From Ferrimonas kyonanensis DSM 18153 (GTDB taxonomy: Bacteria; Pseudomonadota; Gammaproteobacteria; Enterobacterales; Shewanellaceae), in assembly GCF_000425405.1 (NCBI RefSeq), contig NZ_AUDJ01000028.1:21769-85768 (forward strand): DNA of 64,000 nt, given 5' to 3'. Positions within the stretch are counted from its first letter, which is position 1, and each line of letters opens with the position of its first letter. Of this stretch, positions 1-64,000 are shown piece by piece. A model generated the notes under the pieces. That model worked only from the letters and a program-made list of their open reading frames with translations, searched no databases and had not been told where the DNA came from. Made by a program: the position numbers and the translations under genes.

Positions 1-2
1 GA

Positions 3-554
3 TTGTCAGTCCCGGCACTGCGCTGGGCCTTAAGCCACAGCGTCACCCAGGCCTACTCCTACCCGTTGTCGGCTCTGGAAGCGACCGAATTGAAACTGCA
101 GCTGAATGAGCACTACCACTGCCCGAGCGTCATGCAACGACACACTCACGACAAACTGCGCCAGGTGCTGGATCTTATCGAACACACCTTCGATCGCCCA
201 TTAACCCTCAACCAGTTGGCAACCGAGGTCGGCATCAGTCACAGCCGGCTCAGCCACCTGTTTCGCAAAGAATTGGGGATCAAGTTCAGCCACTACCTGA
301 TCTGTCGACGGCTGGAGGCGGCACCGGCACTGCTTCACGAAGAGGGGTTGACCGTCGCCGCCATCGCCTATCGGCTGAGCTTTTCGACACCGTCGCACTT
401 TTGCCGCGCTTTCAAGGCTCACTTTGGCCTGACCCCATCGGAGTACAAACAGGGCGCAAAATCCGGCCAGTACAGCAACTCCTATCGCCGCTACCTTGAG
501 TGCCGCCAGCCGCAGAGCCTCCGTCACGGTATCGCCCTTGCGAGCCTGGCATGA
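3..554 (+). CDS. AraC-family transcriptional regulator, 3' part
   Basis: The visible 183 residues hold a C-terminal AraC/XylS-type DNA-binding domain of two helix-turn-helix motifs. The first HTH is around residues 62-85 (LTLNQLATEVGISHSRLSHLF). The second is around 117-140 (TVAAIAYRLSFSTPSHFCRAF) and is followed by the family-typical FGLTPSEY. The reading frame is open to the left edge and the first in-frame start-like codon is a TTG two bases in, so the effector-binding N-terminus almost certainly lies outside the window. Its TGA overlaps the ATG of the next gene (ATGA), which suggests translational coupling, although regulator plus L,D-transpeptidase is an unusual pair. The target is unknown. 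Confidence 0.85.
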   Translation: MSVPALRWALSHSVTQAYSYPLSALEATELKLQLNEHYHCPSVMQRHTHDKLRQVLDLIEHTFDRPLTLNQLATEVGISHSRLSHLFRKELGIKFSHYLICRRLEAAPALLHEEGLTVAAIAYRLSFSTPSHFCRAFKAHFGLTPSEYKQGAKSGQYSNSYRRYLECRQPQSLRHGIALASLA

Positions 555-1906
555 GGAGAGCGGCGCTGCTACTGATGCTGTGGGTCAGCCTGGGGTTCCC
601 CGCCGCCCTAGCCAATCCCCCCTTGCCGAGCACCGACGATGCCAGGGTATCGTGGCCGACCAGTTGGGTAGACCTGCTTCAGGATCTGGCACTGCTGGCC
701 GAACAACCTCACTACAGCGATGCAGAGCTCAAACACGCCTCCAAGGCCTTCATCAACCTAAGGGGGGAGATGCAGCGCAAGTCGGTGACCGACGAGCAAA
801 CCCGGTTTGATGCCCTGCAGAACAGCCACCAGCTGGAAAACTGGATACGGCTAAACCAGCCCCAATACCAGGCCTTTAGGCTGTTGCAGCAGGCGCTAAA
901 GTCGGAACAGCAACTGCAGAGCCTGCCAAGGCCCGATACCGACCTGATTCGGCACCTGTCGCTGGGGCAGAGCCACCCGGAAGTCGTGGTGCTGCGCCGC
1001 CTGCTCGCCGCCCGACTGGGAGAGAGATTACCGGCCCACCTAAACAATCGTGCGGTATGGGACCCAGCGCTGATAGAGGCACTCAAGCGTTATCAGGGCC
1101 ACAACGGCCTAAACACCACCGGCACCCTGACTCCGGCAACCATCGACTCCATCATGGCCAGTGGCGAGCACCGAATCAAAGCCATTCGATACAGCTTACG
1201 GCAGTGGCTGCAACTGCCTCCCAGGCTCAACGGAGACAGCATCATCGTCAACCTGCCGCACTTTAACCTGCTGGTACTGCAAGACAACCAGGTTCGGCTG
1301 ACGCTGCCGGTGATTGTTGGCAACCCCAACACCCCGACACCAAGATTCAACAGCCGCTTCAACTCCATCACCGTCAACCCCAGTTGGACGCCCCCCTACA
1401 GCATCATCAGTAGCGAGCTGATTCCAGCCTATCACCGAGATTCCCAAAGCCTGAAACGGCAGGGGTTCGAACTGCTGTCCGGCCCCCGCAGCGCCCCGGA
1501 AAAACTGCCCTGGTCCGAAGTGGAATCCCTTGAGCGTGCGCTGGCCAACCACCGACTGGTTCAGCGTCCGGGTAGCAACAACGCCTTGGGAAAGGCGAGG
1601 CTGAACCTGGTCAACAGCAATGCCATCTATCTGCACGACACCCCCAATCGCAAGCTGTTCCGGCAGACAAACCGGGCGCTCAGCCACGGCTGCATTCGGG
1701 TTGGTAACATCGATGCCCTGCTGACCTATCTGGCTGATCAAGCCCCCAGGGCCAGTCGCGATGCGGTCCGGGCCGCCCTGAAAACCGGCGACTCACTGAC
1801 CCGGCGAATTCGCAGCAAAACAGAGGTGTACATCGTCTACATGCCCGCTTGGCCCAACGCCGATGGCACCCTATCCATTGCCGCCGACATCTACAATAAA
1901 ATTTAA
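551..1906 (+). CDS. L,D-transpeptidase, YcbB/LdtD-like
   Basis: A 451-residue secreted enzyme that would form 3-3 cross-links in peptidoglycan or attach proteins to it. The ATG at 551 is chosen because it starts a clear signal peptide (MRRAALLLMLWVSLGFPAALA). A peptidoglycan-binding helical domain follows at about residues 140-210 (HPEVVVLRRLL to TLTPATIDSIM). The YkuD catalytic domain lies at about 235-420, with YLHDTPN and the catalytic SHGCIRVGN, Cys381. Domain order and size match the YcbB (LdtD) branch rather than the short ErfK/YbiS branch. It overlaps the AraC gene by four bases. Confidence 0.9.
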   Translation: MRRAALLLMLWVSLGFPAALANPPLPSTDDARVSWPTSWVDLLQDLALLAEQPHYSDAELKHASKAFINLRGEMQRKSVTDEQTRFDALQNSHQLENWIRLNQPQYQAFRLLQQALKSEQQLQSLPRPDTDLIRHLSLGQSHPEVVVLRRLLAARLGERLPAHLNNRAVWDPALIEALKRYQGHNGLNTTGTLTPATIDSIMASGEHRIKAIRYSLRQWLQLPPRLNGDSIIVNLPHFNLLVLQDNQVRLTLPVIVGNPNTPTPRFNSRFNSITVNPSWTPPYSIISSELIPAYHRDSQSLKRQGFELLSGPRSAPEKLPWSEVESLERALANHRLVQRPGSNNALGKARLNLVNSNAIYLHDTPNRKLFRQTNRALSHGCIRVGNIDALLTYLADQAPRASRDAVRAALKTGDSLTRRIRSKTEVYIVYMPAWPNADGTLSIAADIYNKI

Positions 1907-2132
1907 AAAGGCACTAATATCAGTTTGATAGCAAGACAAATGGCATAAGTTATGCCGGAAATATCTCAGTAAGAATTCATTTTAATGAAAGAAATAGCAA
2001 CTTGGTGTTAGGCACAAGCAATTATTTGGACTAACTTTAATTCTGTGTCGAGCATCCATATGTACCCTATGCTCAGACATTTCCTAGTGCAACAACTACT
2101 AGGCATTAATCTAACTGCGCGGAGATATTGCT

Positions 2133-2324
2133 ATGTTTAAGAAAGCACTCGTTGATTTCTGGAATGACGAAAGCGGTTTATCCGCGGTAGAGTATGCTAT
2201 TGCTGGTAGCCTTGTCGTAGGTGGCATGGTTATCGCGTTTGGTGAGCTAGGGACAGAGGCCACACAGGAAATTTCTGCCTTGTGCGCTGCAGTAGATGCT
2301 GCAGGTGACTGTGACGGCCAATAG
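2133..2324 (+). CDS. flp: Flp-family type IVb pilin (first copy)
   Basis: A 63-residue major pilin precursor of the Tad system. A short charged leader ends at Gly15, followed by mature LSAVEYAIAGSLVVGG with Glu at +5 and Tyr at +6. This is the diagnostic Flp cleavage motif and hydrophobic spine. Two cysteines near the C-terminus (LC..GDC) are shared with the second copy at 3094 and could form a disulfide. A GGAG-type ribosome site lies upstream (gcggagata). The 226 bases before it contain no gene and probably hold the promoter. A hairpin terminator follows directly. Confidence 0.93.
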   Translation: MFKKALVDFWNDESGLSAVEYAIAGSLVVGGMVIAFGELGTEATQEISALCAAVDAAGDCDGQ

Positions 2325-2355
2325 ACAGGGAAGTTTAAATACTTTGTCGCGTTAA

Positions 2356-2389
2356 GAGCACTGCTTTATGGGCAGTGCTCTATTTATTT
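2356..2389 (+). terminator. Hairpin terminator/attenuator after first flp
   Basis: Perfect 9-base inverted repeat GAGCACTGC ... GCAGTGCTC (2356-2364 and 2372-2380) with a 7-base loop, followed by the T-rich TATTTATTT. It would end most transcripts after the pilin and let a minority read into the prepilin peptidase. An ATG inside the loop (2368) is in frame with the peptidase but is not its likely start. Confidence 0.8.
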
Positions 2390-2403
2390 GGGGGACGTTT
2401 TTT

Positions 2404-2943
2404 ATGTCGGAGCTGACGTTAATACAAGCAAAATACATTCTTGCCTCGGTCGTATTCATTATCGCCGTCATCACCGATTTAAAAACAGAAAAAATTCCTA
2501 ATACCCTGGTGTTATTCGGTGTGATCGCCGGATTCACCGTTCAAACCTTCTACAGTGGCTGGTTGGGCATCCTGCATGCATTCGCCGGTGCGCTGACGGC
2601 CGCCATCTGTTTACTGTTTTTTTATGCGAAAAAAATGCTCGGCGCTGGCGACGTAAAATTGATGATAGCCATTGGCACCATACTCGGGCCCTACATGGTG
2701 TTCTGGAACCTCTGCTTTGGCATTATTGCCGGAGGACTGACCACGCTAATTTTTGCGTTTTCCCGGGTCGGTTGGCGCGGCGTCTACACCAGCTTAAAGC
2801 GCTATTACCAATGCCTGCTTACCCGTACCTATTACAAGCCTGCCGCCGATGAGGCCGCCGGGCTGCAGGTACCCTATGCGCCGGCTCTGGCCATCGGCTG
2901 GCTGATCATCATGTGGGCACCATTACGCTTACCCGGGCTCTGA
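2404..2943 (+). CDS. cpaA: Prepilin peptidase CpaA/TadV
   Basis: A 179-residue polytopic membrane aspartic protease of the A24A family that would cleave the leaders of the Flp pilins and TadE/F pseudopilins. Two catalytic aspartate motifs are visible: AVITDLKTEKIPN near the N-terminus and GAGDVKLM about 80 residues on. It lacks the N-terminal methylase domain of PilD, as expected for TadV. The ATG at 2404 is preferred over an in-frame ATG at 2368, because a strong GGGGGA ribosome site lies just before it and the upstream ATG is buried in the terminator loop. Confidence 0.9.
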   Translation: MSELTLIQAKYILASVVFIIAVITDLKTEKIPNTLVLFGVIAGFTVQTFYSGWLGILHAFAGALTAAICLLFFYAKKMLGAGDVKLMIAIGTILGPYMVFWNLCFGIIAGGLTTLIFAFSRVGWRGVYTSLKRYYQCLLTRTYYKPAADEAAGLQVPYAPALAIGWLIIMWAPLRLPGL

Positions 2944-3093
2944 TAGGAAGCAGGGACTCCAGACCACTCTACGCAACTGGGTGACAGAAAACCCCACACC
3001 TTACGACTATGCTTTAGTCATTATCGACGTAATTTAGGCTGTTGAACGTCAATCAGTTACACAGAGACACGACAACCGTGCTGGAGAGATTCC

Positions 3094-3288
3094 ATGGCCA
3101 TACTTCATGCCGTTCGTACCTTCTGGCTCGATGAATCGGGCTTATCTGCAGTTGAATACGCCATCGCTGGCAGCCTGGTAGCCGGCGGCATGGTGATTGC
3201 CTTTACCGAACTTGGCACCGAGACATCGGAGCAGATTTCGGCCATGTGCGCCGTGGTCGATGCCGCAGGAGATTGCGACGGACAGTAA
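3094..3288 (+). CDS. flp: Flp-family type IVb pilin (second copy)
   Basis: A 64-residue pilin precursor, closely similar to the copy at 2133. It has the same ESG|LSAVEYAIAGSLV cleavage region (after Gly16) and the same C-terminal cysteine pair and GDCDGQ ending. A GGAGAG ribosome site lies 8 bases before the ATG. The 150 bases upstream separate it from the prepilin peptidase, so it probably has its own promoter. The two copies differ mainly in the leader and in the mid-region. Confidence 0.92.
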   Translation: MAILHAVRTFWLDESGLSAVEYAIAGSLVAGGMVIAFTELGTETSEQISAMCAVVDAAGDCDGQ

Positions 3289-3320
3289 TTAAAATCTATA
3301 CACAAGATAAACAAATCGTA

Positions 3321-3351
3321 TATTCGGGCACTGCTTGGCAGTGCTCGAATA
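3321..3351 (+). terminator. Hairpin after second flp
   Basis: A 14-base-pair stem with one G-T wobble (TATTCGGGCACTGC / GCAGTGCTCGAATA) and a TTG loop. Its GCACTGC core matches the hairpin after the first flp, so the flp genes and their terminators were probably duplicated together. No clean T-run follows, so it may act as an mRNA stabiliser as much as a terminator. Confidence 0.7.
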
Positions 3352-3476
3352 TCTGCGCATAAAAAAACAAACCCCATCGAAATTAAAAAATCACGCCAGA
3401 ACACCCCTGTTTTGAATTGCCTTTGACCGCATCTGAACTAACTTAAATATAAGTGAGTTTTTCAAAGGATAGGTTG

Positions 3477-4781
3477 ATGAACAGCGAGGTTAATCACCCC
3501 AGTGCCAGCACTGCGAACCAACTGGCGATAAAGCCGGCCTCGATGGAGGCCGTTGGCGTCGACCCTCAGTTACTGCAAAGCCTGCTGTTGAAGCATCTGC
3601 TCGACGGCGATGTCCTGACCATGGAGAACCTCAATCAACGACTGGCCCTGACTGGAACCCTGGTACAACAGTTACTGGATAACGCCAAGCAAAACAGTCT
3701 TGTCGAAAACAAGCAAACCACCAGCGATGGTCAGATGCGCTATACCCTCAGCCACCTGGGACGTGAGCAGGCTGAGTACGCACTGAGTCGCAGTGGCTAC
3801 CTGGGGCCGGTGCCGGTGCCTTTGGATCAATACTGGCGCGTCTGCAGATTGCAATCCAGCCGCCAACACACCATCACCCGACCGATCATCAACCAGGCTC
3901 TCGAGGGTTTGGTCCTTCCTCACCGGTTGATGGAAGAGATAGGCCCAGCCCTGAACTCCAAACGGCCGGTGCTGATTTACGGTCCTCCCGGTACCGGGAA
4001 AAGCTACCTGTGCCGCCATTTTAACCAGGTTTTTGGGGACGATGTGTTGATCCCCCATGCCATCGCCATCGGCCAGGCCATCATCCAGATCTTCGACCCT
4101 CAGCTGCATGAACTGCATGAAAGCAACGGCGACAATCAGTCGCTGCTGCTCACCGAAGGTCACGATCCCAGGTGGCACCGCTGTCGCCGCCCTCTGCTGG
4201 TGGTTGGCGGTGAACTGACCCAGGAGATGTTGAATGTCCATTACGATCACAACAGCCGCACCTACCATGCGCCAATTGGCCTTAAATCCAACAACGGAAT
4301 ATTGTTGGTCGATGACTTAGGTCGGCAGCAAATTACTCCAAAAGAGATATTCAACCGCTGGATTGTTCCCATGGAAGAGAGCAAAGATTTTCTCTCTCTT
4401 CCCAGTGGCGAACATTTTGACGTTCCCTTTGAGCAAATATTGCTTTTCTCAACTAACCTTGATCCAGAGCAGTTGGTTGACGATGCATTTTTAAGAAGGC
4501 TGGGATACAAAATTCAATTTGCAGCCCTCAACAAAGAGCAATTTAGCGATATTTGGCGACAAAATTGCCATGACTTCAACCTGAATTATGATCCTCACAT
4601 ATGCGACTGGATTATTGCCAATCTCTATGAACCGGCAAGCAAGCCTTTATTGCCCTGTCACCCGAGAGATTTGCTGTCCATTGTCGCGGATCAAATTAGC
4701 TATAACGAGTTACCCGCAGAGGTAACCCAACAATTATTGCAGCGGGCTTGGTCAATCTACTTTGTAAATAGCGCGCACTAG
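3477..4781 (+). CDS. AAA-family ATPase in the Tad locus
   Basis: A 434-residue protein. The N-terminal ~100 residues look like a winged-helix segment (LTMENLNQRLALTGTLVQQLL ... YTLSHLGREQAEYALS). A AAA ATPase core follows, with Walker A GPPGTGKS at 169-176, Walker B ILLVDDLG, a sensor-1 Asn in LLFSTNLDP, and arginines in AFLRRLG. It is distinct from the CpaF secretion ATPase and CpaE. Its place between flp2 and cpaB points to a role in Tad pilus regulation or assembly, but the function is unknown. The ATG at 3477, with AAGGA upstream, is preferred to a GTG at 3453. The 3' half is noticeably more AT-rich than the 5' half. Confidence 0.75.
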   Translation: MNSEVNHPSASTANQLAIKPASMEAVGVDPQLLQSLLLKHLLDGDVLTMENLNQRLALTGTLVQQLLDNAKQNSLVENKQTTSDGQMRYTLSHLGREQAEYALSRSGYLGPVPVPLDQYWRVCRLQSSRQHTITRPIINQALEGLVLPHRLMEEIGPALNSKRPVLIYGPPGTGKSYLCRHFNQVFGDDVLIPHAIAIGQAIIQIFDPQLHELHESNGDNQSLLLTEGHDPRWHRCRRPLLVVGGELTQEMLNVHYDHNSRTYHAPIGLKSNNGILLVDDLGRQQITPKEIFNRWIVPMEESKDFLSLPSGEHFDVPFEQILLFSTNLDPEQLVDDAFLRRLGYKIQFAALNKEQFSDIWRQNCHDFNLNYDPHICDWIIANLYEPASKPLLPCHPRDLLSIVADQISYNELPAEVTQQLLQRAWSIYFVNSAH

Positions 4782-4818
4782 TCGAAATCACCTCGATACG
4801 GCATTGCTGGGAGGAGAG

Positions 4819-5649
4819 ATGAATACCCGATCATTATTTTTCGTTCTGTTATCACTGGTGTTTGGCGTCGGCGCCGTCATGCTGGCTCAAAACTGGCTGA
4901 AACAAAGCCAACCAACCTCTGATCACCCCGATCAAGCGGTGGTGGTCACTATGTCGGTCAGCGTTCCATCCGGAACGGTTCTGGAAGCCAAACACCTGTC
5001 TCTCCAGGCCATTCCAAAAGCTTTGGCCCCCCGGGATGCCCTGACCTCCATCGACCAGGCCGTGGATAAAGTGGCCAAATTCCCGATGCTACAGGGTGAC
5101 ACCCTGCATCCGGATAAGCTGGCTCTACGAGGCGAAGGCAGCGTCCTGGCCAGCTTGATTGAGCCGAATAAGCGCGCGGTCACCATTCGAGTCAACGACG
5201 TGGTCGGGGTCGCCGGTTTCCTGCTGCCGGGCAACCGGGTCGATGTGCTGGTGACCTTTAAAGTCGGCAACGTCCGCAATGTGGCCGCCGAAACGCAAAC
5301 CGAAGTGGTGCTCAGCAACCTGAAAGTGCTGGCGGTGGATCAGAAAGCCAACCAGGACAGCAGCCAACCGCTGGTGGTCAGGGCCGTCACCCTGGAGGTC
5401 ACGCTTGAGCAAGCGGAATCCCTGATGAGTGCAAGAGGCAAAGGCACCATTCAACTGGCGCTGCGTAACCCAACCGATGATTCCGAAGTGTCGGTCGCTC
5501 AGGCATCACCAGAGCCACAACCGGGCACCCCCGTCACTCAACCAGAGGCGGTTCCCGCCAAAGTGGCCCCTCGCCCGCCAGAGCAACGAAAAATGAAAAT
5601 CGAAGTGATACGAGGAACGGCCCAGCAGACCGTCACCGTGGAAAGCTGA
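4819..5649 (+). CDS. cpaB: Flp pilus assembly protein CpaB/RcpC
   Basis: A 276-residue inner-membrane-anchored periplasmic protein. An N-terminal transmembrane segment (LFFVLLSLVFGVGAVMLA) is followed by an SAF domain (VPSGTVLEAKHLSLQAIP) and the RcpC/CpaB core (RAVTIRVNDVVGVAGFLLPGN). The C-terminus is a Pro/Gln-rich tail. It is thought to help position the outer-membrane secretin. The ATG at 4819 has a strong GGAGGAGAG ribosome site. A TTG at 4804 is in frame but lies upstream of that site. Confidence 0.92.
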   Translation: MNTRSLFFVLLSLVFGVGAVMLAQNWLKQSQPTSDHPDQAVVVTMSVSVPSGTVLEAKHLSLQAIPKALAPRDALTSIDQAVDKVAKFPMLQGDTLHPDKLALRGEGSVLASLIEPNKRAVTIRVNDVVGVAGFLLPGNRVDVLVTFKVGNVRNVAAETQTEVVLSNLKVLAVDQKANQDSSQPLVVRAVTLEVTLEQAESLMSARGKGTIQLALRNPTDDSEVSVAQASPEPQPGTPVTQPEAVPAKVAPRPPEQRKMKIEVIRGTAQQTVTVES

Positions 5650-5683
5650 TCTCGACCACCAGCATCATTAGGAACGCGAAACT

Positions 5684-7138
5684 ATGGATACACTGACTCA
5701 GAAAATGGGCAAACTCCTTGGCCGCATCGCCATGCTGTTGCCTCTTATCGCCGCCCTGCAGTGGCACCATGCTGCCGTCGCCGGTGGCCCGACGGCCCTG
5801 CAACTACAGAGTTTTCCGGTTCCCATCTACAAATCCAGAACCCTGCCAATCAAGCAGGCGGCAGCCCGGGTTTCCGTGGGTAACCCCAACATCGCCGATA
5901 TTCTGATCATGCAGCCAACCGAGTTGTATGTGCTCGGCAAACAGCTGGGCAGCACCAATATCCTGGTTTGGGATGACGAAGATCGGCTGGTGGACATCAT
6001 CGACATTGAGATCACCCACGATCTCAATGGCCTCAAAGAGAAGCTGTATCGTTTCCTGCCGGAAGAGCCCATACAGGTTCACAGCTCTCAGGGACAACTG
6101 GTCATCGGTGGTCAGGTCTCCAACCTGGACCGAATGAACATGGCCATGAACCTGGCCCAGGGCTATGCGGTGGCAGCGGACACGTCTGGCAACCCCAGCA
6201 CCGTGCTGAACATCATGTCGGTGGGCGGCGGTCACCAGGTGATGCTGGAGGTGACGGTAACCGAAGTGCAGCGGGAACTGGCGCGGCAGCTGGACTCGGA
6301 TTTTCAGTTGATCACCGAAAGCAGCGATTTCATCGGCGGCATCGTCGGCGGTGATGGCATCATCAGCGACAAGGGCTTCTTCGGCAGCTACGTCAGCGGT
6401 GACTTCCTGTTCAACTTCGCTCTGGATGCGGCCAAGCAGCAAGGCCTGGCCCGAGTTCTGGCGGAACCCAATATCACCGCATTGAGCGGTCAATTGGCCG
6501 AGTTCCTGTCCGGGGGGGAGTTCCCGGTACCGGTTCCCAGCCGTGAAGGCACCACCATCGAATACAAGAGCTTTGGTGTCGGCGTTAAATTTGTCCCCAC
6601 CGTGCTGGACAGCGGCCGCATCAACCTGAACCTGAATGTACTGGTGAGTGAACTCAGTAACGCCAACTCGGTGGGCATCGTTCCCGAAGGCTCCACCGCG
6701 GCTCTGGTGACCCCATCCATCATCAAGCGCAGCGCCAACTCCACCATCGAGCTGGGCGACGGCCAGACCATTGCCATCGCCGGTTTGCTCAGCAACACCG
6801 TGCGCGAAAGCCTGGACGAGCTGCCTGGGCTGGGAGAGATCCCGATTCTGGGCCAGCTGTTCAGCAGTCAGGAGTACCGCAATGGTGAAACCGAGCTGGT
6901 GATTCTGGTCACCCCGAGATTGGTTCGTCCCATCATTCGTGACGACCTGATTTTGCCCACCGATGGCTTCGTCTCACCCTCCGATGTGGGCTTCTACCTG
7001 CTGGGCGAGATGTCTCAACGCGAAGAGCAAGATCACATCGACACCAACCCCAATACCGTCGTCAGCGAACAACCCCTGGCACCGGTTCCGGCCACCGACA
7101 ACGGCGGAACTCAAAACAAATACGGCCATTCGCTGTAA
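5684..7138 (+). CDS. cpaC: Tad secretin CpaC/RcpA
   Basis: A 484-residue outer-membrane secretin through which the Flp pilus would exit. It shows a signal peptide, then an N-terminal domain typical of type II/III secretin-like proteins (KSRTLPIKQAAARVSVGNPNIADI). A BON-like stretch follows (GQLVIGGQVSNLDRMN), then the secretin C-domain with VMLEVTVTEVQREL, the gate region and IELGDGQTIAIAGLL ... ELVILVTPRLVRPI. It lies 34 bases downstream of cpaB and is followed by a small lipoprotein that could act as a pilotin. Confidence 0.93.
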   Translation: MDTLTQKMGKLLGRIAMLLPLIAALQWHHAAVAGGPTALQLQSFPVPIYKSRTLPIKQAAARVSVGNPNIADILIMQPTELYVLGKQLGSTNILVWDDEDRLVDIIDIEITHDLNGLKEKLYRFLPEEPIQVHSSQGQLVIGGQVSNLDRMNMAMNLAQGYAVAADTSGNPSTVLNIMSVGGGHQVMLEVTVTEVQRELARQLDSDFQLITESSDFIGGIVGGDGIISDKGFFGSYVSGDFLFNFALDAAKQQGLARVLAEPNITALSGQLAEFLSGGEFPVPVPSREGTTIEYKSFGVGVKFVPTVLDSGRINLNLNVLVSELSNANSVGIVPEGSTAALVTPSIIKRSANSTIELGDGQTIAIAGLLSNTVRESLDELPGLGEIPILGQLFSSQEYRNGETELVILVTPRLVRPIIRDDLILPTDGFVSPSDVGFYLLGEMSQREEQDHIDTNPNTVVSEQPLAPVPATDNGGTQNKYGHSL

Positions 7139-7148
7139 GGAGCTAACT

Positions 7149-7424
7149 ATGAAACGTCCCCTGTTCGCTGGCCTGTTGTTCCTGCTCCTAAGTGGGTGCG
7201 CTTCCGATGTGATGACCCAGTTTGAACTGGGCACCACGACGGCTCAGCTCAAGCAACAAGAGATTCTGGATCCGGACGCGGTCGCCCGCAACGCGGGTAA
7301 GGTTAACCAGCTCGATGGCCAATACGGAACGGCGGTAATGGAAAACTACCGCACCTCGACCTACCGGCCAGAAACCGCCCGCAGCCAATTTATCGACGTC
7401 AGCTTAGGTGGCGAAAACAACTAA
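7149..7424 (+). CDS. Small Tad-locus lipoprotein
   Basis: A 91-residue protein with a classical lipobox (LLFLLLSGC, Cys17), so it is probably lipidated and in the outer membrane. It starts 10 bases after the secretin stop with an AAGGAG ribosome site. No recognised domain follows; the mature part is hydrophilic. Its position right after the secretin suggests a pilotin-like or CpaD/RcpB-like accessory role. That is inferred from context only. Confidence 0.8.
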   Translation: MKRPLFAGLLFLLLSGCASDVMTQFELGTTTAQLKQQEILDPDAVARNAGKVNQLDGQYGTAVMENYRTSTYRPETARSQFIDVSLGGENN

Positions 7425-7461
7425 GTTGACCAGGAGTGACTCTTTTTCCTTGGAGGTGAAC

Positions 7462-8802
7462 ATGAACGTTTCACGACGCCATTTTCCGGAACGGACTCCA
7501 GGAAAACAGCGCGGAGCCATCGTGGTTCTGGTGACCATCGCCCTGCTGACCATCGTCATCATGGGCGCCATGGCGCTGGAAAGCGGTCATCTGCTGCTGA
7601 GTAAAACTCGGCTCCAGAATGCCGTCGATGCGGCCGCCCTGTCCGCAGCCGTGTCTCTGGATGATGGTAACAACCATGCCGCAGCTCGCCAGAGTGCCGT
7701 CACCACCCTGACCACAGTACTGGGTGCGTCGGATTTCAGCCAGCTTAGCGGCGACATCGATCTGGCCAGTGCGTCCTACAGTCAGAACCAGGTAACCGCT
7801 CAGCTGGTCATCGAGTTCTCTCTGCAGCCGGACCCCTTTACGGTGACCACCGACGTCGACGCCAAGTACGCCCGAGTGCGGGTCGATGATGTGGAGCTGG
7901 CCACCTACCTGGGCAAGGCCATCAACATGGATAAGTTCACCAGCGCCTCCGCCGTGGCCGGCCCCAGCACTCCCTTGGTCAACTGCAGCCTCAATGTGCT
8001 GCCGATGATGGTGTGCGAAGGCGACACTCCCGGCGAGCCCTTTGGCTACCCTCAGGGCAACATCATGGCGATGAAGATCTCCAGCAAACAAGACTCGCCT
8101 ATCGGCCCGGGTAACTTCCAGCTGATCCGCCTCGGCGACAACTCCGGTGCCGCCGACATTCGCGCCGCCATGGCTGGCGAAGACTCCGGCAACAACTACT
8201 GTTTCGGCGGCGACGACGGCATCTCAACCGAGCCTGGTAACAACGTCGGCCCGGTGGCCACCGGCATGAACACTCGACTCGGTCAATGGCATGGCGGCAC
8301 CGTCAACTCCACCGATCACCCCAGAGACAAAGACATCTGCGTCGGCGAAGAGCTGGAGATCAACGACGATGACGAGATTGTGTTCTCTTCGGACGGCGCC
8401 CTGGTGGATGGAACCGCCGCCACGCCGTCGCTGTACCGCTACTCAGATTACACCGATAACTACGTCGACAACACCATCGATGGTGGCTCGCTCTACCAGA
8501 ACAGCTGCGCCGCCACCGGTGACAACTGGGACTCCGATGGCGGTGCCAACCGCCGCGAGTTTGCCATCGTGGTGGGCGATTGCGATGGCCAGAGCAATGG
8601 CCAGAACAACGACATCCCCTTCAAAGGGTTTGCCTGCTTCTACCTGATGCAGGAAGTGATTCAGAAAGGAAACCTGGCCTACGTGCTGGGCGAGTTTGTC
8701 GAAGACTGCACCGGTACCGGAGTGGCCACCGATGACACAACGGTCACCGATGGCCCCTACACCATTGTCCTGTATCGGGATCCCGACAATAAGGACTCCT
8801 GA
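7462..8802 (+). CDS. tadG: TadG-like pilus assembly protein
   Basis: A 446-residue protein with an N-terminal Tad_N-type segment (RGAIVVLVTIALLTIVIMG) followed by ESGHLLLSKTRLQNAVDAAALSAA, characteristic of TadG. The large C-terminal part is extracytoplasmic and rich in Asp, Asn and Gly, with several cysteines that may pair. The ATG at 7462 follows a perfect GGAGGTGA ribosome site. A longer in-frame start at 7408 would overlap the lipoprotein gene and is not supported. It is immediately followed by tadE. Confidence 0.88.
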   Translation: MNVSRRHFPERTPGKQRGAIVVLVTIALLTIVIMGAMALESGHLLLSKTRLQNAVDAAALSAAVSLDDGNNHAAARQSAVTTLTTVLGASDFSQLSGDIDLASASYSQNQVTAQLVIEFSLQPDPFTVTTDVDAKYARVRVDDVELATYLGKAINMDKFTSASAVAGPSTPLVNCSLNVLPMMVCEGDTPGEPFGYPQGNIMAMKISSKQDSPIGPGNFQLIRLGDNSGAADIRAAMAGEDSGNNYCFGGDDGISTEPGNNVGPVATGMNTRLGQWHGGTVNSTDHPRDKDICVGEELEINDDDEIVFSSDGALVDGTAATPSLYRYSDYTDNYVDNTIDGGSLYQNSCAATGDNWDSDGGANRREFAIVVGDCDGQSNGQNNDIPFKGFACFYLMQEVIQKGNLAYVLGEFVEDCTGTGVATDDTTVTDGPYTIVLYRDPDNKDS

Positions 8803-8804
8803 CC

Positions 8805-9266
8805 ATGAAAACCAATGCGCGCTCACTCAACAAGCAACAGGGACTGGCGGCCATCGAAGCGATGATCACCCTGCCGATCCTGTTTCTGTTCTTTTTTGCC
8901 ATCGGCGAACTGGGCCGGGTGATGTACCAGTACAACCAGTTGAACAGCATCGCCCGCAACGCCTGCCGCTACCTGATCAACAACGCCAAGCCCGGCACCA
9001 CCTCGCTGATCGATCTCACCGACGCGGTTCAGTCTCAGGCCAAGGACCTGGCGGTATATGGCACGACTGGCGGCAGCACCTCGCTGTTAAGCGGCTTTAG
9101 CGTCAATGACATCAGCATCTCGGTTCCCGCCGGAACCGATGTCATTACCGTCACCGCCACCTACAACTGGACGCCGATCTTTAACGGCAACCTGGCCGGC
9201 GACTATGGCACCACCGTCGATTACAGCTTTCCCCTGACGGCCACCATTTCGATGAGGGCACTATGA
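8805..9266 (+). CDS. tadE: TadE-like pseudopilin
   Basis: A 153-residue minor pilin-like protein. Its leader ends in QQG followed by LAAIEAMITLPILFLFFFAIGELGR, the TadE-family pattern of a processed leader with Glu at +5 and a hydrophobic helix. Two bases separate it from tadG, and its last four bases overlap the next gene (ATGA). It probably needs CpaA for maturation and helps pilus assembly. Confidence 0.88.
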   Translation: MKTNARSLNKQQGLAAIEAMITLPILFLFFFAIGELGRVMYQYNQLNSIARNACRYLINNAKPGTTSLIDLTDAVQSQAKDLAVYGTTGGSTSLLSGFSVNDISISVPAGTDVITVTATYNWTPIFNGNLAGDYGTTVDYSFPLTATISMRAL

Positions 9267-9730
9267 ATCACAAAAACCAACGAGGGGTCTATGCGGTAGA
9301 GTTCGCCATCGTTGCCACGGTGGTGTTTGTGATCATCTTTGCCTGTCTGGAGGTCTCCAGGCTGATGTTCGCCTACAACGTGTTGACCGAAGCCTCCCGA
9401 AGGGCGGCCCGTCTGGCCACCGTCTGTGCCCCCGACACCTCGGGCAACCCGGCGGCACCGGTAGCACTGCAATCCCTGGCCCTGTTTGACGGCGCCAACT
9501 TCGGCCCGGCCATCACCAATGCCAACCTGAACATTGAGTACCTGACCCTAGCTGGCGTCACCGCCACCTCCTTCTATGACATCGCTCTGGTCAGGGCCTC
9601 GATCACCAACTACCAGCACACCTTCGTGGTACCCGGCATCACCCTGCAGATTAACTCTCCGGACTTTGTCACCACCCTGCCCAGAGAAAGCCTGGGTGCC
9701 ACACGATTTGGGACAACCGTATGCATTTAA
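9263..9730 (+). CDS. tadF: TadF/TadE-like pseudopilin
   Basis: A 155-residue pilin-like protein starting MNHKNQRG|VYAVEFAIVATVVFVIIFA, a TadE/TadF-type cleavage site with Glu at +5. It is translationally coupled to tadE by a four-base overlap. The second pseudopilin of Tad loci is conventionally called TadF, and the name is used here by position and motif. Two cysteines lie in the periplasmic part. Confidence 0.83.
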   Translation: MNHKNQRGVYAVEFAIVATVVFVIIFACLEVSRLMFAYNVLTEASRRAARLATVCAPDTSGNPAAPVALQSLALFDGANFGPAITNANLNIEYLTLAGVTATSFYDIALVRASITNYQHTFVVPGITLQINSPDFVTTLPRESLGATRFGTTVCI

Positions 9731-9752
9731 ATACCCATAAGGAGTGACCAGT

Positions 9753-10997
9753 ATGGACAAATCCAACACTCCGCTGGCTCAGGAACAGTGGCAGGACACC
9801 CAAACCCAATCCATTAAGCCTGCCCGGCCTAAAGCGCTGCCAGTGCCCATGAGTGCACTGCTGGTGGCTGCCAACCTCACCGATCAAACCGCACTGGTGG
9901 AGGTGTTGCGCTCCACCCCTAACCTGCAGCTGGACTCTCTGCCAATCAACCAGATCAATACCGATCTGCTGGCCGCTACTCAGTTGTTGATCCTGCTGGT
10001 TCCCAACGACCCCAAGCAGGCCACCACCCTGATTCAGAGCTTTGCCGGCAAAAGCAAAAACATGATCATCCTGGGTAAAGAAGCCTCGCCGGAGGTGCTG
10101 CGCATCGCCATGCAATCCGGCGCCAACGACTTCATTCCCATCGAGTCCTCCCCGCAGGAACTGACCACAGCGATTCATAAAATTGCGCAAGAGCTGGCCC
10201 ATTCCATGCGCTTGGCTCCGGTCATCGCCGTGGTCAACGCCAAAGGCGGTGCCGGCGCCAGTTTCATTAGCACCTCCCTGGCCGACGAATTCGCTCAGCG
10301 CGACAAGAAAACCAACGTCGCTCTGCTCGATGGCGATCACCTCAACGGCAACCAGATGCTGCTGCTGGACACCAAGCCTCAGTACTTTTTTCATGACGCC
10401 CTGTCTCAAGTAGAGCAACTGGATGACACCGCCATTACCGGCCTGATGAGCCAGATAGACAACATTCACCTGCTGCCGGCGCTGCCATTCAGTCAACTGG
10501 ACAATCAATGTTTTCAGTTTGAACACCTGCCGACCCTGCTGTTTAAGGTGCGTACCCACTACCAGTCGGTCACCGTGGATCTGTCCCGGGGACCGGACAA
10601 CTGGTCGCTGCCGCTGCTAGTGGACGCCCAGCACGTTCTGGTGGTGATACAGGACAGCATCGCCTGCCTGCGAGATGCCGCCGCGGCCATTCGCTACTTC
10701 ACCCTGCAGCTGGGCATTCCGCAGAACCGTCTGCACATCATCTTCAACCGCTACACCCCCAACCGCAGCCAAATCACCGTGGCCGACGTTAAAGAGACCG
10801 TCGGCGTGGACTCGGTATTCACCGTTCGCAACGACTACAAACGCGTCAGTTGCTGTGTGGACGAAGGCAAACGTCTGTCTGAATTCGCCGCCAAAGAAGC
10901 GATCACCAAAGACATCCGCAAGATCTGCGATGACCTTGTCCCGAACGAGGGAGAGCAGCATCAGACCGGAATCTGGGCCAAACTCTGGAGAAAATAA
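9753..10997 (+). CDS. cpaE: CpaE/TadZ pilus localisation ATPase-like protein
   Basis: A 414-residue protein with an N-terminal receiver-like domain (about 25-130) and a C-terminal MinD/ParA-like domain. The deviant Walker A is NAKGGAGAS (162-170), which lacks the usual lysine before the terminal Ser/Thr. Altered Walker motifs are common in TadZ/CpaE. The family directs the Tad machine to its cellular site. The ATG at 9753 has AAGGAG eight bases upstream; an in-frame GTG at 9744 sits inside that ribosome site. Confidence 0.88.
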   Translation: MDKSNTPLAQEQWQDTQTQSIKPARPKALPVPMSALLVAANLTDQTALVEVLRSTPNLQLDSLPINQINTDLLAATQLLILLVPNDPKQATTLIQSFAGKSKNMIILGKEASPEVLRIAMQSGANDFIPIESSPQELTTAIHKIAQELAHSMRLAPVIAVVNAKGGAGASFISTSLADEFAQRDKKTNVALLDGDHLNGNQMLLLDTKPQYFFHDALSQVEQLDDTAITGLMSQIDNIHLLPALPFSQLDNQCFQFEHLPTLLFKVRTHYQSVTVDLSRGPDNWSLPLLVDAQHVLVVIQDSIACLRDAAAAIRYFTLQLGIPQNRLHIIFNRYTPNRSQITVADVKETVGVDSVFTVRNDYKRVSCCVDEGKRLSEFAAKEAITKDIRKICDDLVPNEGEQHQTGIWAKLWRK

Positions 10998-11000
10998 GCT

Positions 11001-12317
11001 ATGGACGCCTCACAAGACATCAGTAACAAGCTGCTTAATGAGCAGGAAAACATCATTAAGAAGGAGCTGCACGACCGCCTGATGCAACTGCTGGACGTAT
11101 CCCGTCTGGAGTCCATCAGCGAGACCGAGGCCCGTCAGCAGATCTCCAAGATCTGCAATGAGATTCTGTATGAAAATCCGCGCCCCATTAACCTCAGTTC
11201 GCGGGAAAAGATCATTAAGCAGATCAACGATGAAGTGATGGGACTGGGCCCTCTGGAGACCCTGCTCGAAGATCCCACCATCTCAGACATCCTGATCAAC
11301 AACTTCAACAACATCTTTGTCGAGCGCTTCGGTAAACTGGAACAGGTGCCGATGCAGTTTAATGACAACCAGCACCTGCTCAATACCATCGACAAAATTG
11401 TCTCCGGCGTCGGCCGGCGGGTGGATGAATCCAGCCCCATGGTGGACGCCCGCCTCAAAGACGGTTCCCGGGTCAACGCCATCATTCCGCCCTTGGCCCT
11501 GGATGGCCCCAGCATGTCCATTCGTCGCTTCACCGTCGATAAACTCACCGCCGAGCAGTTGGTGCAATTCGGCTCCATGACCCAACAGATGTCTGACGTG
11601 CTCAATGGCACCGTGCTGGGCAAACTCAATATCTTGGTCTCCGGCGGTACCGGCAGCGGTAAAACCACCCTGCTCAACATCCTGTCCGGCTACATTCCCG
11701 ACGATGAGCGCATCATCACCATCGAGGACTCGGCAGAGCTGCAGATTCAACAGCCACACCTGGTCCGCCTGGAAACCCGTCCCGCCAACCTCGAAGGACG
11801 GGGAGAGGTCTCCCAGCGCGAACTGGTGAAAAACTCCCTGCGCATGCGCCCGGATCGCATCGTCGTCGGCGAGGTCCGGGGCGCCGAAGCCATGGACATG
11901 CTCACCGCCATGAACACCGGCCACGAAGGCTCACTGACCACCTTGCACGCCAACTCTGCCCGCGACGCCCTGAGCCGACTTGAAAACATGGTGTGCATGG
12001 CCGGGTTCGACGTGCCGGTAAAGAACATCCGTACTCAGATCGCCTCGGCCATCGACCTGGTGGTGCAGTTGGAGCGGCAGGAAGACGGCCGCCGGCGCAT
12101 CGTCAGCATTACCGAGATCAATGGCATGGAAGGTGATGTCATCACCATGTCGGAGATCTTCAGCTTCCAGCGCCAGGGACGTAACGAGCAGGGACAGATT
12201 CAGGGGAATTACCGAGCCAGCGGCGTGATTCCACACTTCCATGACGAATTGAACAAGAAAGGCATTGTGCTGCCGTTTGAGCTGTTTGGCGTCGATAACA
12301 ACATGGACATCATGTAG
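11001..12317 (+). CDS. cpaF: Tad secretion ATPase CpaF/TadA
   Basis: A 438-residue type II/IV secretion ATPase that powers Flp pilus polymerisation. It has an N-terminal helical domain, Walker A GGTGSGKTT (from residue 215), an Asp box (IITIEDSAELQI), and Walker B and His boxes (RIVVGEVRGAEAMDML, GHEGSLTTLHANS). It starts 3 bases after cpaE with a GGAGA ribosome site. Confidence 0.95.
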   Translation: MDASQDISNKLLNEQENIIKKELHDRLMQLLDVSRLESISETEARQQISKICNEILYENPRPINLSSREKIIKQINDEVMGLGPLETLLEDPTISDILINNFNNIFVERFGKLEQVPMQFNDNQHLLNTIDKIVSGVGRRVDESSPMVDARLKDGSRVNAIIPPLALDGPSMSIRRFTVDKLTAEQLVQFGSMTQQMSDVLNGTVLGKLNILVSGGTGSGKTTLLNILSGYIPDDERIITIEDSAELQIQQPHLVRLETRPANLEGRGEVSQRELVKNSLRMRPDRIVVGEVRGAEAMDMLTAMNTGHEGSLTTLHANSARDALSRLENMVCMAGFDVPVKNIRTQIASAIDLVVQLERQEDGRRRIVSITEINGMEGDVITMSEIFSFQRQGRNEQGQIQGNYRASGVIPHFHDELNKKGIVLPFELFGVDNNMDIM

Positions 12318-12328
12318 GAGAGGCGGTC

Positions 12329-13303
12329 ATGAGCATTCAAGTCATCTTTCTGGGCTGCGTTTTCGCTGCGGTGCTATTGCTGTCTCAGGCTCTGTTTTTA
12401 CCGGTCTACCGACCTCAGCGGGGCGATACCCGAGTCATCAAAGACCGCCTCAAGCAGTTGGCCAAAGAGCGGGGTGACAGTGCCGACGACGTTTCGTTGC
12501 TACGCCGTAACCGGCTGCAGAAAGCCTCCTCGCTGGGACGCAGCATGGAGCAGTTCCCTTTTATTCAGAACCTGTCCTTTAAGCTGGAGCAATCCGGGTC
12601 TCGCTACTTGGGACACCAATACCTGATGATGGCCCTGTTTACCGCCACGGTGTTTACCCTGGTGTGCTGGTTCCTTTCCAAAGACTGGCTGTTCTGTGCG
12701 CTGGCGTTTCTGCTGACCCTGACCCTGTTTCACTTCAAGCTGTCGCGGGATTTTGACAAACGCATGGAGACCATTGAAGAGCAGTTTCCCGAAGCCCTGG
12801 ACATTCTTCGGCGGGGTCTGCAGGCCGGTTACGCCTTCTCCGACTCGGTCAAGCTGACCTACGAGGAGATGGAAGGGCCGCTGGCATTTGAGTTCCGGCT
12901 GATGTTTGCCGACATCAACTACGGCAAAGACACCAAGCGGGCGCTGCTGCGATTTATCGAGCGGGTGCCGTCGGTATCGGCCATGGCTTTCTCCTCGGCG
13001 GTACAGGTGCAGAAAGAGACCGGCGGCAACCTGGCCGAGAACATGAAAAACCTGTCCCGGGTCATTCGCCAGCGGTTCACCTTTAAACGCAAAGTAAAAT
13101 CCATGTCGGCCGAAGGCCGAATGTCCGCCTGGGTACTGGTACTGATGCCTCTGGGGCTGTTCGCGTTCCTGTTTCTGACCTCCCCCAGCTACGCCCGCGA
13201 ATTGACCGACAGTGAATCGGGCAACGATCTGCTGATGTACGGCGCCATCGGCATGATGATTGGCACCTATTGGATTGGCCGCTTGATTCGAATCGAGGTG
13301 TAA
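12329..13303 (+). CDS. tadB: Tad inner-membrane platform protein TadB
   Basis: A 324-residue membrane protein of the GspF/T2SSF family. It has an N-terminal transmembrane helix, a pair of helices around 95-130 and two C-terminal helices. The cytoplasmic T2SSF domain is visible (EEQFPEALDILRRGLQAGYAF ... GGNLAENMKNLSRVIRQR). It forms the polytopic platform together with TadC. Confidence 0.92.
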   Translation: MSIQVIFLGCVFAAVLLLSQALFLPVYRPQRGDTRVIKDRLKQLAKERGDSADDVSLLRRNRLQKASSLGRSMEQFPFIQNLSFKLEQSGSRYLGHQYLMMALFTATVFTLVCWFLSKDWLFCALAFLLTLTLFHFKLSRDFDKRMETIEEQFPEALDILRRGLQAGYAFSDSVKLTYEEMEGPLAFEFRLMFADINYGKDTKRALLRFIERVPSVSAMAFSSAVQVQKETGGNLAENMKNLSRVIRQRFTFKRKVKSMSAEGRMSAWVLVLMPLGLFAFLFLTSPSYARELTDSESGNDLLMYGAIGMMIGTYWIGRLIRIEV

Positions 13304-13305
13304 CC

Positions 13306-14283
13306 ATGGACTATCTCTTAAGCCTCCTCAACCAGCTGCTGCAAAATCAGACCTACTCGGTCTACGTGGTCTACCTGATTGCCGCCGGCGCCGGGGTTAC
13401 CCTGGCCATCGGTGTCGGACTGTTGTTCAGCGGCCTGTACTCCCCTGCCCGTCAACGGCTGGCCCACCTCAAAGCCACCGAGGGCAACGCCGCACAACTG
13501 CATGACGACTTCGACGATTCCCTGGAGCATGGCCTGCACCATAAGAAGCATCAAAAGCTGATTGGCCGCTTTGCCTTTGGCAACGAAGACACTCGAAAAC
13601 GACTGATTCACTCAGGCTTCCACTCCAATAACGCCCTGGCCGTCTACAACGGCTGCCGCATCCTGGTGTTCGCCGCCGCCATTGCCGGCTGCATGTATAT
13701 GCTGCGAACCTTCACCAACACTTCAGGCACCGTCTTGTTCTATGGCATGGCGGTGATCCTGGGCGTGGCCTTTGTGCTGCCCAGCTTCATCCTCGACACC
13801 CTGGCCGACAAGCGAATGCGCAAGATGCGGGTCGGTTTTCCCGACGCCCTGGACCTGTTGGTGGTGTGCTGTGAGGCCGGCCTGGGGCTGCTGGCGGCGC
13901 TGAACCGGGTGGCCGCCGAGATTCGCCTCAGTCATTTCGAGTTGGCCGAAGAGTTGCAGTTGGTGTGCCAGAAGAACCGGGCCGGATTGCCCATGAACGT
14001 GGCGCTGCAAGAGTTTGCCGATCGCACCGGGCTGGAAGACATTCGCGGACTCAACGGCTCCATTACCCAGTCGATGCGCCTGGGTACCGGCATCGCCGAA
14101 ACCCTGCGAGTCTACTCCGAAGAGTACCGGGAAAAACGGATTCAGGCCGCCGAGGAGATGGCCGGGAAACTGGGGGTCAAGATGATGTTCCCGATGATCT
14201 TCTGCATCTGGCCATCGTTCTTTATTGTCGCCATCGGACCGGCGATGCTGAAATTGGCCGAAGTATGGGATGTCGCCTTCTAA
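13306..14283 (+). CDS. tadC: Tad inner-membrane platform protein TadC
   Basis: A 325-residue GspF-type platform protein, partner of TadB. It contains FPDALDLLVVCCEAGLGLLAALNR and the C-terminal AEEMAGKLGVKMMFPMIFCIWPSFF. The ATG at 13306 lies just after the tadB stop, with GAGGTG as the ribosome site. An in-frame ATG at 13270 would overlap the 3' end of tadB. Confidence 0.92.
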   Translation: MDYLLSLLNQLLQNQTYSVYVVYLIAAGAGVTLAIGVGLLFSGLYSPARQRLAHLKATEGNAAQLHDDFDDSLEHGLHHKKHQKLIGRFAFGNEDTRKRLIHSGFHSNNALAVYNGCRILVFAAAIAGCMYMLRTFTNTSGTVLFYGMAVILGVAFVLPSFILDTLADKRMRKMRVGFPDALDLLVVCCEAGLGLLAALNRVAAEIRLSHFELAEELQLVCQKNRAGLPMNVALQEFADRTGLEDIRGLNGSITQSMRLGTGIAETLRVYSEEYREKRIQAAEEMAGKLGVKMMFPMIFCIWPSFFIVAIGPAMLKLAEVWDVAF

Positions 14284-14309
14284 ATTTGCGTCTTCAACAA
14301 GGAATAATC

Positions 14310-15350
14310 ATGACCAATAAGCTTATCTCAGCCCTGTTGACCGTCATTGTCACCTTGCAGCTCAGTGGCTGCGCCTCGGCTCCGGAGCCACCGGCGTACG
14401 AGCCCCCGGACATCAATAACCTGCTTGGCCAGGCGCAGGCGGCGCAAAAACGCGGCCAGTACGATGCCGCCCTCAAACATTACCTGGAAGCACTGGAACA
14501 GCAGCCCGGCGATGCCGACATTCTGTTTCACATTGGCCAGGTCCAGACCCAGCTCGGCAACACCGAGTACGCCTTGCGGGCGTTTCAGGACGTGCTTAAA
14601 AAGGAGCCCGATAACATCGAGGCCCTGACCGCCCTGGCACTGCATAAGCTCAAGGCCGGTGAGAACCAGCAAGCCCGCACCTACCTGACCAAAGCCAAAA
14701 ACCTCGACCAGCAGCGACTCCTCAGCGCCAACCATCAGGTTCTGGTGGGAGACGGAGACGAGCAGGCGCTGCAGCCACTGGATAAGACCTCCCCGCTGCG
14801 ATGCTACAACGCCCTGGGGATCCTGCATGACCTCAGCGGCGAATACGCACAGGCGAGAGAGATGTACCAGCTGGTGCTGGCCCGGGCTCCGGGCGCCGCC
14901 AATGTCCTCACCAACCTGGGCTACTCCTACTACCTGGACGGCGACCTCAGGCAAGCGGAGATCCACCTGAGGCAAGCGGTTCAAAAGCAACCCGACTTTA
15001 AACGGGCCTGGACCAACCTGGGGCTGGTGTACGCCCGAATGAAGCACTACAAACGGGCCCTGGTATCACTGAAACAGGTCATGCCAGAAGCCGACGCCCT
15101 CAACGATCTGGGTTACTTTGCCATGCTGGAAGGCCGCTACGCCGACGCCAAAGAGCTGTTCTGGCGGGCCATCGACGCTTCCCCCATCTACTTCGCCAAG
15201 GCTCAGGACAACCTGGAGAAACTGCAGGAGATGCAAGGCAAGAGCGTCACCGCTCACTCCAGCTACCGCCCAATGCCTCTGCTCATGGAAGCGAACTACA
15301 AAGCCGAAGTAAGCAACTCTGTAACCGCAGAGATTGCAGGGGAAAATTGA
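14310..15350 (+). CDS. tadD: TadD lipoprotein with TPR repeats
   Basis: A 346-residue lipoprotein (lipobox LQLSGC) made largely of tetratricopeptide repeats (for example QYDAALKHYLEALEQQPGDADILFHIGQV). TadD proteins are outer-membrane-associated pilot proteins of the Tad secretin. Start ATG 14310 has AAGGAA upstream. It is the last gene of the locus and is followed by a GC-rich hairpin. Confidence 0.9.
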   Translation: MTNKLISALLTVIVTLQLSGCASAPEPPAYEPPDINNLLGQAQAAQKRGQYDAALKHYLEALEQQPGDADILFHIGQVQTQLGNTEYALRAFQDVLKKEPDNIEALTALALHKLKAGENQQARTYLTKAKNLDQQRLLSANHQVLVGDGDEQALQPLDKTSPLRCYNALGILHDLSGEYAQAREMYQLVLARAPGAANVLTNLGYSYYLDGDLRQAEIHLRQAVQKQPDFKRAWTNLGLVYARMKHYKRALVSLKQVMPEADALNDLGYFAMLEGRYADAKELFWRAIDASPIYFAKAQDNLEKLQEMQGKSVTAHSSYRPMPLLMEANYKAEVSNSVTAEIAGEN

Positions 15351-15355
15351 TAGCG

Positions 15356-15377
15356 GCCCCGCCAGCACTGGCGGGGC
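15356..15377 (+). terminator. GC-rich hairpin after tadD
   Basis: Inverted repeat GCCCCGCCA / TGGCGGGGC with a 4-base loop, just after the tadD stop. No T-run follows, so it is a candidate terminator or 3'-end stabiliser. Confidence 0.5.
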
Positions 15378-15486
15378 AATGAGCTAAATTCATGATCCGA
15401 GAATTGAATCCGGGATACGGCCTTTACTCTGGCACAGTGAGCACTGATAATCAGACGGATTTCACTCACAAAACTAGGATCGCTCT

Positions 15487-15786
15487 ATGTGGTATATGAT
15501 CTACTCCGAAGACGTGGAAAACAGCCTGCCGATGCGCAAAACCTCGCGTCCCGCTCACCTGGCACGACTGCAGCAACTGAAAGAGGAAGGCCGCCTGTTC
15601 GCCGCCGGCCCGCTGCCCGCCATCGACAGTGACGATCCAGGCGAAGCAGGCTTTACCGGCTCACTGGTTATTGCCGACTTCGACTCTCTGGCCGACGCTC
15701 AAAGCTGGGCCGATGCCGACCCGTACATCGAAGCCGGCGTCTACGCCAACTCCACCATCAAGCCCTACAAGCTGGTTCTTCCCTAA
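15487..15786 (+). CDS. yciI: YciI family protein
   Basis: A 99-residue protein matching the YciI family along its whole length: [14 protein letters not shown], the conserved [19 protein letters not shown], and the central Asp/Ser of [15 protein letters not shown]. The family has a ferredoxin-like fold; its biochemical role is not established. It lies 17 bases upstream of xthA and is probably co-transcribed. Confidence 0.9.
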
Positions 15787-15803
15787 CCCATTAAGGTGAC
15801 GCT

Positions 15804-16619
15804 ATGAAGTTTGTGTCATTCAACATCAATGGCATACGCGCTCGCCTGCATCAACTGCAAGCCCTGATCGACGTCCACCAACCGGACGTCATCGGCTTGC
15901 AGGAGATCAAAGTCGATGATCCACAGTTTCCGCTGGAAGCGGTACAGGCCATGGGTTATCACGTCGAGCACCATGGACAGAAAGGACACTATGGTGTGGC
16001 GCTGTTGACCAAACAGCCACCTAAGGACGTCCAGAAAGGCTGGCTGACCGATGATGAAGACGCGCAAAAGCGGATGATCATGGTCACCATTGACGATGAC
16101 GATGGCAGCCCCATTCGAATCCTCAACGGCTACTTCCCTCAGGGGGAGAACCGCAGCCACGAAACCAAGTTTCCCGCCAAGCAGAAGTTCTATGCCGATC
16201 TGATGAGCCACCTGGACTCCCACCACTCGCCGGACGACAAACTGGTGGTGATGGGCGACATCAACATCAGCCCGACCGATTTGGACATCGGCATCGGTGA
16301 AGCCAATGCCAAACGCTGGCTCAAAACCGGCAAGTGCTCATTTCTTCCCGAAGAACGAGAATGGCTAGATAAATTAGTTAGTTGGGGATTAACAGACAGT
16401 TTCAGATATTTAAATCCTGAAATTTGCGATCGCTATAGTTGGTTTGATTATCGCTCTAAAGGCTTCAATGATAATAGAGGGTTGCGAATAGATGTCATTC
16501 TGACAACCAAATCGTTATCGGAAAGGCTATTAGAGTCGGATGTGGATTATGATTTGAGAGGTATAGAGAAACCGTCTGATCACGCGCCCATCTGGACGAC
16601 AATTAGCAGCAAAACTTAA
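15804..16619 (+). CDS. xthA: Exodeoxyribonuclease III
   Basis: A 271-residue 3'-5' exonuclease and AP endonuclease of base-excision repair. The active-site pattern is intact: Asn7 ([10 protein letters not shown]), Glu34 (GLQEIK), [13 protein letters not shown] and the C-terminal SDHAPIW. The length equals the E. coli enzyme within a few residues. The last ~270 bases (from about 16,347) switch to AT-rich codons (TTA, AGA, ATA) unlike the first two thirds. The gene therefore looks mosaic although the protein is complete. Confidence 0.95.
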
Positions 16620-16948
16620 CCAGAACTGAACCAATCCCCGCCATATCGACGGAGTCTATCACTAGATAAACTCCGCTTATTCTTGCAAATACACCTCTCA
16701 GCCTTTTATTAGAGTAGTTATTCAACCCTTTACACAGTTATCGGGTTGTAAATAAAACGTCCGAATGAAGTTTTAATTATGCAGTTTTTTCAGTCGCAAT
16801 GTATTCGAGATCAAATTTTCATTTTTTAAAACTGGCTATCGAACATATCTGCTGATATCAATACGCATGAAACACTCAATTGATCGCGATTTTAATTATA
16901 AGAATGCGTCGATCACCAAAGAGCCTTGACCAGAGGAAACAAAAAATA
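16620..16948. other. AT-rich intergenic region
   Basis: No gene is visible. The first part has an imperfect hairpin (CGGAGT at 16650-16655 with ACTCCG at 16670-16675) followed by CTTATTCTTG, a likely xthA terminator. The rest is AT-rich, continuing the composition of the xthA 3' end, and should contain the promoter of the regulator at 16949. Confidence 0.5.
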
Positions 16949-17275
16949 ATGGCACAAGCTCAATTGTCCAAACTGATGGATGCCGTAGAGATTTTTAGAG
17001 ACGTCTACTCTGAGATTCCCCCTCAGACTTGCCTGATGTTCATGCAGGTGTGTCAAGAGGAAGGGTGCTCCATCAAAGATCTGCAGGAACGCTTCGAGAT
17101 GTCCCAGGCCAGCGCCAGTCGTAATGCCCGTCTGTTATCAGACCGCGTGCACTCCGGCCGCCAAGGACTGGGATTGGTCGAGTTGCGCATCGACGAACAA
17201 GACTACCGTATCAAACGCGCCTACCTGACCGAAAAAGGCCGGGAAATTCGCGACCGCCTCACCAGCATTGCCTAA
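16949..17275 (+). CDS. Small winged-helix regulator, MarR-like
   Basis: A 108-residue protein with a predicted winged helix: EIPPQTCLMFMQVCQEEGCSI, then the recognition helix region DLQERFEMSQASASRNARLL, then a wing and YLTEKGREIRDRL. It resembles short MarR-type DNA-binding proteins but lacks their flanking dimerisation helices. Start ATG 16949 is preferred (AGAGGAA upstream) to an AT-rich extension beginning at 16880. It stands alone, followed by two hairpins. The target is unknown. Confidence 0.7.
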   Translation: MAQAQLSKLMDAVEIFRDVYSEIPPQTCLMFMQVCQEEGCSIKDLQERFEMSQASASRNARLLSDRVHSGRQGLGLVELRIDEQDYRIKRAYLTEKGREIRDRLTSIA

Positions 17276-17304
17276 CCGCAATGTGGCCTGTGTGCTAACA
17301 CTCT

Positions 17305-17322
17305 GGTGCCCGTCAGGGCACC
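17305..17322 (+). terminator. Hairpin downstream of the small regulator
   Basis: GGTGCCC / GGGCACC inverted repeat with a GTCA loop, 30 bases after the stop codon and just before a second, stronger terminator. Confidence 0.45.
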
Positions 17323-17331
17323 CACCCTACT

Positions 17332-17362
17332 AACATGCCACCGCTTGCGGTGGCATGTTTTT
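17332..17362 (+). terminator. Rho-independent terminator
   Basis: Stem AACATGCCACCGC / GCGGTGGCATGTT followed by TTTTTAT. It ends the transcript of the regulator at 16949. The following ~200 bases up to 17570 hold no visible gene and should carry the promoter of the GcvR-like gene. Confidence 0.85.
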
Positions 17363-17570
17363 ATCTGCCCTTTCGACGCCATTGATTAATCTGGATCAGC
17401 GGTGGCCTCATCAGACCTGCTACAGTGATAGGAGCAGACTCCGGATTCAGCGCTCAACCTGACTCCGGTTAGGCTCGCAGCACCCATAACAATAAGGCGC
17501 AGGAACGCCTCTTTCGCACCGTGTCAGGCGACCTGCAGTCCCTCAGACCCTTCAGGGTAAGGAGTAGCGG

Positions 17571-18068
17571 ATGAAGATACGCACCATCGCCACCGTCACC
17601 GGCGCCGACCGCTCCGGTCTGCTCAAGCAACTGGCCGGATTCACTCATGAGTTGGAAGGCAAATGGCTCAGCAGTAAGGTGATCCACCTGGCCGGCCAAA
17701 CCGCCATTTTGCTGGAGATTGAACTGCCGGAACACAACCTGGACGCCCTTCAGCGCCAGTTCAGCGCTCATCCCGACATCACCAGTCAGTTCACGCCTCC
17801 AGCCAGCCGCAACGATGCCCGGTTTACCCTGGCATTGCAGGTCGATGCCGATGACCGCGCCGGGCTGATTCACGACATTACCGGCGCCATTCATGAGATG
17901 GACATCAACATCGTCAACTTTGACAGCCTCAGGCTGACGGCAGCGGATCTGGGCCGTACCGTCTTTACCGCCACCCTGGAGCTCAGTGCCCCGACTCAGA
18001 TTGAATCCAAGGTGTTGGTCGAGAAACTCGAAGCCCTACCGGGCAACGTGCGGGCCGAGGCAGCCTAA
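17571..18068 (+). CDS. GcvR-like ACT-domain regulator
   Basis: A 165-residue protein of two tandem ACT domains, starting IRTIATVTGADRSGLLKQLAG and DARFTLALQVDADDRAGLIHDITGAIHE. The layout matches the glycine cleavage repressor GcvR, which binds the activator GcvA rather than DNA. No gcv gene is adjacent, so the specific partner is uncertain. A bidirectional terminator separates it from the convergent transporter. Confidence 0.8.
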   Translation: MKIRTIATVTGADRSGLLKQLAGFTHELEGKWLSSKVIHLAGQTAILLEIELPEHNLDALQRQFSAHPDITSQFTPPASRNDARFTLALQVDADDRAGLIHDITGAIHEMDINIVNFDSLRLTAADLGRTVFTATLELSAPTQIESKVLVEKLEALPGNVRAEAA

Positions 18069-18098
18069 ACACCTCACACAGCCAAACCGCAGCCATAA

Positions 18099-18126
18099 AA
18101 AAACGCAGCCAGCTGGCTGCGTTTTT
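18099..18126. terminator. Bidirectional terminator
   Basis: A perfect 28-base palindrome, AAAAACGCAGCCAG / CTGGCTGCGTTTTT, between two convergent genes. The A-run and T-run on the two sides serve both directions. Confidence 0.88.
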
Positions 18127-18147
18127 GTCTGTGGGGCGAAAGCCGGG

Positions 18148-19656
18148 TTACAGCAGAGCTGGAACGCCTGGCAGCATGCCCACGGCCAGCATGGCCGCGA
18201 CACAGATGATAAAGGCACCACCAGGGATAATCAGGCGGTCAGCAAACGACAGCTTGTTGGCGCGCTCTTTGTCACCGATCAGGCCGTTGTTGTCCAGCAG
18301 CATGGTCAGGGCCCAGGCAAATACCGGGTTTACCACGATGGAGGCGAAGATACAGATACCGGCAGACTGGGAGTCTTTGGTGTCCTTCACCATCTGCATG
18401 CCCGCTTCCAGCAGCGGCAGGAATACCCCAACCAGCAGCGCGATGGACATAACAGGACGCCATACGGTGATGTCCATTGGGTAGCCGATCATAGCAACCA
18501 CAATACACAGAACACCCAGTACGATGGCACCAGCAGGGATAGGACGCTTGGCAATCGCCGCCGGAATCATGTAAGTACCCCAGGAGGAGGTGATGTTACC
18601 GCCACCAAAAGCAGTACCCACCATCTGACGCAGGGAGCAGCAGGTCATGGTGTCATCCACGTCCATCAGCACCTTGTCGGTCTTCTTAGGGTAGTTCAGC
18701 TCCTGGAAGATACGGTGACCCAGGAAGTCCGGAGACCACATGGCAACCGCCAGGATGGCGAACGGCAGAGAGGCGATGAAGTGCTGCAGGTTAGGCAAGC
18801 CCAGCTGCCAGCCGGTCTCGGTGGAGCCCCACCAGTACACAGGATTCAGGTTAGGCAGACCAGGAGCGGTTACGAACTTCAGATCCAGACCGGCGCCGAA
18901 CGCAAAGGCGATGGCAACGGCGGCGATGGAACACAGTGGAATCGCCAACCAACGCTTACCCAAGCGCGCCAGCACCGAGTAGACGATGATGTTGACGGCC
19001 AGGATCATCAGAGCCACGTGGCTCAGGCTGTAATCCAGGGCGTGCTTCGCCTGCAGGCCTTCGGCCCAGGTAAACAGAGAACCGATCTGTCCCATGGAGC
19101 CCATGGCTCCCAGGTACACCAGCAGACCGCCGGCGACCCCCTCTCCGGTGAGGTTAACGAGTTTCGAGCCCCCCTTGAAGTAACTGAGCAGCAAACCAAA
19201 GACACCCAGCAGAATCGCCAGGGCCAGAGGGTGAGCGCCCGCCAGCGCGATGGCGCCGATCAGGGGAATCATCGGGCCGTGGTTACCGGCCAGGTTGGCA
19301 CGCGGGTTAATGAAACCCGAGCCCAGAATACAAAACAGCAGAGCCGGGATCAGCATCTCAACGCGAACCACCTCAATGGCCCACTCGGCGCCCAGGTTCA
19401 CGTGTTCCCACCGCTCGGTCAGGCCTGCACCCCAGGCTGCCATTACGGCGGAATACATCACGGTGATGCCGATGGTACCGGCGATGGCTGGTACCAAATC
19501 TTCCCACTCAAAACGGAAATCACGGCCAGGAAGGTTCAGACCCCAGCGACGTGGCTTCATAATTTGCAGCTCGTGGTCCAGATAGTCTGAACGGCTGTCA
19601 AATTCACTGCTAGGCTTGTGCAACTCGCTATAGCTCGAGTTTTCTACGTCCCGCAT
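18148..19656 (-). CDS. Polytopic transporter, DUF3360 type
   Basis: A 502-residue membrane protein with a hydrophilic N-terminal ~60 residues and about 12 hydrophobic segments. The sequence (WEDLVPAIAGTIGITVMYSAV, NLAGNHGPMIPLIGAI, GGGNITSSWGTYMIPAAI) resembles the DUF3360 proteins of Vibrio and Shewanella, distantly related to the SulP/NCS2 carriers. Its substrate is unknown. The ATG at 19656 has GAGG nine bases upstream; a TTG at 19665 is the alternative. It is a single-gene transcript, with a possible FNR-like site far upstream at 19953. Confidence 0.65.
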   Translation of the reverse strand: MRDVENSSYSELHKPSSEFDSRSDYLDHELQIMKPRRWGLNLPGRDFRFEWEDLVPAIAGTIGITVMYSAVMAAWGAGLTERWEHVNLGAEWAIEVVRVEMLIPALLFCILGSGFINPRANLAGNHGPMIPLIGAIALAGAHPLALAILLGVFGLLLSYFKGGSKLVNLTGEGVAGGLLVYLGAMGSMGQIGSLFTWAEGLQAKHALDYSLSHVALMILAVNIIVYSVLARLGKRWLAIPLCSIAAVAIAFAFGAGLDLKFVTAPGLPNLNPVYWWGSTETGWQLGLPNLQHFIASLPFAILAVAMWSPDFLGHRIFQELNYPKKTDKVLMDVDDTMTCCSLRQMVGTAFGGGNITSSWGTYMIPAAIAKRPIPAGAIVLGVLCIVVAMIGYPMDITVWRPVMSIALLVGVFLPLLEAGMQMVKDTKDSQSAGICIFASIVVNPVFAWALTMLLDNNGLIGDKERANKLSFADRLIIPGGAFIICVAAMLAVGMLPGVPALL

Positions 19657-19952
19657 GCTTATCAACCTCGGTTAAAAATCACGATGGTGCTTGTGGCGGC
19701 GGCAACCAGCCGACACAACAACTTAACGCCTTACCTGACCGCCACAATCGGCTAATTGGTAAGACCATTTTACTAAAAATAAATCGGCTGAATTAAACTT
19801 CACCCCCGAATCGATGTCAAACCACGAAACGTTAGCCTGATCACAAAGAATCGGGATGGCCTTCAGGTCAATTTCAGGTGAAAGTTGATAAGTGCTGGTT
19901 ATAAAAGATAAAAATGGGTTATTCCCACTCAAAAACAGCAGTTATCAAATGT

Positions 19953-19966
19953 TTGATCTTGAACAA
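19953..19966. promoter_or_regulatory. FNR-like site
   Basis: TTGATCTTGAACAA matches the FNR consensus TTGAT-N4-ATCAA at 9 of 10 positions. It lies about 300 bases upstream of the minus-strand transporter start, farther than usual, so any role depends on a long leader. Confidence 0.3.
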
Positions 19967-20174
19967 GATTAGCGTAGATAGTCGCAGTCTGCCGATTGCG
20001 ATTCAGTCCCACCCTGGTATCGATGCAATCCACGCCGGTTTGCCCTTGCCCGTTCACCAATTGGGTCGACATCGGCGCAGCGATTTCGCCACCGGGCTCG
20101 CCACTCGCAACACCGGTTCAAATGCGCTGCCTTTGCTAACACTCAACCCAGGGTTGCCGCCGCCAAGCTGGCAC

Positions 20175-20198
20175 AAAAAAAGCGACCCGAGGGTCGCT
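20175..20198 (-). terminator. Rho-independent terminator of panF
   Basis: AGCGACC / GGTCGCT hairpin with a 4-base loop, followed on the minus strand by a run of seven T, 22 bases beyond the panF stop. Confidence 0.82.
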
Positions 20199-20220
20199 GT
20201 GTTCACGCTCAGCTTAGAGG

Positions 20221-21636
20221 CTAACAACGCCGGCTCAGCCACCACTGCACCAGCACAAACCCCAGCAGCGACAGCGCCAGCGCCGGCACGATGGCGTGCA
20301 TGTTGGCCAGCTTTATCTTCATAAAGGTCATCGGCAGGTAACAGCTCAACCCAGTCAGCACCGAGGCCAAGGCCGCCTCGCTGCGGGCGGCGGGCCAGAA
20401 TAATCCCAGCACCAGCGGCCACAGGAACACCACCTGCAGCGCCCCAAAGGCCGCCATATTCAGCCAGATGATCATCTGCGGCGGGTCCAGCGCCAACAGG
20501 GTGCAACTGGCGGCCACCACCAGAGTCACGCCCCGGGTCAGCCACTTCTGCTGAGATTCGCTGAGCTGACGCCCCTGCATCGCCAGGTCATTCACCAGGG
20601 TCGAAGTGGCCTGCAGCAGCATCGAGTCCACCGACGACATCACCGCCGCAATGGGGGCCGCCAGCAGCAAGCCCGCCACCCAGGGCGAGAACAGCTGCAC
20701 CATCAGGGTGGGGATCACCTCATCCGGGCTGTTGAGGTTGGACACCAGCGGTCGCCCCAGGGCGCCGATCAGATGGGGAAGCAGGGTCACCAGCGCCGTT
20801 ACTGCGGTCCCCAGTACCATGGCCCGGGCAATGGCCTTACCATCCCGGGCCGCCATCACCCGCAGCACCGTGTGAGGCAGGCCGATGGTACCAAAGCACA
20901 CCAGCACCCAGAACGACAACAGAAACGGCCAGGACATGAAGCCATCCGGACCATGGGGCTGCAATAACCCCGGATCGATCTGCGCCATCTGCGAGGTCAG
21001 GTGAGTCACACCGCCGCCATGGCTGAGCACCCCCATCAACAGGGCAAACATGCCCGCCAACATGATCAGCCCCTGAATGGCATCGGTGTAGCTGACGGCA
21101 CGAAAACCGCCCCATAAGGTGTAGATCACCACCGTAGCCACAAACAGCAGCAGCGCCGTGGTGTAGTCAATCTGCGCCACCACACTCAGCAACCTGGCAC
21201 CGCTGGTAAACTGCACCACGATCATTCCCAGAAACCCTGCCACCAGGCTGATCCCCGCCAGCCACAGCAGCGGCTTGGATCGATAGCGGTCGCGGAAGAT
21301 GTCGAGAATGGTCACCGCCTGGCTGGATTTTGCCAGCGTCCACAACCGTGGCCCCAGCACCCCCAGGGTCAGCATCGCCACCGGCACCTGAATCACCGCC
21401 AGCAGCACCCAGCCCAGACCATAGGTATAGGCGGCCCCCGGGCCGCCAATGAAGGAACTGGCACTGGTGTAGGTGGCCACCAGAGACAGCGCCAGGATGC
21501 CGCCGCCCATAAACTGGCCGCCGAGGAAATGTTGGCGGGAAAAGCCCGCCTCGTTTTCAGAGCGGGCCGCCGCCAGGCGCGAGACCAGCAGCGTCAGCAG
21601 CAGGTACGCAAGAATGGAGATCAGTATTGGATTCAC
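20221..21636 (-). CDS. panF: Sodium/pantothenate symporter PanF
   Basis: A 471-residue SSS-family symporter with about 13 transmembrane segments. The match to PanF is clear in ATYTSASSFIGGPGAAYTYG, FWVLVCFGTIGLPHTVLR and PPQMIIWLNMAAFGALQ. It imports pantothenate for coenzyme A synthesis. It lies four bases downstream of yhdT, the same gene pair as in E. coli. Confidence 0.93.
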   Translation of the reverse strand: MNPILISILAYLLLTLLVSRLAAARSENEAGFSRQHFLGGQFMGGGILALSLVATYTSASSFIGGPGAAYTYGLGWVLLAVIQVPVAMLTLGVLGPRLWTLAKSSQAVTILDIFRDRYRSKPLLWLAGISLVAGFLGMIVVQFTSGARLLSVVAQIDYTTALLLFVATVVIYTLWGGFRAVSYTDAIQGLIMLAGMFALLMGVLSHGGGVTHLTSQMAQIDPGLLQPHGPDGFMSWPFLLSFWVLVCFGTIGLPHTVLRVMAARDGKAIARAMVLGTAVTALVTLLPHLIGALGRPLVSNLNSPDEVIPTLMVQLFSPWVAGLLLAAPIAAVMSSVDSMLLQATSTLVNDLAMQGRQLSESQQKWLTRGVTLVVAASCTLLALDPPQMIIWLNMAAFGALQVVFLWPLVLGLFWPAARSEAALASVLTGLSCYLPMTFMKIKLANMHAIVPALALSLLGFVLVQWWLSRRC

Positions 21637-21640
21637 GGTA

Positions 21641-21856
21641 TCAACGTCGCAGTAACAGCAGGTAGGCCGCCAGGATCAGTCCGCCCGGGGCCAGCACACA
21701 GGAAAACCAGAACCACAGTGGCAGCCCAGCCACCCGTTCCGGCACGGTGGCATCGCCACCAAACAACAGCGGCCCCAGGGCCCACAGCAGGAAATAGGCC
21801 AGAGTCAGAGCCACCGCCTTGATGGTCAACCTGGCCGGAAGGGAGTCACCGCTCAC
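21641..21856 (-). CDS. yhdT: YhdT family membrane protein
   Basis: A 71-residue protein with two transmembrane helices (ALTLAYFLLWALGPLLF and LWFWFSCVLAPGGLILAAYLL). The size, the two-helix layout and the position directly before panF identify it as YhdT. It probably supports the symporter, but no function is proven. Confidence 0.87.
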   Translation of the reverse strand: MSGDSLPARLTIKAVALTLAYFLLWALGPLLFGGDATVPERVAGLPLWFWFSCVLAPGGLILAAYLLLLRR

Positions 21857-22547
21857 AGCGTGTTCCTTTTCTTATTCAACATCAGTGCCTTCCCTTTATA
21901 CCCCGAATCGAGACTTGTGGTCTTGGTCAAAGAACGAAAAACTGCTTCCAACAGGCCGATTTTACAGGGGGTCAGGCTGCGGCGATGGTAAACGATGACA
22001 GATAATTCGACAATCAATGGCAATGAAAAAGTGATTCACTATAAAAGCGTTTATTTTACAAACTAACCCCGATCCCCATCACATTTTTTCAGCAAATAAT
22101 ATCGATCCAGCGCATGACTCCATTCCAATTCATGATAGCCCTCACAAAGCTGACCATGATTAGGCCGAAAAGTTGTTACAGGGGCTATGCTCTGGAACAA
22201 TGGTAAAACCAATTTGGTTGAATCGTTTTCAAACTACCCCAAACTGGGTAGCTTGGATTTCGCCACCGGAGTGTGACGAACAGAGCAATCTGGCGATGGC
22301 AGAGGGGCGTCACAGGCTTCCTCTACCTATACTCAAGGTTGGGTATAACGTGGTACCACCGAGCACACTGTGAATGAGTAAATGGTGGGGGCGTCAACCG
22401 ACAGTTTTGCAGTTTTAATGCAACCGGTACTGCCTTTTGAGCAATCAGTTGGCGGTATTGAAAAATCGCTTCGTCATAAAGGGGACACCCTAACGTGCCG
22501 TCAATGACGAAACGTATCATCTTTACATTTGTTAAAGGTTAAACACT
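21857..22547. other. Upstream region of yhdT-panF and pflB
   Basis: A 691-base divergent intergenic region without a supported gene. It should contain the promoters of yhdT-panF (leftward) and pflB (rightward). Long, multi-promoter leaders are known for pfl operons. A TTGAATCGTTTTCAA element at 22218-22232 is a loose inverted repeat but does not match the FNR spacing. No clear FNR or ArcA box is seen. Confidence 0.45.
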
Positions 22548-24830
<2,283 letters not shown>

Positions 24831-24854
24831 GTTTGGTGAAATCGAGTTAACATT

Positions 24855-24883
24855 AAGGCTCTGTCTCTGACAGAGCCTTTTTT
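24855..24883 (+). terminator. Terminator between pflB and pflA
   Basis: AAGGCTCTGTC / GACAGAGCCTT stem with a TCT loop and a T6 run. It would make pflA transcript much less abundant than pflB. Confidence 0.9.
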
Positions 24884-24972
24884 ACATTACAGGCCCGAGG
24901 TTTCCTCTTTTGAAGATCGACATATAACGAACTGATAAAGAAGAACTTATTAACCGGGCAAACGGAGAGACA

Positions 24973-25713
24973 ATGAGCGTCGAAGGCCGAATTCATTCTT
25001 GGGAATCCTGTGGCACCGTCGATGGGCCCGGAATCCGCTTTATTGTGTTCATGCAAGGATGCCTGATGCGCTGTCAGTACTGCCACAACCGGGACACCTG
25101 GGATCTCGACGGCGGTAAAATCGTGACCGTTGATGAGGTCATGAACCAAGTGGACTCCTACCGCTACTTCTTTGAAGCCAGCGGCGGTGGCGTCACCGCC
25201 AGCGGCGGCGAAGCCATCCTGCAGCCGGAGTTCGTCGCCGAACTGTTCCGGCGCTGTAAAGAGCACGACATCGACACCTGTCTGGACACCAATGGCATGG
25301 TGCGCACCTACACTCCCGCCATTGACACCCTGCTGGACAACACCGATCTGGTCATGCTGGATCTTAAGCAGATCAACGACGATATTCACCGCAACCTGGT
25401 GGGCGTTTCCAACAAACGGCCGCTGCAGTTTGCCGACTACCTGACCAAGCGCAATCAGCGCACCTGGATCCGCTATGTGGTGGTTCCCGGCTACACCGAC
25501 GACGACGCCTCCGCCGAGCAACTGGCCGAGCGCATCGCCCCCATGGGCAACGTCGAATTGGTCGAATTGCTGCCCTACCACGAACTGGGCAAGCACAAAT
25601 GGACCGCGCTGGGCGAAGAGTACCAGCTGGACGGCGTCAAGCCGCCAAGCGGCGACACAATGAAACGCATCCAGGCGATCTTCGAAGCCAAAGGGCTGAA
25701 GACCAAATACTGA
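24973..25713 (+). CDS. pflA: Pyruvate formate-lyase activating enzyme
   Basis: A 246-residue radical-SAM enzyme that installs the glycyl radical on PflB. The CxxxCxxC iron-sulfur motif is Cys30, Cys34 and Cys37 (GCLMRCQYC), followed by the glycine-rich [11 protein letters not shown]-binding stretch. The length equals the E. coli enzyme. GGAGAG lies upstream of the ATG. Confidence 0.96.
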
Positions 25714-25735
25714 TGCCGGCACACCGTGCCAACCA

Positions 25736-25763
25736 AAAAAGGGAGCCTGAGAGCTCCCTTTTT
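25736..25763. terminator. Bidirectional terminator after pflA
   Basis: GGGAGC / GCTCCC hairpin flanked by A5 on the left and T5 on the right, between convergent pflA and the MFS gene. Confidence 0.85.
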
Positions 25764-25791
25764 ACTGTCTGCCGATGGCCGAAGGCAATGC

Positions 25792-27300
25792 TCAAGCGCT
25801 CTGACGCTGGGCCCACTTCATGGCACTGATCATCAGTACCGTACAACCGCCGATGGAGGCAATCAGCCACTGGAAACCGTTGATGCTCGCCACCGACGCC
25901 ACCTGTTGCTGCAGGGCCTGGCCGATCAGCGCCGCACTGTGGCCTCCCACGGCCTGCTGCAGCTGCAACGACTGCTGAACAAAGGCATCACTGCGGCTGC
26001 TGAGGTGCCCCGCCATTACCAGGCTGGCGTTGGCGGCATCAAACGCCTGCAAGCGGGAAAACTCGACACTGGCCAGCAAGGATCCCAGGTTTCTGAACAG
26101 GTAAAACCAAGCAATGGCCTCCACCAGCTGTGCCTTGGGCATCCGCCGCAGAATATGAATGGTCACGGTGACATTGAGAATGCCCACCGCCACCCCTTTG
26201 AGCAACATCGCCGGCCACAGGTCGCTGCGGCCACTGTCCGGGCTAACCCCGGTCAGTATCGAGCAGGCAATCACCATCAACAGCACGCCTAAGGGAATCA
26301 CCTTCTCCGGCTTACCGCCTTCCGTGGTGGTGACCTTAATCGCCAGCATCAGCCCCAGCAACATGCCATAGAAACTGATCCGCTCAAGCTGCCCCAGTTG
26401 GGCGTGGCTGTACCCCAGCACTCCGGTCACAAACCCCGAGGTCAACATGGTTGCTGCCATTACCACAAACCCGGCCACCGCACCGTTGACCATTCCGACC
26501 CGGGCATTGGGCACCCGCAAAATGCTTGGACGCAGATACTCGCCCCGGCCCCAACCTCGGCGCAGCGCCAGCACTACGCCTGCGCCCAGCAGCGCCGTCA
26601 CCACCGCCAGCACCACCCAGTCGGGATCGCGAAACCAGTTGTAGCGTTCCCCCTTCATCAGCAGTACCGTCAGCGCCACAATAAAGCCGCTCAACAACCC
26701 GGCCTGCAGCAGGTTCAATCGAATGCGTTGACGCGTATCCGGCCAGGGCCAGGGGCCAAAACGCACCCAGTACAACACCGCCGCGTAGGGAATCCACTGC
26801 AGCGCAAAGGCCCAGCGCCATCCGCCCGCCTCCGCCAACAGCCCCATCAACAACGGGTACAGCCCCATGGGCACTAACACAAACAGCAGCAGCATCACCG
26901 CTTCGGCCTTGGCGATGCGGACAAAATCCAGGTTGGTCATCACCAGTCGGTGTGCCAGCACCACCATCACGCTGGCGCACACCCCGTGGCCCAGCCAGGC
27001 GACGTACTGCCACAACGGCGCCTCGACCAGCACGCTGATCAGCGCACAACCCAGCCCCAGCGCCGCCGCCGAGCGCAACAGGCGCCGGTTACCCAAGCGA
27101 TAGGCCGCCCAGCTGGCCAGGGGCAGCGCCAGCAGTTGGCCAACCATAAACAGCACATTGAACCAACTGGCCTCATCCAGCGACAGCCCCAGGGCGCCGG
27201 CGATGTCGGCGGCGCCGCTGCTGTAGATTGCCGATGCCAACCCTTGCGGGATCAGCATCAGCAGCGCCAGTGGCAGCAATGGCCAGATTCGGTTACTCAT
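25792..27300 (-). CDS. MFS drug-efflux transporter, EmrB/DHA2 type
   Basis: A 502-residue major facilitator with about 14 transmembrane segments. EmrB-like features are GLSLDEASWFNVLFMVGQLLALPLASW and the long C-terminal Gln-rich segment. It would pump toxic compounds together with the upstream HlyD/EmrA adaptor. Its ATG (27300) overlaps the adaptor stop by 8 bases, indicating translational coupling. Control by the divergent TetR protein is likely. Confidence 0.87.
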   Translation of the reverse strand: MSNRIWPLLPLALLMLIPQGLASAIYSSGAADIAGALGLSLDEASWFNVLFMVGQLLALPLASWAAYRLGNRRLLRSAAALGLGCALISVLVEAPLWQYVAWLGHGVCASVMVVLAHRLVMTNLDFVRIAKAEAVMLLLFVLVPMGLYPLLMGLLAEAGGWRWAFALQWIPYAAVLYWVRFGPWPWPDTRQRIRLNLLQAGLLSGFIVALTVLLMKGERYNWFRDPDWVVLAVVTALLGAGVVLALRRGWGRGEYLRPSILRVPNARVGMVNGAVAGFVVMAATMLTSGFVTGVLGYSHAQLGQLERISFYGMLLGLMLAIKVTTTEGGKPEKVIPLGVLLMVIACSILTGVSPDSGRSDLWPAMLLKGVAVGILNVTVTIHILRRMPKAQLVEAIAWFYLFRNLGSLLASVEFSRLQAFDAANASLVMAGHLSSRSDAFVQQSLQLQQAVGGHSAALIGQALQQQVASVASINGFQWLIASIGGCTVLMISAMKWAQRQSA

Positions 27301-28330
27301 GGCGGGCATCCACGGCCACTACCGCCGACAGCCCCGGCACCACCCGTCCCCGCAGCACCTCGGGCAAGCTCAGGGCAATCTTCACCGGCACCCGCTGCAC
27401 CACTTTGACAAAATTGCCGGTGGCGTTGTCCGGCGGCATCATGCTGAACTGAGCCCCGGTGGCCGGCGCCATGCTGAGCACCCGGCCCTCGATGGGGTGA
27501 TCGGGAAAGCCATCCACCTCCACCAGTACCGCTTGCCGAGGTTTCAGCCGGGCAATCTCGCCCTCTTTAAAGTTGGCTTCTACCCATACCTGGTCGGTAG
27601 GCACAATGGACAGCAGCGGCGTACCTGCCGCCACCAGTCGCCCCTGGCGCACGGCGCGGTTACCCACCACCCCGGCCACCGGTGCCCGAATGTCGGTGTC
27701 TTCCAGGTTCAGCTGCGCCAACGCCAGCTCCGACTCCGCCTGAATCCGTCGCGCCTGCAGCAACTTCAGCTGACTGCGAGCCGTCGCCAGCGCCTGGCGG
27801 GCCCCCTCCAGCTTGAGCTTGGACGAGGTCAACGCCAGCTCGGCCCGCTCCATGCGGGTTTTCTGGCCGTCATGAGTCGATTTCGACGCCAGGTTGTCCC
27901 GCAACAGGTTCGATAATCGCTGCCACTCCACCCGCTGATAACGCGCATCGGTGGCGGCAGAGTCGATGGCCGTTTCGGCTTCCTTGACGGCAATGATCTG
28001 CATCTCGATCTGCTGCCGGGCACTAACAATGCTCGCCTCTACCTCCGCCAATGACCCGGCCGCCTTGTCCTTCAGCGCCAGGTAGTTACGCTTATCCAGC
28101 TGCGCCAGCAAGGTGCCAGCCTCCACCCACTGGTTGTCGGTCACCAGCACCCGGGTCACCACTCCCGCCACCTCGGCGCTGACCGGCGTAATCTCGCCCT
28201 GCACGTAGGCGTTATCGGTTTCAATCCAGCCTTGCCGCGGCGCCAGATAGAGGTACAATCCGCTGATGACCAGCACCAGAGTCAGCGCCACCAGGACTTT
28301 CTTTTTTCCACTGTTCATAGACACAACCAT
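27293..28330 (-). CDS. HlyD/EmrA-family membrane fusion protein
   Basis: A periplasmic adaptor of about 345 residues: an N-terminal transmembrane helix (VLVALTLVLVISGLYLYLA), the biotinyl-lipoyl-like motif (TDNAYVQGEITPVSAEVAGVV), a long coiled coil and the conserved DTDIRAPVAGVVGNRAV. It links the MFS pump to an outer-membrane channel. The start is uncertain. ATG 28330 is chosen, with 28318 also possible; neither has a strong ribosome site. Confidence 0.87.
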   Translation of the reverse strand: MVVSMNSGKKKVLVALTLVLVISGLYLYLAPRQGWIETDNAYVQGEITPVSAEVAGVVTRVLVTDNQWVEAGTLLAQLDKRNYLALKDKAAGSLAEVEASIVSARQQIEMQIIAVKEAETAIDSAATDARYQRVEWQRLSNLLRDNLASKSTHDGQKTRMERAELALTSSKLKLEGARQALATARSQLKLLQARRIQAESELALAQLNLEDTDIRAPVAGVVGNRAVRQGRLVAAGTPLLSIVPTDQVWVEANFKEGEIARLKPRQAVLVEVDGFPDHPIEGRVLSMAPATGAQFSMMPPDNATGNFVKVVQRVPVKIALSLPEVLRGRVVPGLSAVVAVDARHE

Positions 28331-28430
28331 TGAAGAATCAACCACCATCAGCATCCAGATGTCTGCAAACCCGCCACGGCAACGCCTCGTCAAAGCCCAC
28401 TGTCGTTTGGTCTGGTTCAACAGTCATTAA

Positions 28431-28451
28431 GATACTGTACTGTACAGTATC
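28431..28451. promoter_or_regulatory. TetR-type operator palindrome
   Basis: Perfect 21-base palindrome GATACTGTAC-T-GTACAGTATC in the divergent region between the efflux operon and tetR. A related shorter palindrome, GTACT-GAGG-AGTAC (28498-28511), overlaps the tetR ribosome site. This layout suggests that the regulator represses both directions. Confidence 0.85.
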
Positions 28452-28514
28452 ATATTTGAGTAGTAAGATGGATTTCAAGCCCTACCAGGCAAAAACTGTA
28501 CTGAGGAGTACCAT

Positions 28515-29111
28515 ATGCGCCCTTCCAGCCTGAAAAAGAAGCAGAATTATTTGGATGTCGCCACCGAGCTGTTTCTGCAACAGGGCTTCGACGCCACCGG
28601 GCTGGACCAGTTGATCGAGCGCTGCGGTGGCTCCAAGCTGACCCTGTACAACTATTTCGGTGACAAACGCGGCCTGCTGAAAGAGGTGGTGACCCGGCTG
28701 ACCGGCGAACTGCAGACCATCCTGGCCGTAGATTCGGATCTCAGCCACAGCACCGAGCAACAGCTGCAGCACTTCTGCCGCAGCTACACCAGCTTCGTCT
28801 ATCACCCAAAAACCATGGGCCTGTTTCGGCTGATGATTGCCCAAAGCAAACAGGATCAGGAGCTGGTGGAGTTCTTTCTGGATCGCGGCCCACGCCGGGC
28901 ACTGGCCACCCTGGAACAGTTACTGGTGCAACTGGTGGCCGATGGCCAGCTGCAATTGGACGATCCACACAACAGCGCCGAGCAGCTGCTGGGGGCACTG
29001 CGGGGCTCCCGTTACTTCGAGGCCCTGCTGACGCCGCTGCCCTCGGATTCCGCTCAGTTGCAGCGCTACGCCGATACCGCGGTGGCCACCTTCCTGAAAA
29101 GCTGCCGCTAA
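28515..29111 (+). CDS. TetR-family repressor
   Basis: A 198-residue regulator with an N-terminal TetR HTH (YLDVATELFLQQGFDATGLD ... GGSKLTLYNYFGDKRGLL) and a variable ligand-binding C-domain. It is divergent from the HlyD/MFS efflux operon, with operator-like palindromes between them. It is therefore the likely local repressor, relieved by a pump substrate. Confidence 0.92.
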   Translation: MRPSSLKKKQNYLDVATELFLQQGFDATGLDQLIERCGGSKLTLYNYFGDKRGLLKEVVTRLTGELQTILAVDSDLSHSTEQQLQHFCRSYTSFVYHPKTMGLFRLMIAQSKQDQELVEFFLDRGPRRALATLEQLLVQLVADGQLQLDDPHNSAEQLLGALRGSRYFEALLTPLPSDSAQLQRYADTAVATFLKSCR

Positions 29112-29170
29112 AGCAACCTGGGCCACAATGAGGTACTCTTTTAAAGACAGAGAGAGAAAAGGACACCTCA

Positions 29171-29809
29171 ATGCCCTCAGCCGCCGAAGGCCTGGCCTGG
29201 GTACTGTGGATCTGGCTGACGCTGCACTGCCTGATCCGTGGCAACCTGTGGCAGGCCATTAGAGAACACGACTACGTCTTGCACCTGACCCTGGGGTTCG
29301 TCGTTGGCCTCAGCGGCTTATGGCAGTTGCGAGCCGGAATCTACGACGGCCTGGAGCTGCACTTTGTCGCCCTCACCGTCACCACCCTGGTGTTCGGCTG
29401 GCGTAATGCCATCGTGGTCGGCAGCCTGGCTCTGTTGGCCAGTGTCGGCCTGGGCAGCGAGCCCTGGCAGGGCGCTGGCGCCGTTGGCCTGCTGGGGGTG
29501 GCTGCGCCCATCGGCCTCAGTTTCGCCATCCTGACCCTGAGCCACAACACCCTGCCCCGCAACCTGTGGATCTACATCTTCGTCGATGGCTTTTTCAATG
29601 GCATTGTCTGCTTCGTGGCTCGCACCCTGTTGCTGGCCAGCTGGTTCAGCTTTGACTACGACTGGACCATTATTCGGGACAACTATTTGATTCTGATGCC
29701 GCTGTTTTTCTTCCCCGAGGCCATGCTCAATGGCTTCAGCACCACCCTGTTGGTGGTTCACAAGCCCCATTGGCTGGCGACCTGGCGCGAAGAGCAATAC
29801 CTTAAATAG
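29171..29809 (+). CDS. CbiM-like/COG3235 membrane protein
   Basis: A 212-residue protein with about six hydrophobic segments. It resembles the energy-coupling-factor permease family related to CbiM (for example HFVALTVTTLVFGWRNAIVVG, LWIYIFVDGFFNGIVCFV, FFFPEAMLNGF). Such proteins often take up metals or vitamins, but no ATPase or EcfT partner is adjacent. AAAGGA lies upstream of the start. It ends four bases before the convergent luxI stop. Confidence 0.6.
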   Translation: MPSAAEGLAWVLWIWLTLHCLIRGNLWQAIREHDYVLHLTLGFVVGLSGLWQLRAGIYDGLELHFVALTVTTLVFGWRNAIVVGSLALLASVGLGSEPWQGAGAVGLLGVAAPIGLSFAILTLSHNTLPRNLWIYIFVDGFFNGIVCFVARTLLLASWFSFDYDWTIIRDNYLILMPLFFFPEAMLNGFSTTLLVVHKPHWLATWREEQYLK

Positions 29810-29813
29810 CCCC

Positions 29814-30401
29814 TTAGCTGGCCAGTTGTACGTTGAGGCTGTCGTCCACCTCCACCCACAGCGCCACCGAGCGCTCAATGCCGATCTGCAGCGATTTGCC
29901 GGCCCCCATGCGGCGGGTTTTCACCCCCAGCAAACGCAGGATTCGTTCACAGGCCACGGTGGTCACCAACACATAGTGCTTAATGTCGTTATCGATGGCG
30001 AAATCGTAGAACGACTTTACCAGCGCGGCGGTGGAGTGATTCACCAGGCCGCGGCCCTTCTCACCGTCGCCCTTGCGCACGGTAAAACGGCTGATCTCCC
30101 ACACCTTCTCCTGCTGTGGCGCCGCTTCGCCCTGCAGCAACTCCGGAAACACGTCCTTCAACATGTACTGGCCCTGGGTCGGCAGCGCGCGCCAGCAGCC
30201 GATGACGCTGTCGTTATGATCGGTCATGGCGATGTGCGACACCTGCAGCGCATCGAAGTTGTCGGTTTCCAGGCCGTCCTCACAACTGACCTCCCAACCA
30301 AGGCGCTGCTTAAAGGTCTCATTTCTAAGCTTAAAGACCTGATTCAACAGCTCAGGGTTGGCAGGAGAAGTGTGTGGGTTGATCACAGTAATGTTGGACA
30401 T
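29814..30401 (-). CDS. luxI: LuxI-family acyl-homoserine lactone synthase
   Basis: A 195-residue autoinducer synthase. The family's conserved residues are present: Arg26, Phe30 and Trp36 (RNETFKQRLGW), Asp47 and Asp50 (ETDNFD), Arg71 (GCWRALP), Phe85, and Glu102/Arg105 (WEISRF). It makes an acyl-HSL from SAM and an acyl carrier; the acyl chain cannot be predicted here. ATG 30401 follows AAGGTGAGC. A lux-box-like palindrome overlaps its promoter -35 (30481-30496), suggesting positive feedback through the LuxR at 36292. The name is used for the family, not for a specific orthologue. Confidence 0.9.
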   Translation of the reverse strand: MSNITVINPHTSPANPELLNQVFKLRNETFKQRLGWEVSCEDGLETDNFDALQVSHIAMTDHNDSVIGCWRALPTQGQYMLKDVFPELLQGEAAPQQEKVWEISRFTVRKGDGEKGRGLVNHSTAALVKSFYDFAIDNDIKHYVLVTTVACERILRLLGVKTRRMGAGKSLQIGIERSVALWVEVDDSLNVQLAS

Positions 30402-30458
30402 GTTGCTCACCTTTTCGGAATCGAAATCGTGAGCAAAAATTAAGAAATTCCCCGCCTC

Positions 30459-30487
30459 GGCATAACTGTCAGTTGTGCCCATGTCAG
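30459..30487 (-). promoter_or_regulatory. Predicted luxI promoter
   Basis: On the minus strand, CTGACA (30487-30482), a 17-base spacer, and TATGCC (30464-30459). The -35 lies inside the lux-box palindrome, as is typical of LuxR-activated promoters. Confidence 0.5.
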
Positions 30488-30496
30488 ATCTGACAG
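30481..30496. promoter_or_regulatory. lux-box-like palindrome upstream of luxI
   Basis: CTGTCAGATCTGACAT on the minus strand, with a perfect 14-base inner palindrome TGTCAGATCTGACA. The same motif recurs upstream of the RibD-like gene and of the lanthipeptide precursors, but I see it nowhere else in the window. Confidence 0.75.
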
Positions 30497-30607
30497 GTGG
30501 TCGCCAGCGCCGTCGTCCCTTACCTTTACCGCCGTCACTGATGCACCGTCGCGCCCCCCCGCCAAACCGAGCATTGACGCGGATCGGGACGACAGCAATC
30601 AGCCCTA

Positions 30608-30623
30608 CTGTCACAACTGACAG
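30608..30623. promoter_or_regulatory. lux-box-like palindrome upstream of the RibD-like gene
   Basis: CTGTCA-CAAC-TGACAG, a perfect 6-base inverted repeat with a 4-base spacer. It lies about 63 bases before the start of the rightward RibD-like/efflux operon. A half-site ACAACTGACAG also occurs on the minus strand near 30468-30477. Confidence 0.65.
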
Positions 30624-30685
30624 CTAACCCGGCACGGCACTTCGGGCTAGTCTGAACCCAATCACTGATATGGACGACGTTTGCC

Positions 30686-31609
30686 ATGACTGCACAGGCC
30701 CACCACGCACAGCACACTCAACACAGCGCCCTGCCCGGCGAACTGTTGTTTACCCTGGATAAGGCTCAGCACCTGTCCCGGCGTTCCGGCTGGGCCTGGT
30801 CCCTGACCCGCAACAACCGCCGCATCGGCTCTGGCTCCGGCATGTTTGGCTACCCGGTGTCATCGCTGCTGCACGCGGCAGTGCAGGAGCAGGCCGACGC
30901 CCTGTACCTGTCGACGCCGCCACACGACGGCTTCATCACCCTGGGCGAGCTGTTACCCAGCCTGAAAGCGGCCAACATTCGTGAGCTCAACATCCCCAGC
31001 ATTAATTGCCCGTGGTGGGTGTTTGGCCAACAACAGAAACAGGCGTCGGATCACGGCATCACCATCAACCGTTTTCCGGTCAAAGACATCGGCAACCAGA
31101 TCTATTACGGCCCCTACACCCTGGCCACTCAGGGTCGCCCCTGGGTGGTCGCGGTCTGCGCCACCACCCTGGGTGGCGGCGATCACCCACTGGCGGCGTT
31201 CGATGGCGAGTTCGGCCACAACCAACGCATTCGCCAGCGGGTGCTGAGCAGCCACGCCCTGGCCAGCGATCTGGCCGACGCCACCCAGGCCTACGCCGGC
31301 CTGCGTAACGCCGCCGGCAGTGAACTGTCGTTGCAGCAATTCGATGGTGCCGAGGCCTTTGCCCGGTTGCTGCTGCAACAGGCACAGATGCAGCTGCCGA
31401 CGCTGGTGGTGATCACCAACCAGAGCCGCTGCCAGCAGCTGATTCAACGGGGCTGGGTGGACGAACTGCTGCTCAGTTGCCAGCTGATCGACAGCCAACC
31501 CAGTCATCAGGCCCTGGCGCCGCTGACCAGCCTCAGCGGCTGGCAGATGAGCGACTGCCACTTGTTAAGCAACGGCGTGCAGCTGGAACTGCTGCGCAAG
31601 CCTTACTGA
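30686..31609 (+). CDS. RibD-like protein lacking deaminase residues
   Basis: A 307-residue protein that looks like a degenerate bifunctional RibD. The N-terminal half aligns by eye with the deaminase fold, but the zinc/catalytic HAE is HAA (LLHAAVQEQ) and the PCxxxC region is replaced (LSTPPHDG). The C-terminal half resembles the RibD reductase (RPWVVAVCATTLGG ... RGWVDELLLSCQLI) without a clear NADPH glycine motif. It is unlikely to make riboflavin. It heads an apparent operon with the HlyD-ABC-FtsX exporter and follows a lux-box-like site, so it may act in the quorum-regulated pathway. Function unknown. Confidence 0.45.
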   Translation: MTAQAHHAQHTQHSALPGELLFTLDKAQHLSRRSGWAWSLTRNNRRIGSGSGMFGYPVSSLLHAAVQEQADALYLSTPPHDGFITLGELLPSLKAANIRELNIPSINCPWWVFGQQQKQASDHGITINRFPVKDIGNQIYYGPYTLATQGRPWVVAVCATTLGGGDHPLAAFDGEFGHNQRIRQRVLSSHALASDLADATQAYAGLRNAAGSELSLQQFDGAEAFARLLLQQAQMQLPTLVVITNQSRCQQLIQRGWVDELLLSCQLIDSQPSHQALAPLTSLSGWQMSDCHLLSNGVQLELLRKPY

Positions 31610-31638
31610 TTATCACCTGAAGGAACAGGAGCCCTCTC

Positions 31639-32895
31639 ATGGACAGAAAAATCACCCCGAGCCGCGGCCCGGCCATCAAAAACGCCGTCATCGCCACCCT
31701 GTTGGGGCTGGTGCTGGCCTCGGCGGCCTACGCCCTCAGCCATGGCGACAGCGACCGCGTGCAGCAGCGAGTCGACAGCGCCACCCTGATGGTCACTACC
31801 GTTCAAGCCGGTGCCTTTGAGGACACCTTGCGACTGCGTGGCAGCATCAAGCCGAAAACCAGCATCTACCTGGATGCCATCAGCGGTGGCCGGGTGGAGC
31901 AAAAGCTGGTGGAACAGGGGGAGTTTGTCACCGAGGGCCAGCCGCTGGTGAAGCTGTCCAACAGCGCCCTGCAGCTGGACGTCATCAGCCGCGAGGCACA
32001 GATCACCGAGCAGCTCAACTTCCTGCGCAACACCCAGATGACCATGGAAACCAACAAGCTCAACCTGAAACGGGATCTGCTGGAGATTGAACACCAGATC
32101 AACCAATTGCAGCGCAAGGTTAAACAGGCCATTGCCCTGGAGAAGCGCGACCTGATCCCCAAGGACGACCTGCTCAACCTGCAGCAGGATCTGAGCTACT
32201 ACCAGAAACGCCGCCAGCTGACCCAAGAGCGCCAGCAGGCGGAAAACCTGATTCGCCAGGCGCAGATCACCCAGTTGGAGGACAGCGCCAAGATGCTGGA
32301 CACCAACCTGGCCTTTGCCCGTCAGAACCTGGACAACCTGCTGGTGAAAGCACCGGTGTCCGGCTACCTCAGCGACCTGGACGTGGTGGTGGGCGAGTCC
32401 AAGACCAAGGGCGCCCGTCTCGGCCAAATTGACCTGCCCGGCGAGTACAAGCTGGCAGTGGAGGTGGACGAGTACTACCTCAGCCAGGTGCAACTGGGCA
32501 TGGCCGCCAAGGTGCGGGTCAACGGCCGGCTGATCGACGCCATCACCACCAAGATCGACAGCCGGGTCAACGCCTCTCGCTTCACCGTGGAGATTGACCT
32601 GCCCGGCGACCTGGCCGGCATCAAACGTGGCCAGAGCCTGGACGTGGATCTGGTGCTGAGCAGCCCTCAGGACAACGCGGTGCTGCTGAACAAGGGCGCC
32701 TTCGTTAACGACAGCGGCGGCCACTGGGCCTTTGTGCTGTCGAGCGACGGCCACCAGGCCCACCGCACCGCCATTCGCCTGGGCAAGAAAAACGCCACCG
32801 TGTTTCAGGTGCTGGAGGGGCTCAAACCCGGCGACCGGGTGATCACCTCCAGCTATTCAAGCTTCGACAACGCCGACGAACTGCTACTCAACTAA
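31639..32895 (+). CDS. Periplasmic adaptor of an ABC exporter, HlyD/MacA type
   Basis: A 418-residue membrane-fusion protein. It shows an N-terminal transmembrane anchor (IATLLGLVLASAAYAL), a barrel-sandwich hybrid half (SIYLDAISGGRVEQKLVEQGEFVTEG), a long coiled coil (about 110-215), the second half (LLVKAPVSGYLSDLDVVVGE) and beta-barrel domains. AGGAG precedes the start. It partners the ABC ATPase and FtsX-like permease that follow. Confidence 0.85.
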   Translation: MDRKITPSRGPAIKNAVIATLLGLVLASAAYALSHGDSDRVQQRVDSATLMVTTVQAGAFEDTLRLRGSIKPKTSIYLDAISGGRVEQKLVEQGEFVTEGQPLVKLSNSALQLDVISREAQITEQLNFLRNTQMTMETNKLNLKRDLLEIEHQINQLQRKVKQAIALEKRDLIPKDDLLNLQQDLSYYQKRRQLTQERQQAENLIRQAQITQLEDSAKMLDTNLAFARQNLDNLLVKAPVSGYLSDLDVVVGESKTKGARLGQIDLPGEYKLAVEVDEYYLSQVQLGMAAKVRVNGRLIDAITTKIDSRVNASRFTVEIDLPGDLAGIKRGQSLDVDLVLSSPQDNAVLLNKGAFVNDSGGHWAFVLSSDGHQAHRTAIRLGKKNATVFQVLEGLKPGDRVITSSYSSFDNADELLLN

Positions 32896-32917
32896 TCAAT
32901 AAAAAAGGAATTTTGTC

Positions 32918-33619
32918 ATGATTACCCTGACCGGCATTCATAAAGCCTTTCGCACCCACGACATCGAAACTGTGGCCCTGGACGCCCTGGATCTGACCGT
33001 GGCCCCCGGCGATTTTGTCTCCATCATGGGGCCGTCCGGCTGCGGCAAGTCGACCCTGCTGTCGATCATCGGCATGCTCGACCATCCCGATGCCGGCCAG
33101 TACCGCTTCGACGGTGAGCAGATTGAGGGCTTTTCCGAGCGGCAATTGGCCAGCCTGCGCAGCCGCTGCCTCGGCTACATCTTTCAGAGCTTCAACCTGG
33201 TAGATGACCTGACCGTGGCCCAGAACGTCGAGCTGCCGCTGCTGTACAACAAGGTCGCCAAGGCCGAACGACGCCAGCGGGTGGCAGCCATTCTGGACCA
33301 GCTCAACATCGGCCACCGCGCCGGTCACCTGCCGCAGCAGCTGTCCGGTGGTCAGCAGCAGCGGGTAGCCATCGCCCGGGCGCTGGTGATCAACCCCAAG
33401 CTGATTCTGGCGGACGAGCCCACCGGCAACCTGGACTCGGAAAACGGCCTCGAGGTGATGCGATTGCTGACCGAACTCAACCGCAAAGGCACCACCATCG
33501 TGATGGTGACCCACTCCCGCCGCGACGCCGACTACGGCAACCGCATCATTGAACTGCTGGACGGCAAGGTGGTCGACGGCGACCAGGGCCAGCCATTGAA
33601 GGAGGTGCAGTGTGCTTAA
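32918..33619 (+). CDS. ABC transporter ATP-binding protein, MacB/LolD type
   Basis: A 233-residue ATPase with Walker [10 protein letters not shown] (38-46), Q-loop FQSFN, signature LSGGQQQR, Walker [13 protein letters not shown] and H-loop VTHSR. These residues match the LolD/MacB subfamily that drives mechanotransmission-type exporters. It overlaps the permease gene by 8 bases. Confidence 0.93.
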
Positions 33620-36029
33620 CCAGTATCTGATCACCGCCTATCGCGCCATGCTGCGGCAGAAAAGCCACAGCCTGCTGAACATTCTCGGCCTGGCCGTGGG
33701 CCTGGGCGCCGCCATTCTCATCGCCCTGTTTGTCAGCTATCAGCTGTCCTTCGATCGCTTTTTGCCCCATGCCGACAACACCTATCGGCTGCAGCAGCAC
33801 TGGCCCTCCATGGGCATGCAGGCACCGCTGGTCAGCTCCGCCTTTAACACCGAGCTGAATAACGTTGCCGCGGTAGAACAGGTGTTTAACCTGATGGACC
33901 TGTCGCAGAAAGTCGACCCCAAGGTGGAGCACATCGGCCAGCAGTTGCAGCTGGGCACCCTGTTTGCCGCCAGCAGCAACCTGACCGAGCTGCTGCCGCT
34001 GACTACCCTGGCCGGCGACCTGCAACGGGCGCTGACCGAACCGGATCAACTGGCGCTGTCCAGTGACGAGGCCCGGCGCCTGTTTGGCCACACCGAGGTG
34101 GTGGGCGCCACCTTGCAGGGTAAAGCGCAGCGCTGGACCATCGCCGCGGTGTTTGAAACGCTGCCGGACAACAGCCACTTCGCCTTCGACCTGCTCACCG
34201 CCGCCAACCCGGCGCTGATCGGCACCCCCTCCATGGGCCACAACAACAGCTACACCTACCTGCGTACCCGCCCCGCTGCCGACACCGAGCGTCTGGCAAT
34301 GGATCTGACCGCCCTGTACGACGCCCTGGCCTATGGCGGTAAAAACATGGTCACCATGGAGCTGCAGGCCATTACCGACATTCACCTGGACGCCGAGTCT
34401 CAGTTTGAGATGAAGACCAACGGCTCACGCTTTGTGGTCACCGTCTGCACCGGCCTCAGCCTGCTGCTGGTGGCCATCGCCCTGATCAACTTCGTCAACA
34501 TGAGCACCGCCCAGGCCGGGCGCCGTGCCCGCGAAGTGGGTGTGAAGAAAGCACTGGGGGCCAGCCAGCCACAACTGGTGAGCCAGTTTCTGTTTGAGTC
34601 GACCCAGCTGGCACTGGTGGCGGTATTGCTGGCCACCGGCCTGGTGCAACTGGCCCTGCCCTGGTTCAACGCCCTGGTGGAAGCGCCACTGGCACTGACT
34701 GCCAGCCCGTCGCACCTGCTGGCCCTGGCGGGACTGACCCTGGGCATGGGCATCAGTGCCGGCCTGTATCCGGCGCTGTTTCTGTCGTCGTTCAGCGCTA
34801 AGCGAGTGCTCAGTGGCGACCTGCAGCGCGGCAAGACCGCCATTGTGGTTCGTAAGTCGTTACTGACCCTGCAGGCGGCGCTGTCCATCGGTTTGATTGT
34901 GGCAGCGGTGGTGCTGTTCCAGCAGCTGGCGTTTCTCAAATCCCAGCCGGTAGGCTACGAGCGCAGCCAACGACTGGAGGTGAGCGGCCTGCCTAAAGCG
35001 GCGCTGTTTGATCACGCCGACACCGCCCTGGTGCAGCGCATCGACGCCTTGCCGGGCATCAGCAACGTCAGCTTTGCCGACGCCTCACTGACCGCCACCA
35101 CCAACACCTCCACCAAGTTGCTGTGGCCCGGTGCCAGCGCCGATGCACCGTTTCTGCCCTTCGTCGGCAGCGGCTACGGCATCGTTGAGGCCCAGGGGCT
35201 GACGCTGCTGGCCGGGCGCGACTTCGACAGCCGCTTTGGCGCCGACTGGTACCACCAGCAGGACGACGGCCGCGGCTTTGCCAGCATCATCATCACCGAG
35301 TCCATCGCCACCATGGCCGGACTGGGCAGCCCCGAGCAGGCCATCGGCAAGATCTGGCGCTTTAAGACCGGTCGCGGCGCCGACGCCGAGTTCCCGGTGA
35401 AGATCGTCGGCGTGGTGGCCGACATTCAGGTGGGCTCGGCCCGAGAGAGCCGCTCGCCACTGCTGTTCATCTGTGGCTACAGCTGGGTGTCGCAGGCCAA
35501 CCTGATCGTCACCGCCACCCAGGGGCCGATCAATCTGGCCATCGGCACCCTCAAAGGCGAACTGCAACAACTGCTGCCACAGCAGGATCTGACCGTCACC
35601 GTGGTCGAAGAGAACTACCGCGCCCTCTACCGCCAAGATGAGCGGGTGGCCACCCTGGTGCTGATCTTCTGCGCCCTGGCGGTGTTTCTGACCTGCATCG
35701 GCATCTTCGGCCTCTCCTCCTACAGCGCCCAGAGCCGCCGCAAGGAACTGGCGATTCGCAAGGTGCTGGGAGCCTCCCGCCTGGATCTGGTTAACCTGTT
35801 AGCCAAAGAGTATGTGCTGCTGCTGGGGATCAGCGTGCTGGTGGCGGTACCCGCCGCCCACCTATTGCTGCAACAGTGGCTAAGCGGCTTTAACGACCGC
35901 ATCACTCCATCGCCACTGCTGTACCTGGCCGCCACCGCCCTGGTGTGCGCCATCACCTGGCTGACCGTGGCCTCCCACGGCCTGCGCAGCGCCAGCGCCC
36001 GCCCGGCGGGGGTGCTCAAGGCCGAGTAA
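33612..36029 (+). CDS. FtsX-like ABC permease
   Basis: An 805-residue permease with a MacB_PCD-type N-terminal helix and periplasmic domain (LNILGLAVGLGAAILIALFVSYQLSFDRF), then FtsX domains in the middle (FVNMSTAQAGRRAREVGVKKALGA) and at the C-terminus (SSYSAQSRRKELAIRKVLGAS). The double-FtsX layout is that of large single-chain permeases rather than MacB. The GTG start follows a perfect AAGGAGG site within the end of the ATPase gene. Substrate unknown. Placement between luxI and luxR and near a lanthipeptide cluster suggests peptide export or immunity. Confidence 0.85.
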   Translation: MLNQYLITAYRAMLRQKSHSLLNILGLAVGLGAAILIALFVSYQLSFDRFLPHADNTYRLQQHWPSMGMQAPLVSSAFNTELNNVAAVEQVFNLMDLSQKVDPKVEHIGQQLQLGTLFAASSNLTELLPLTTLAGDLQRALTEPDQLALSSDEARRLFGHTEVVGATLQGKAQRWTIAAVFETLPDNSHFAFDLLTAANPALIGTPSMGHNNSYTYLRTRPAADTERLAMDLTALYDALAYGGKNMVTMELQAITDIHLDAESQFEMKTNGSRFVVTVCTGLSLLLVAIALINFVNMSTAQAGRRAREVGVKKALGASQPQLVSQFLFESTQLALVAVLLATGLVQLALPWFNALVEAPLALTASPSHLLALAGLTLGMGISAGLYPALFLSSFSAKRVLSGDLQRGKTAIVVRKSLLTLQAALSIGLIVAAVVLFQQLAFLKSQPVGYERSQRLEVSGLPKAALFDHADTALVQRIDALPGISNVSFADASLTATTNTSTKLLWPGASADAPFLPFVGSGYGIVEAQGLTLLAGRDFDSRFGADWYHQQDDGRGFASIIITESIATMAGLGSPEQAIGKIWRFKTGRGADAEFPVKIVGVVADIQVGSARESRSPLLFICGYSWVSQANLIVTATQGPINLAIGTLKGELQQLLPQQDLTVTVVEENYRALYRQDERVATLVLIFCALAVFLTCIGIFGLSSYSAQSRRKELAIRKVLGASRLDLVNLLAKEYVLLLGISVLVAVPAAHLLLQQWLSGFNDRITPSPLLYLAATALVCAITWLTVASHGLRSASARPAGVLKAE

Positions 36030-36034
36030 TGCCC

Positions 36035-36068
36035 CCGGCCTCTTCGGTTCCCTTGCCGAAGAGGCCGG
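36035..36068 (+). terminator. Hairpin after the efflux operon
   Basis: A perfect 13-base-pair stem CCGGCCTCTTCGG / CCGAAGAGGCCGG with an 8-base loop, starting 6 bases after the permease stop. There is no T-run, but the stem is strong. It separates the operon from luxR. Confidence 0.6.
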
Positions 36069-36291
36069 CCCAGTGCCGCCCACCGCAACACGCCATTCGC
36101 GCCAATCTCTCACACGCTCGATCAGCATCTGCCCACAGCGTGCATGGCCAGCGCCTCGCGTCGGTTCAAACCAATGCCTTACAGCACCTATAAGCAATTG
36201 TTTTTCAATGCATTAGCCGCTTGAGCTTTTGCCGTAAGGGCAGTAGATTAGAGGGTGATATTCACTCAAAAAGCTCAGGAACAACACTGCC

Positions 36292-37029
36292 ATGGACGGT
36301 AAGGTTTTCTCCCAAATCGTACAGAATCTGGAGCTGCTCAACTCCGCCGATCAGCTCAAAACAGCCTGTGAAGAGTTCTGCCAGCTGGTGGACATTCCCT
36401 ATTACCTGATGGGGGTGGTGTCTCAGGATTCCCTCTACTCACCGAAGATGAGTGTGCTCAGCAACTACCCGGAAGCGTGGCTCAAACCCTACTTCGAGCA
36501 GGAGAAGCACAAGAGCGATCCGGTGGTGGCCTACATGATGACCAAGCACGCACCGGTGCAGTGGAGCCAGCTGATTCAGCAGAGCCAGTTCAGCGATCCG
36601 AAAAACCAGGCACTGATGATCGAAGCCCGAGAACACGGGCTGGAGAACGGCCTCAGCATTCCCATTCGCTCCACCTCCGGCGAGTTTGCGGTATTCAGCC
36701 TGGCGGTGGACGACGGCAGCGAGGCCGGCAGCGACAAGCTCAACCAGGTGCTGCCCTTCGCCCACACCTTCGGGGTAAACCTGTTTGAGCGCCAGTTGAG
36801 CCTGATTGAGTCGGAAACCCTGGAGGCCAAGCTCACCGCCCGCGAGAAGGAGTGTCTGTTCTGGGCCTGCGAGGGCAAAACCGCTTGGGAGATCTCGCAG
36901 ATCATCGACATTACCGAGCGCACGGTGCTGTTCCATCTGAACAACTCCACCAAGAAGCTCGGTGCCACCAACCGTCAGCACGCGGTCGCCCTGGCGATGC
37001 GTTACGGGCTGATCACCCCCAACGTCTAA
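36292..37029 (+). CDS. luxR: LuxR-family acyl-HSL receptor/regulator
   Basis: A 245-residue regulator with an N-terminal autoinducer-binding domain and a C-terminal LuxR HTH. The conserved ligand-domain signature is visible: W..Y (AWLKPYF), KSDPVV, PVQW, GLENGLSIP. The HTH is LTAREKECLFWACEGKTAWEISQII ... ERTVLFHLNNSTKKLGATNR. It is the likely partner of the LuxI at 29814 and reader of the lux-box-like sites in this window. No lux box is seen in its own promoter. The name denotes the family. Confidence 0.92.
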   Translation: MDGKVFSQIVQNLELLNSADQLKTACEEFCQLVDIPYYLMGVVSQDSLYSPKMSVLSNYPEAWLKPYFEQEKHKSDPVVAYMMTKHAPVQWSQLIQQSQFSDPKNQALMIEAREHGLENGLSIPIRSTSGEFAVFSLAVDDGSEAGSDKLNQVLPFAHTFGVNLFERQLSLIESETLEAKLTAREKECLFWACEGKTAWEISQIIDITERTVLFHLNNSTKKLGATNRQHAVALAMRYGLITPNV

Positions 37030-37047
37030 GCGCAAGGAAACGTTCCG

Positions 37048-37278
37048 ATGCAGTGTTCCTGTGGCATCGCCCTCAACCTGTCGCTGTTCCGTAGCCACGA
37101 CGACCAGCCGTTAAAGAGCTGCCCCAAGTGCTCGATGCAACAGGGCAGGCACGTATTCTATCCGGAAACCCTGTTTGGTTGGCGCCAGCTCAAAGGCCAG
37201 TCGCAACTGCAATCCTGGTGCCCCGCCTGCCGCTCCAAGCGCACCCCGGAGCAACCCGCCACTGCCCGTTGTGGGTGA
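37048..37278 (+). CDS. Small cysteine-rich protein downstream of luxR
   Basis: A 76-residue open frame beginning 18 bases after luxR with AAGGAAA as ribosome site. Cysteines are arranged as CxC (3,5), CPKC (about 28-31) and CPAC (about 58-61), like a small zinc-binding protein. No family is recognised. Its end lies at the border of the disturbed region before the Hachiman island, so it may be truncated. Confidence 0.5.
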   Translation: MQCSCGIALNLSLFRSHDDQPLKSCPKCSMQQGRHVFYPETLFGWRQLKGQSQLQSWCPACRSKRTPEQPATARCG

Positions 37279-37316
37279 CGTCATCACCTCGCCCAATCGT
37301 TTCTCCAATACAGTAA

Positions 37317-37748
37317 ACCAAGCAGATTGGCGGTGCCTCGGTAACTGTCTGGCGCGAACTGCGCCGTCTGAAAGCTCACATGGTGGCTAAGGGTTCCCAA
37401 TTAGCCCATGTATGGCAGGCCGCAGATAACGGCGACTGGGCTGAATACCTGAAAGCAATGGCGGGTATTTCACCTAAAGGTGAACAGTCAGCTAAAGATA
37501 GCCACAATACCAATTGTCAAAGTTCCGAGTCACCTTTAGCTGGCAAGCCAGCACTACCCCCTGTATCCCTGTACGAAGTGCAAGTCCATCCAGAAATCGG
37601 CGAGGCCAAGACCAACCGCTTTGACGGCACTTTGACCTATGCCCTGAAAGGGCTGCTCTAACAGGGCCAAAAGCTGATCACCCGCTACCTCGAATGGCGT
37701 CGTGCCAGTGCGCCGGATGCCGACGCAGTTTCACTTGGAGTACTGTAA
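37317..37748 (+). pseudogene. Remnant of a phage replication endonuclease (GpA-like)
   Basis: The frame reads GGASVTVWRELRRLKAH, then WQAADNGDWAEYLKAMAG, and, after an in-frame TAA at 37659-37661, QGQKLITRYLEWRRASAP. This resembles by memory the C-terminal region of P2-type replication proteins (WRELRRL ... AADxGDWxxY). It lacks the catalytic N-terminus and is interrupted, so it is a decayed phage fragment at the left edge of the island. Family assignment is tentative. Confidence 0.4.
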
Positions 37749-38224
37749 ATAACTGTACGAGGGCTTCAGTCTACATAGATAGTATTAGGGCGCGAATCGC
37801 AACCTCCAATATCTGCCCCAAGCAGTTACATATTCTTTGACCTGACTGAGGCCAAAACCAGGTACCTTTTAGATAGGCCATAAGAGCGTAGGCTAATCTC
37901 TGTGCAAAGTGTAAGAGATCGCCTCTACCATTAGTCTCTCTAATTTAGTAGATTTAATCTATGCAAATCAGCTAGATGCAAGTGCTCAGGATGACCTAAT
38001 CCGTCAGCCTCGGCGGAGCGCTGACTCGCGCAACACCTCACCAAAATTTAGATCAATAAATTCAGACACATGCAGGTTTGTGAACACTAACATCACTCAT
38101 GCCTGAATGACTTTCAACGCTAATGAACGTTAGCAATGGGCACTAACATGATTACTCCCCGTTCTTTTAACTCTTTAGAAGAATGCAAATTTAAACGACT
38201 ATTCCATTTTTAGAATGAATATAT
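37749..38224. other. Gene-free left part of the Hachiman island
   Basis: No supported gene. Composition turns AT-rich along this stretch. A small inverted repeat GCTAA-TGAACG-TTAGC (about 38119-38134) and the repeated word CACTAACAT (38086 and 38140 areas) lie upstream of hamA and could be regulatory, but nothing more can be said. Confidence 0.4.
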
Positions 38225-39151
38225 ATGAACTTATCACAAAATATAAAAAGTAAAATATCTGTCGAGAAGCCTGATTTTTCCAAGTGTATCGACGTCATAG
38301 AGCATACACATACCATCTCTGGAATAGAGGCAAACATTAGACTTCATCACTTAAAATTTGATGGCAATAAAATGCCAATGGTCAAAGCTCTTGCCGACAC
38401 ACTATATCTATACATTATCGATTATTGTCTATCCGCAAAGAACCGAAATGAGCCTCTTACTCCAAGGCAGTCTACTCAGCTAACAAAAGAAGCGCGAAGA
38501 TTATTTAGGCACCCAGAAATAACCGACACATCACCAGATAAAACAGGGGAAGCTGGTGAAACCCTATTATACTTTTTGATGGAAGCAGTTTTGGAAGCAC
38601 CACAGATGGTGTCCAAAATGGAACTTAAGACGAATCACAGGGATGAAGTTAAAGGTTCAGATGGTATCCATGCGAAGTGGAATGAAGACTTAGAAATGGT
38701 TGACTTCTTTTTCGGTGAATCAAAATTATATAAGAATGTAAACGGTGCAATTACAGACGCAATAAAGAGTGTGGACAATTTTCATGAAATAAAAATGTAT
38801 GAACACGAATTTTCAATGGTTACCAAACATTTTAAGTATGCCGACGATTATGTAAAAGAAGAAATCTCTAACTTGTTTGTAAACGGTAATCCAGGTCCAA
38901 ATGTAAGATTAAATCATGCCTGCCTAATTGGATATGATTATGGTGGATATATTAGTATTTTTGATCAAAGCCATAAAAACCTCGTTTCAAAATTCACAGA
39001 TTCACTCCTCACTGACTTTCAAAAAATTGTACCCACACTCCAAAAAAAGTTTGATTCTTTTAATAAAAAGCACCTAGCATTCGATATATTCTTTCTTCCT
39101 TTCCCATCAGTTGTTGAATTTAGAAACGCATTTAATGAGGCCTTAGACTAA
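38225..39151 (+). CDS. hamA: Hachiman anti-phage nuclease HamA (DUF1837)
   Basis: A 308-residue DUF1837 protein. The family signature GEAGETLLYFLMEA, the block KMELKTNHRDEVKGSDGIHAKW and the nuclease-like FGESKLY (Glu165, Lys167) are all present. HamA is the effector nuclease of Hachiman, held in check by the HamB helicase. Base composition is far more AT-rich than the surrounding chromosome. One base separates it from hamB, so the two form an operon. The ribosome site is weak. Confidence 0.88.
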   Translation: MNLSQNIKSKISVEKPDFSKCIDVIEHTHTISGIEANIRLHHLKFDGNKMPMVKALADTLYLYIIDYCLSAKNRNEPLTPRQSTQLTKEARRLFRHPEITDTSPDKTGEAGETLLYFLMEAVLEAPQMVSKMELKTNHRDEVKGSDGIHAKWNEDLEMVDFFFGESKLYKNVNGAITDAIKSVDNFHEIKMYEHEFSMVTKHFKYADDYVKEEISNLFVNGNPGPNVRLNHACLIGYDYGGYISIFDQSHKNLVSKFTDSLLTDFQKIVPTLQKKFDSFNKKHLAFDIFFLPFPSVVEFRNAFNEALD

Positions 39152-39152
39152 C

Positions 39153-41663
39153 ATGAGCGATATATTAAATCTCATAAACACTCTCGAAAAGGCCAGCATA
39201 CAAGAACAGCTCCCTGGTGAAGCTGTTGGAGCAAAATCTAGCTATAGTGAATTAGATATATCTCGGCTTATAGGCTATGCGTCTCTACTTTCTTTATCCG
39301 ATGAACCAGATGAAAAAATGTTGTCGTATGAAATTATAACAAGACTTTTGGAGGTGTCCGGAGGACAAGATAAGAAAGTTATTACATCGGCAGAAATCAT
39401 TCTATCTAGATTAGGAAACTTCCCAGGGAGATCACTTCTTAGAGAGAGATATGGAAAATTAACCAGTGAAATATCCAACTTCCTTAGGCTTGAATGTATA
39501 TCTAGAGAAGTAGAAAACTCTGTCTTTCTGAACAATGACTCCTCTGCTCAACTAACTGATTTTCAGCATAATCTTTATAGCTCATTAAATAGAGAAAGAG
39601 CGATAAGTGTTTCTGCACCGACATCAGCAGGAAAGTCTTTTGTGCTGAGTTTAAATATCATCCGAAAGCTAGCAAAAGCAACAAATCAGTGTATTGTTTA
39701 CATAGTGCCAACTAGAGCACTAATAACGGAAGTGTCAAATAGAATAAGAATGTCACTCCGAGAGCATGATTTGGAAAAAGTTGTAGTAAGAACGGCCCCG
39801 TTCCCAATATCTATTGAACTTCTAGAAGATGGGGTAATATATGTTCTCACACAAGAAAGATTAACCAACTACTTAAACACTGAAGAGGAAATGCCAGCAA
39901 TTACCTCTTTAGTTATTGATGAAGCACACGAAATACAAAAAGGAAAAAGAGGGATAATACTTCAAAATGCAGTTGATTTAGCTTTAAAAAAACACCCTAG
40001 TGCAGAAGTTTTATTTGCCAGCCCGCTGATAAGAAATCCGGGATACTTCCTCAACTTATTCAACATCGTCGATAAAGGCAAGTTTTTTACTGAAACAGTC
40101 TCTCCTGTTTCGCAGAATATACTACTTGTTTCTGAGATAAAAGGTAAACCAACTCAAGTCAATATCGAATCACTAAGCACAAACAACAAACTAGATATTG
40201 GAATTAGAAATTTACCATTTAGGTTTCGAGGAAACAAAACTCTACAAAAAGCAAACTTTGCAAAATCCTTGCGAAAAACCAGCGAGTCTGTAATTATTTT
40301 CTCAAATGGACCAGCTGACTCCGAAAAAGTTGCATCATCATTAGCTGACATAAATGATGATTTTGAGCCAAGTGAAAAGCTAATAGCATTCATCGAGTTT
40401 CTAAAGAGAGAAATCCATCCAGAATATTCCCTTATTCATTGCTTAAATGGAGGTGTTGGATTCCATTACGGAAAAATGCCTTCAATAGTTAGAAACGGTA
40501 TAGAAAACTTGTTTAAGAATGGGGACATTCAATTCCTTTGTTGTACCAGTACTCTTTTGCAGGGAGTAAACCTTCCTGCAAAGCACATCATCATTGAAAA
40601 TCCAAAATCTGGAACTCAACCGATGTCAAGGGCCGACTTTCAAAACTTATCAGGTAGAGCAGGAAGGTTGTTAAAGGAGTTTCACGGAAATATTTGGTGT
40701 ATACGCCCTGGAGAGTGGGATGAAAAAAACTACGAAGGAGACAGGCTACAAGAGATTACTGCTGCAATAGACAAGGTTATGATTGATGGAGGGGTAGAAA
40801 TCCGCTCCCTCATTGAAGAGTCCCTTATTAATGACAAACGAATAGATGTGGCCGAGGCAGCATTCGGGAAAATATACAATGATATCAACCAAGGAGAAGG
40901 AGAAATACTGGAGAGGTATCGAACAGAAGACAATTCTGAAGAGTTAGATAAAACCATATCAACGATAAAAGAAATAAATATATCAATCCCAAAAGAAATA
41001 CTAAAAAGAAATAGCTCTGTTAGACCAGATCATCTTCAGTCTCTTTATGATTACTTGTATACAAAAAAGTCACTAGATGATCTAACTCCTGAATCTCCCT
41101 TCAAAAAAGGAGCAAAGGCAAAGCTGGATAAAATACTAGACATATTTGCCACCACCTTCAATTGGGATGCGAACCCAAACTACAGAAGATTAATTAGCCG
41201 GACAGCTCATGACTGGATGTGGGGGAAGCCATTAGGTGAACTAATATCTTCTAGAGTGTCATATGTAAAACGCAATGACAGCAAGGCTAAAACACCAATT
41301 ATCATTAGAGATTTTCTTGACGTTGTCGAGTTTCAGGTTAGATTCAAATTAGTGCAATACTTTTCCGCCTACATTGATATTCTTCGACACATTTATATAT
41401 GCCAAAAAGGTATTGATGCAGATCTTGAACCGTACCATATATATCTAGAATTTGGATCTTGTGACAGAACAACACTGAACATAATGGCCACAGGCCTATC
41501 TAGGTTTACAGCCTTGCATTTGTCAAAGCCCCTTTCTAACTATGGGGGGATAACTGATATTGACGATGCTTACAGGAAGATAAAAGAGTTAAATGTGAAT
41601 CGCCTAAATATTCCTCACATATGTAAGCAGGAAATTCACGACCTTACAGGAAGTAGTGCATAA
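39153..41663 (+). CDS. hamB: Hachiman helicase HamB
   Basis: An 836-residue superfamily 2 helicase: Q-like motif (QLTDFQHNLYSSL), Walker A APTSAGKS (155-162), Walker B IDEAHE (Asp256 onward), motif III ASPL, and motif VI QNLSGRAGRLL. About 330 C-terminal residues form the HamB-specific region. The combination with DUF1837 upstream identifies Hachiman. AT-rich codon use (ATA, AGA, TTA) marks recent transfer. Confidence 0.9.
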   Translation: MSDILNLINTLEKASIQEQLPGEAVGAKSSYSELDISRLIGYASLLSLSDEPDEKMLSYEIITRLLEVSGGQDKKVITSAEIILSRLGNFPGRSLLRERYGKLTSEISNFLRLECISREVENSVFLNNDSSAQLTDFQHNLYSSLNRERAISVSAPTSAGKSFVLSLNIIRKLAKATNQCIVYIVPTRALITEVSNRIRMSLREHDLEKVVVRTAPFPISIELLEDGVIYVLTQERLTNYLNTEEEMPAITSLVIDEAHEIQKGKRGIILQNAVDLALKKHPSAEVLFASPLIRNPGYFLNLFNIVDKGKFFTETVSPVSQNILLVSEIKGKPTQVNIESLSTNNKLDIGIRNLPFRFRGNKTLQKANFAKSLRKTSESVIIFSNGPADSEKVASSLADINDDFEPSEKLIAFIEFLKREIHPEYSLIHCLNGGVGFHYGKMPSIVRNGIENLFKNGDIQFLCCTSTLLQGVNLPAKHIIIENPKSGTQPMSRADFQNLSGRAGRLLKEFHGNIWCIRPGEWDEKNYEGDRLQEITAAIDKVMIDGGVEIRSLIEESLINDKRIDVAEAAFGKIYNDINQGEGEILERYRTEDNSEELDKTISTIKEINISIPKEILKRNSSVRPDHLQSLYDYLYTKKSLDDLTPESPFKKGAKAKLDKILDIFATTFNWDANPNYRRLISRTAHDWMWGKPLGELISSRVSYVKRNDSKAKTPIIIRDFLDVVEFQVRFKLVQYFSAYIDILRHIYICQKGIDADLEPYHIYLEFGSCDRTTLNIMATGLSRFTALHLSKPLSNYGGITDIDDAYRKIKELNVNRLNIPHICKQEIHDLTGSSA

Positions 41664-41673
41664 AAACGATGAG

Positions 41674-41698
41674 CAAGGCTGGTTTAACACCAGCCTTG
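41674..41698 (+). terminator. Hairpin after hamB
   Basis: Perfect 10-base-pair stem CAAGGCTGGT / ACCAGCCTTG with a TTAAC loop, 10 bases after the hamB stop. Only a weak T-rich tail follows. Confidence 0.7.
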
Positions 41699-41842
41699 AT
41701 ATCCTTCGTTTTTCTCATAAGTTAAAAAACCTTTACCATCACAATCGATATAACTTGTTTCTTGACTCATGTAAAAGTCCCATTCAAAAAGTGACACCAG
41801 CCTATCCTTCTCAATTAATATAGTTTTAATGACTAATTCAAA

Positions 41843-42448
41843 TTACTTACTCCATAAAGCATCAACTTTCACTGAGCTGCCTCCCAACTCAGCTATCAAC
41901 GCGATCTTATCCTCTTTGCTCAACTCACTCAGTTCCTGTCGTATTGGATGATAGGTTTCCTTTGGCTCACCAACACCCACAATGTCATCACTCAACAAAG
42001 AGAGTTCCTGCCGCACCTGATCCAACTGCAAGTGAGCATAGGTACCTGCGGTAATACTAAGGTCACTGTGGCCAAGCAACTTGCTGACCGCTTGCAAGCT
42101 GCCTCCCCGGACCACATTCCAGGTCGCAATGGTTCGCCGTAGGTCGTGAATGGTTACGGTGTGCTACCGGTCATCACTGCGCAGTCCGGCTCGTTTAGTT
42201 ATCCGATACCAGGAGCTGGTCGTTCCAGCCCTTTCGACAATATGACCAGACTTGGGCCGTTCAGCAGGGAACACATAGCGTTCCCCAGCCTCTGCTTCTG
42301 CGCTGCGCCTTCTTAGAATCTCCATCACCGGTTCAACCAGTGGTACAGCGTGGGGCCGCTTGCCCTTCATCTTATGGGTGGGAATAAACCAGACGGCGTT
42401 GGCGTGATCTATCTCCTTCCACTCCGTCGAGAGCACGCAGCCTTTGGG
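41843..42448 (-). pseudogene. Broken tyrosine recombinase/phage integrase
   Basis: The minus-strand frame encodes the C-terminal catalytic part of a phage integrase: STEWKEIDHANAVWFIPTHKMKGKRPHAVPL, then TIHDLRRTIATW and LGHSDLSITAGTYAHL with the catalytic HxLRR, H and Tyr residues. An in-frame TAG (42161-42163) splits it, and another TAG at 42449-42451 marks the upstream end, with no N-terminal domain. It is therefore inactive unless suppressed, and is the probable former mobiliser of the Hachiman island. Confidence 0.85.
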
Positions 42449-42531
42449 CTAGCCCGCCAAAACAGGGGCATGACACTTTATAAAGACACCCTCGCTACCA
42501 GATAAATAACTCATTGATTTATCTGAATCAC

Positions 42532-42560
42532 AAAACGGCCGCCTAACAGGCGACCGTTTT
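42532..42560. terminator. Bidirectional terminator at the island/lanthipeptide boundary
   Basis: AAAACGG-C-CGCC / GGCG-A-CCGTTTT stem with one mismatch and a TAACA loop. It lies 19 bases beyond the stop of the ABC exporter and serves its minus-strand transcript. Nearby GATAAAT/ATTTATC (42501-42523) is a further small inverted repeat. Confidence 0.8.
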
Positions 42561-42578
42561 ATTTCCTAGCGATGCCGC

Positions 42579-44282
42579 TCAAGCCGGCATCGGTGTCAGG
42601 CTGATGCCGCCACGGCCGTCGATGGTCAGCGACTGATCAAACATGCGGGTAAAACGATTGCCCTCGTGCATGATCATCATCAGTGATGCCCCTTGGGTAA
42701 AGCGGTCGATCAGGGTCAGCACTCTGCCCTTGCTGGCGTCATCGATGTTGGCCAGTGGCTCATCGAACAGGTAGGTGGCGGCGGGTTTCAGCAGGCACAC
42801 CGCGATCTGGCATTTCTTCTTCTGCCCTTCTGACAACGACTCGTAGCCACTTTCCAGGCAGTCGCTCAACCCCAGCTCTTTGATGAGCGGGGCCAGCCTG
42901 GCCTCGGTGCCGTACTTGGCGCTGACGATGGACAGGGTCTTGGCCACGTTGCCTGGCAGCATGCCAAAGGGGTACAACGAGGCACTCATGGCGCTCATCT
43001 GCGGGCCATCGATGCTGCCGGTATCGGGCCGATAGAAGCCGGCCAGTAGGTTGGCAAAGGTGCTCTTACCAGCGCCGTTAGGGCCGCTGATCAGCACTCG
43101 ACTGTGGGGAGCGATGGTCAGATCCGCCTGGTCTAAAATGGTGTGGTCGCCATGACCAAAACCGACCTGGTGCAAGGCAAAGCCCTTGGCCGCTGGCTGC
43201 GGCTCGCCTTTCACCTCAGCTTTTATCTCAACTTTCAGCTCGCCGCCTGTCTCAACTGCTGTTGCAATCGCGGCTTGTCCGTTTATCACGCCGATGCCAA
43301 TTTCCGGCAGGGTCTCGGTCGGCAGTTGCTCGGCCTTGAAGCTTCGGTAGCGCTCCAGCAGTGCGTTCAGGGTTGCCAGTCGCGGCAGTATGGTTGAAAG
43401 CTGCTCTACCGACTGGATCACCATGGAGAAGGCCCGGGTCAGGCCAAACAGGGCGCCAATGGTAATGGCGCCGGTGATCACCTGAAACCCGGCCACCACA
43501 ATCACCGACAGCTCGGCGTAGGACAAAAACACCGCGCTGAGGCTGCGATACATGCTGGCGTAGCGCACGCTCTGGTAGCTGGCTTCCAGCGGCGCCTTCA
43601 GGCCTCGGCGCACCTCCTGGGTGGCGCTGTGGTTCAGATCAAACAGCTTCACCAGTTTGAAGCTGTCGATCACCGTCGACAGCACCGATTTAAACTGCGC
43701 CTCCGACTCCTGCAGGGTGTTGGTCACCTCACCAATCTTGCCGCTGAAGCGGTTCGCCAGCAGGTACAGGGCCGGTACGATCACCACCAGCGCCAGGGTC
43801 ACCTGCCAGCTGATCCAGGCGGCCACCGCCACCCCGCACAGGGCCACCACTACCCCGGTGACCAGCGACACACACAGGTCCACCAGCGACGCCAGTTGCT
43901 TGGGCTCGTCGTGCAGCCGCGCCATGTAGTAGCCCTTGCCGTTGTGATTGATGCTCTGCAGGTCGTGGCGGTAATACACCGCGGTGACCTCGGCGCTGAT
44001 CTGGCGCTGCAATTGGTTCTTGAGCCGCTGCCGCAGCAGCGACGACCAGTAGATCAGGCCGCGGCCCAGGGTGGCCACCGCCGTGACCGCCGCCGCCAGT
44101 ATCAGGAAGAAGCGGGTATCGCCACTGCTGATGGCGTCGATCAGGTGCTTAAGCGCCAGCGGATCCAAAATGGCGAACACCACCGCCTGCAGCACACTGA
44201 CCAGCAGCAGCAGCGCCAGCTGGGAGCCACTGCCGCGCAGCAGGGCCAGTGCCGCTTTGAAGTTGTCTTTACTGATGGGCAT
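42579..44282 (-). CDS. ABC exporter of the lanthipeptide cluster (LanT-like, no protease domain)
   Basis: A 567-residue half-transporter: six transmembrane helices (residues ~15-290), a charged linker rich in Glu/Lys, then an ATPase domain with Walker A GPNGAGKST, signature LSEGQKKK and Walker B YLFDEP. It lacks an N-terminal C39 peptidase, so leader removal must be done elsewhere. It starts 14 bases after lanKC with AAGGAG as ribosome site. Likely role: export of the modified peptides. Confidence 0.87.
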   Translation of the reverse strand: MPISKDNFKAALALLRGSGSQLALLLLVSVLQAVVFAILDPLALKHLIDAISSGDTRFFLILAAAVTAVATLGRGLIYWSSLLRQRLKNQLQRQISAEVTAVYYRHDLQSINHNGKGYYMARLHDEPKQLASLVDLCVSLVTGVVVALCGVAVAAWISWQVTLALVVIVPALYLLANRFSGKIGEVTNTLQESEAQFKSVLSTVIDSFKLVKLFDLNHSATQEVRRGLKAPLEASYQSVRYASMYRSLSAVFLSYAELSVIVVAGFQVITGAITIGALFGLTRAFSMVIQSVEQLSTILPRLATLNALLERYRSFKAEQLPTETLPEIGIGVINGQAAIATAVETGGELKVEIKAEVKGEPQPAAKGFALHQVGFGHGDHTILDQADLTIAPHSRVLISGPNGAGKSTFANLLAGFYRPDTGSIDGPQMSAMSASLYPFGMLPGNVAKTLSIVSAKYGTEARLAPLIKELGLSDCLESGYESLSEGQKKKCQIAVCLLKPAATYLFDEPLANIDDASKGRVLTLIDRFTQGASLMMIMHEGNRFTRMFDQSLTIDGRGGISLTPMPA

Positions 44283-44296
44283 GTCGCACTCCTTGT

Positions 44297-46960
44297 TTAT
44301 CCGGCCAGGTCGTGCAGCCAACGGCTGGAGTTGGTAAGCAGGCGCTGCAGGAACAGGCCGACCCCGGCGGAGCCGTGGGCCAGATCCGTCGATAACCGAA
44401 AGCCGCCACGGCCAAAGTAAACCTTGCCCTCGGGGCGACTGACGCTGAACAGCACAATGCTGTCGGCTATCTGGCAGGCGGCGCGATGGTACTGGTCGTC
44501 ACCGGTGGCCCGGTGAATGTCCAGCAGCAGCTCCCCCAACCCGGCCAGGCCGTTAAAACTACCCTGGGCGGCGGAGTAGCGAGAGAAGCTGGTGACCGCC
44601 AGTGAGGTCAGCACCTGCCGGTAATGGGCCTCGCCGGTGTGCTCGTAGAAACGGGCAATCACCGCGCCGACGCCGCCGGAGCCGTACTCCCAGTACGGCA
44701 ACAGCTGGGTGCTGTCGGCGGTTTCGCCCCAGCGGTAGCTGCCGTCGTCCTGGCGGCCGACCTCGATGTCGTAGGCCAGCGACGCGGTGGCCAGCGCCAG
44801 TACCTCGGCATCCTCATTGACCTTGTGCAGTTGCAGCAGGAACAGGGCGATGCCAGCACTGCCGTGCACCAGCCCCACCGCGTCTCGCTCTTTGGTCTGG
44901 GGATAACGCACGCCCACCGGCATGGCAATGGCCCGCTGCGCCAGCGTCTCGGCAATGGCTTCGGCCTGATGCAGGTAGTTGTCGATGCCGGTGCGTTGGT
45001 GCAATGCCAGCGCCATAAAGCCCACCCCGGCCAGGCCATAGCCAAAGTCATTTCGTTCGCTCAGCAGCGGTGAGGCAAAGGCCCGGGCGGCGTGTCGCTC
45101 CGCCTCGGCGACTCGCCCCAGCGCCAGTTCGGCCATGGCCATGCCGGCACTGCCAATCAGCAGCCCGGGAAGGGAACCACCGTCATCGGCGGCGTCAATT
45201 TTGTCCAGCAGATGCTGAGGCACCGCCAGCCCCTGGCGGGCCAGCAGCAGCGCCGGGCCATAGTAGCCGTAGGCCAGCGCCTTAGGGGTCAAGTCGAAGG
45301 CGTGGTAATCGATGGGCACAAAGTCACTGTGCTCGCCCCGCTGCACCCCGGAGGCGATGAAACGACTTACCTGGTGCAGATGCGCCGACAACTGCTCACG
45401 GCTGTGGCGGGGCGGCGTATTCGGCAGCCGGGTAAAGGGCTCGGCCTCTTTGGCGGCCCGAACCGGGTTGAAGCTGGCTTCCAGCTTTAGGGTCAATGCC
45501 AGCGCCTTTTTCGGCTGGCCCTTAGCCAGGGTGTCAATCACCTCGGCAATGCGACCGTCGAGGCGACAATCGGCCACCAGTTGCGGCAGCAGTTCGGTGC
45601 GCAGCCGCCGCTCCACATCGAACTGGTTCTGCACCGGCAGCATCATGCTGTAGAGCACCATCGCCAGGGCGTACCAGTCGCCCTGATAGGTGCTGCCGTC
45701 ACGCACCAGGGCGTCGAAATCGGAAAAACCGGGGGTGGTGAGCACCGGCACCTTGTCGCGGCCCACTTCGGCCTCGCCGCCACGCTGGCGATAGGCGCCA
45801 TCAAAGTCGATAAAGCGGATGCGCTGATGCTCGGCGTCTACCATGATGTTGTTGGGGGAGATGTCCGCCAGCACCACCCCACGGCGATGCGCGGCCAGTA
45901 CCGCCTCGATGCAGCCCTTGGCCACCCAGGCGAAACAGCCCTTGAAGCGCTCGGCCGACTCCGGTGCATCGGTAAAGGGCACCAGGGTGCACTCGCCGCT
46001 GGCACGAAACTTTCGCAGCGGAATGCCAGCCACAAACTCCTCCACCAGGAAGGAGTGTTCCCATTCCACAAAGAAATCCACCGGCTGCGGGTAGGCGTCG
46101 CAGCCCTGCATCAGCTCCAGGGTGCGGTATTCATTTTTCAGCACCTGGTCGGCGTAGACCCGGGTTTTGCTCAGCGACTGAAAGTTGATGTGAGGGCGGG
46201 CCTCTTTCACCACCACCACATTGCCGGTACGCAGATCCTTGGCCTTGTAGACACCGCCACTGTTGGAGAACGCCAGCGCCTCGATTACCTGATAGCGCTG
46301 ATTCAGCGGCGCGATCTCCTCCGACGGCGTGTGCTGATCCGCAAACGGCTCCGGCACCCAATCTGGCAGTTGATAGAAGGCGCTGCGCTGGTCTTCCACC
46401 AACTCGCCGGTGGGGGTTTCGATGCAGGCGGTGGTGGTGCCATCGGCACTCTGGCGCGATTTCAGCAGGAAGCCGCCGTAGCGGTAATGCACCACCTTGC
46501 TGTCCAGGTAGCGTTTGTCCGACAGAATGTAGGGGCCGACGCTGTCTTTATGGGCCAGATACAGGTCGTGGATCAGCGCCTTAAAGCAGTCGGTGGTCAC
46601 CGGATACAGGGTCAGCAGTTTGCCGCCGCCGCTGCGGCCGGTGGACTTGGAGGTCATGTTGATGGCCAGGTCGTTGCGGCACACCACCTTGAACGAGGTG
46701 TTGTGTTTAACGCAGCAGGCCAGGGTTTTGCGAATTACCTCCAGCGACTGCTCGGCAATGGCCGATACGTGGATCTTAAACCCCTGCAGCGGCAGCTGTT
46801 GCCCGGCCGGGGCCGCCGCCAGCCAGATGCTTTTGCGGCTGCGGGTCCAGGAGGCAGGAATGGCCGACTCCAGCAACTGCTGAAACTCGGCGTCCGGGGA
46901 CAACTCGGCCGGCAGGGTGAAATAACTGCGGTCGCCAAAGGTATAAAGATTGTCAGCCAT
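44297..46960 (-). CDS. Class III lanthipeptide synthetase LanKC
   Basis: An 887-residue three-domain enzyme. The N-terminal ~220 residues are a lyase-like domain (FKIHVSAI ... GPYILSDKRY). A Ser/Thr-kinase domain follows at about 222-500 (Lys252, catalytic loop VVLADISPNN with Asp366, DFD at 385-387). From about 560 there is a LanC-like cyclase. Where LanL/LanC have zinc-binding WCxG and CHG motifs, this protein has YWEYGSGG and LAHGSAG, so zinc ligands are missing; that is the class III pattern. It would phosphorylate and eliminate Ser/Thr in the upstream precursors and form lanthionine or labionin. AAAGGGAA precedes ATG 46960. Confidence 0.92.
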   Translation of the reverse strand: MADNLYTFGDRSYFTLPAELSPDAEFQQLLESAIPASWTRSRKSIWLAAAPAGQQLPLQGFKIHVSAIAEQSLEVIRKTLACCVKHNTSFKVVCRNDLAINMTSKSTGRSGGGKLLTLYPVTTDCFKALIHDLYLAHKDSVGPYILSDKRYLDSKVVHYRYGGFLLKSRQSADGTTTACIETPTGELVEDQRSAFYQLPDWVPEPFADQHTPSEEIAPLNQRYQVIEALAFSNSGGVYKAKDLRTGNVVVVKEARPHINFQSLSKTRVYADQVLKNEYRTLELMQGCDAYPQPVDFFVEWEHSFLVEEFVAGIPLRKFRASGECTLVPFTDAPESAERFKGCFAWVAKGCIEAVLAAHRRGVVLADISPNNIMVDAEHQRIRFIDFDGAYRQRGGEAEVGRDKVPVLTTPGFSDFDALVRDGSTYQGDWYALAMVLYSMMLPVQNQFDVERRLRTELLPQLVADCRLDGRIAEVIDTLAKGQPKKALALTLKLEASFNPVRAAKEAEPFTRLPNTPPRHSREQLSAHLHQVSRFIASGVQRGEHSDFVPIDYHAFDLTPKALAYGYYGPALLLARQGLAVPQHLLDKIDAADDGGSLPGLLIGSAGMAMAELALGRVAEAERHAARAFASPLLSERNDFGYGLAGVGFMALALHQRTGIDNYLHQAEAIAETLAQRAIAMPVGVRYPQTKERDAVGLVHGSAGIALFLLQLHKVNEDAEVLALATASLAYDIEVGRQDDGSYRWGETADSTQLLPYWEYGSGGVGAVIARFYEHTGEAHYRQVLTSLAVTSFSRYSAAQGSFNGLAGLGELLLDIHRATGDDQYHRAACQIADSIVLFSVSRPEGKVYFGRGGFRLSTDLAHGSAGVGLFLQRLLTNSSRWLHDLAG

Positions 46961-47123
46961 TACAAAGTTCCCTTTTGTAAATAAAGACAGAAAAAGAAGA
47001 AAGAGAATAAACAGATATAAAAATGAACATCACCAGTAGCCATTGCCAATATCAATATTCACAACGCCTACCGGTGACCGTCCACTGCCTATTCAGAACA
47101 CAACATCATGCGCTGAATATATT

Positions 47124-47149
47124 GGCCTGAATACGAGGGAGATCAGGCC
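47124..47149 (-). other. Hairpin between precursor array and lanKC
   Basis: Inverted repeat GGCCTGA / TCAGGCC with a 12-base loop, 13 bases after the last precursor stop in the 201-base gap before lanKC. It could be an attenuator or 3'-end stabiliser that keeps precursor mRNA in excess over synthetase mRNA. There is no T-run. Confidence 0.4.
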
Positions 47150-47161
47150 GGCAATTCCAGA

Positions 47162-47269
47162 TTACTTCAACTGCTGTTCGTTGTTGCAGTTCACGCTGAA
47201 AGTACTCCAGTCCATCAATTCGGCATCGGAGTCTACGGCCAGGGTTTGCAGGTTCAATACGTTATGCAT
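47162..47269 (-). CDS. Class III lanthipeptide precursor 6
   Basis: A 35-residue peptide found by reading the minus strand. Leader MHNVLNLQTLAVDSDAELMD contains the class III LxLQ recognition motif; the core WSTFSVNCNN contains SxxSxxC (Ser22, Ser25, Cys28) and ends EQQLK. AAGGAA lies 8 bases before the ATG. It is last in the array and nearest to lanKC. Confidence 0.88.
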   Translation of the reverse strand: MHNVLNLQTLAVDSDAELMDWSTFSVNCNNEQQLK

Positions 47270-47296
47270 GATCAAATTCCTTTTTTAACAGTGCAA

Positions 47297-47404
47297 TTAT
47301 TTAAGTTGAACTTCGTTGTTACAGTTAACGCTGAAGGTGCTCCAATCCATCAGTTCGGCATCGGAGTCTACGGCCAGGGTTTGCAGGTTCAATACGTTAT
47401 GCAT
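47297..47404 (-). CDS. Class III lanthipeptide precursor 5
   Basis: A 35-residue peptide identical in amino-acid sequence to precursor 4, with core WSTFSVNCNN and ending EVQLK. It lies in a 135-base unit that is an almost exact tandem duplicate of the unit carrying precursor 4, including the spacer and AAGGAA ribosome site. Confidence 0.88.
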   Translation of the reverse strand: MHNVLNLQTLAVDSDAELMDWSTFSVNCNNEVQLK

Positions 47405-47431
47405 GATCAAATTCCTTTTTTAACAGTGCAA

Positions 47432-47539
47432 TTATTTAAGTTGAACTTCGTTGTTACAGTTAACGCTGAAGGTGCTCCAATCCATCAGTTCGGCATCGGA
47501 GTCTACGGCCAGGGTTTGCAGGTTCAGTACGTTGTGCAT
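47432..47539 (-). CDS. Class III lanthipeptide precursor 4
   Basis: A 35-residue peptide, leader LNLQTL, core WSTFSVNCNN, ending EVQLK (Val where most copies have Gln). It is identical in protein sequence to precursor 5. An AAGGA ribosome site lies upstream. Confidence 0.88.
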   Translation of the reverse strand: MHNVLNLQTLAVDSDAELMDWSTFSVNCNNEVQLK

Positions 47540-47566
47540 AATCAAAATCCTTTTTGAAATCGTGGG

Positions 47567-47674
47567 TTAGCGAATCTGTTGTTCGTTGTTGCAGTTAACG
47601 CTGAAGGTGCTCCAGTCCATCACATCGGCATCGGAGTCTACCGCCAGGGCTTGCAGGCTAAGTACATGTTGCAT
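47567..47674 (-). CDS. Class III lanthipeptide precursor 3
   Basis: A 35-residue peptide and the most divergent leader of the set (MQHVLSLQALAVDSDADVMD). The core WSTFSVNCNN is unchanged, and the ending is EQQIR instead of EQQLK. AAAAGGAA lies upstream of the ATG. Confidence 0.88.
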   Translation of the reverse strand: MQHVLSLQALAVDSDADVMDWSTFSVNCNNEQQIR

Positions 47675-47698
47675 GGTCAAATTCCTTTTAGTGAGTGC

Positions 47699-47806
47699 TT
47701 ACTTCAGCTGCTGTTCGTTGTTGCAGTTCACACTGAAAGTGCTCCACTCCATCAGCTCGGCATCGGAGTCTACGGCCAGGGATTGCAGGTTCAATACGTT
47801 ATGCAT
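47699..47806 (-). CDS. Class III lanthipeptide precursor 2
   Basis: A 35-residue peptide, leader with VLNLQSL, core WSTFSVNCNN preceded by Glu20 (ME) where copies 3-6 have Asp20 (MD), ending EQQLK. AAAGGA lies 8 bases before the start. Confidence 0.88.
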   Translation of the reverse strand: MHNVLNLQSLAVDSDAELMEWSTFSVNCNNEQQLK

Positions 47807-47832
47807 GGTCAAAGTCCTTTTTAATTGAATGA

Positions 47833-47940
47833 TTACTTAAGCTGTTGTTCGTTGTTGCAGTTAACGCTGAAGGTGCTCCATTCCATCAGTTCAGCATCGG
47901 AGTCTACCACCAGAGTTTGCAAGCCGAGTACGTAATTCAT
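47833..47940 (-). CDS. Class III lanthipeptide precursor 1
   Basis: First of six precursors behind the quorum-type promoter. A 35-residue peptide: leader with VLGLQTL (LxLQ motif), acidic DSDAELME, then core WSTFSVNCNN with Ser22, Ser25 and Cys28 in the SxxSxxC labionin spacing, ending EQQLK. AAGGA precedes the ATG at 47940. Synonymous differences from the other copies, with an unchanged core, indicate selection on the core. Confidence 0.9.
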   Translation of the reverse strand: MNYVLGLQTLVVDSDAELMEWSTFSVNCNNEQQLK

Positions 47941-48009
47941 TATGAATTCCTTAATCTTATTTAATGAGTCTGGAACACCGTTATTGGTTGTTGCCAGAAG
48001 ACGAGATAA

Positions 48010-48038
48010 ATCCTAGCCAAGATTAAAAAGTTCAATAA
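48010..48038 (-). promoter_or_regulatory. Predicted promoter of the lanthipeptide operon
   Basis: On the minus strand, TTATTG (48038-48033), a 17-base spacer and TAGGAT (48015-48010). The lux-box-like palindrome at 48039-48054 abuts the -35, centred near -44, a position fitting LuxR activation. The predicted leader before precursor 1 is about 60 bases. Confidence 0.6.
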
Positions 48039-48054
48039 CCGTCATATCTGACAG
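48039..48054. promoter_or_regulatory. lux-box-like palindrome, promoter-proximal, lanthipeptide operon
   Basis: Minus-strand CTGTCAGATATGACGG, matching the luxI box CTGTCAGATCTGACAT at 13 of 16 positions. It is directly next to the predicted -35. Confidence 0.7.
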
Positions 48055-48078
48055 GGTGATTCCTTTATTGGCCCAAAC

Positions 48079-48094
48079 CCGTCAGATCTGACAG
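48079..48094. promoter_or_regulatory. lux-box-like palindrome, distal, lanthipeptide operon
   Basis: Minus-strand CTGTCAGATCTGACGG with a perfect GTCAGATCTGAC core, 40 bases (about four helical turns) upstream of the proximal box. The first 14 bases equal the luxI box. Confidence 0.72.
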
Positions 48095-48098
48095 CCAT

Positions 48099-48131
48099 AA
48101 AAAAAGCACAGCCCTTGAGCTGTGCTTTTTT
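48099..48131. terminator. Terminator downstream of the first SDR gene
   Basis: AGCACAGC / GCTGTGCT stem with a 6-base loop, flanked by A6 and T6. It ends the SDR transcript at 48151 and insulates the lanthipeptide promoter region. Confidence 0.88.
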
Positions 48132-48150
48132 GCTGCCGTGATTAGAGCGC

Positions 48151-48774
48151 TCAGATCACCCAGTGACTGTCGCCATTCACGTATTCGGCCACCTGCAGAG
48201 TCTCGCCACTCATGGTTCCCAGCAGCGCCGCTTCGTACACCGCAGCGGTAAGCGACGCCGGTACGCAGTTGCTGGTGTCCATGCCCATCATCGCCATGGT
48301 TTCGGTCACAAATGACGGCGACACCACGTTCACCCGCAGGTCGGTCACTTCCACCGCCACCGCTTTAACAAAACTCTCCAGCGCCCCATTGGCCATGGCC
48401 ACCGAGGCGCAGCCCTGCACCGGCTCCCGGGCGGCAAAGCCCGACGTCAGGGTGATGGAGCCGCCGCGGCACACCGCCTGGCGGCCGATGCGCAGCAGGT
48501 TGACCTGCCCCATCAACTTGTTGTTCAGAGTCTGGTGATAATCCGCTTCGGTCAGATGCTCAAATGGCCCAAAGCTGGTGACACCAGCGGCGCAGATAAT
48601 GGCATCCACCTCACCGGCGGCATCAATCATGGTGCGAATGCTGTCGCTGTCGGTGAGATCAAAACGCAGATCGCCATGACTGTAGCCGGCGGTAATGATC
48701 TGATGATCGCCAGACAGGCGCTTGAGAATGGCACTGCCAATGGTGCCCGATGCGCCGGCAAGAAGAATTCTCAT
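48151..48774 (-). CDS. Short-chain dehydrogenase-like protein (copy 1)
   Basis: A 207-residue Rossmann-fold protein with nucleotide motif GASGTIGSAI and AICAAGV. The usual SDR catalytic YxxxK is replaced: the equivalent stretch is SVAMANGALESFVKA, with neither Tyr nor Lys in place. It is paralogous to the gene at 49023, so a local duplication is likely. Substrate unknown; an atypical or regulatory SDR is possible. Confidence 0.75.
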   Translation of the reverse strand: MRILLAGASGTIGSAILKRLSGDHQIITAGYSHGDLRFDLTDSDSIRTMIDAAGEVDAIICAAGVTSFGPFEHLTEADYHQTLNNKLMGQVNLLRIGRQAVCRGGSITLTSGFAAREPVQGCASVAMANGALESFVKAVAVEVTDLRVNVVSPSFVTETMAMMGMDTSNCVPASLTAAVYEAALLGTMSGETLQVAEYVNGDSHWVI

Positions 48775-48903
48775 GAGTGGCGTTGCTCCTTCACTGTGCT
48801 AGTGACTGTTTCACCAGGTCCATTTATCTGATTCACACCGGCAGGGTATGGCCGGGATAACCAGTATAGGGCGACAGTTTACTAAGAGCATTGATTCTAA
48901 GAC

Positions 48904-48941
48904 AAAAAAAAGAGCCACACCTCTATCAAAGAGTGTGACTC
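48904..48941 (-). terminator. Terminator of the second SDR gene
   Basis: Imperfect stem GAGCCACACCTCT / AGAGTGTGACTC with a short loop. On the minus strand it is followed by a long T-run (A-run at 48904-48911). Confidence 0.75.
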
Positions 48942-49022
48942 GGGCAGTGATTTGGTCACTTAAAGAGTGTAATCCGCATTCAATTACACACAGGCATGAT
49001 GAAAAAGCATAACTCCAACAAC

Positions 49023-49622
49023 TTACAAGAAGTTTGGTGCATCCAAAGTCTCACCAGACATCTCGCCGGATACCGCGGCCTCGTACGCCTTGGCCGTGTC
49101 TGCGGCCGAGATGCCTGAGCTGGTATCCATGCCCATCATAGCCATGGTTTCCTTAACGAATGCTGGCGCCACCGCATTAACCCGCAATCCGTTCAGCTCC
49201 AGTGCAGCTGCTTTGACAAAACTCTCCAGGGCGCCGTTGACCATGGACACCGACGCACTGCCTGGCATGGGCTGGCGCGACAGGATACCGGAAGTCAGGG
49301 TGATGGAACCGCCGTCGTTGATGTAATCGCTACCCAGGCGCACCAGGTTCACCTGCCCCATCAGCTTGTTGTTCAGTGCCAGTTGGTAGTCGTCGTCACT
49401 CTGCTGTGCCAGCGGCCCAAACGCCGCCAATCCGGCGGTGGAGATCACCGCGTCCACCTTACCCACCTGCTCGAACAGGGCCTTGATGGACTCTGGGCTG
49501 CCCAGATCCACCTGCACATCGCCGTCACGGAAACCGGCTGCGATGACTTGATGTTGACCGCTCAGGCGCTCTGCGACGGCCTTGCCAATGGTTCCGGTTG
49601 CGCCAATCAATAGTACTTTCAT
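49023..49622 (-). CDS. Short-chain dehydrogenase-like protein (copy 2)
   Basis: A 199-residue paralogue of the protein at 48151, with GATGTIGKAV, LNNKLMGQVNLVRLG and SVSMVNGALESFVKA. The catalytic Tyr/Lys are again not at the expected positions. ATG 49622 with GGAGA is the start; longer in-frame extensions are not coding-like. It is divergent from the LysR gene, which probably regulates it. Confidence 0.8.
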   Translation of the reverse strand: MKVLLIGATGTIGKAVAERLSGQHQVIAAGFRDGDVQVDLGSPESIKALFEQVGKVDAVISTAGLAAFGPLAQQSDDDYQLALNNKLMGQVNLVRLGSDYINDGGSITLTSGILSRQPMPGSASVSMVNGALESFVKAAALELNGLRVNAVAPAFVKETMAMMGMDTSSGISAADTAKAYEAAVSGEMSGETLDAPNFL

Positions 49623-49716
49623 GGGTGTCTCCAAATTCGTTGTTTGCTTAAGTTGGAGAAAGTGTAGCCACCGGCTTAGAATAGAAAAATAACCTGAAAT
49701 CGAAATTACTTTTCTC

Positions 49717-50622
49717 ATGGAAAGAAAAATAGATCTGCTTAAGGCGATGCGCACCTTCGTGGTGGTGGTGAACAAGCTCAGCTTCAGTGCCGCCGCCCGC
49801 GAGCTCAATATCGTGGTATCGGCGGTCAGCCGCCAGGTGTCGGATCTGGAAAAGCATTTCGACTGCATCTTGCTGTACCGCACCACCCGCGCCATGAAGC
49901 TGACTCCGGAAGGCCAGCACTACCTGGACGAGTTCAAGGCGGTGCTGGAGCGGCTGGACAACCTGGAGCTGTCGGCGGCCCAGCGCCAGCACAAGATAGG
50001 CGGGCGACTGCGGATCACCTCGGCGTTCAACATTGACCAACTGGGGATTCAGCATGTGGTGGCCGACTTTCTGCGCCAGTACCCGGATGTACAGTTGTCG
50101 TGGGTACTGGTAAACCGCTACGTCAATCTCATCGAAGAGGGGTTCGATCTGGCCCTGAGGGTGGGCGAGCTCAGCGATTCCGGCTTTATCGCCCGTCACT
50201 ACCTCAGCATGAAAATTCTGATGGTGGCCAGCCCCGACTATCTGGCCGCGCACGGTACCCCTGAACACCCCAAGGCGCTGTCGGAGCACCGCTGGCTGGT
50301 GGACTCCTCCAACCGCCAACCCGGGCGGGTGCGCTACCAGGAAAACGGTAAACAACACCAACTCAGCGTCAACGGTCATGTCGACGTAAACCAGGGCACC
50401 CTGCTCGCCGACTTCGCGGCGGCCGGGCTGGGCATCGCCCAGTTGCCGGAGTTCATGCTCAGCCACCATCTGCAGCAGGGCAAATTGGTGCCCATCCTTG
50501 AGGAATACCAGTTGCCCGCGCTGGATGTGTCACTGGTGTACCCGGCCAGCAAGCTCACCGATCCGACCCTGCGTGCCTTCATCGACCACCTGCTGGCGCA
50601 CAAACATCTCAGCACTGAGTAA
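49717..50622 (+). CDS. LysR-family transcriptional regulator
   Basis: A 301-residue LTTR. The N-terminal HTH is FVVVVNKLSFSAAARELNIVVSAVSRQVSDLE, followed by a substrate-binding domain with the common DLALRVGEL and AGLGIAQLPEFM. It belongs to the group typical of aromatic/SDR-linked LTTRs. It is divergent from SDR copy 2, sharing a 94-base intergenic promoter region. No strong ribosome site is visible. Confidence 0.92.
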   Translation: MERKIDLLKAMRTFVVVVNKLSFSAAARELNIVVSAVSRQVSDLEKHFDCILLYRTTRAMKLTPEGQHYLDEFKAVLERLDNLELSAAQRQHKIGGRLRITSAFNIDQLGIQHVVADFLRQYPDVQLSWVLVNRYVNLIEEGFDLALRVGELSDSGFIARHYLSMKILMVASPDYLAAHGTPEHPKALSEHRWLVDSSNRQPGRVRYQENGKQHQLSVNGHVDVNQGTLLADFAAAGLGIAQLPEFMLSHHLQQGKLVPILEEYQLPALDVSLVYPASKLTDPTLRAFIDHLLAHKHLSTE

Positions 50623-50690
50623 AATTTCTGCAATCAAATCAAAAGGGTTTTCAACCTTCAGCAAACCCCGCTAGAATGCTTAGCGGTTTC

Positions 50691-50766
50691 CTCCCTATAG
50701 CTCAACAGGATAGAGCAGTCGCCTCCTAAGCGATCGATCGGGGTTCGAGTCCCTGTGGGGAGGCCA
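50691..50766 (+). tRNA. tRNA-Arg (anticodon CCT)
   Basis: Full cloverleaf: acceptor CTCCCTA/TGGGGAG, D-arm GCTC...GAGC, anticodon stem GTCGC/GCGAT with loop CTCCTAA (CCT at 50725-50727), T-arm CGGGG-TTCGAGT-CCCTG and an encoded CCA. It decodes AGG. No integrase adjoins it. Confidence 0.93.
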
Positions 50767-50918
50767 TATCCTCCTGTTATTCCTTAAGCTCATCAAAACG
50801 CTCAACAAATTTTCGCAAAATTACACTCGCGATCACCTTTATCTCGCCAACATTCTGAATAATACTTACTGTCCTTCTATGTCAGGACGACACAGCAGTT
50901 GCAGTAAGGAAACACAGC

Positions 50919-51944
50919 ATGATTTTGAAAGAGCGGGACGCTACCCACCAGGATCACCTCAACAAGCAGCGCCAGTTTGGCGCCAAGCAGGAACAAGAGG
51001 TGGCTTTCTACCTTAAGCGCGAGTTTGCCAACAACCCGGACGTTCTGATCTTCAACGACCTTCGCTTCTCCCACCAAGGCGAGTACTCACAGATCGATCA
51101 TCTGGTGATCCACCGACTTGGTTTTATTCTGATCGAATCTAAAAGCATCTATGGTCAGGTACGGGTAAACAACGACGGCGAATGGTCGCGCAGCTACCAG
51201 GGTAATTGGCAAGGCTTAAAATCCCCGCTGCAGCAGATGGAACTTCAAGAGTTGGGGCTTAAACGCCTGCTCACAGATAACGCCGACAAGATGCTGATAA
51301 AGATCCTTGGTTTGCAAACCTATTTCGGAGGCAGACAGTGGGACAAACTCTGCGCAATCTCAAGCGCCACCATGCTTCAGCGAGAAAGCATGCCCAAGGC
51401 CATCAGCAACTGCGTGGTCAAAAACGAGTTCCTGGGTAAGAAGCTCAAAGAGCTCTGCGACTACTCTGTTCTGACAGGCTTAATCAAAACCAAACCCGTT
51501 TTCTCCAAAAAGGAGATGAAGGCCATCAGCGACTTCCTGCTGTCCATTCATGAGCCGTTAACGCAGACTGGTGAAACAGACGCTGACACTCCCCCAGAAA
51601 ATAGCGACTCAGCTGTCAGCGAGCCAACGCCCGAATACGAAGCTTCCCCCCAAGAGCAAAAAGTGCCGACAGTGGAGCGGACTGAACCCAATCAAAGCCA
51701 CTCCCTCTCCGAAGGCATTGCCTGTAAGAAGTGCGGTGAACGCGACAACCTAACTGGCGCCTGGGGCAAATATGGCTACTACGTTTCCTGCCAGAGTTGC
51801 ACCACCAACACCTCAATGAAAGGCCCCTGCCCGGCCTGCAACAGCCAGGACAATAGAATCCGAAAGCGCGGTAATTTGTTTACCCGGCACTGCAATGGAT
51901 GTGGGGCAGAGAGTACAGTGTTTGTAGAGAGAGCTTCAGCTTAG
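50919..51944 (+). CDS. NERD-domain protein with zinc fingers
   Basis: A 341-residue protein. The N-terminal NERD nuclease-related domain is at about residues 20-130 (QIDHLVIHRLGFILIESKS with the expected Asp, Glu and Lys). A Pro/Glu/Ser-rich linker follows, then two C-terminal four-cysteine modules (CKKCG...CQSC and CPAC...CNGC) like topoisomerase-type zinc ribbons. NERD proteins are thought to process DNA and sometimes occur near defence genes. It has its own transcript downstream of tRNA-Arg. Confidence 0.83.
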   Translation: MILKERDATHQDHLNKQRQFGAKQEQEVAFYLKREFANNPDVLIFNDLRFSHQGEYSQIDHLVIHRLGFILIESKSIYGQVRVNNDGEWSRSYQGNWQGLKSPLQQMELQELGLKRLLTDNADKMLIKILGLQTYFGGRQWDKLCAISSATMLQRESMPKAISNCVVKNEFLGKKLKELCDYSVLTGLIKTKPVFSKKEMKAISDFLLSIHEPLTQTGETDADTPPENSDSAVSEPTPEYEASPQEQKVPTVERTEPNQSHSLSEGIACKKCGERDNLTGAWGKYGYYVSCQSCTTNTSMKGPCPACNSQDNRIRKRGNLFTRHCNGCGAESTVFVERASA

Positions 51945-52073
51945 AAACTGATGAAATAGAATTGCACCAGCTTACGTCTTTTGACGCGGTGGCTCGATCC
52001 TAGCCACCGCATCCGTTAACTGGATTACATCAATATTTTCCGAGAGATTAACCGGTTAGTCCCACCTGTTGCA

Positions 52074-53903
52074 TTAGAGAATCTGCACGTCAAGATCCGC
52101 CAATTGCTCTAACAGTGAATTGGGTACCGATTTGATGGTGACCGTCCCTGTGCCCGAAAACTGGATGTAATAGTTGTCATCACCGCCAAAACGGCAACGA
52201 CCAAAGCAATCTCGACCACCAGCAAGGGTTAGCTTGCCGTGGTAATCACCGGCGCTGACTTTCACCACCACAGGTTGCTTAAGAAGTTCTCGGTACAATT
52301 GCTCACTGTAGTCGCGCTTTTTTCGTTCACCGCTGTTGGCATACTTTTCTACCTTGACCGCCCAGGCACTGCGTTTCTGGCCAAATCGACCTTCCTGCTG
52401 CTGTTGGTACACAAAGCGCCCTCGATTATAGGTATGAAAATCACGATTAAGCCCATCAAGGATCGGCTGATGGGCCATCGTCCAACTGATCGGCACCAAC
52501 AGATCCGAATGGCGGTCATCAGCGGGTCGAATCTCTACCTCACCGACGGTCAGTTGCGTCTTATCTTTGATGGTACCCAGTACTTGATGCTGAAGTGATT
52601 CCGTTGCCTGCTGCCACTGAGTCTGTCCCTTTCCGGTCATTGCCTGCCAATCAATGGCTTTGCCATGCTTCGACAGTTCGACTCGGCGAATCTCCTTACC
52701 TTTATGGCGCAGCACCAAACTCAAAGTCAGCTCAGCGCCCGCACTAAATTGATTCAGGTTTAACCCAGTCACTGCAATCGGATTAGCTTCCTTGTAGTTG
52801 AGCAACGGCATGCGCTGCCCGAGGTGGGTGGTCAGAACCGTAAACTGATCGTCACCTTTGTTTTTGCAGTCACTAAAGCAGTCTTGTCCCAGTGCCAACA
52901 ACACCTGAGCTTGCTGACCACCAAAGCTGGCCTCCAATGCCAGTTGGTGCTTCACCAACCACTGAAAGAGATCCGCTGAATAGGGGTGTCTCTGGTGCTC
53001 ACCCTGGTTCCAGATACGACGAATGCCAAAGCCATTAGGCTTGCCTTGACGACGCTTGGGCTTAATCACATCCTTAAGGGCGATGCGGCGGTTTTTGTAA
53101 TCATGAAAGTGTTTATTGGCAACCTTGAGTAACGGTGCCGGATCCAACTGCCACGTAAACGGCACCAGCAGCGTAAACTTGCCATCTGGCGTCGGCATCA
53201 CCGACAACTTGCCTTGGGTAACGTGCGCTGGCTGCATCATGGCAAACAACATCTGCTCGCGCAGTTCGGCTTTGGCTGAGTCCACTTCACCCTGAGCCTG
53301 TTTGGCTTTGTCTGCCAAGCTGCCTTTAGGCAACGCAACCTTGGTCGCGTTATTCGTCGACTTGCTAGCCGCCGGTTTAACCTGTTCCCGCTGATCCCGC
53401 TCGGCTTTTTTAGACGCATTGAGTGCCTGAACCGCCTCCAAAGAGCGGCGGGCCTGTTTTCGCTGCTCTTTTTTGTAGTCTTCATAAGCGGCATTGCCAA
53501 CAACCAGCCCCATAGCGACCAGTAGCACGACCAAAATGGCTTTGCTGACTTTACTGGGTTTGGGCGAATCCCAATTTTGGCCATCACCTTGATGCGGTTT
53601 CGCGGTATGCAGAGTATTGGCTTGTGCTTGGCTCTTCGCCTCGGCAATCTGCTCAAGTTGTGCCACTACGTGATCGCAGCGGCGAACAAACTCCTGCTGA
53701 TCGTCAATTTCAAAGCCCTCTTCGTGAACCGCTTTGTTGCGCACCGTAGCAATCCAGCGGATCTGGCGTACCAATAGTTTCGGCAATTGAGCTTCACAAC
53801 TGCTGAGCTTTTCATGAAGGCCTCGCCCTTCGGCACCCAGCTCACTGACTAATTTGGACTCAATCCGTTTCGATTGCTGAACGGCAACTTCAATACTTCC
53901 CAC
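52074..53903 (-). CDS. Large membrane-anchored protein of unknown function
   Basis: A 609-residue protein. The N-terminal ~90 residues (LPKLLVRQIRWIATVRNKAVHEEGFEI) resemble the DUF4145/HEPN-like helical region. One transmembrane helix (AILVVLLVAMGLVVGNAAY, ~122-140) and a basic coiled coil follow. The C-terminal part has two similar halves (PFTWQLDPAPLLKVANKHFHDY... and PISWTMAHQPILDGLNRDFHTY..., each followed by ALGQDCFSDCKNKGDDQFTV or AGGRDCFGRCRFGGDDNYYI). I do not recognise the repeated domain. It starts with GTG behind AAAGGG. Function unknown. Confidence 0.7.
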   Translation of the reverse strand: MGSIEVAVQQSKRIESKLVSELGAEGRGLHEKLSSCEAQLPKLLVRQIRWIATVRNKAVHEEGFEIDDQQEFVRRCDHVVAQLEQIAEAKSQAQANTLHTAKPHQGDGQNWDSPKPSKVSKAILVVLLVAMGLVVGNAAYEDYKKEQRKQARRSLEAVQALNASKKAERDQREQVKPAASKSTNNATKVALPKGSLADKAKQAQGEVDSAKAELREQMLFAMMQPAHVTQGKLSVMPTPDGKFTLLVPFTWQLDPAPLLKVANKHFHDYKNRRIALKDVIKPKRRQGKPNGFGIRRIWNQGEHQRHPYSADLFQWLVKHQLALEASFGGQQAQVLLALGQDCFSDCKNKGDDQFTVLTTHLGQRMPLLNYKEANPIAVTGLNLNQFSAGAELTLSLVLRHKGKEIRRVELSKHGKAIDWQAMTGKGQTQWQQATESLQHQVLGTIKDKTQLTVGEVEIRPADDRHSDLLVPISWTMAHQPILDGLNRDFHTYNRGRFVYQQQQEGRFGQKRSAWAVKVEKYANSGERKKRDYSEQLYRELLKQPVVVKVSAGDYHGKLTLAGGRDCFGRCRFGGDDNYYIQFSGTGTVTIKSVPNSLLEQLADLDVQIL

Positions 53904-53946
53904 AAATACCCTTTAAACCTTTTCTAATTAAAATTCTTGCCTGGAT

Positions 53947-54489
53947 TTACCAGTCATTATCAAAACTGGAACCACCACCAAAACTGTCATCAAAGCCGCT
54001 GCTGATATCTGAATCGAAACCGATGCCCGAACTCAGCCCCGTGTCTGAAAAGCCGTAAGCATTGCCGCCAACATCCAATCCGCCAATCCCGTCCATCATC
54101 GGTAAACCGGAAGCTGGATTGATATCCATGTGGTTAACGTCAGAAAGCAAAGACGTTGAGCTGCACCCCATTGGCTCCTCATCGAAGAGACCGTGTGAGG
54201 CACTATCAGCCTCTATCGACGACTCATTAGCGCTAAATAACGGCGCTTCGAACAACGTTAGTCGCTGCGGTTCAGAGTCAGGCGTAACCAAAGACTCAAA
54301 CAGATCATTGCCCTCATGAATTAAGGCTCGCTCCGGACTTGGCTGGCTTTGGACGTCTGGCTCGGAAAAGGCGGGATCAATCTCAAAAGGATCCGAGTTC
54401 ACTGGAGGACAACTAACCTGCTCCTCGTAAGGCATTGGCTCAACAGGTTTGGGCTTGGCTTGGCCAAACCACCGAGTTAAAAAAGACAA
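53947..54489 (-). CDS. Acidic hypothetical protein
   Basis: A 180-residue protein without a recognised domain. The N-terminus (SFLTRWFG) could be an amphipathic anchor. The middle is acidic, and the C-terminus is low-complexity Gly/Ser/Asp/Phe. The start is TTG. It lies 43 bases upstream of the 609-residue protein on the same strand, so the two are probably an operon. Confidence 0.6.
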   Translation of the reverse strand: MSFLTRWFGQAKPKPVEPMPYEEQVSCPPVNSDPFEIDPAFSEPDVQSQPSPERALIHEGNDLFESLVTPDSEPQRLTLFEAPLFSANESSIEADSASHGLFDEEPMGCSSTSLLSDVNHMDINPASGLPMMDGIGGLDVGGNAYGFSDTGLSSGIGFDSDISSGFDDSFGGGSSFDNDW

Positions 54490-54868
54490 CAGAACTGAGG
54501 ATCCTATCCAACAAAACTGAGGTTGATTTTAACAGATTCACTCCAAATTCTTCAGGTAAAAAAGGCAGTTAAGTCTTACAAATGAGCTAAGGTCAGTAAC
54601 AGATTTCCCAACCTCCTCAGTCAGACTGTAGAGCATCAACGATGCTTGTCCGGCTCAATGTCAATCAAGTTGACCGGTTAAGGCTCCTCTATTTTTCCTA
54701 AGCTAACTGCGATGTCCTGCGATGGCTTTCTCCTCTGAACGGTATCGGCTTGCCCAATTACCACCCGCATCGACGTTGGCAATGCCAAGGTGCTCATTCG
54801 CAACCATACTTACTCCGTGGCTGTCATTGCCTGTGCCGCAGAGGTAGGCTTCAACCAAGGGGGAGACA
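54490..54868. other. Intergenic region
   Basis: A 379-base divergent region. No gene, RNA or repeat is supported. It should contain the promoters for the leftward hypothetical pair and the rightward hydrolase. Confidence 0.4.
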
Positions 54869-55660
54869 ATGAAGCACCTGTTGCTGACCCTGGGTCTGTC
54901 CTATCTGGTGATGTGCCTTGGGCTGTTTTTGGCCCAGCGCCGCTTTCTGTATTTCCCCACCCCGCCGCTGCCGCTCAGCGGGGCTCAGGCAGTGAGCTTC
55001 AGCCACGGCGACCTCACCTTAAGGGGATGGGTGACTCATCCGGGGCAAGACAACGCCCTGCTCTACTTTGGTGGCAACGGCGAGCAGGTCGAGCAAAACC
55101 TATCCCAATTCCGCCGCTGGTTCCCGGACCACAGCGTCTACCTGATCCCCTACCGTGGCTACGGCAACAGCGACGGCAGCCCCACCGAGCAGGGGCTGTA
55201 TGCCGATGCCCTATTTCTGTTCGACCGGCTGCAACAGCAACACCAGAGGGTGGCGGTGATGGGTCGCAGCCTCGGGGCTGTGGTCGCAGTGCAGGTGGCC
55301 GCCCAGCGGCCGGTAGAGCGTGCGGTGCTGATCACCCCGTTTGACAGTGCCCTGGCGCTGGCCCGTTCCCACTACTGGATGTTTCCCGTCGCCCTGCTGA
55401 TGCGGGATCGCTACGACGCCGCCGCACTGGCACCAAAGATCTCCGCTCCCAGCTACGTGATCATCGCCGGAGACGACGAGGTGGTGCCGCGGGTGCGCAC
55501 TCAAGCATTGATGGCAGCGCTGAAGCCGAGCCTGCGCTGGAGCCGGGTGATAGAAGGGGCAGGCCACAATACCCTGTCGATGCTGCCCGAATACGACCAG
55601 GCACTGAGAGACAGCATGGCGGAGAGAGAGCCAGGCTCCTCTTCGGCCTCAGGCCAATAA
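54869..55660 (+). CDS. Alpha/beta hydrolase, membrane-anchored
   Basis: A 263-residue protein with an N-terminal hydrophobic helix and RRFLYFPTPP, as in the YfhR/BEM46 group. It has the oxyanion-type GGNGEQ, the nucleophile elbow GRSLGA, an Asp in AGDDEVVP and the catalytic His in GAGHNTL. Substrate unknown. A strong GGGGGAG ribosome site is present. It is followed after 39 bases by a DUF2784 gene. Confidence 0.85.
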   Translation: MKHLLLTLGLSYLVMCLGLFLAQRRFLYFPTPPLPLSGAQAVSFSHGDLTLRGWVTHPGQDNALLYFGGNGEQVEQNLSQFRRWFPDHSVYLIPYRGYGNSDGSPTEQGLYADALFLFDRLQQQHQRVAVMGRSLGAVVAVQVAAQRPVERAVLITPFDSALALARSHYWMFPVALLMRDRYDAAALAPKISAPSYVIIAGDDEVVPRVRTQALMAALKPSLRWSRVIEGAGHNTLSMLPEYDQALRDSMAEREPGSSSASGQ

Positions 55661-55699
55661 CACCGCCTTATCCCGAAGAGGCAACAGCAGGAGACGTAC

Positions 55700-56077
55700 A
55701 TGTTCTACCGACTGGCTGCAGACGCCGTACTGGTGATACACCTGCTGTTTATCCTGTTCGCCCTGTTCGGCGGACTGCTGCTGCTGTGGCGGGGCTGGTT
55801 GATCGCCCTGCACCTGCCCACCGCCATCTGGGCCACAGTGGTTGGCTTTCTGGGCTGGGTATGCCCGCTGACGCCGCTGGAAAACCAGCTGAGAGCAGCC
55901 TCAGGCGAGCAGGGTTACGACGGCGGCTTCATCGAGCACTACCTGCTGCCGTTGATCTACCCGGCTAACCTCACCCTTAACATGCAGCTGTTTTTCGGCA
56001 TCACCGCCCTGAGCATCAACCTAGCGATCTACTCACTGGTGCTGTACCTGCGCAGCCGACAGAAAGGTAAGCCGTGA
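55700..56077 (+). CDS. DUF2784 family membrane protein
   Basis: A 125-residue protein with three to four transmembrane segments and the family signature WATVVGFLGWVCPLTPLENQLR followed by GFIEHYL. The role is unknown. It is probably co-transcribed with the alpha/beta hydrolase (AGGAG ribosome site). Confidence 0.82.
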   Translation: MFYRLAADAVLVIHLLFILFALFGGLLLLWRGWLIALHLPTAIWATVVGFLGWVCPLTPLENQLRAASGEQGYDGGFIEHYLLPLIYPANLTLNMQLFFGITALSINLAIYSLVLYLRSRQKGKP

Positions 56078-56095
56078 AGGCGATGCCGTATCGCA

Positions 56096-57043
56096 TCAAT
56101 TATCGGGCTCGGTAAACCCCAGTGGCAGCATCGGCCGACGGTCGACCGTCAGAGAAAAGATGTCCGGCCGGTGATAATGGCCGCTGACGTCCAGGGATTT
56201 GCGGGCTTCGGCCGCCGCCTCGGTATTGATGCGGGCATAGAGTAGGGTTTTCTCATTCAGCACCGGCCCCGCTGCCACGGTCCCCGATGGCTGAACCACC
56301 ACGGCGCCACCCGCATTGATCCACTCATCGTCTTTGAACAGTTGCTCGCGGCCGGGAAAGTCATGTGGCAAATCGCTGCCCTCCATCGCCGTGGCGGTAC
56401 TGAGAACCCAGCAACCGCCTTCTCGGGCGATGTGACGCATCGAGGCCAGCCAGGCCTCACCGCAATCCCAGGTGGGCGCCACATACAGGTCGATATTCTG
56501 GGCATAGAGAGAAAAACGGGCCAATGGCATGTAACTCTCCCAGCAGATCAGGCAACCGATGCGGCCCACCGCGGTCTCCACCACTCGCAGGCCGCTGGCA
56601 TCACCGCCCCCCCAGACCATCCGCTCCGGGTTGGTCGGCATCAGTTTTCGGTGGCGATTGACGATGCGGCCATCGGCATCGATCACCACCACGGTATTAA
56701 ACAGCGTGCTGCCACTGTAGTCGCTGTCCACCTCATTCAAGCCCATCACCACCACCATCTGATGGCTGGCGGCGGCATCACAGAGAGGATCGAGTGCGCC
56801 TGCATTGATGTCTACGGCATTTTGACGAAGGCGGCTGTGGATCTCATTGCCCAGCGCCATGTCGCCTCCGGGCCGAAGCCGCCACACCCAGGTCGGGTAT
56901 CCCGGCAGATAGGCTTCGGGAAACACCAATAACCTGGCGCCATTCTCCGCCGCCTCCTCGATGATGGTAATAGCACGCTGCAATGACTCCGCAAGATCGA
57001 GCACAGCCGGCGGTTTCTGGCTAATGGCGATGGTAATGTCCAT
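56096..57043 (-). CDS. Nitrilase-family carbon-nitrogen hydrolase
   Basis: A 315-residue enzyme of the true nitrilase/cyanide hydratase branch. The catalytic triad is Glu43 (VFPEAYLPGYP), Lys133 (HRKLMPT) and Cys167 (GCLICWESYMP). GYPTWVWRL and APTWDCGEAW are typical of nitrilases acting on aromatic or aliphatic nitriles. Convergent with the DUF2784 gene. Confidence 0.9.
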   Translation of the reverse strand: MDITIAISQKPPAVLDLAESLQRAITIIEEAAENGARLLVFPEAYLPGYPTWVWRLRPGGDMALGNEIHSRLRQNAVDINAGALDPLCDAAASHQMVVVMGLNEVDSDYSGSTLFNTVVVIDADGRIVNRHRKLMPTNPERMVWGGGDASGLRVVETAVGRIGCLICWESYMPLARFSLYAQNIDLYVAPTWDCGEAWLASMRHIAREGGCWVLSTATAMEGSDLPHDFPGREQLFKDDEWINAGGAVVVQPSGTVAAGPVLNEKTLLYARINTEAAAEARKSLDVSGHYHRPDIFSLTVDRRPMLPLGFTEPDN

Positions 57044-57174
57044 GTCGATTCTCTGCCATAACAGGGGGAGTCTTTAACCCTAGTCCATCGCCCACCAGAC
57101 GCAAAAATGCACGCCCGCCGTTAAGGGCATTGGCAGAAAACAGGACGCCTAACCACCTCGGCAGTGGTCGTTTT

Positions 57175-57189
57175 TCCTGCTTTGCAGGA
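57175..57189. other. Small hairpin before the pentanucleotide repeat
   Basis: TCCTGC-TTT-GCAGGA, flanked by an outer GTGGT/ACCAC pair. It is in the 287-base region between the nitrilase and globin genes and adjacent to the ACTGG repeat. Confidence 0.45.
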
Positions 57190-57200
57190 CCACGTTTTGA

Positions 57201-57229
57201 ACTGGACTGGACTGGACTGGACTGGACTG
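57201..57229. repeat. Pentanucleotide tandem repeat (ACTGG)
   Basis: Five perfect ACTGG units plus ACTG, about 100 bases upstream of the truncated haemoglobin gene and 158 bases from the nitrilase start. Such short tandem repeats can change in copy number by slippage. Confidence 0.9.
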
Positions 57230-57330
57230 CAAAGGCGATAACGCTATCCGACTGATTTTATAAGACAATAAACGGCAAGAGGAATATCGACTATTCTCAA
57301 TATCGCTCACAACAACAGAGGGATGTTCAG

Positions 57331-57690
57331 ATGTCTGATTCACTGTATGTGCGGTTAGGTGGTAGCGAAGGCATTACCCAAATAGCCAGTGATTTGGTTG
57401 ATATCCATTTGGCAAACCCGAGTATCTCTCCGAGGTATGCCAACAGTGATGTCTCGGCGCTAAAAAATGGTGCGGCAACCTTTTTTATCGCAGGAACCGG
57501 CGGCCCCAATGTTTACAAGGGCAAAGACATGGTCGCCACTCACAAAGGCATGAACATCAGTGGCGATGAGTTCTTAGCCGTGTTAGATGATGCGCTGCAG
57601 GCGCTGCAAAAGAACGACATCGGCCGCAGGGAGCAGGAGGAGGTGCTGTTCGTGTTGTATAGCATGAAGCCGGAGATTGTGCGGATATAG
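57331..57690 (+). CDS. Truncated haemoglobin, group 1
   Basis: A 119-residue globin of the 2/2 fold. It begins LYVRLGGSEGI and has the proximal haem ligand His71 in THKGMNISGDEF. It likely binds oxygen or NO. The length is at the short end for the family. It is a single gene with a possibly slippage-prone repeat upstream. No classical ribosome site beyond GAGGGATG is seen. Confidence 0.85.
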   Translation: MSDSLYVRLGGSEGITQIASDLVDIHLANPSISPRYANSDVSALKNGAATFFIAGTGGPNVYKGKDMVATHKGMNISGDEFLAVLDDALQALQKNDIGRREQEEVLFVLYSMKPEIVRI

Positions 57691-57819
57691 CCCAGTGCAA
57701 AGCGTCGCACCGAGCTTTGGAATTAGCACACTTGAGTGACACCGCCCCCGTTCGATTGCGGTGTCACTAAACCACCGTCTGAGCACTACATCGCATTCAT
57801 CCTCACAGTCCCCCCAGCA

Positions 57820-59694
57820 TCACGCCTCGACGTCATCCCACTGCCTCTCACGTTGCAGTTGCTGTTCGGGTTCGGTGACTTGTTCCTGATAGCGGCTCTG
57901 CCAGCGGCCTAAAATCCAGCTTTCCAGCTCTTGGCGACGCTGCATCAGGGTTTCTGGCGTCCAGTCGGAGTACTGAGCCAGCTTGCGCTCCTGCTTAATG
58001 CAGGAGTCGCTGTAACTGGGGCTGACGCCGGGCGCGCCCTTCTTGCGCTGAAACTCGAAATTGGAGTAGCTGGCGTTGTCTTTGGTTAGCACCAGATTAC
58101 CCAGATCGTGCTGGTACGTCGCCCTACTGTCCTGATCCCACACCGCCAGCCAATGGGAGCCCTCGGCCGGGTTCTGCGGCAGAATGTGTTCAAGAGTAGA
58201 GTCGCGTGCCAGCTCCTCCCAGGTGATTTTAGGTATACTGCCCTTGCCCTCTTTGTCCATCAGGTGCTGTTCGTACTCAAACAGAGTGTATTTCAACAAC
58301 CGGCGCCAGTGATACCACTTGCCCGGCTGCGCCAGTTGCGCGACGAAGGCACTGTCGCTGGCGTAGTAGCGAATCAGGTCATGAATGTTGGCAACGATGG
58401 CCTCAAGTTGCACCTCGTCCTGATTGAACAGCTCGTGGCCCCAGCGATACAGGGTGGAACTGCCGGAGTTGCTGCGCCGGCCCTCAAACAGGAACACCCG
58501 GTAGGCGTAACACTCCAGTGCCTGCAACAGCTCAATGTACTGAGCTTCCGAGAAAGTGCCCGCCAGCCAACGGCTTCGGGCGGCCACCAGCAGCGGCAGA
58601 AAGTTGGCAATGTTGCCGCTGTTGTTGATGCGCTGCAGCCAGGCCAACTCCGCCGGCGAGTCGGTGTTATCCGCACTGGGGCTGACGATGCTCTGGTAGT
58701 GGCGGGCCACCTCCGGCAGGCCTTTGACAAAGGTCAGCAGGAACGCCTTGGTTTGTGCCTTGGTCTTACCGGCGCCAGCTTGGCCATCCACAGCAAAGTT
58801 ACGCAGCGGCAGGTACTGCGGCTGTTTAAAGCCCTCGTAGCCTTTCCAGTTCTTCGGCAAATGATGGCAATACAGGGTCCAGGCCAGCCGCAGGCATTGA
58901 GACTCGTTGCCACTGGAGTCGCCGACAAACCCGTAGGTGTCGCGCCAGGCCAGGTTGACCCGGGCGGTTAACTCCTCCCGCTCGTCGGCGGCGCCGTTAC
59001 GGGCAATCCAGTGCATCAGGTAGTTCTTCAACAGCTCCAGCACCGATAACTCCTTGCCTCGGGAGTTCATCAACTCAAAGGTCATGCCGATTTCGCACTC
59101 CTCCTCGATGGTGTAGGAGGTAAACACTAACTTACCGGTTATCGCCTCAAACAACTGAGTCAGGTAGTGGGTGCCCTTATCGGCGTCGGCCAGCAAGGTG
59201 TCTACGTGCCCCTGAAAGTAATCGGTGGCCTCGCACAGCCGCCGTTGATGAGGGGTAACCGGGGCTTTCAGGGGGCGGCCCTCAGACAGCAACCGATGAA
59301 ACAGCTCGCTGGTGTCGTTGTTAAGGGTGAGTTTGCAGCGCAGGCCGTCATAGAGGAAATCGGCAATGTCGCGCTCGTACTCGGTTCTTCCGGCTTTGAT
59401 CAGGGTGCGAATCAACACCGACAGGTACAGACAGGTGGTGGTCAGGCGCTGCTGGCCATCCACCACATCCACCAACTTTGCCGGCCGTCGGCCGTAAGTG
59501 GCGCTGTCGTTGTTGGCCTGATAGGTCACCACGGTGCCGGTGTAATGAAAGTGAATGTTGTCATCGGTCACCAGTGCATCCAGATCCTCCACGAAATCAC
59601 GCCACTGCTTTTTCTCCCAGGCGTAGCCACGCTGGTAGTCGGGAATGGTAAACAGGGTGCTGGAGAACAGATCGGAGAGCGATTGCTTATTCAT
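57820..59694 (-). CDS. DUF262/HNH protein, GmrSD-like
   Basis: A 624-residue protein. The N-terminal DUF262 (ParB/sulfiredoxin-like) domain shows IPDYQRGYAWEKKQW and VVDGQQRLTTT. The C-terminal DUF1524 HNH-type nuclease motif is LEHILPQNP. This is the architecture of single-chain GmrSD type IV restriction enzymes that target modified phage DNA, and of BrxU-like defence proteins. ATG 59694 is chosen by homology of the N-terminus. It stands alone; a defence role is inferred from family knowledge. Confidence 0.85.
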   Translation of the reverse strand: MNKQSLSDLFSSTLFTIPDYQRGYAWEKKQWRDFVEDLDALVTDDNIHFHYTGTVVTYQANNDSATYGRRPAKLVDVVDGQQRLTTTCLYLSVLIRTLIKAGRTEYERDIADFLYDGLRCKLTLNNDTSELFHRLLSEGRPLKAPVTPHQRRLCEATDYFQGHVDTLLADADKGTHYLTQLFEAITGKLVFTSYTIEEECEIGMTFELMNSRGKELSVLELLKNYLMHWIARNGAADEREELTARVNLAWRDTYGFVGDSSGNESQCLRLAWTLYCHHLPKNWKGYEGFKQPQYLPLRNFAVDGQAGAGKTKAQTKAFLLTFVKGLPEVARHYQSIVSPSADNTDSPAELAWLQRINNSGNIANFLPLLVAARSRWLAGTFSEAQYIELLQALECYAYRVFLFEGRRSNSGSSTLYRWGHELFNQDEVQLEAIVANIHDLIRYYASDSAFVAQLAQPGKWYHWRRLLKYTLFEYEQHLMDKEGKGSIPKITWEELARDSTLEHILPQNPAEGSHWLAVWDQDSRATYQHDLGNLVLTKDNASYSNFEFQRKKGAPGVSPSYSDSCIKQERKLAQYSDWTPETLMQRRQELESWILGRWQSRYQEQVTEPEQQLQRERQWDDVEA

Positions 59695-59914
59695 GGGTGG
59701 CGTACCTGGGTGATGTTGGGTCAGATTGTTGACGAATCGGGCCAGCCAGGGACTTACCACCAACATTTTTGATTACACTTCAATTGGTTAGCCAGCCGGC
59801 GGCAACCGACATCATGCCGTAAAAACCCGGATTGGTCGACAACCGAACCACCAGTGAGTGCGCCAGCTAACACACCATTGCCACGATGCCAGCAATCAAA
59901 GTATCGGCCTCACC

Positions 59915-59937
59915 AAAAAGGGAGCATGTGCTCCCTT
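59915..59937 (-). terminator. Minus-strand terminator
   Basis: GGGAGCA-TG-TGCTCCC hairpin followed on the minus strand by T5, 37 bases after the stop of the small gene at 59974. It supports transcription of that gene. Confidence 0.75.
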
Positions 59938-59973
59938 CGATTGGCGTGGCGTTAGATCAACTGCCAATGAAAA

Positions 59974-60264
59974 TCAGTCACTCACCGGCAGGTCTTTTCC
60001 TGGCTCTCGCCCACCATCATTAACGGTCACTGGCGGCGTAGGGCAACCATGATCGGGAGACTCCTGCTCACCGTGGCGCTTGTTGAGCTCATCTTCCTCA
60101 ATCTTACGTTTCTTGCGTCGTTCACTTTCCGATACTCGAGTTATGGTCATAATGCACTCCACTTCCATTCCATTGTCTGTAGTAACCATGACTCCTTCAG
60201 CATACTCCGGCCGGTTTATTCCTCCCTCGCCGAGATCAAAAAAGTACCGAATACTCGACGCCAA
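59974..60264 (-). CDS. Small charged hypothetical protein
   Basis: About 96 residues, with a very basic/acidic middle (SERRKKRKIEEDELNKRHGEQES) and no recognised domain. The start is unclear: a TTG at 60264 is the best in-frame start, and the frame is open a little further upstream. A terminator just downstream and the 42-base gap from the Excalibur gene on the same strand support its being real. Confidence 0.45.
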   Translation of the reverse strand: MASSIRYFFDLGEGGINRPEYAEGVMVTTDNGMEVECIMTITRVSESERRKKRKIEEDELNKRHGEQESPDHGCPTPPVTVNDGGREPGKDLPVSD

Positions 60265-60306
60265 CTCCCGCTGTTCATGGGCCTGGATTCAGTAAGACTC
60301 TGCGCT

Positions 60307-60909
60307 CTAGTTACACCACTGGCTTTCACAGGGAACGCCGTCGCCGTCACCATCGGTGAGCTGGTTCGGACAATGATTCAGATAGAAAGTCGCCTCAGCG
60401 CAGGAGTTCATCTGCGAGCAATGCTGTTTGCCCTCGCAGCGGAAGGTATCGGTGGCCGCCTCTGGCGACGGCAACGATTGAGGTTGAGCCTCGGGCTCTG
60501 CGGGCGCTGACTGCTCTGACGGGGCGGGCGTTAATCGGGGGACAATGAACTTATCGGCGGTCCAGACGGCGCTGCCAACCGAGACCAGCGCCAGTACCAG
60601 AAACGCCGGAGACCACAAGGCGAAGCGATGCCGTGACTCCGGCCGGAACCCGGGCTCCAGTTCGGCCTCGATGCGAATGGCCCGCGGCCCTTTCGGTCCG
60701 CCGGTTTCCAGGTTAAACGTGAGCCTATCGCCAATTTGTGGCCGAATCCGCTGCTGACGAAACTCGCTGATGTGGGCGAATACCGCGGGCCCGCCTTTGT
60801 CCGGCTCGACAAAGCCATAGCCCTTGTTGTCGTTCCAGCGAACCAGTAGTCCTTGCTGTCGCACGATGCCTCCCGGTGTTGTCTTATCACCTTTACCGGG
60901 CGTACTCAC
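60307..60909 (-). CDS. Cold-shock domain, membrane helix and Excalibur domain protein
   Basis: A 200-residue protein. The N-terminal cold-shock-like domain (LLVRWNDNKGYGFVEPD ... VFAHISEF) is followed by one transmembrane helix (AFLVLALVSVGSAVWTA), a Pro/Glu linker and a C-terminal Excalibur calcium-binding motif (DGDGDGVPCES) with several cysteines. The cytoplasmic half would bind nucleic acid while the other half is periplasmic. The start is a GTG. Confidence 0.83.
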   Translation of the reverse strand: MSTPGKGDKTTPGGIVRQQGLLVRWNDNKGYGFVEPDKGGPAVFAHISEFRQQRIRPQIGDRLTFNLETGGPKGPRAIRIEAELEPGFRPESRHRFALWSPAFLVLALVSVGSAVWTADKFIVPRLTPAPSEQSAPAEPEAQPQSLPSPEAATDTFRCEGKQHCSQMNSCAEATFYLNHCPNQLTDGDGDGVPCESQWCN

Positions 60910-61038
60910 CGAATCCCGGCCTTTCTATCAGTGTACGCCATCGGTGCCACAGGCCAACAGCCACGCGAGTTCAATCAATGGAGAGTGAAGAGAGGTATCA
61001 CCTCAGCACGAGGCTGAAACAGCAGCGGAGCAATGCAT

Positions 61039-61058
61039 CAGGGGCCGACGGGCCCCTG
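61039..61058 (-). terminator. Hairpin downstream of azu
   Basis: Perfect 8-base stem CAGGGGCC / GGCCCCTG with a GACG loop, 11 bases beyond the azurin stop. No T-run follows. Confidence 0.5.
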
Positions 61059-61068
61059 TGACTTGTGG

Positions 61069-61518
61069 TTACTTAAACTCAAACTTACCCTGCATGATGG
61101 CCCAGTGGCCAGGGAAGGTGCACAGGAAGGTGTAGTCACCGCCTGCACTGAGCTTATCGGTCTTGAAGGTCAAGGTGGTAGTTTCACCGCCGCCAATCAC
61201 CTTTGACGCCGCGTACACTCGCTCATCGCCGGGCTTAACGTAGTTGTTATCCAGTCCGGCCGCCATGCCATCGGTGCCCACCGCCTGCACGTTGGCAGTG
61301 TCGGTAATCACCACGTTGTGGCCCATGGCCTGAGCCGGTGACTTACCGGTGTGCTTCAGGGTAATGCTGACCTCCTCACAACTGGCAGGCACGCTGATGA
61401 GCTTGGTGGAAAACTGCATCATGTCATTGGCTTCCAGGGCTACCTCGCACTCTGACGCAGTGGCACCGAAACTCAGGCTCAGCATCAAACCGGCGGCAGC
61501 CAGAATTCGTGTTGTCAT
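61069..61518 (-). CDS. azu: Azurin precursor
   Basis: A 149-residue periplasmic blue-copper electron carrier. The signal peptide ends at about Ala21 (FGATA|SECE). Copper ligands are all present: His67, Cys133 (TFLCTFPGHW), His138 and Met142. Cys24 and Cys47 form the conserved disulfide. Single gene with GGAGAAA upstream. Confidence 0.95.
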   Translation of the reverse strand: MTTRILAAAGLMLSLSFGATASECEVALEANDMMQFSTKLISVPASCEEVSITLKHTGKSPAQAMGHNVVITDTANVQAVGTDGMAAGLDNNYVKPGDERVYAASKVIGGGETTTLTFKTDKLSAGGDYTFLCTFPGHWAIMQGKFEFK

Positions 61519-61624
61519 GGTATTTCTCCGTGTCGTTAATGGTCTGTATTGTTATGGCTAGATAATAGAGTTACGTTTCTGGCGTACTCTTGGATGAATT
61601 GGCCCTTCCCATGCCAGGCCGTAA

Positions 61625-63007
61625 TCACGACAGCCCGCCTTGGGTCAGCTTGGCCGGGTCGAGCAACCGGGTCAGCTCCGCCACACTCAGATCGGTGTGC
61701 TCGGCGGCCACGTCGATGATGGGGCGCCCTTGCTGGTAAGCCAGCTTGGCAATCTCGGCCGCTTTCAGGTAGCCGATAATGGGGTTTAGGGCGGTGACCA
61801 GTATCGGGTTTCGGTCCAGCGCCTGTTTCAACTTGGCTTCATTGACACTGAAGCTGGCGATGGCCTTGTCCGCTAGCAGTCGACTGGCGCTGGCCAGCAA
61901 TGCGATGCTGTCCAGAAGATTGGTGGCGATCATCGGCAGCATGACGTTCAGTTCGAAGTTACCGGATTGGCCCCCAAGGGTAATGGCGGCATCGTTGCCT
62001 ACCACCTGAGCGGCCACCATGGCTGCGGCTTCCGGCACCACCGGATTGACCTTACCCGGCATGATGGAGGACCCCGGCTGCAGCGCCTCCAGTTCAATCT
62101 CCCCCAACCCGGCCAAGGGCCCGGAATTCATCCATCGCAGATCATTAGCAATTTTCATCATCGAAACGGCGGTGGCCTTCAGTTGTCCCGATAGGGCCAC
62201 GGCCACGTCCTGAGAGCCGATGAGGCTGAAGAAATTGGCAGCCGGCGTGAAGTTCATGCCGGTGTCCCGGTTCAGGGCCTGGCAAAACTGCTCGGCGAAC
62301 TGTGGGTGGGCGTTGATGCCGGTGCCCACCGCTGTGCCACCTTGAGCCAACGTCTGCAGAGCTGGCAGCGCCTGTTGCAACCGGTCGATGTTCATCTCTA
62401 TTTGGCTGGCCCAGCTCAACAGGCTCTGGCTCATGCTCACCGGCATCGCATCCATCAAATGGGTGCGACCGGTTTTTATCTGCCCCTGAAGCTGATCGGC
62501 TTTATCGACGATGGTCTGGTGCAGATGCCGCAATGCCGGCAGCAACTCCCGGGTCAATTCCAGGGCGGCACTGATGTGAATAACCGAGGGAATAACGTCG
62601 TTACTGCTCTGGCCACAGTTGATGTGATCGTTGGGGCTGACCGGCGCCCCATGAAGGATGGTCGCCAGGGTGGCAAGGACTTCGTTGGCATTCATGTTGG
62701 AGCTGGTGCCAGAGCCAGTCTGGTAGACGTCCACCGGGAAATGCTGCATCAGTCGCTCGTCAGCCAGCAGCTGTTCGCAGGCCTGAACGATGGCACTCAC
62801 CATCGGCGGTGGCACCTGCGCCAACTCGCCATTGGCTTTGGCGGCGGCAGCCTTGGCGGCGATCAGGGCTCTGACAAAGGCTTCTGGCATCCTTCTGCCA
62901 CTGACTGGAAAGTTATTTACCGCTCGCTGAGTCTGTGCCCCGTAGAGGGCGTGCTCAGGTACTTCCAGCTCACCCATGCTGTCTTTTTCAATGCGGGTTG
63001 CCGCCAT
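61625..63007 (-). CDS. fumC: Fumarate hydratase class II
   Basis: A 460-residue homotetrameric, iron-independent fumarase of the TCA cycle. Family landmarks are TGSGTSSNMNANEV, CGQSSNDVIPS, KTGRTHLMDAMPV and the catalytic loop GSSIMPGKVNP. The ATG at 63007 with AAGGACA upstream starts the conserved N-terminus (MAATRIEKDSMG). Confidence 0.95.
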   Translation of the reverse strand: MAATRIEKDSMGELEVPEHALYGAQTQRAVNNFPVSGRRMPEAFVRALIAAKAAAAKANGELAQVPPPMVSAIVQACEQLLADERLMQHFPVDVYQTGSGTSSNMNANEVLATLATILHGAPVSPNDHINCGQSSNDVIPSVIHISAALELTRELLPALRHLHQTIVDKADQLQGQIKTGRTHLMDAMPVSMSQSLLSWASQIEMNIDRLQQALPALQTLAQGGTAVGTGINAHPQFAEQFCQALNRDTGMNFTPAANFFSLIGSQDVAVALSGQLKATAVSMMKIANDLRWMNSGPLAGLGEIELEALQPGSSIMPGKVNPVVPEAAAMVAAQVVGNDAAITLGGQSGNFELNVMLPMIATNLLDSIALLASASRLLADKAIASFSVNEAKLKQALDRNPILVTALNPIIGYLKAAEIAKLAYQQGRPIIDVAAEHTDLSVAELTRLLDPAKLTQGGLS

Positions 63008-63212
63008 AATACTGTCCTTATTTATGCGCACGGTCATCTTGGTAATAGTAGATGCTGAGGGCAAAGCAACGTCCGGTCACTGCCACAACCCACCAATGAT
63101 AACGATTCGCATTCGCACAAAGCAATAGCCTGGGTAATTTTATTGTCGGTTCAGTAGCGCACCTCATCCGTCACTCATTGCCAACGCGAGGGCCAGCCCC
63201 ACCCGTCGCTCA

Positions 63213-63690
63213 TTGCGAACGCGAGGGCCCAGTGACTTTGACTCTGGATTTAAACAAACGAAAGACGCTGGATTCTCGCCTGCGCAAGAATGACAAAAGG
63301 CACAGACACTGGATACCCGCGTTCGCGGGCACGACGGAGGGGTGTTTAAAGTTGGTGAGGAGAACAACCAGCACTGAACTCTGCCGACACCGCAATTACT
63401 GCTCGTTTACTACTCCCCCTCCCCATAAGCACCGTCGCCCTTGCGAACGCGAGGGCCCAGTGGCTTTGACTCTAGATTTAAACCAACGAAAGACACTGGA
63501 TACCCGCGTTCGCGGGCACGACGGAGGGGTGTTTAAGGTTGGTGAGAAGAACAACCAGCACCGAGCTCTGCCGACACCGCAATTACTGCTCGTTTACTAC
63601 TCCCCCTCCCCATAAGCACCGTCGCCCTTGCGCACGCGAGGGCCCAGTGACTTTAACTCTCGATTTAAACCAACGAAAGACATATATGGA
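63213..63690. repeat. Long imperfect tandem repeats, about 187 and 228 bases per unit
   Basis: Units begin TTGCGAACGCGAGGGCCCAG at 63213, 63441 and (with one change) 63628. The first is 228 bases and the second 187; the third is cut off after about 60 bases. The 41-base difference is an extra partial copy of the inner palindromic word (CTGGATTCTCGCCTGCGCAAGAATGAC versus CTGGATACCCGCGTTCGCGGGCACGAC). The inner words resemble the dispersed palindromic intergenic repeats common in proteobacteria. Confidence 0.85.
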
Positions 63691-63907
63691 CGCCCCTGCA
63701 ACTGCAAGACTTTGATGAGGTCGGTTTGCGGACGTATATCCGGCGTCTGTTTTACCTTCTCGAGGTAGCGCCATAATGTGGTCCGAACCTGGCAGCCTAC
63801 ACGCTGGGACGACATTTACTGTCGGTCTTATTTCAGGCTCTTGCCAGGCCGGATTACCGTTTGTTCATCAAGGTTTGCAAACTCAGGTTACGCGGTACTC
63901 ACTGCAC

Positions 63908-63925
63908 CTCCCTGGCTTCAGGGAG
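63908..63925 (-). terminator. Hairpin downstream of the right-edge gene
   Basis: CTCCCTG / CAGGGAG stem with a GCTT loop, 6 bases beyond the stop of the partial minus-strand frame. Confidence 0.45.
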
Positions 63926-63930
63926 CTTAA

Positions 63931-64000
63931 CTACTTGGTTACTGCAAACGCATGGGTCAGTTCAAACTTGTTGCCGCTGACCGTCATGCTCCAGGCTATT
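63931..64000 (-). CDS. 3' end of a gene running off the right edge
   Basis: The minus strand gives 22 codons ending MTVSGNKFELTHAFAVTK and a TAG at 63931-63933, followed by a hairpin. The product cannot be identified from so little sequence. Confidence 0.4.
   Translation of the reverse strand, partial: IAWSMTVSGNKFELTHAFAVTK

Follow-up and report, generated by a model that had tools for sequence, protein, structure and literature searches.

The 64,000-nucleotide stretch of Ferrimonas kyonanensis DSM 18153 analysed here (the window) contains six tandem genes for class III lanthipeptide precursors with one common core, next to a gene for a class III lanthionine synthetase (LanKC), and the same locus holds the only luxI and autoinducer-binding luxR genes of the genome. 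We consider it probable that the six single-core precursors are modified by the adjoining LanKC and that the set is switched on at high density by the LuxI/LuxR pair of the locus. In the mechanism that we propose, LuxI would make an acyl-homoserine lactone (AHL), and AHL-bound LuxR would occupy palindromes that precede the array, the exporter operon and luxI. LanKC would bind the LxLQ leader, phosphorylate and eliminate Ser22 and Ser25, perhaps also Thr23, and close a ring on Cys28, as labionin or lanthionine; host proteases would trim the leader, and the ABC systems would export the product. With six copies sharing one core, the array would deliver more of a single product instead of supplying a library. 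As a signal synthase, a receptor, candidate operators, a six-fold array and exporters lie in one locus, its function is directly testable by adding AHL.

Table 1. Features of the lan/lux locus in window coordinates
Feature	Coordinates	Strand	Remarks
Second palindrome, CTGTCAGATCTGACGG	48079..48094	n/a	40 bp further upstream of array
Lux-box-like palindrome, CTGTCAGATATGACGG	48039..48054	n/a	98 nt before first precursor
Precursor ORF, first copy	47833-47940	minus	35 codons + stop
Precursor ORF, second copy	47699-47806	minus	35 codons + stop
Precursor ORF, third copy	47567-47674	minus	35 codons + stop
Precursor ORF, fourth copy	47432-47539	minus	35 codons + stop
Precursor ORF, fifth copy	47297-47404	minus	35 codons + stop
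Precursor ORF, sixth (last) copy	47162-47269	minus	35 codons + stop
LanKC, class III lanthionine synthetase, 887 aa	44297..46960	minus	NF038151, Pfam, solved homologues
ABC exporter, membrane + ATPase domains	42579..44282	minus	Pfam; homologue 3' of LanKC elsewhere
Phage integrase family fragment (PF00589)	42164-42436		Adjoins ABC exporter; remainder of gene looks broken
HamA/HamB Hachiman pair	38225-41663		PADLOC models matched over nearly full length; between ABC exporter and luxR
LuxR-type regulator	36292..37029	plus	PF03472 + PF00196
FtsX/MacB-type ABC permease, 805 aa	33612..36029	plus	PF02687, PF12704
ABC ATPase of tripartite exporter	32918..33619	plus	PF00005
HlyD-type periplasmic adaptor	31639..32895	plus	PF13437
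307-aa protein, no named family	30686..31609	plus	Predicted RibD-like fold
Lux-box-like palindrome	30608..30623	n/a	62 nt before 307-aa gene (exporter operon)
Lux-box-like palindrome	30481..30496	n/a	79 nt before luxI
LuxI, AHL synthase, 195 aa	29814..30401	minus	PF00765; LasI homologue

The precursor array and its synthetase

A sequence-only reading had described six tandem 35-codon genes on the minus strand at 47162..47940, each with its own ribosome site and all with a shared leader and an invariant WSTFSVNCNN core, and the ORF coordinates bear this out. The start-to-start spacings of 134, 132, 135, 135 and 135 are reproduced, an AAGGA-type site stands ahead of each of the six ATGs, and L5, L7, Q8 and W21-N30 are identical in 6/6 copies. 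TRF reports the array as a tandem repeat with a period of 135, 5.7 copies and 84% matches; antisense frames in the ORF list reach 103 aa over it. Five of the ten core codons (21-30) differ among the six copies, every change being synonymous, and summed over the 15 copy pairs the core differences are 34 synonymous and 0 nonsynonymous. The pN/pS ratio is accordingly 0 in the core, compared with 0.35 in the leader, 0.28 in the tail and 0.22 over the whole ORF; the fourth and fifth copies encode identical peptides. Since the core protein is invariant while the core DNA varies synonymously, we take the array ORFs to be real genes, and judged by this substitution pattern they are translated and selected, and keep one core. 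The six copies were the sole peptide matches in the 4.93-Mb genome in a search at E<=10.

The assignment of the peptides to class III also stood. The first and last copies, which were scored individually, reached 30.3 and 30.4 bits against NF038154 (cut-off 22), and at E<=0.01 this profile matched 18 of 20 related precursors, 5 of the 20 being from this array. The adjoining gene encodes a LanKC that exceeds the curated cut-off of the class III model NF038151 (647.9 bits, cut-off 575) and stays below that of the class IV model NF038150 (478.6 bits, cut-off 650). Because of the NF038154 scores and this neighbour we regard the array peptides as class III precursors. They are not new as a kind, since NCBI already applies the name 'class III lanthipeptide' to close relatives of them in Shewanella, Pseudoalteromonas and Microbulbifer; S. 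baltica and Microbulbifer EKSA005 are among the carriers of such precursors.

LanKC carries RamC_N, kinase and LanC-like Pfam domains, and the closest solved proteins are the LanKC enzymes 8sao, 8sap and 8sam, the last a precursor-LanKC fusion. Residues K252, D366, N371 and D385, which we take to be kinase residues, are invariant in 15 aligned sequences including that of the window. At the LanC Cys positions, which are presumably those of the zinc ligands, the window protein reads WEYG and AHG by eye, and the consensus of the 15 sequences reads WExG and AFG; by these motifs the LanC-like domain is without zinc ligands.

The earlier statement that the SxxSxxC spacing of the core is required for labionin was too strong: the spacing lies within the published range, and lanthionine is also possible. 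The available part of one paper gives SxxSx(2-5)C as the range for labionin or lanthionine (PMC11251773), and that of Walker 2020 describes Sx2Sx3C as characteristic, yielding lanthionine or labionin depending on the peptide (PMC7268733). The ring predicted on Cys28 could equally be either. The calculated mass of the last precursor (47162-47269) is 4006.850 Da without modification and 3970.829 Da with two waters lost; for the core W21-K35 it is 1796.815 Da, falling to 1760.794 and 1742.783 Da on loss of two and three waters. The scan of window genes recognised no leader peptidase, for which reason trimming is assigned here to host proteases; Pfam found no C39 peptidase domain in the ABC exporter. 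About one third of surveyed lanthipeptide clusters are without a protease, according to the available part of PMC10885120. Two candidate leader-peptidase genes, one of M16 type adjoining the Arsukibacterium array and one of S46 type close to luxI in Shewanella sp. KX20019 (L116 6553-8709), were not adopted because neither turned up when the window and Shewanella SR44-3 loci were scanned, a scan that covered part of the flanking genes.

Labyrinthopeptin, SapB and NAI-112 are class III (LanKC-type) lanthipeptides. The window system shares with this class the lyase, kinase and zinc-less LanC-like domains of LanKC, the LxLQ leader, the SxxSx(2-5)C core and a cluster in which no protease is recognised; it differs in its single-ring WSxxSxxC core, its six copies, its Gram-negative host, and its LuxI/LuxR pair and tripartite exporter. 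Multi-copy class III arrays are already known from Walker 2020 (PMC7268733), where the available text describes a Bacillus cereus class III cluster with 13 identical precursors. That cluster likewise holds many copies of one precursor, but it comes from a different phylum and no quorum-sensing link is stated in that text.

The wider locus and its predicted RibD-fold protein

In Shewanella SR44-3 (L029), the array is followed by LanKC, the ABC exporter, luxR, the FtsX/MacB permease, the ATPase, the HlyD adaptor, a 310-aa protein belonging to no family, and luxI. This gene set runs through the window in equal order, from 47940 down to 29814, interrupted between the ABC exporter and luxR. Identity to SR44-3 is 81% for LuxR and LuxI, 76% for the ATPase, 71% for the adaptor, 65% for the permease, 64% for LanKC, 61% for the ABC exporter and 51% for the 307-aa protein. 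The open frames of LanKC, the exporters, luxI and luxR are full length in the window (the ABC exporter start, ATG 44282, was picked by eye; its longest ORF begins at 44321), and an ABC exporter homologue follows LanKC in 9/10 other loci compared, the exception being L028 of Pseudoalteromonas sp. SMS1. On our preferred reading the lan/lux block is a self-contained module, likely taken up horizontally as a unit and later split by the insertion that carries the Hachiman pair.

In KX20019 (L116) the order is luxI, an unnamed RibD-fold homologue, luxR, ABC, LanKC and four precursors, and the tripartite exporter was not found in the 19.9-kb stretch examined. The Arsukibacterium locus and the Pseudoalteromonas loci L024, L025 and L027 have the tripartite exporter, and luxI is absent from them. 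Just past the KX20019 array lie a DDE transposase gene and an rve-type integrase-core gene (L116 17374-19660). Upstream of the window array, at 48151-49895, two neighbouring PRK07578 short-chain dehydrogenase genes stand beside a LysR regulator gene; no counterpart of the pair was found in the ten other loci compared.

An adaptor and an FtsX-type permease beside a RiPP cluster are also found with darobactin (DarC and DarB). The window adaptor is a relative of DarC. Identification of the window exporter as DarB/DarC was rejected, both proteins being far below the NCBIfam cut-offs (adaptor against the DarC model, 202.5 of 450 bits; permease against DarB, 113.8 of 700). The exporters bear on what the product might do. 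The same system could make a peptide that is surface-active, developmental or signalling rather than antibiotic, in which case quorum sensing would time a group behaviour; this is compatible with our preferred explanation, and we hold it to be a reasonable possibility without favouring it. Class III peptides can have non-antibiotic roles, as SapB does in Streptomyces, and both the AHL link and the finding that no scanned gene of the window is named as an immunity gene fit such a role, whereas the two ABC export systems would also suit a bacteriocin. In the available parts of the literature cited here, the characterised class III lanthipeptides come from Gram-positives.

The 307-aa protein shows a two-domain RibD fold in a predicted model only (pLDDT 76), and its Foldseek rows have TM-scores of only about 0.5. 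The top three rows (E 1.7e-11 to 7.1e-11) bear the title of a Klebsiella 3-dehydroquinate dehydratase I, not RibD; these entries align to the model much like RibD entries and have RibD-like lengths, and we suspect that their titles are wrong. The family profile gave 0 matches to PDB sequences at E<=10. The zinc ligands of the RibD deaminase are His, Cys and Cys, and since no Cys is invariant in eight aligned homologues of the 307-aa protein, this site is missing. From RibD (riboflavin deaminase-reductase) the protein therefore differs in this site and in having no RibD sequence match in domain-model and profile searches. Its gene is present in 3/3 luxI-bearing loci examined, a partnership previously undescribed, and the protein is likely to be accessory, with a candidate role in tailoring or self-protection. 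Only tentatively would we go on to see in the locus a mobile, self-contained module, in which the host's only LuxI/LuxR pair would make a single-ring lanthipeptide density-dependent and the zinc-less RibD-fold protein would be a new tailoring or self-protection component.

The LuxI/LuxR pair and its candidate operators

LuxI, whose start was picked by eye inside ORF 29814-30614, scores 107.8 bits against PF00765 (cut-off 24) and, aligned to LasI, keeps R, F, W, D, D, R, F, E and R, which we take to be the LuxI residue set. LuxR scores 106.9 bits against PF03472 (cut-off 23) and 60.1 bits against PF00196 (cut-off 23.5); it aligns with LasR and is 81% and 75% identical to the LuxR proteins of two Shewanella loci. 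In the whole genome PF00765 and PF03472 (Autoind_bind) each have one match, at this locus and in this LuxR, respectively, and within the genus LuxI occurs in 1/14 genomes, its own (0/13 congeners). A luxI gene and an autoinducer-binding luxR gene lie beside lan genes in three organisms, namely the window, SR44-3 and KX20019. No LuxI match at E<=0.001 was obtained from the genome of P. rubra S2471, and the Arsukibacterium genome gave just one weak match (29.9 bits), located away from its lan locus, which places LuxI outside the wider array family; the SMS1 genome has one match, below the cut-off.

A survey, presumably Brotherton 2018, includes the lanthipeptide type among the luxR-linked biosynthetic clusters of Proteobacteria (PMC5872303). 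Its clusters resemble the window in having luxR/luxI beside biosynthetic genes, but the available part gives no lanthipeptide class, precursor or operator. Our literature search, which mostly did not extend to subscription papers, found no paper combining LanKC and LuxI, and the titles and abstract openings it returned named no AHL-controlled class III lanthipeptide.

The palindromes of the window (Table 1) are 16-bp dyads and match in form the putative abaI box, CTGTAAATTCTTACAG, in the available part of PMC6523755. The CTGTCANNNNTGACNG pattern falls at 3 places genome-wide, two before the array and one in the luxI/exporter gap; read backwards as a control, it also occurs 3 times, so the count is ordinary and the placement is not. 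The distance from box to luxI is 79 nt in the window, 78 in SR44-3 and 77 in KX20019, and that from box to RibD-fold gene 62, 59 and 65 nt, a single box being shared by the two genes in KX20019.

A site matrix built from the window's own four palindromes was compared with the maxima of 20 shuffles. It detects CTGTCAGAACTGACAG at 86 nt upstream of the Arsukibacterium array (23.9 bits; shuffle maximum 19.6), a site in the KX20019 luxI gap (22.5 bits; 15.1), two in the SR44-3 luxI gap (19.3 and 17.1 bits; 18.3) and one before the SMS1 LanKC gene (17.3 bits; 15.9). Before the SR44-3 array, two palindromes 39 bp apart score 12.7 and 12.2 bits (shuffle maxima: mean 12.3, top 18.3), the best site before the KX20019 array is weak (8.7 bits), and in L024, L025 and L027 the best sites do not exceed the shuffles. 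A search for CTGTCANNNNTGACAG in five related genomes found one occurrence in Arsukibacterium, at the array, two in SMS1, one of them before LanKC, none in KX20019, and one each in SR44-3 and P. rubra S2471, outside the lan contigs (the P. rubra contig begins inside the array, so that the array promoter lies off it). Support from relatives is thus uneven, with strong boxes in some and weak or absent ones before the array in others. The three Pseudoalteromonas loci have in common a dyad, CTGTTGTATTTTACAG, about 71 nt before the HlyD exporter gene (L024 5046, L025 4905, L027 4802), whose score with this matrix stays within the shuffles.

This unevenness bears on the explanation that the locus is an ordinary class III cluster in which luxI and luxR lie nearby by accident, the array being constitutive or under another regulator. 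The same array type in P. rubra S2471, with no LuxI match, would suit that explanation, as would the shuffle-level and weak sites before the SR44-3 and KX20019 arrays. We nevertheless find it unlikely, since the genome has one luxI and one autoinducer-binding luxR, both genes lie beside lan genes in three organisms, the CTGTCANNNNTGACNG pattern falls only at this locus, and a strong box precedes the Arsukibacterium array.

According to the available part of PMC1766932, the dyad to which LuxR proteins bind typically overlaps the -35 region. A scan of 46900-48300 found no terminator and, counting against quorum control of the array, no sigma-70 consensus promoter before it; the single sigma-70 site of the scan falls within the array on the plus strand, and shuffled sequences gave more (mean 2.4). 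By eye, TAGGAT is present at 48010-48015 and would set the nearer candidate box near -43.5. A hairpin after the array was considered as an expression attenuator; none is claimed for the window because its z is only -0.70 (42/200 shuffles fold equally well or better). The hairpins after the Arsukibacterium (z -5.69), P. rubra (-3.41) and SR44-3 (-3.37) arrays are strong and that in KX20019 (-2.26) is moderate.

Relatives and distribution

That such an array is unusual in a gammaproteobacterium, as the sequence-only reading had it, proved partly right. LanKC is rare and patchy: at E<=1e-50 it occurs in 4/152 genomes of the family including its own, in none of 13 congeners and in 1/369 genomes of a class sample, its own, and at E<=1e-40 in 7/394 genomes of the order including its own. 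It is nevertheless present in several named gammaproteobacterial genera; among the best 120 of 160 matches, LanKCs of 45-64% identity come from Shewanella sp., Shewanella sp. KX20019, Microbulbifer, Arsukibacterium and Pseudoalteromonas. A contig profile search with a single LanKC confirmed 0/30 stretches, and one with a 15-LanKC alignment confirmed 100 loci, the 80 best being retained. In a plasmid search with the array and LanKC start, the one match was short, covering 4% of the query, and fell within a LanKC gene of Deinococcus.

In a LanKC tree of 32/40 chosen rows (8 were dropped, the frame at the reported match start being <=700 residues), nine gammaproteobacterial rows including the window form one clade (100/100), within which the window groups with SR44-3 and KX20019 (100/100); the LanKCs of Luteimonas, Lysobacter, an uncultured Pseudoalteromonas and G447 fall outside it. 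Precursors of the window clade share W-S-x-x-S/T-x-x-C, with W21, S22 and C28 invariant in 20 aligned, and make up a compact WSxxSxxC peptide family common to several gammaproteobacterial genera. SR44-3 has eight precursors and KX20019 four, with WSTISNHC in both; A. ikkense has four WSILSGVC precursors and one with Thr replacing the second Ser; P. rubra S2471 has three on its contig. In SR44-3 the tail is dispensable, as two of the eight precursors stop at the Cys.

No WSxxSxxC-type precursor was found in Pseudoalteromonas sp. SMS1. Its locus (L028 9580-9995) has LanKC and a CTGTCAAAAATGACAG palindrome, with only a Cys-less LxLQ-leader ORF upstream and no ABC exporter after LanKC. That the window array and LanKC are a decaying relic, their copies kept by recombination and yielding no product, is very improbable given the purely synonymous core differences and the full-length frames of LanKC, exporters, luxI and luxR, although SMS1, the two identical window peptides, and the recombinase-gene fragment and defence system inside the block would fit it.

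Arrays are also found with more distant LanKCs. In G447, another genome of the family, a distant LanKC is accompanied by a MacB-like tripartite exporter and by an array whose near-identical precursors have SLSSLAS(A/V)VCC cores (L117 6462-7434), from which it follows that multi-copy arrays recur. Three unclassified metagenome bacteria (L038, L044 and L046) combine distant LanKCs with arrays of mostly WST(I/L)S-type cores; the WSTxS motif therefore either predates the gammaproteobacterial clade or arose twice.
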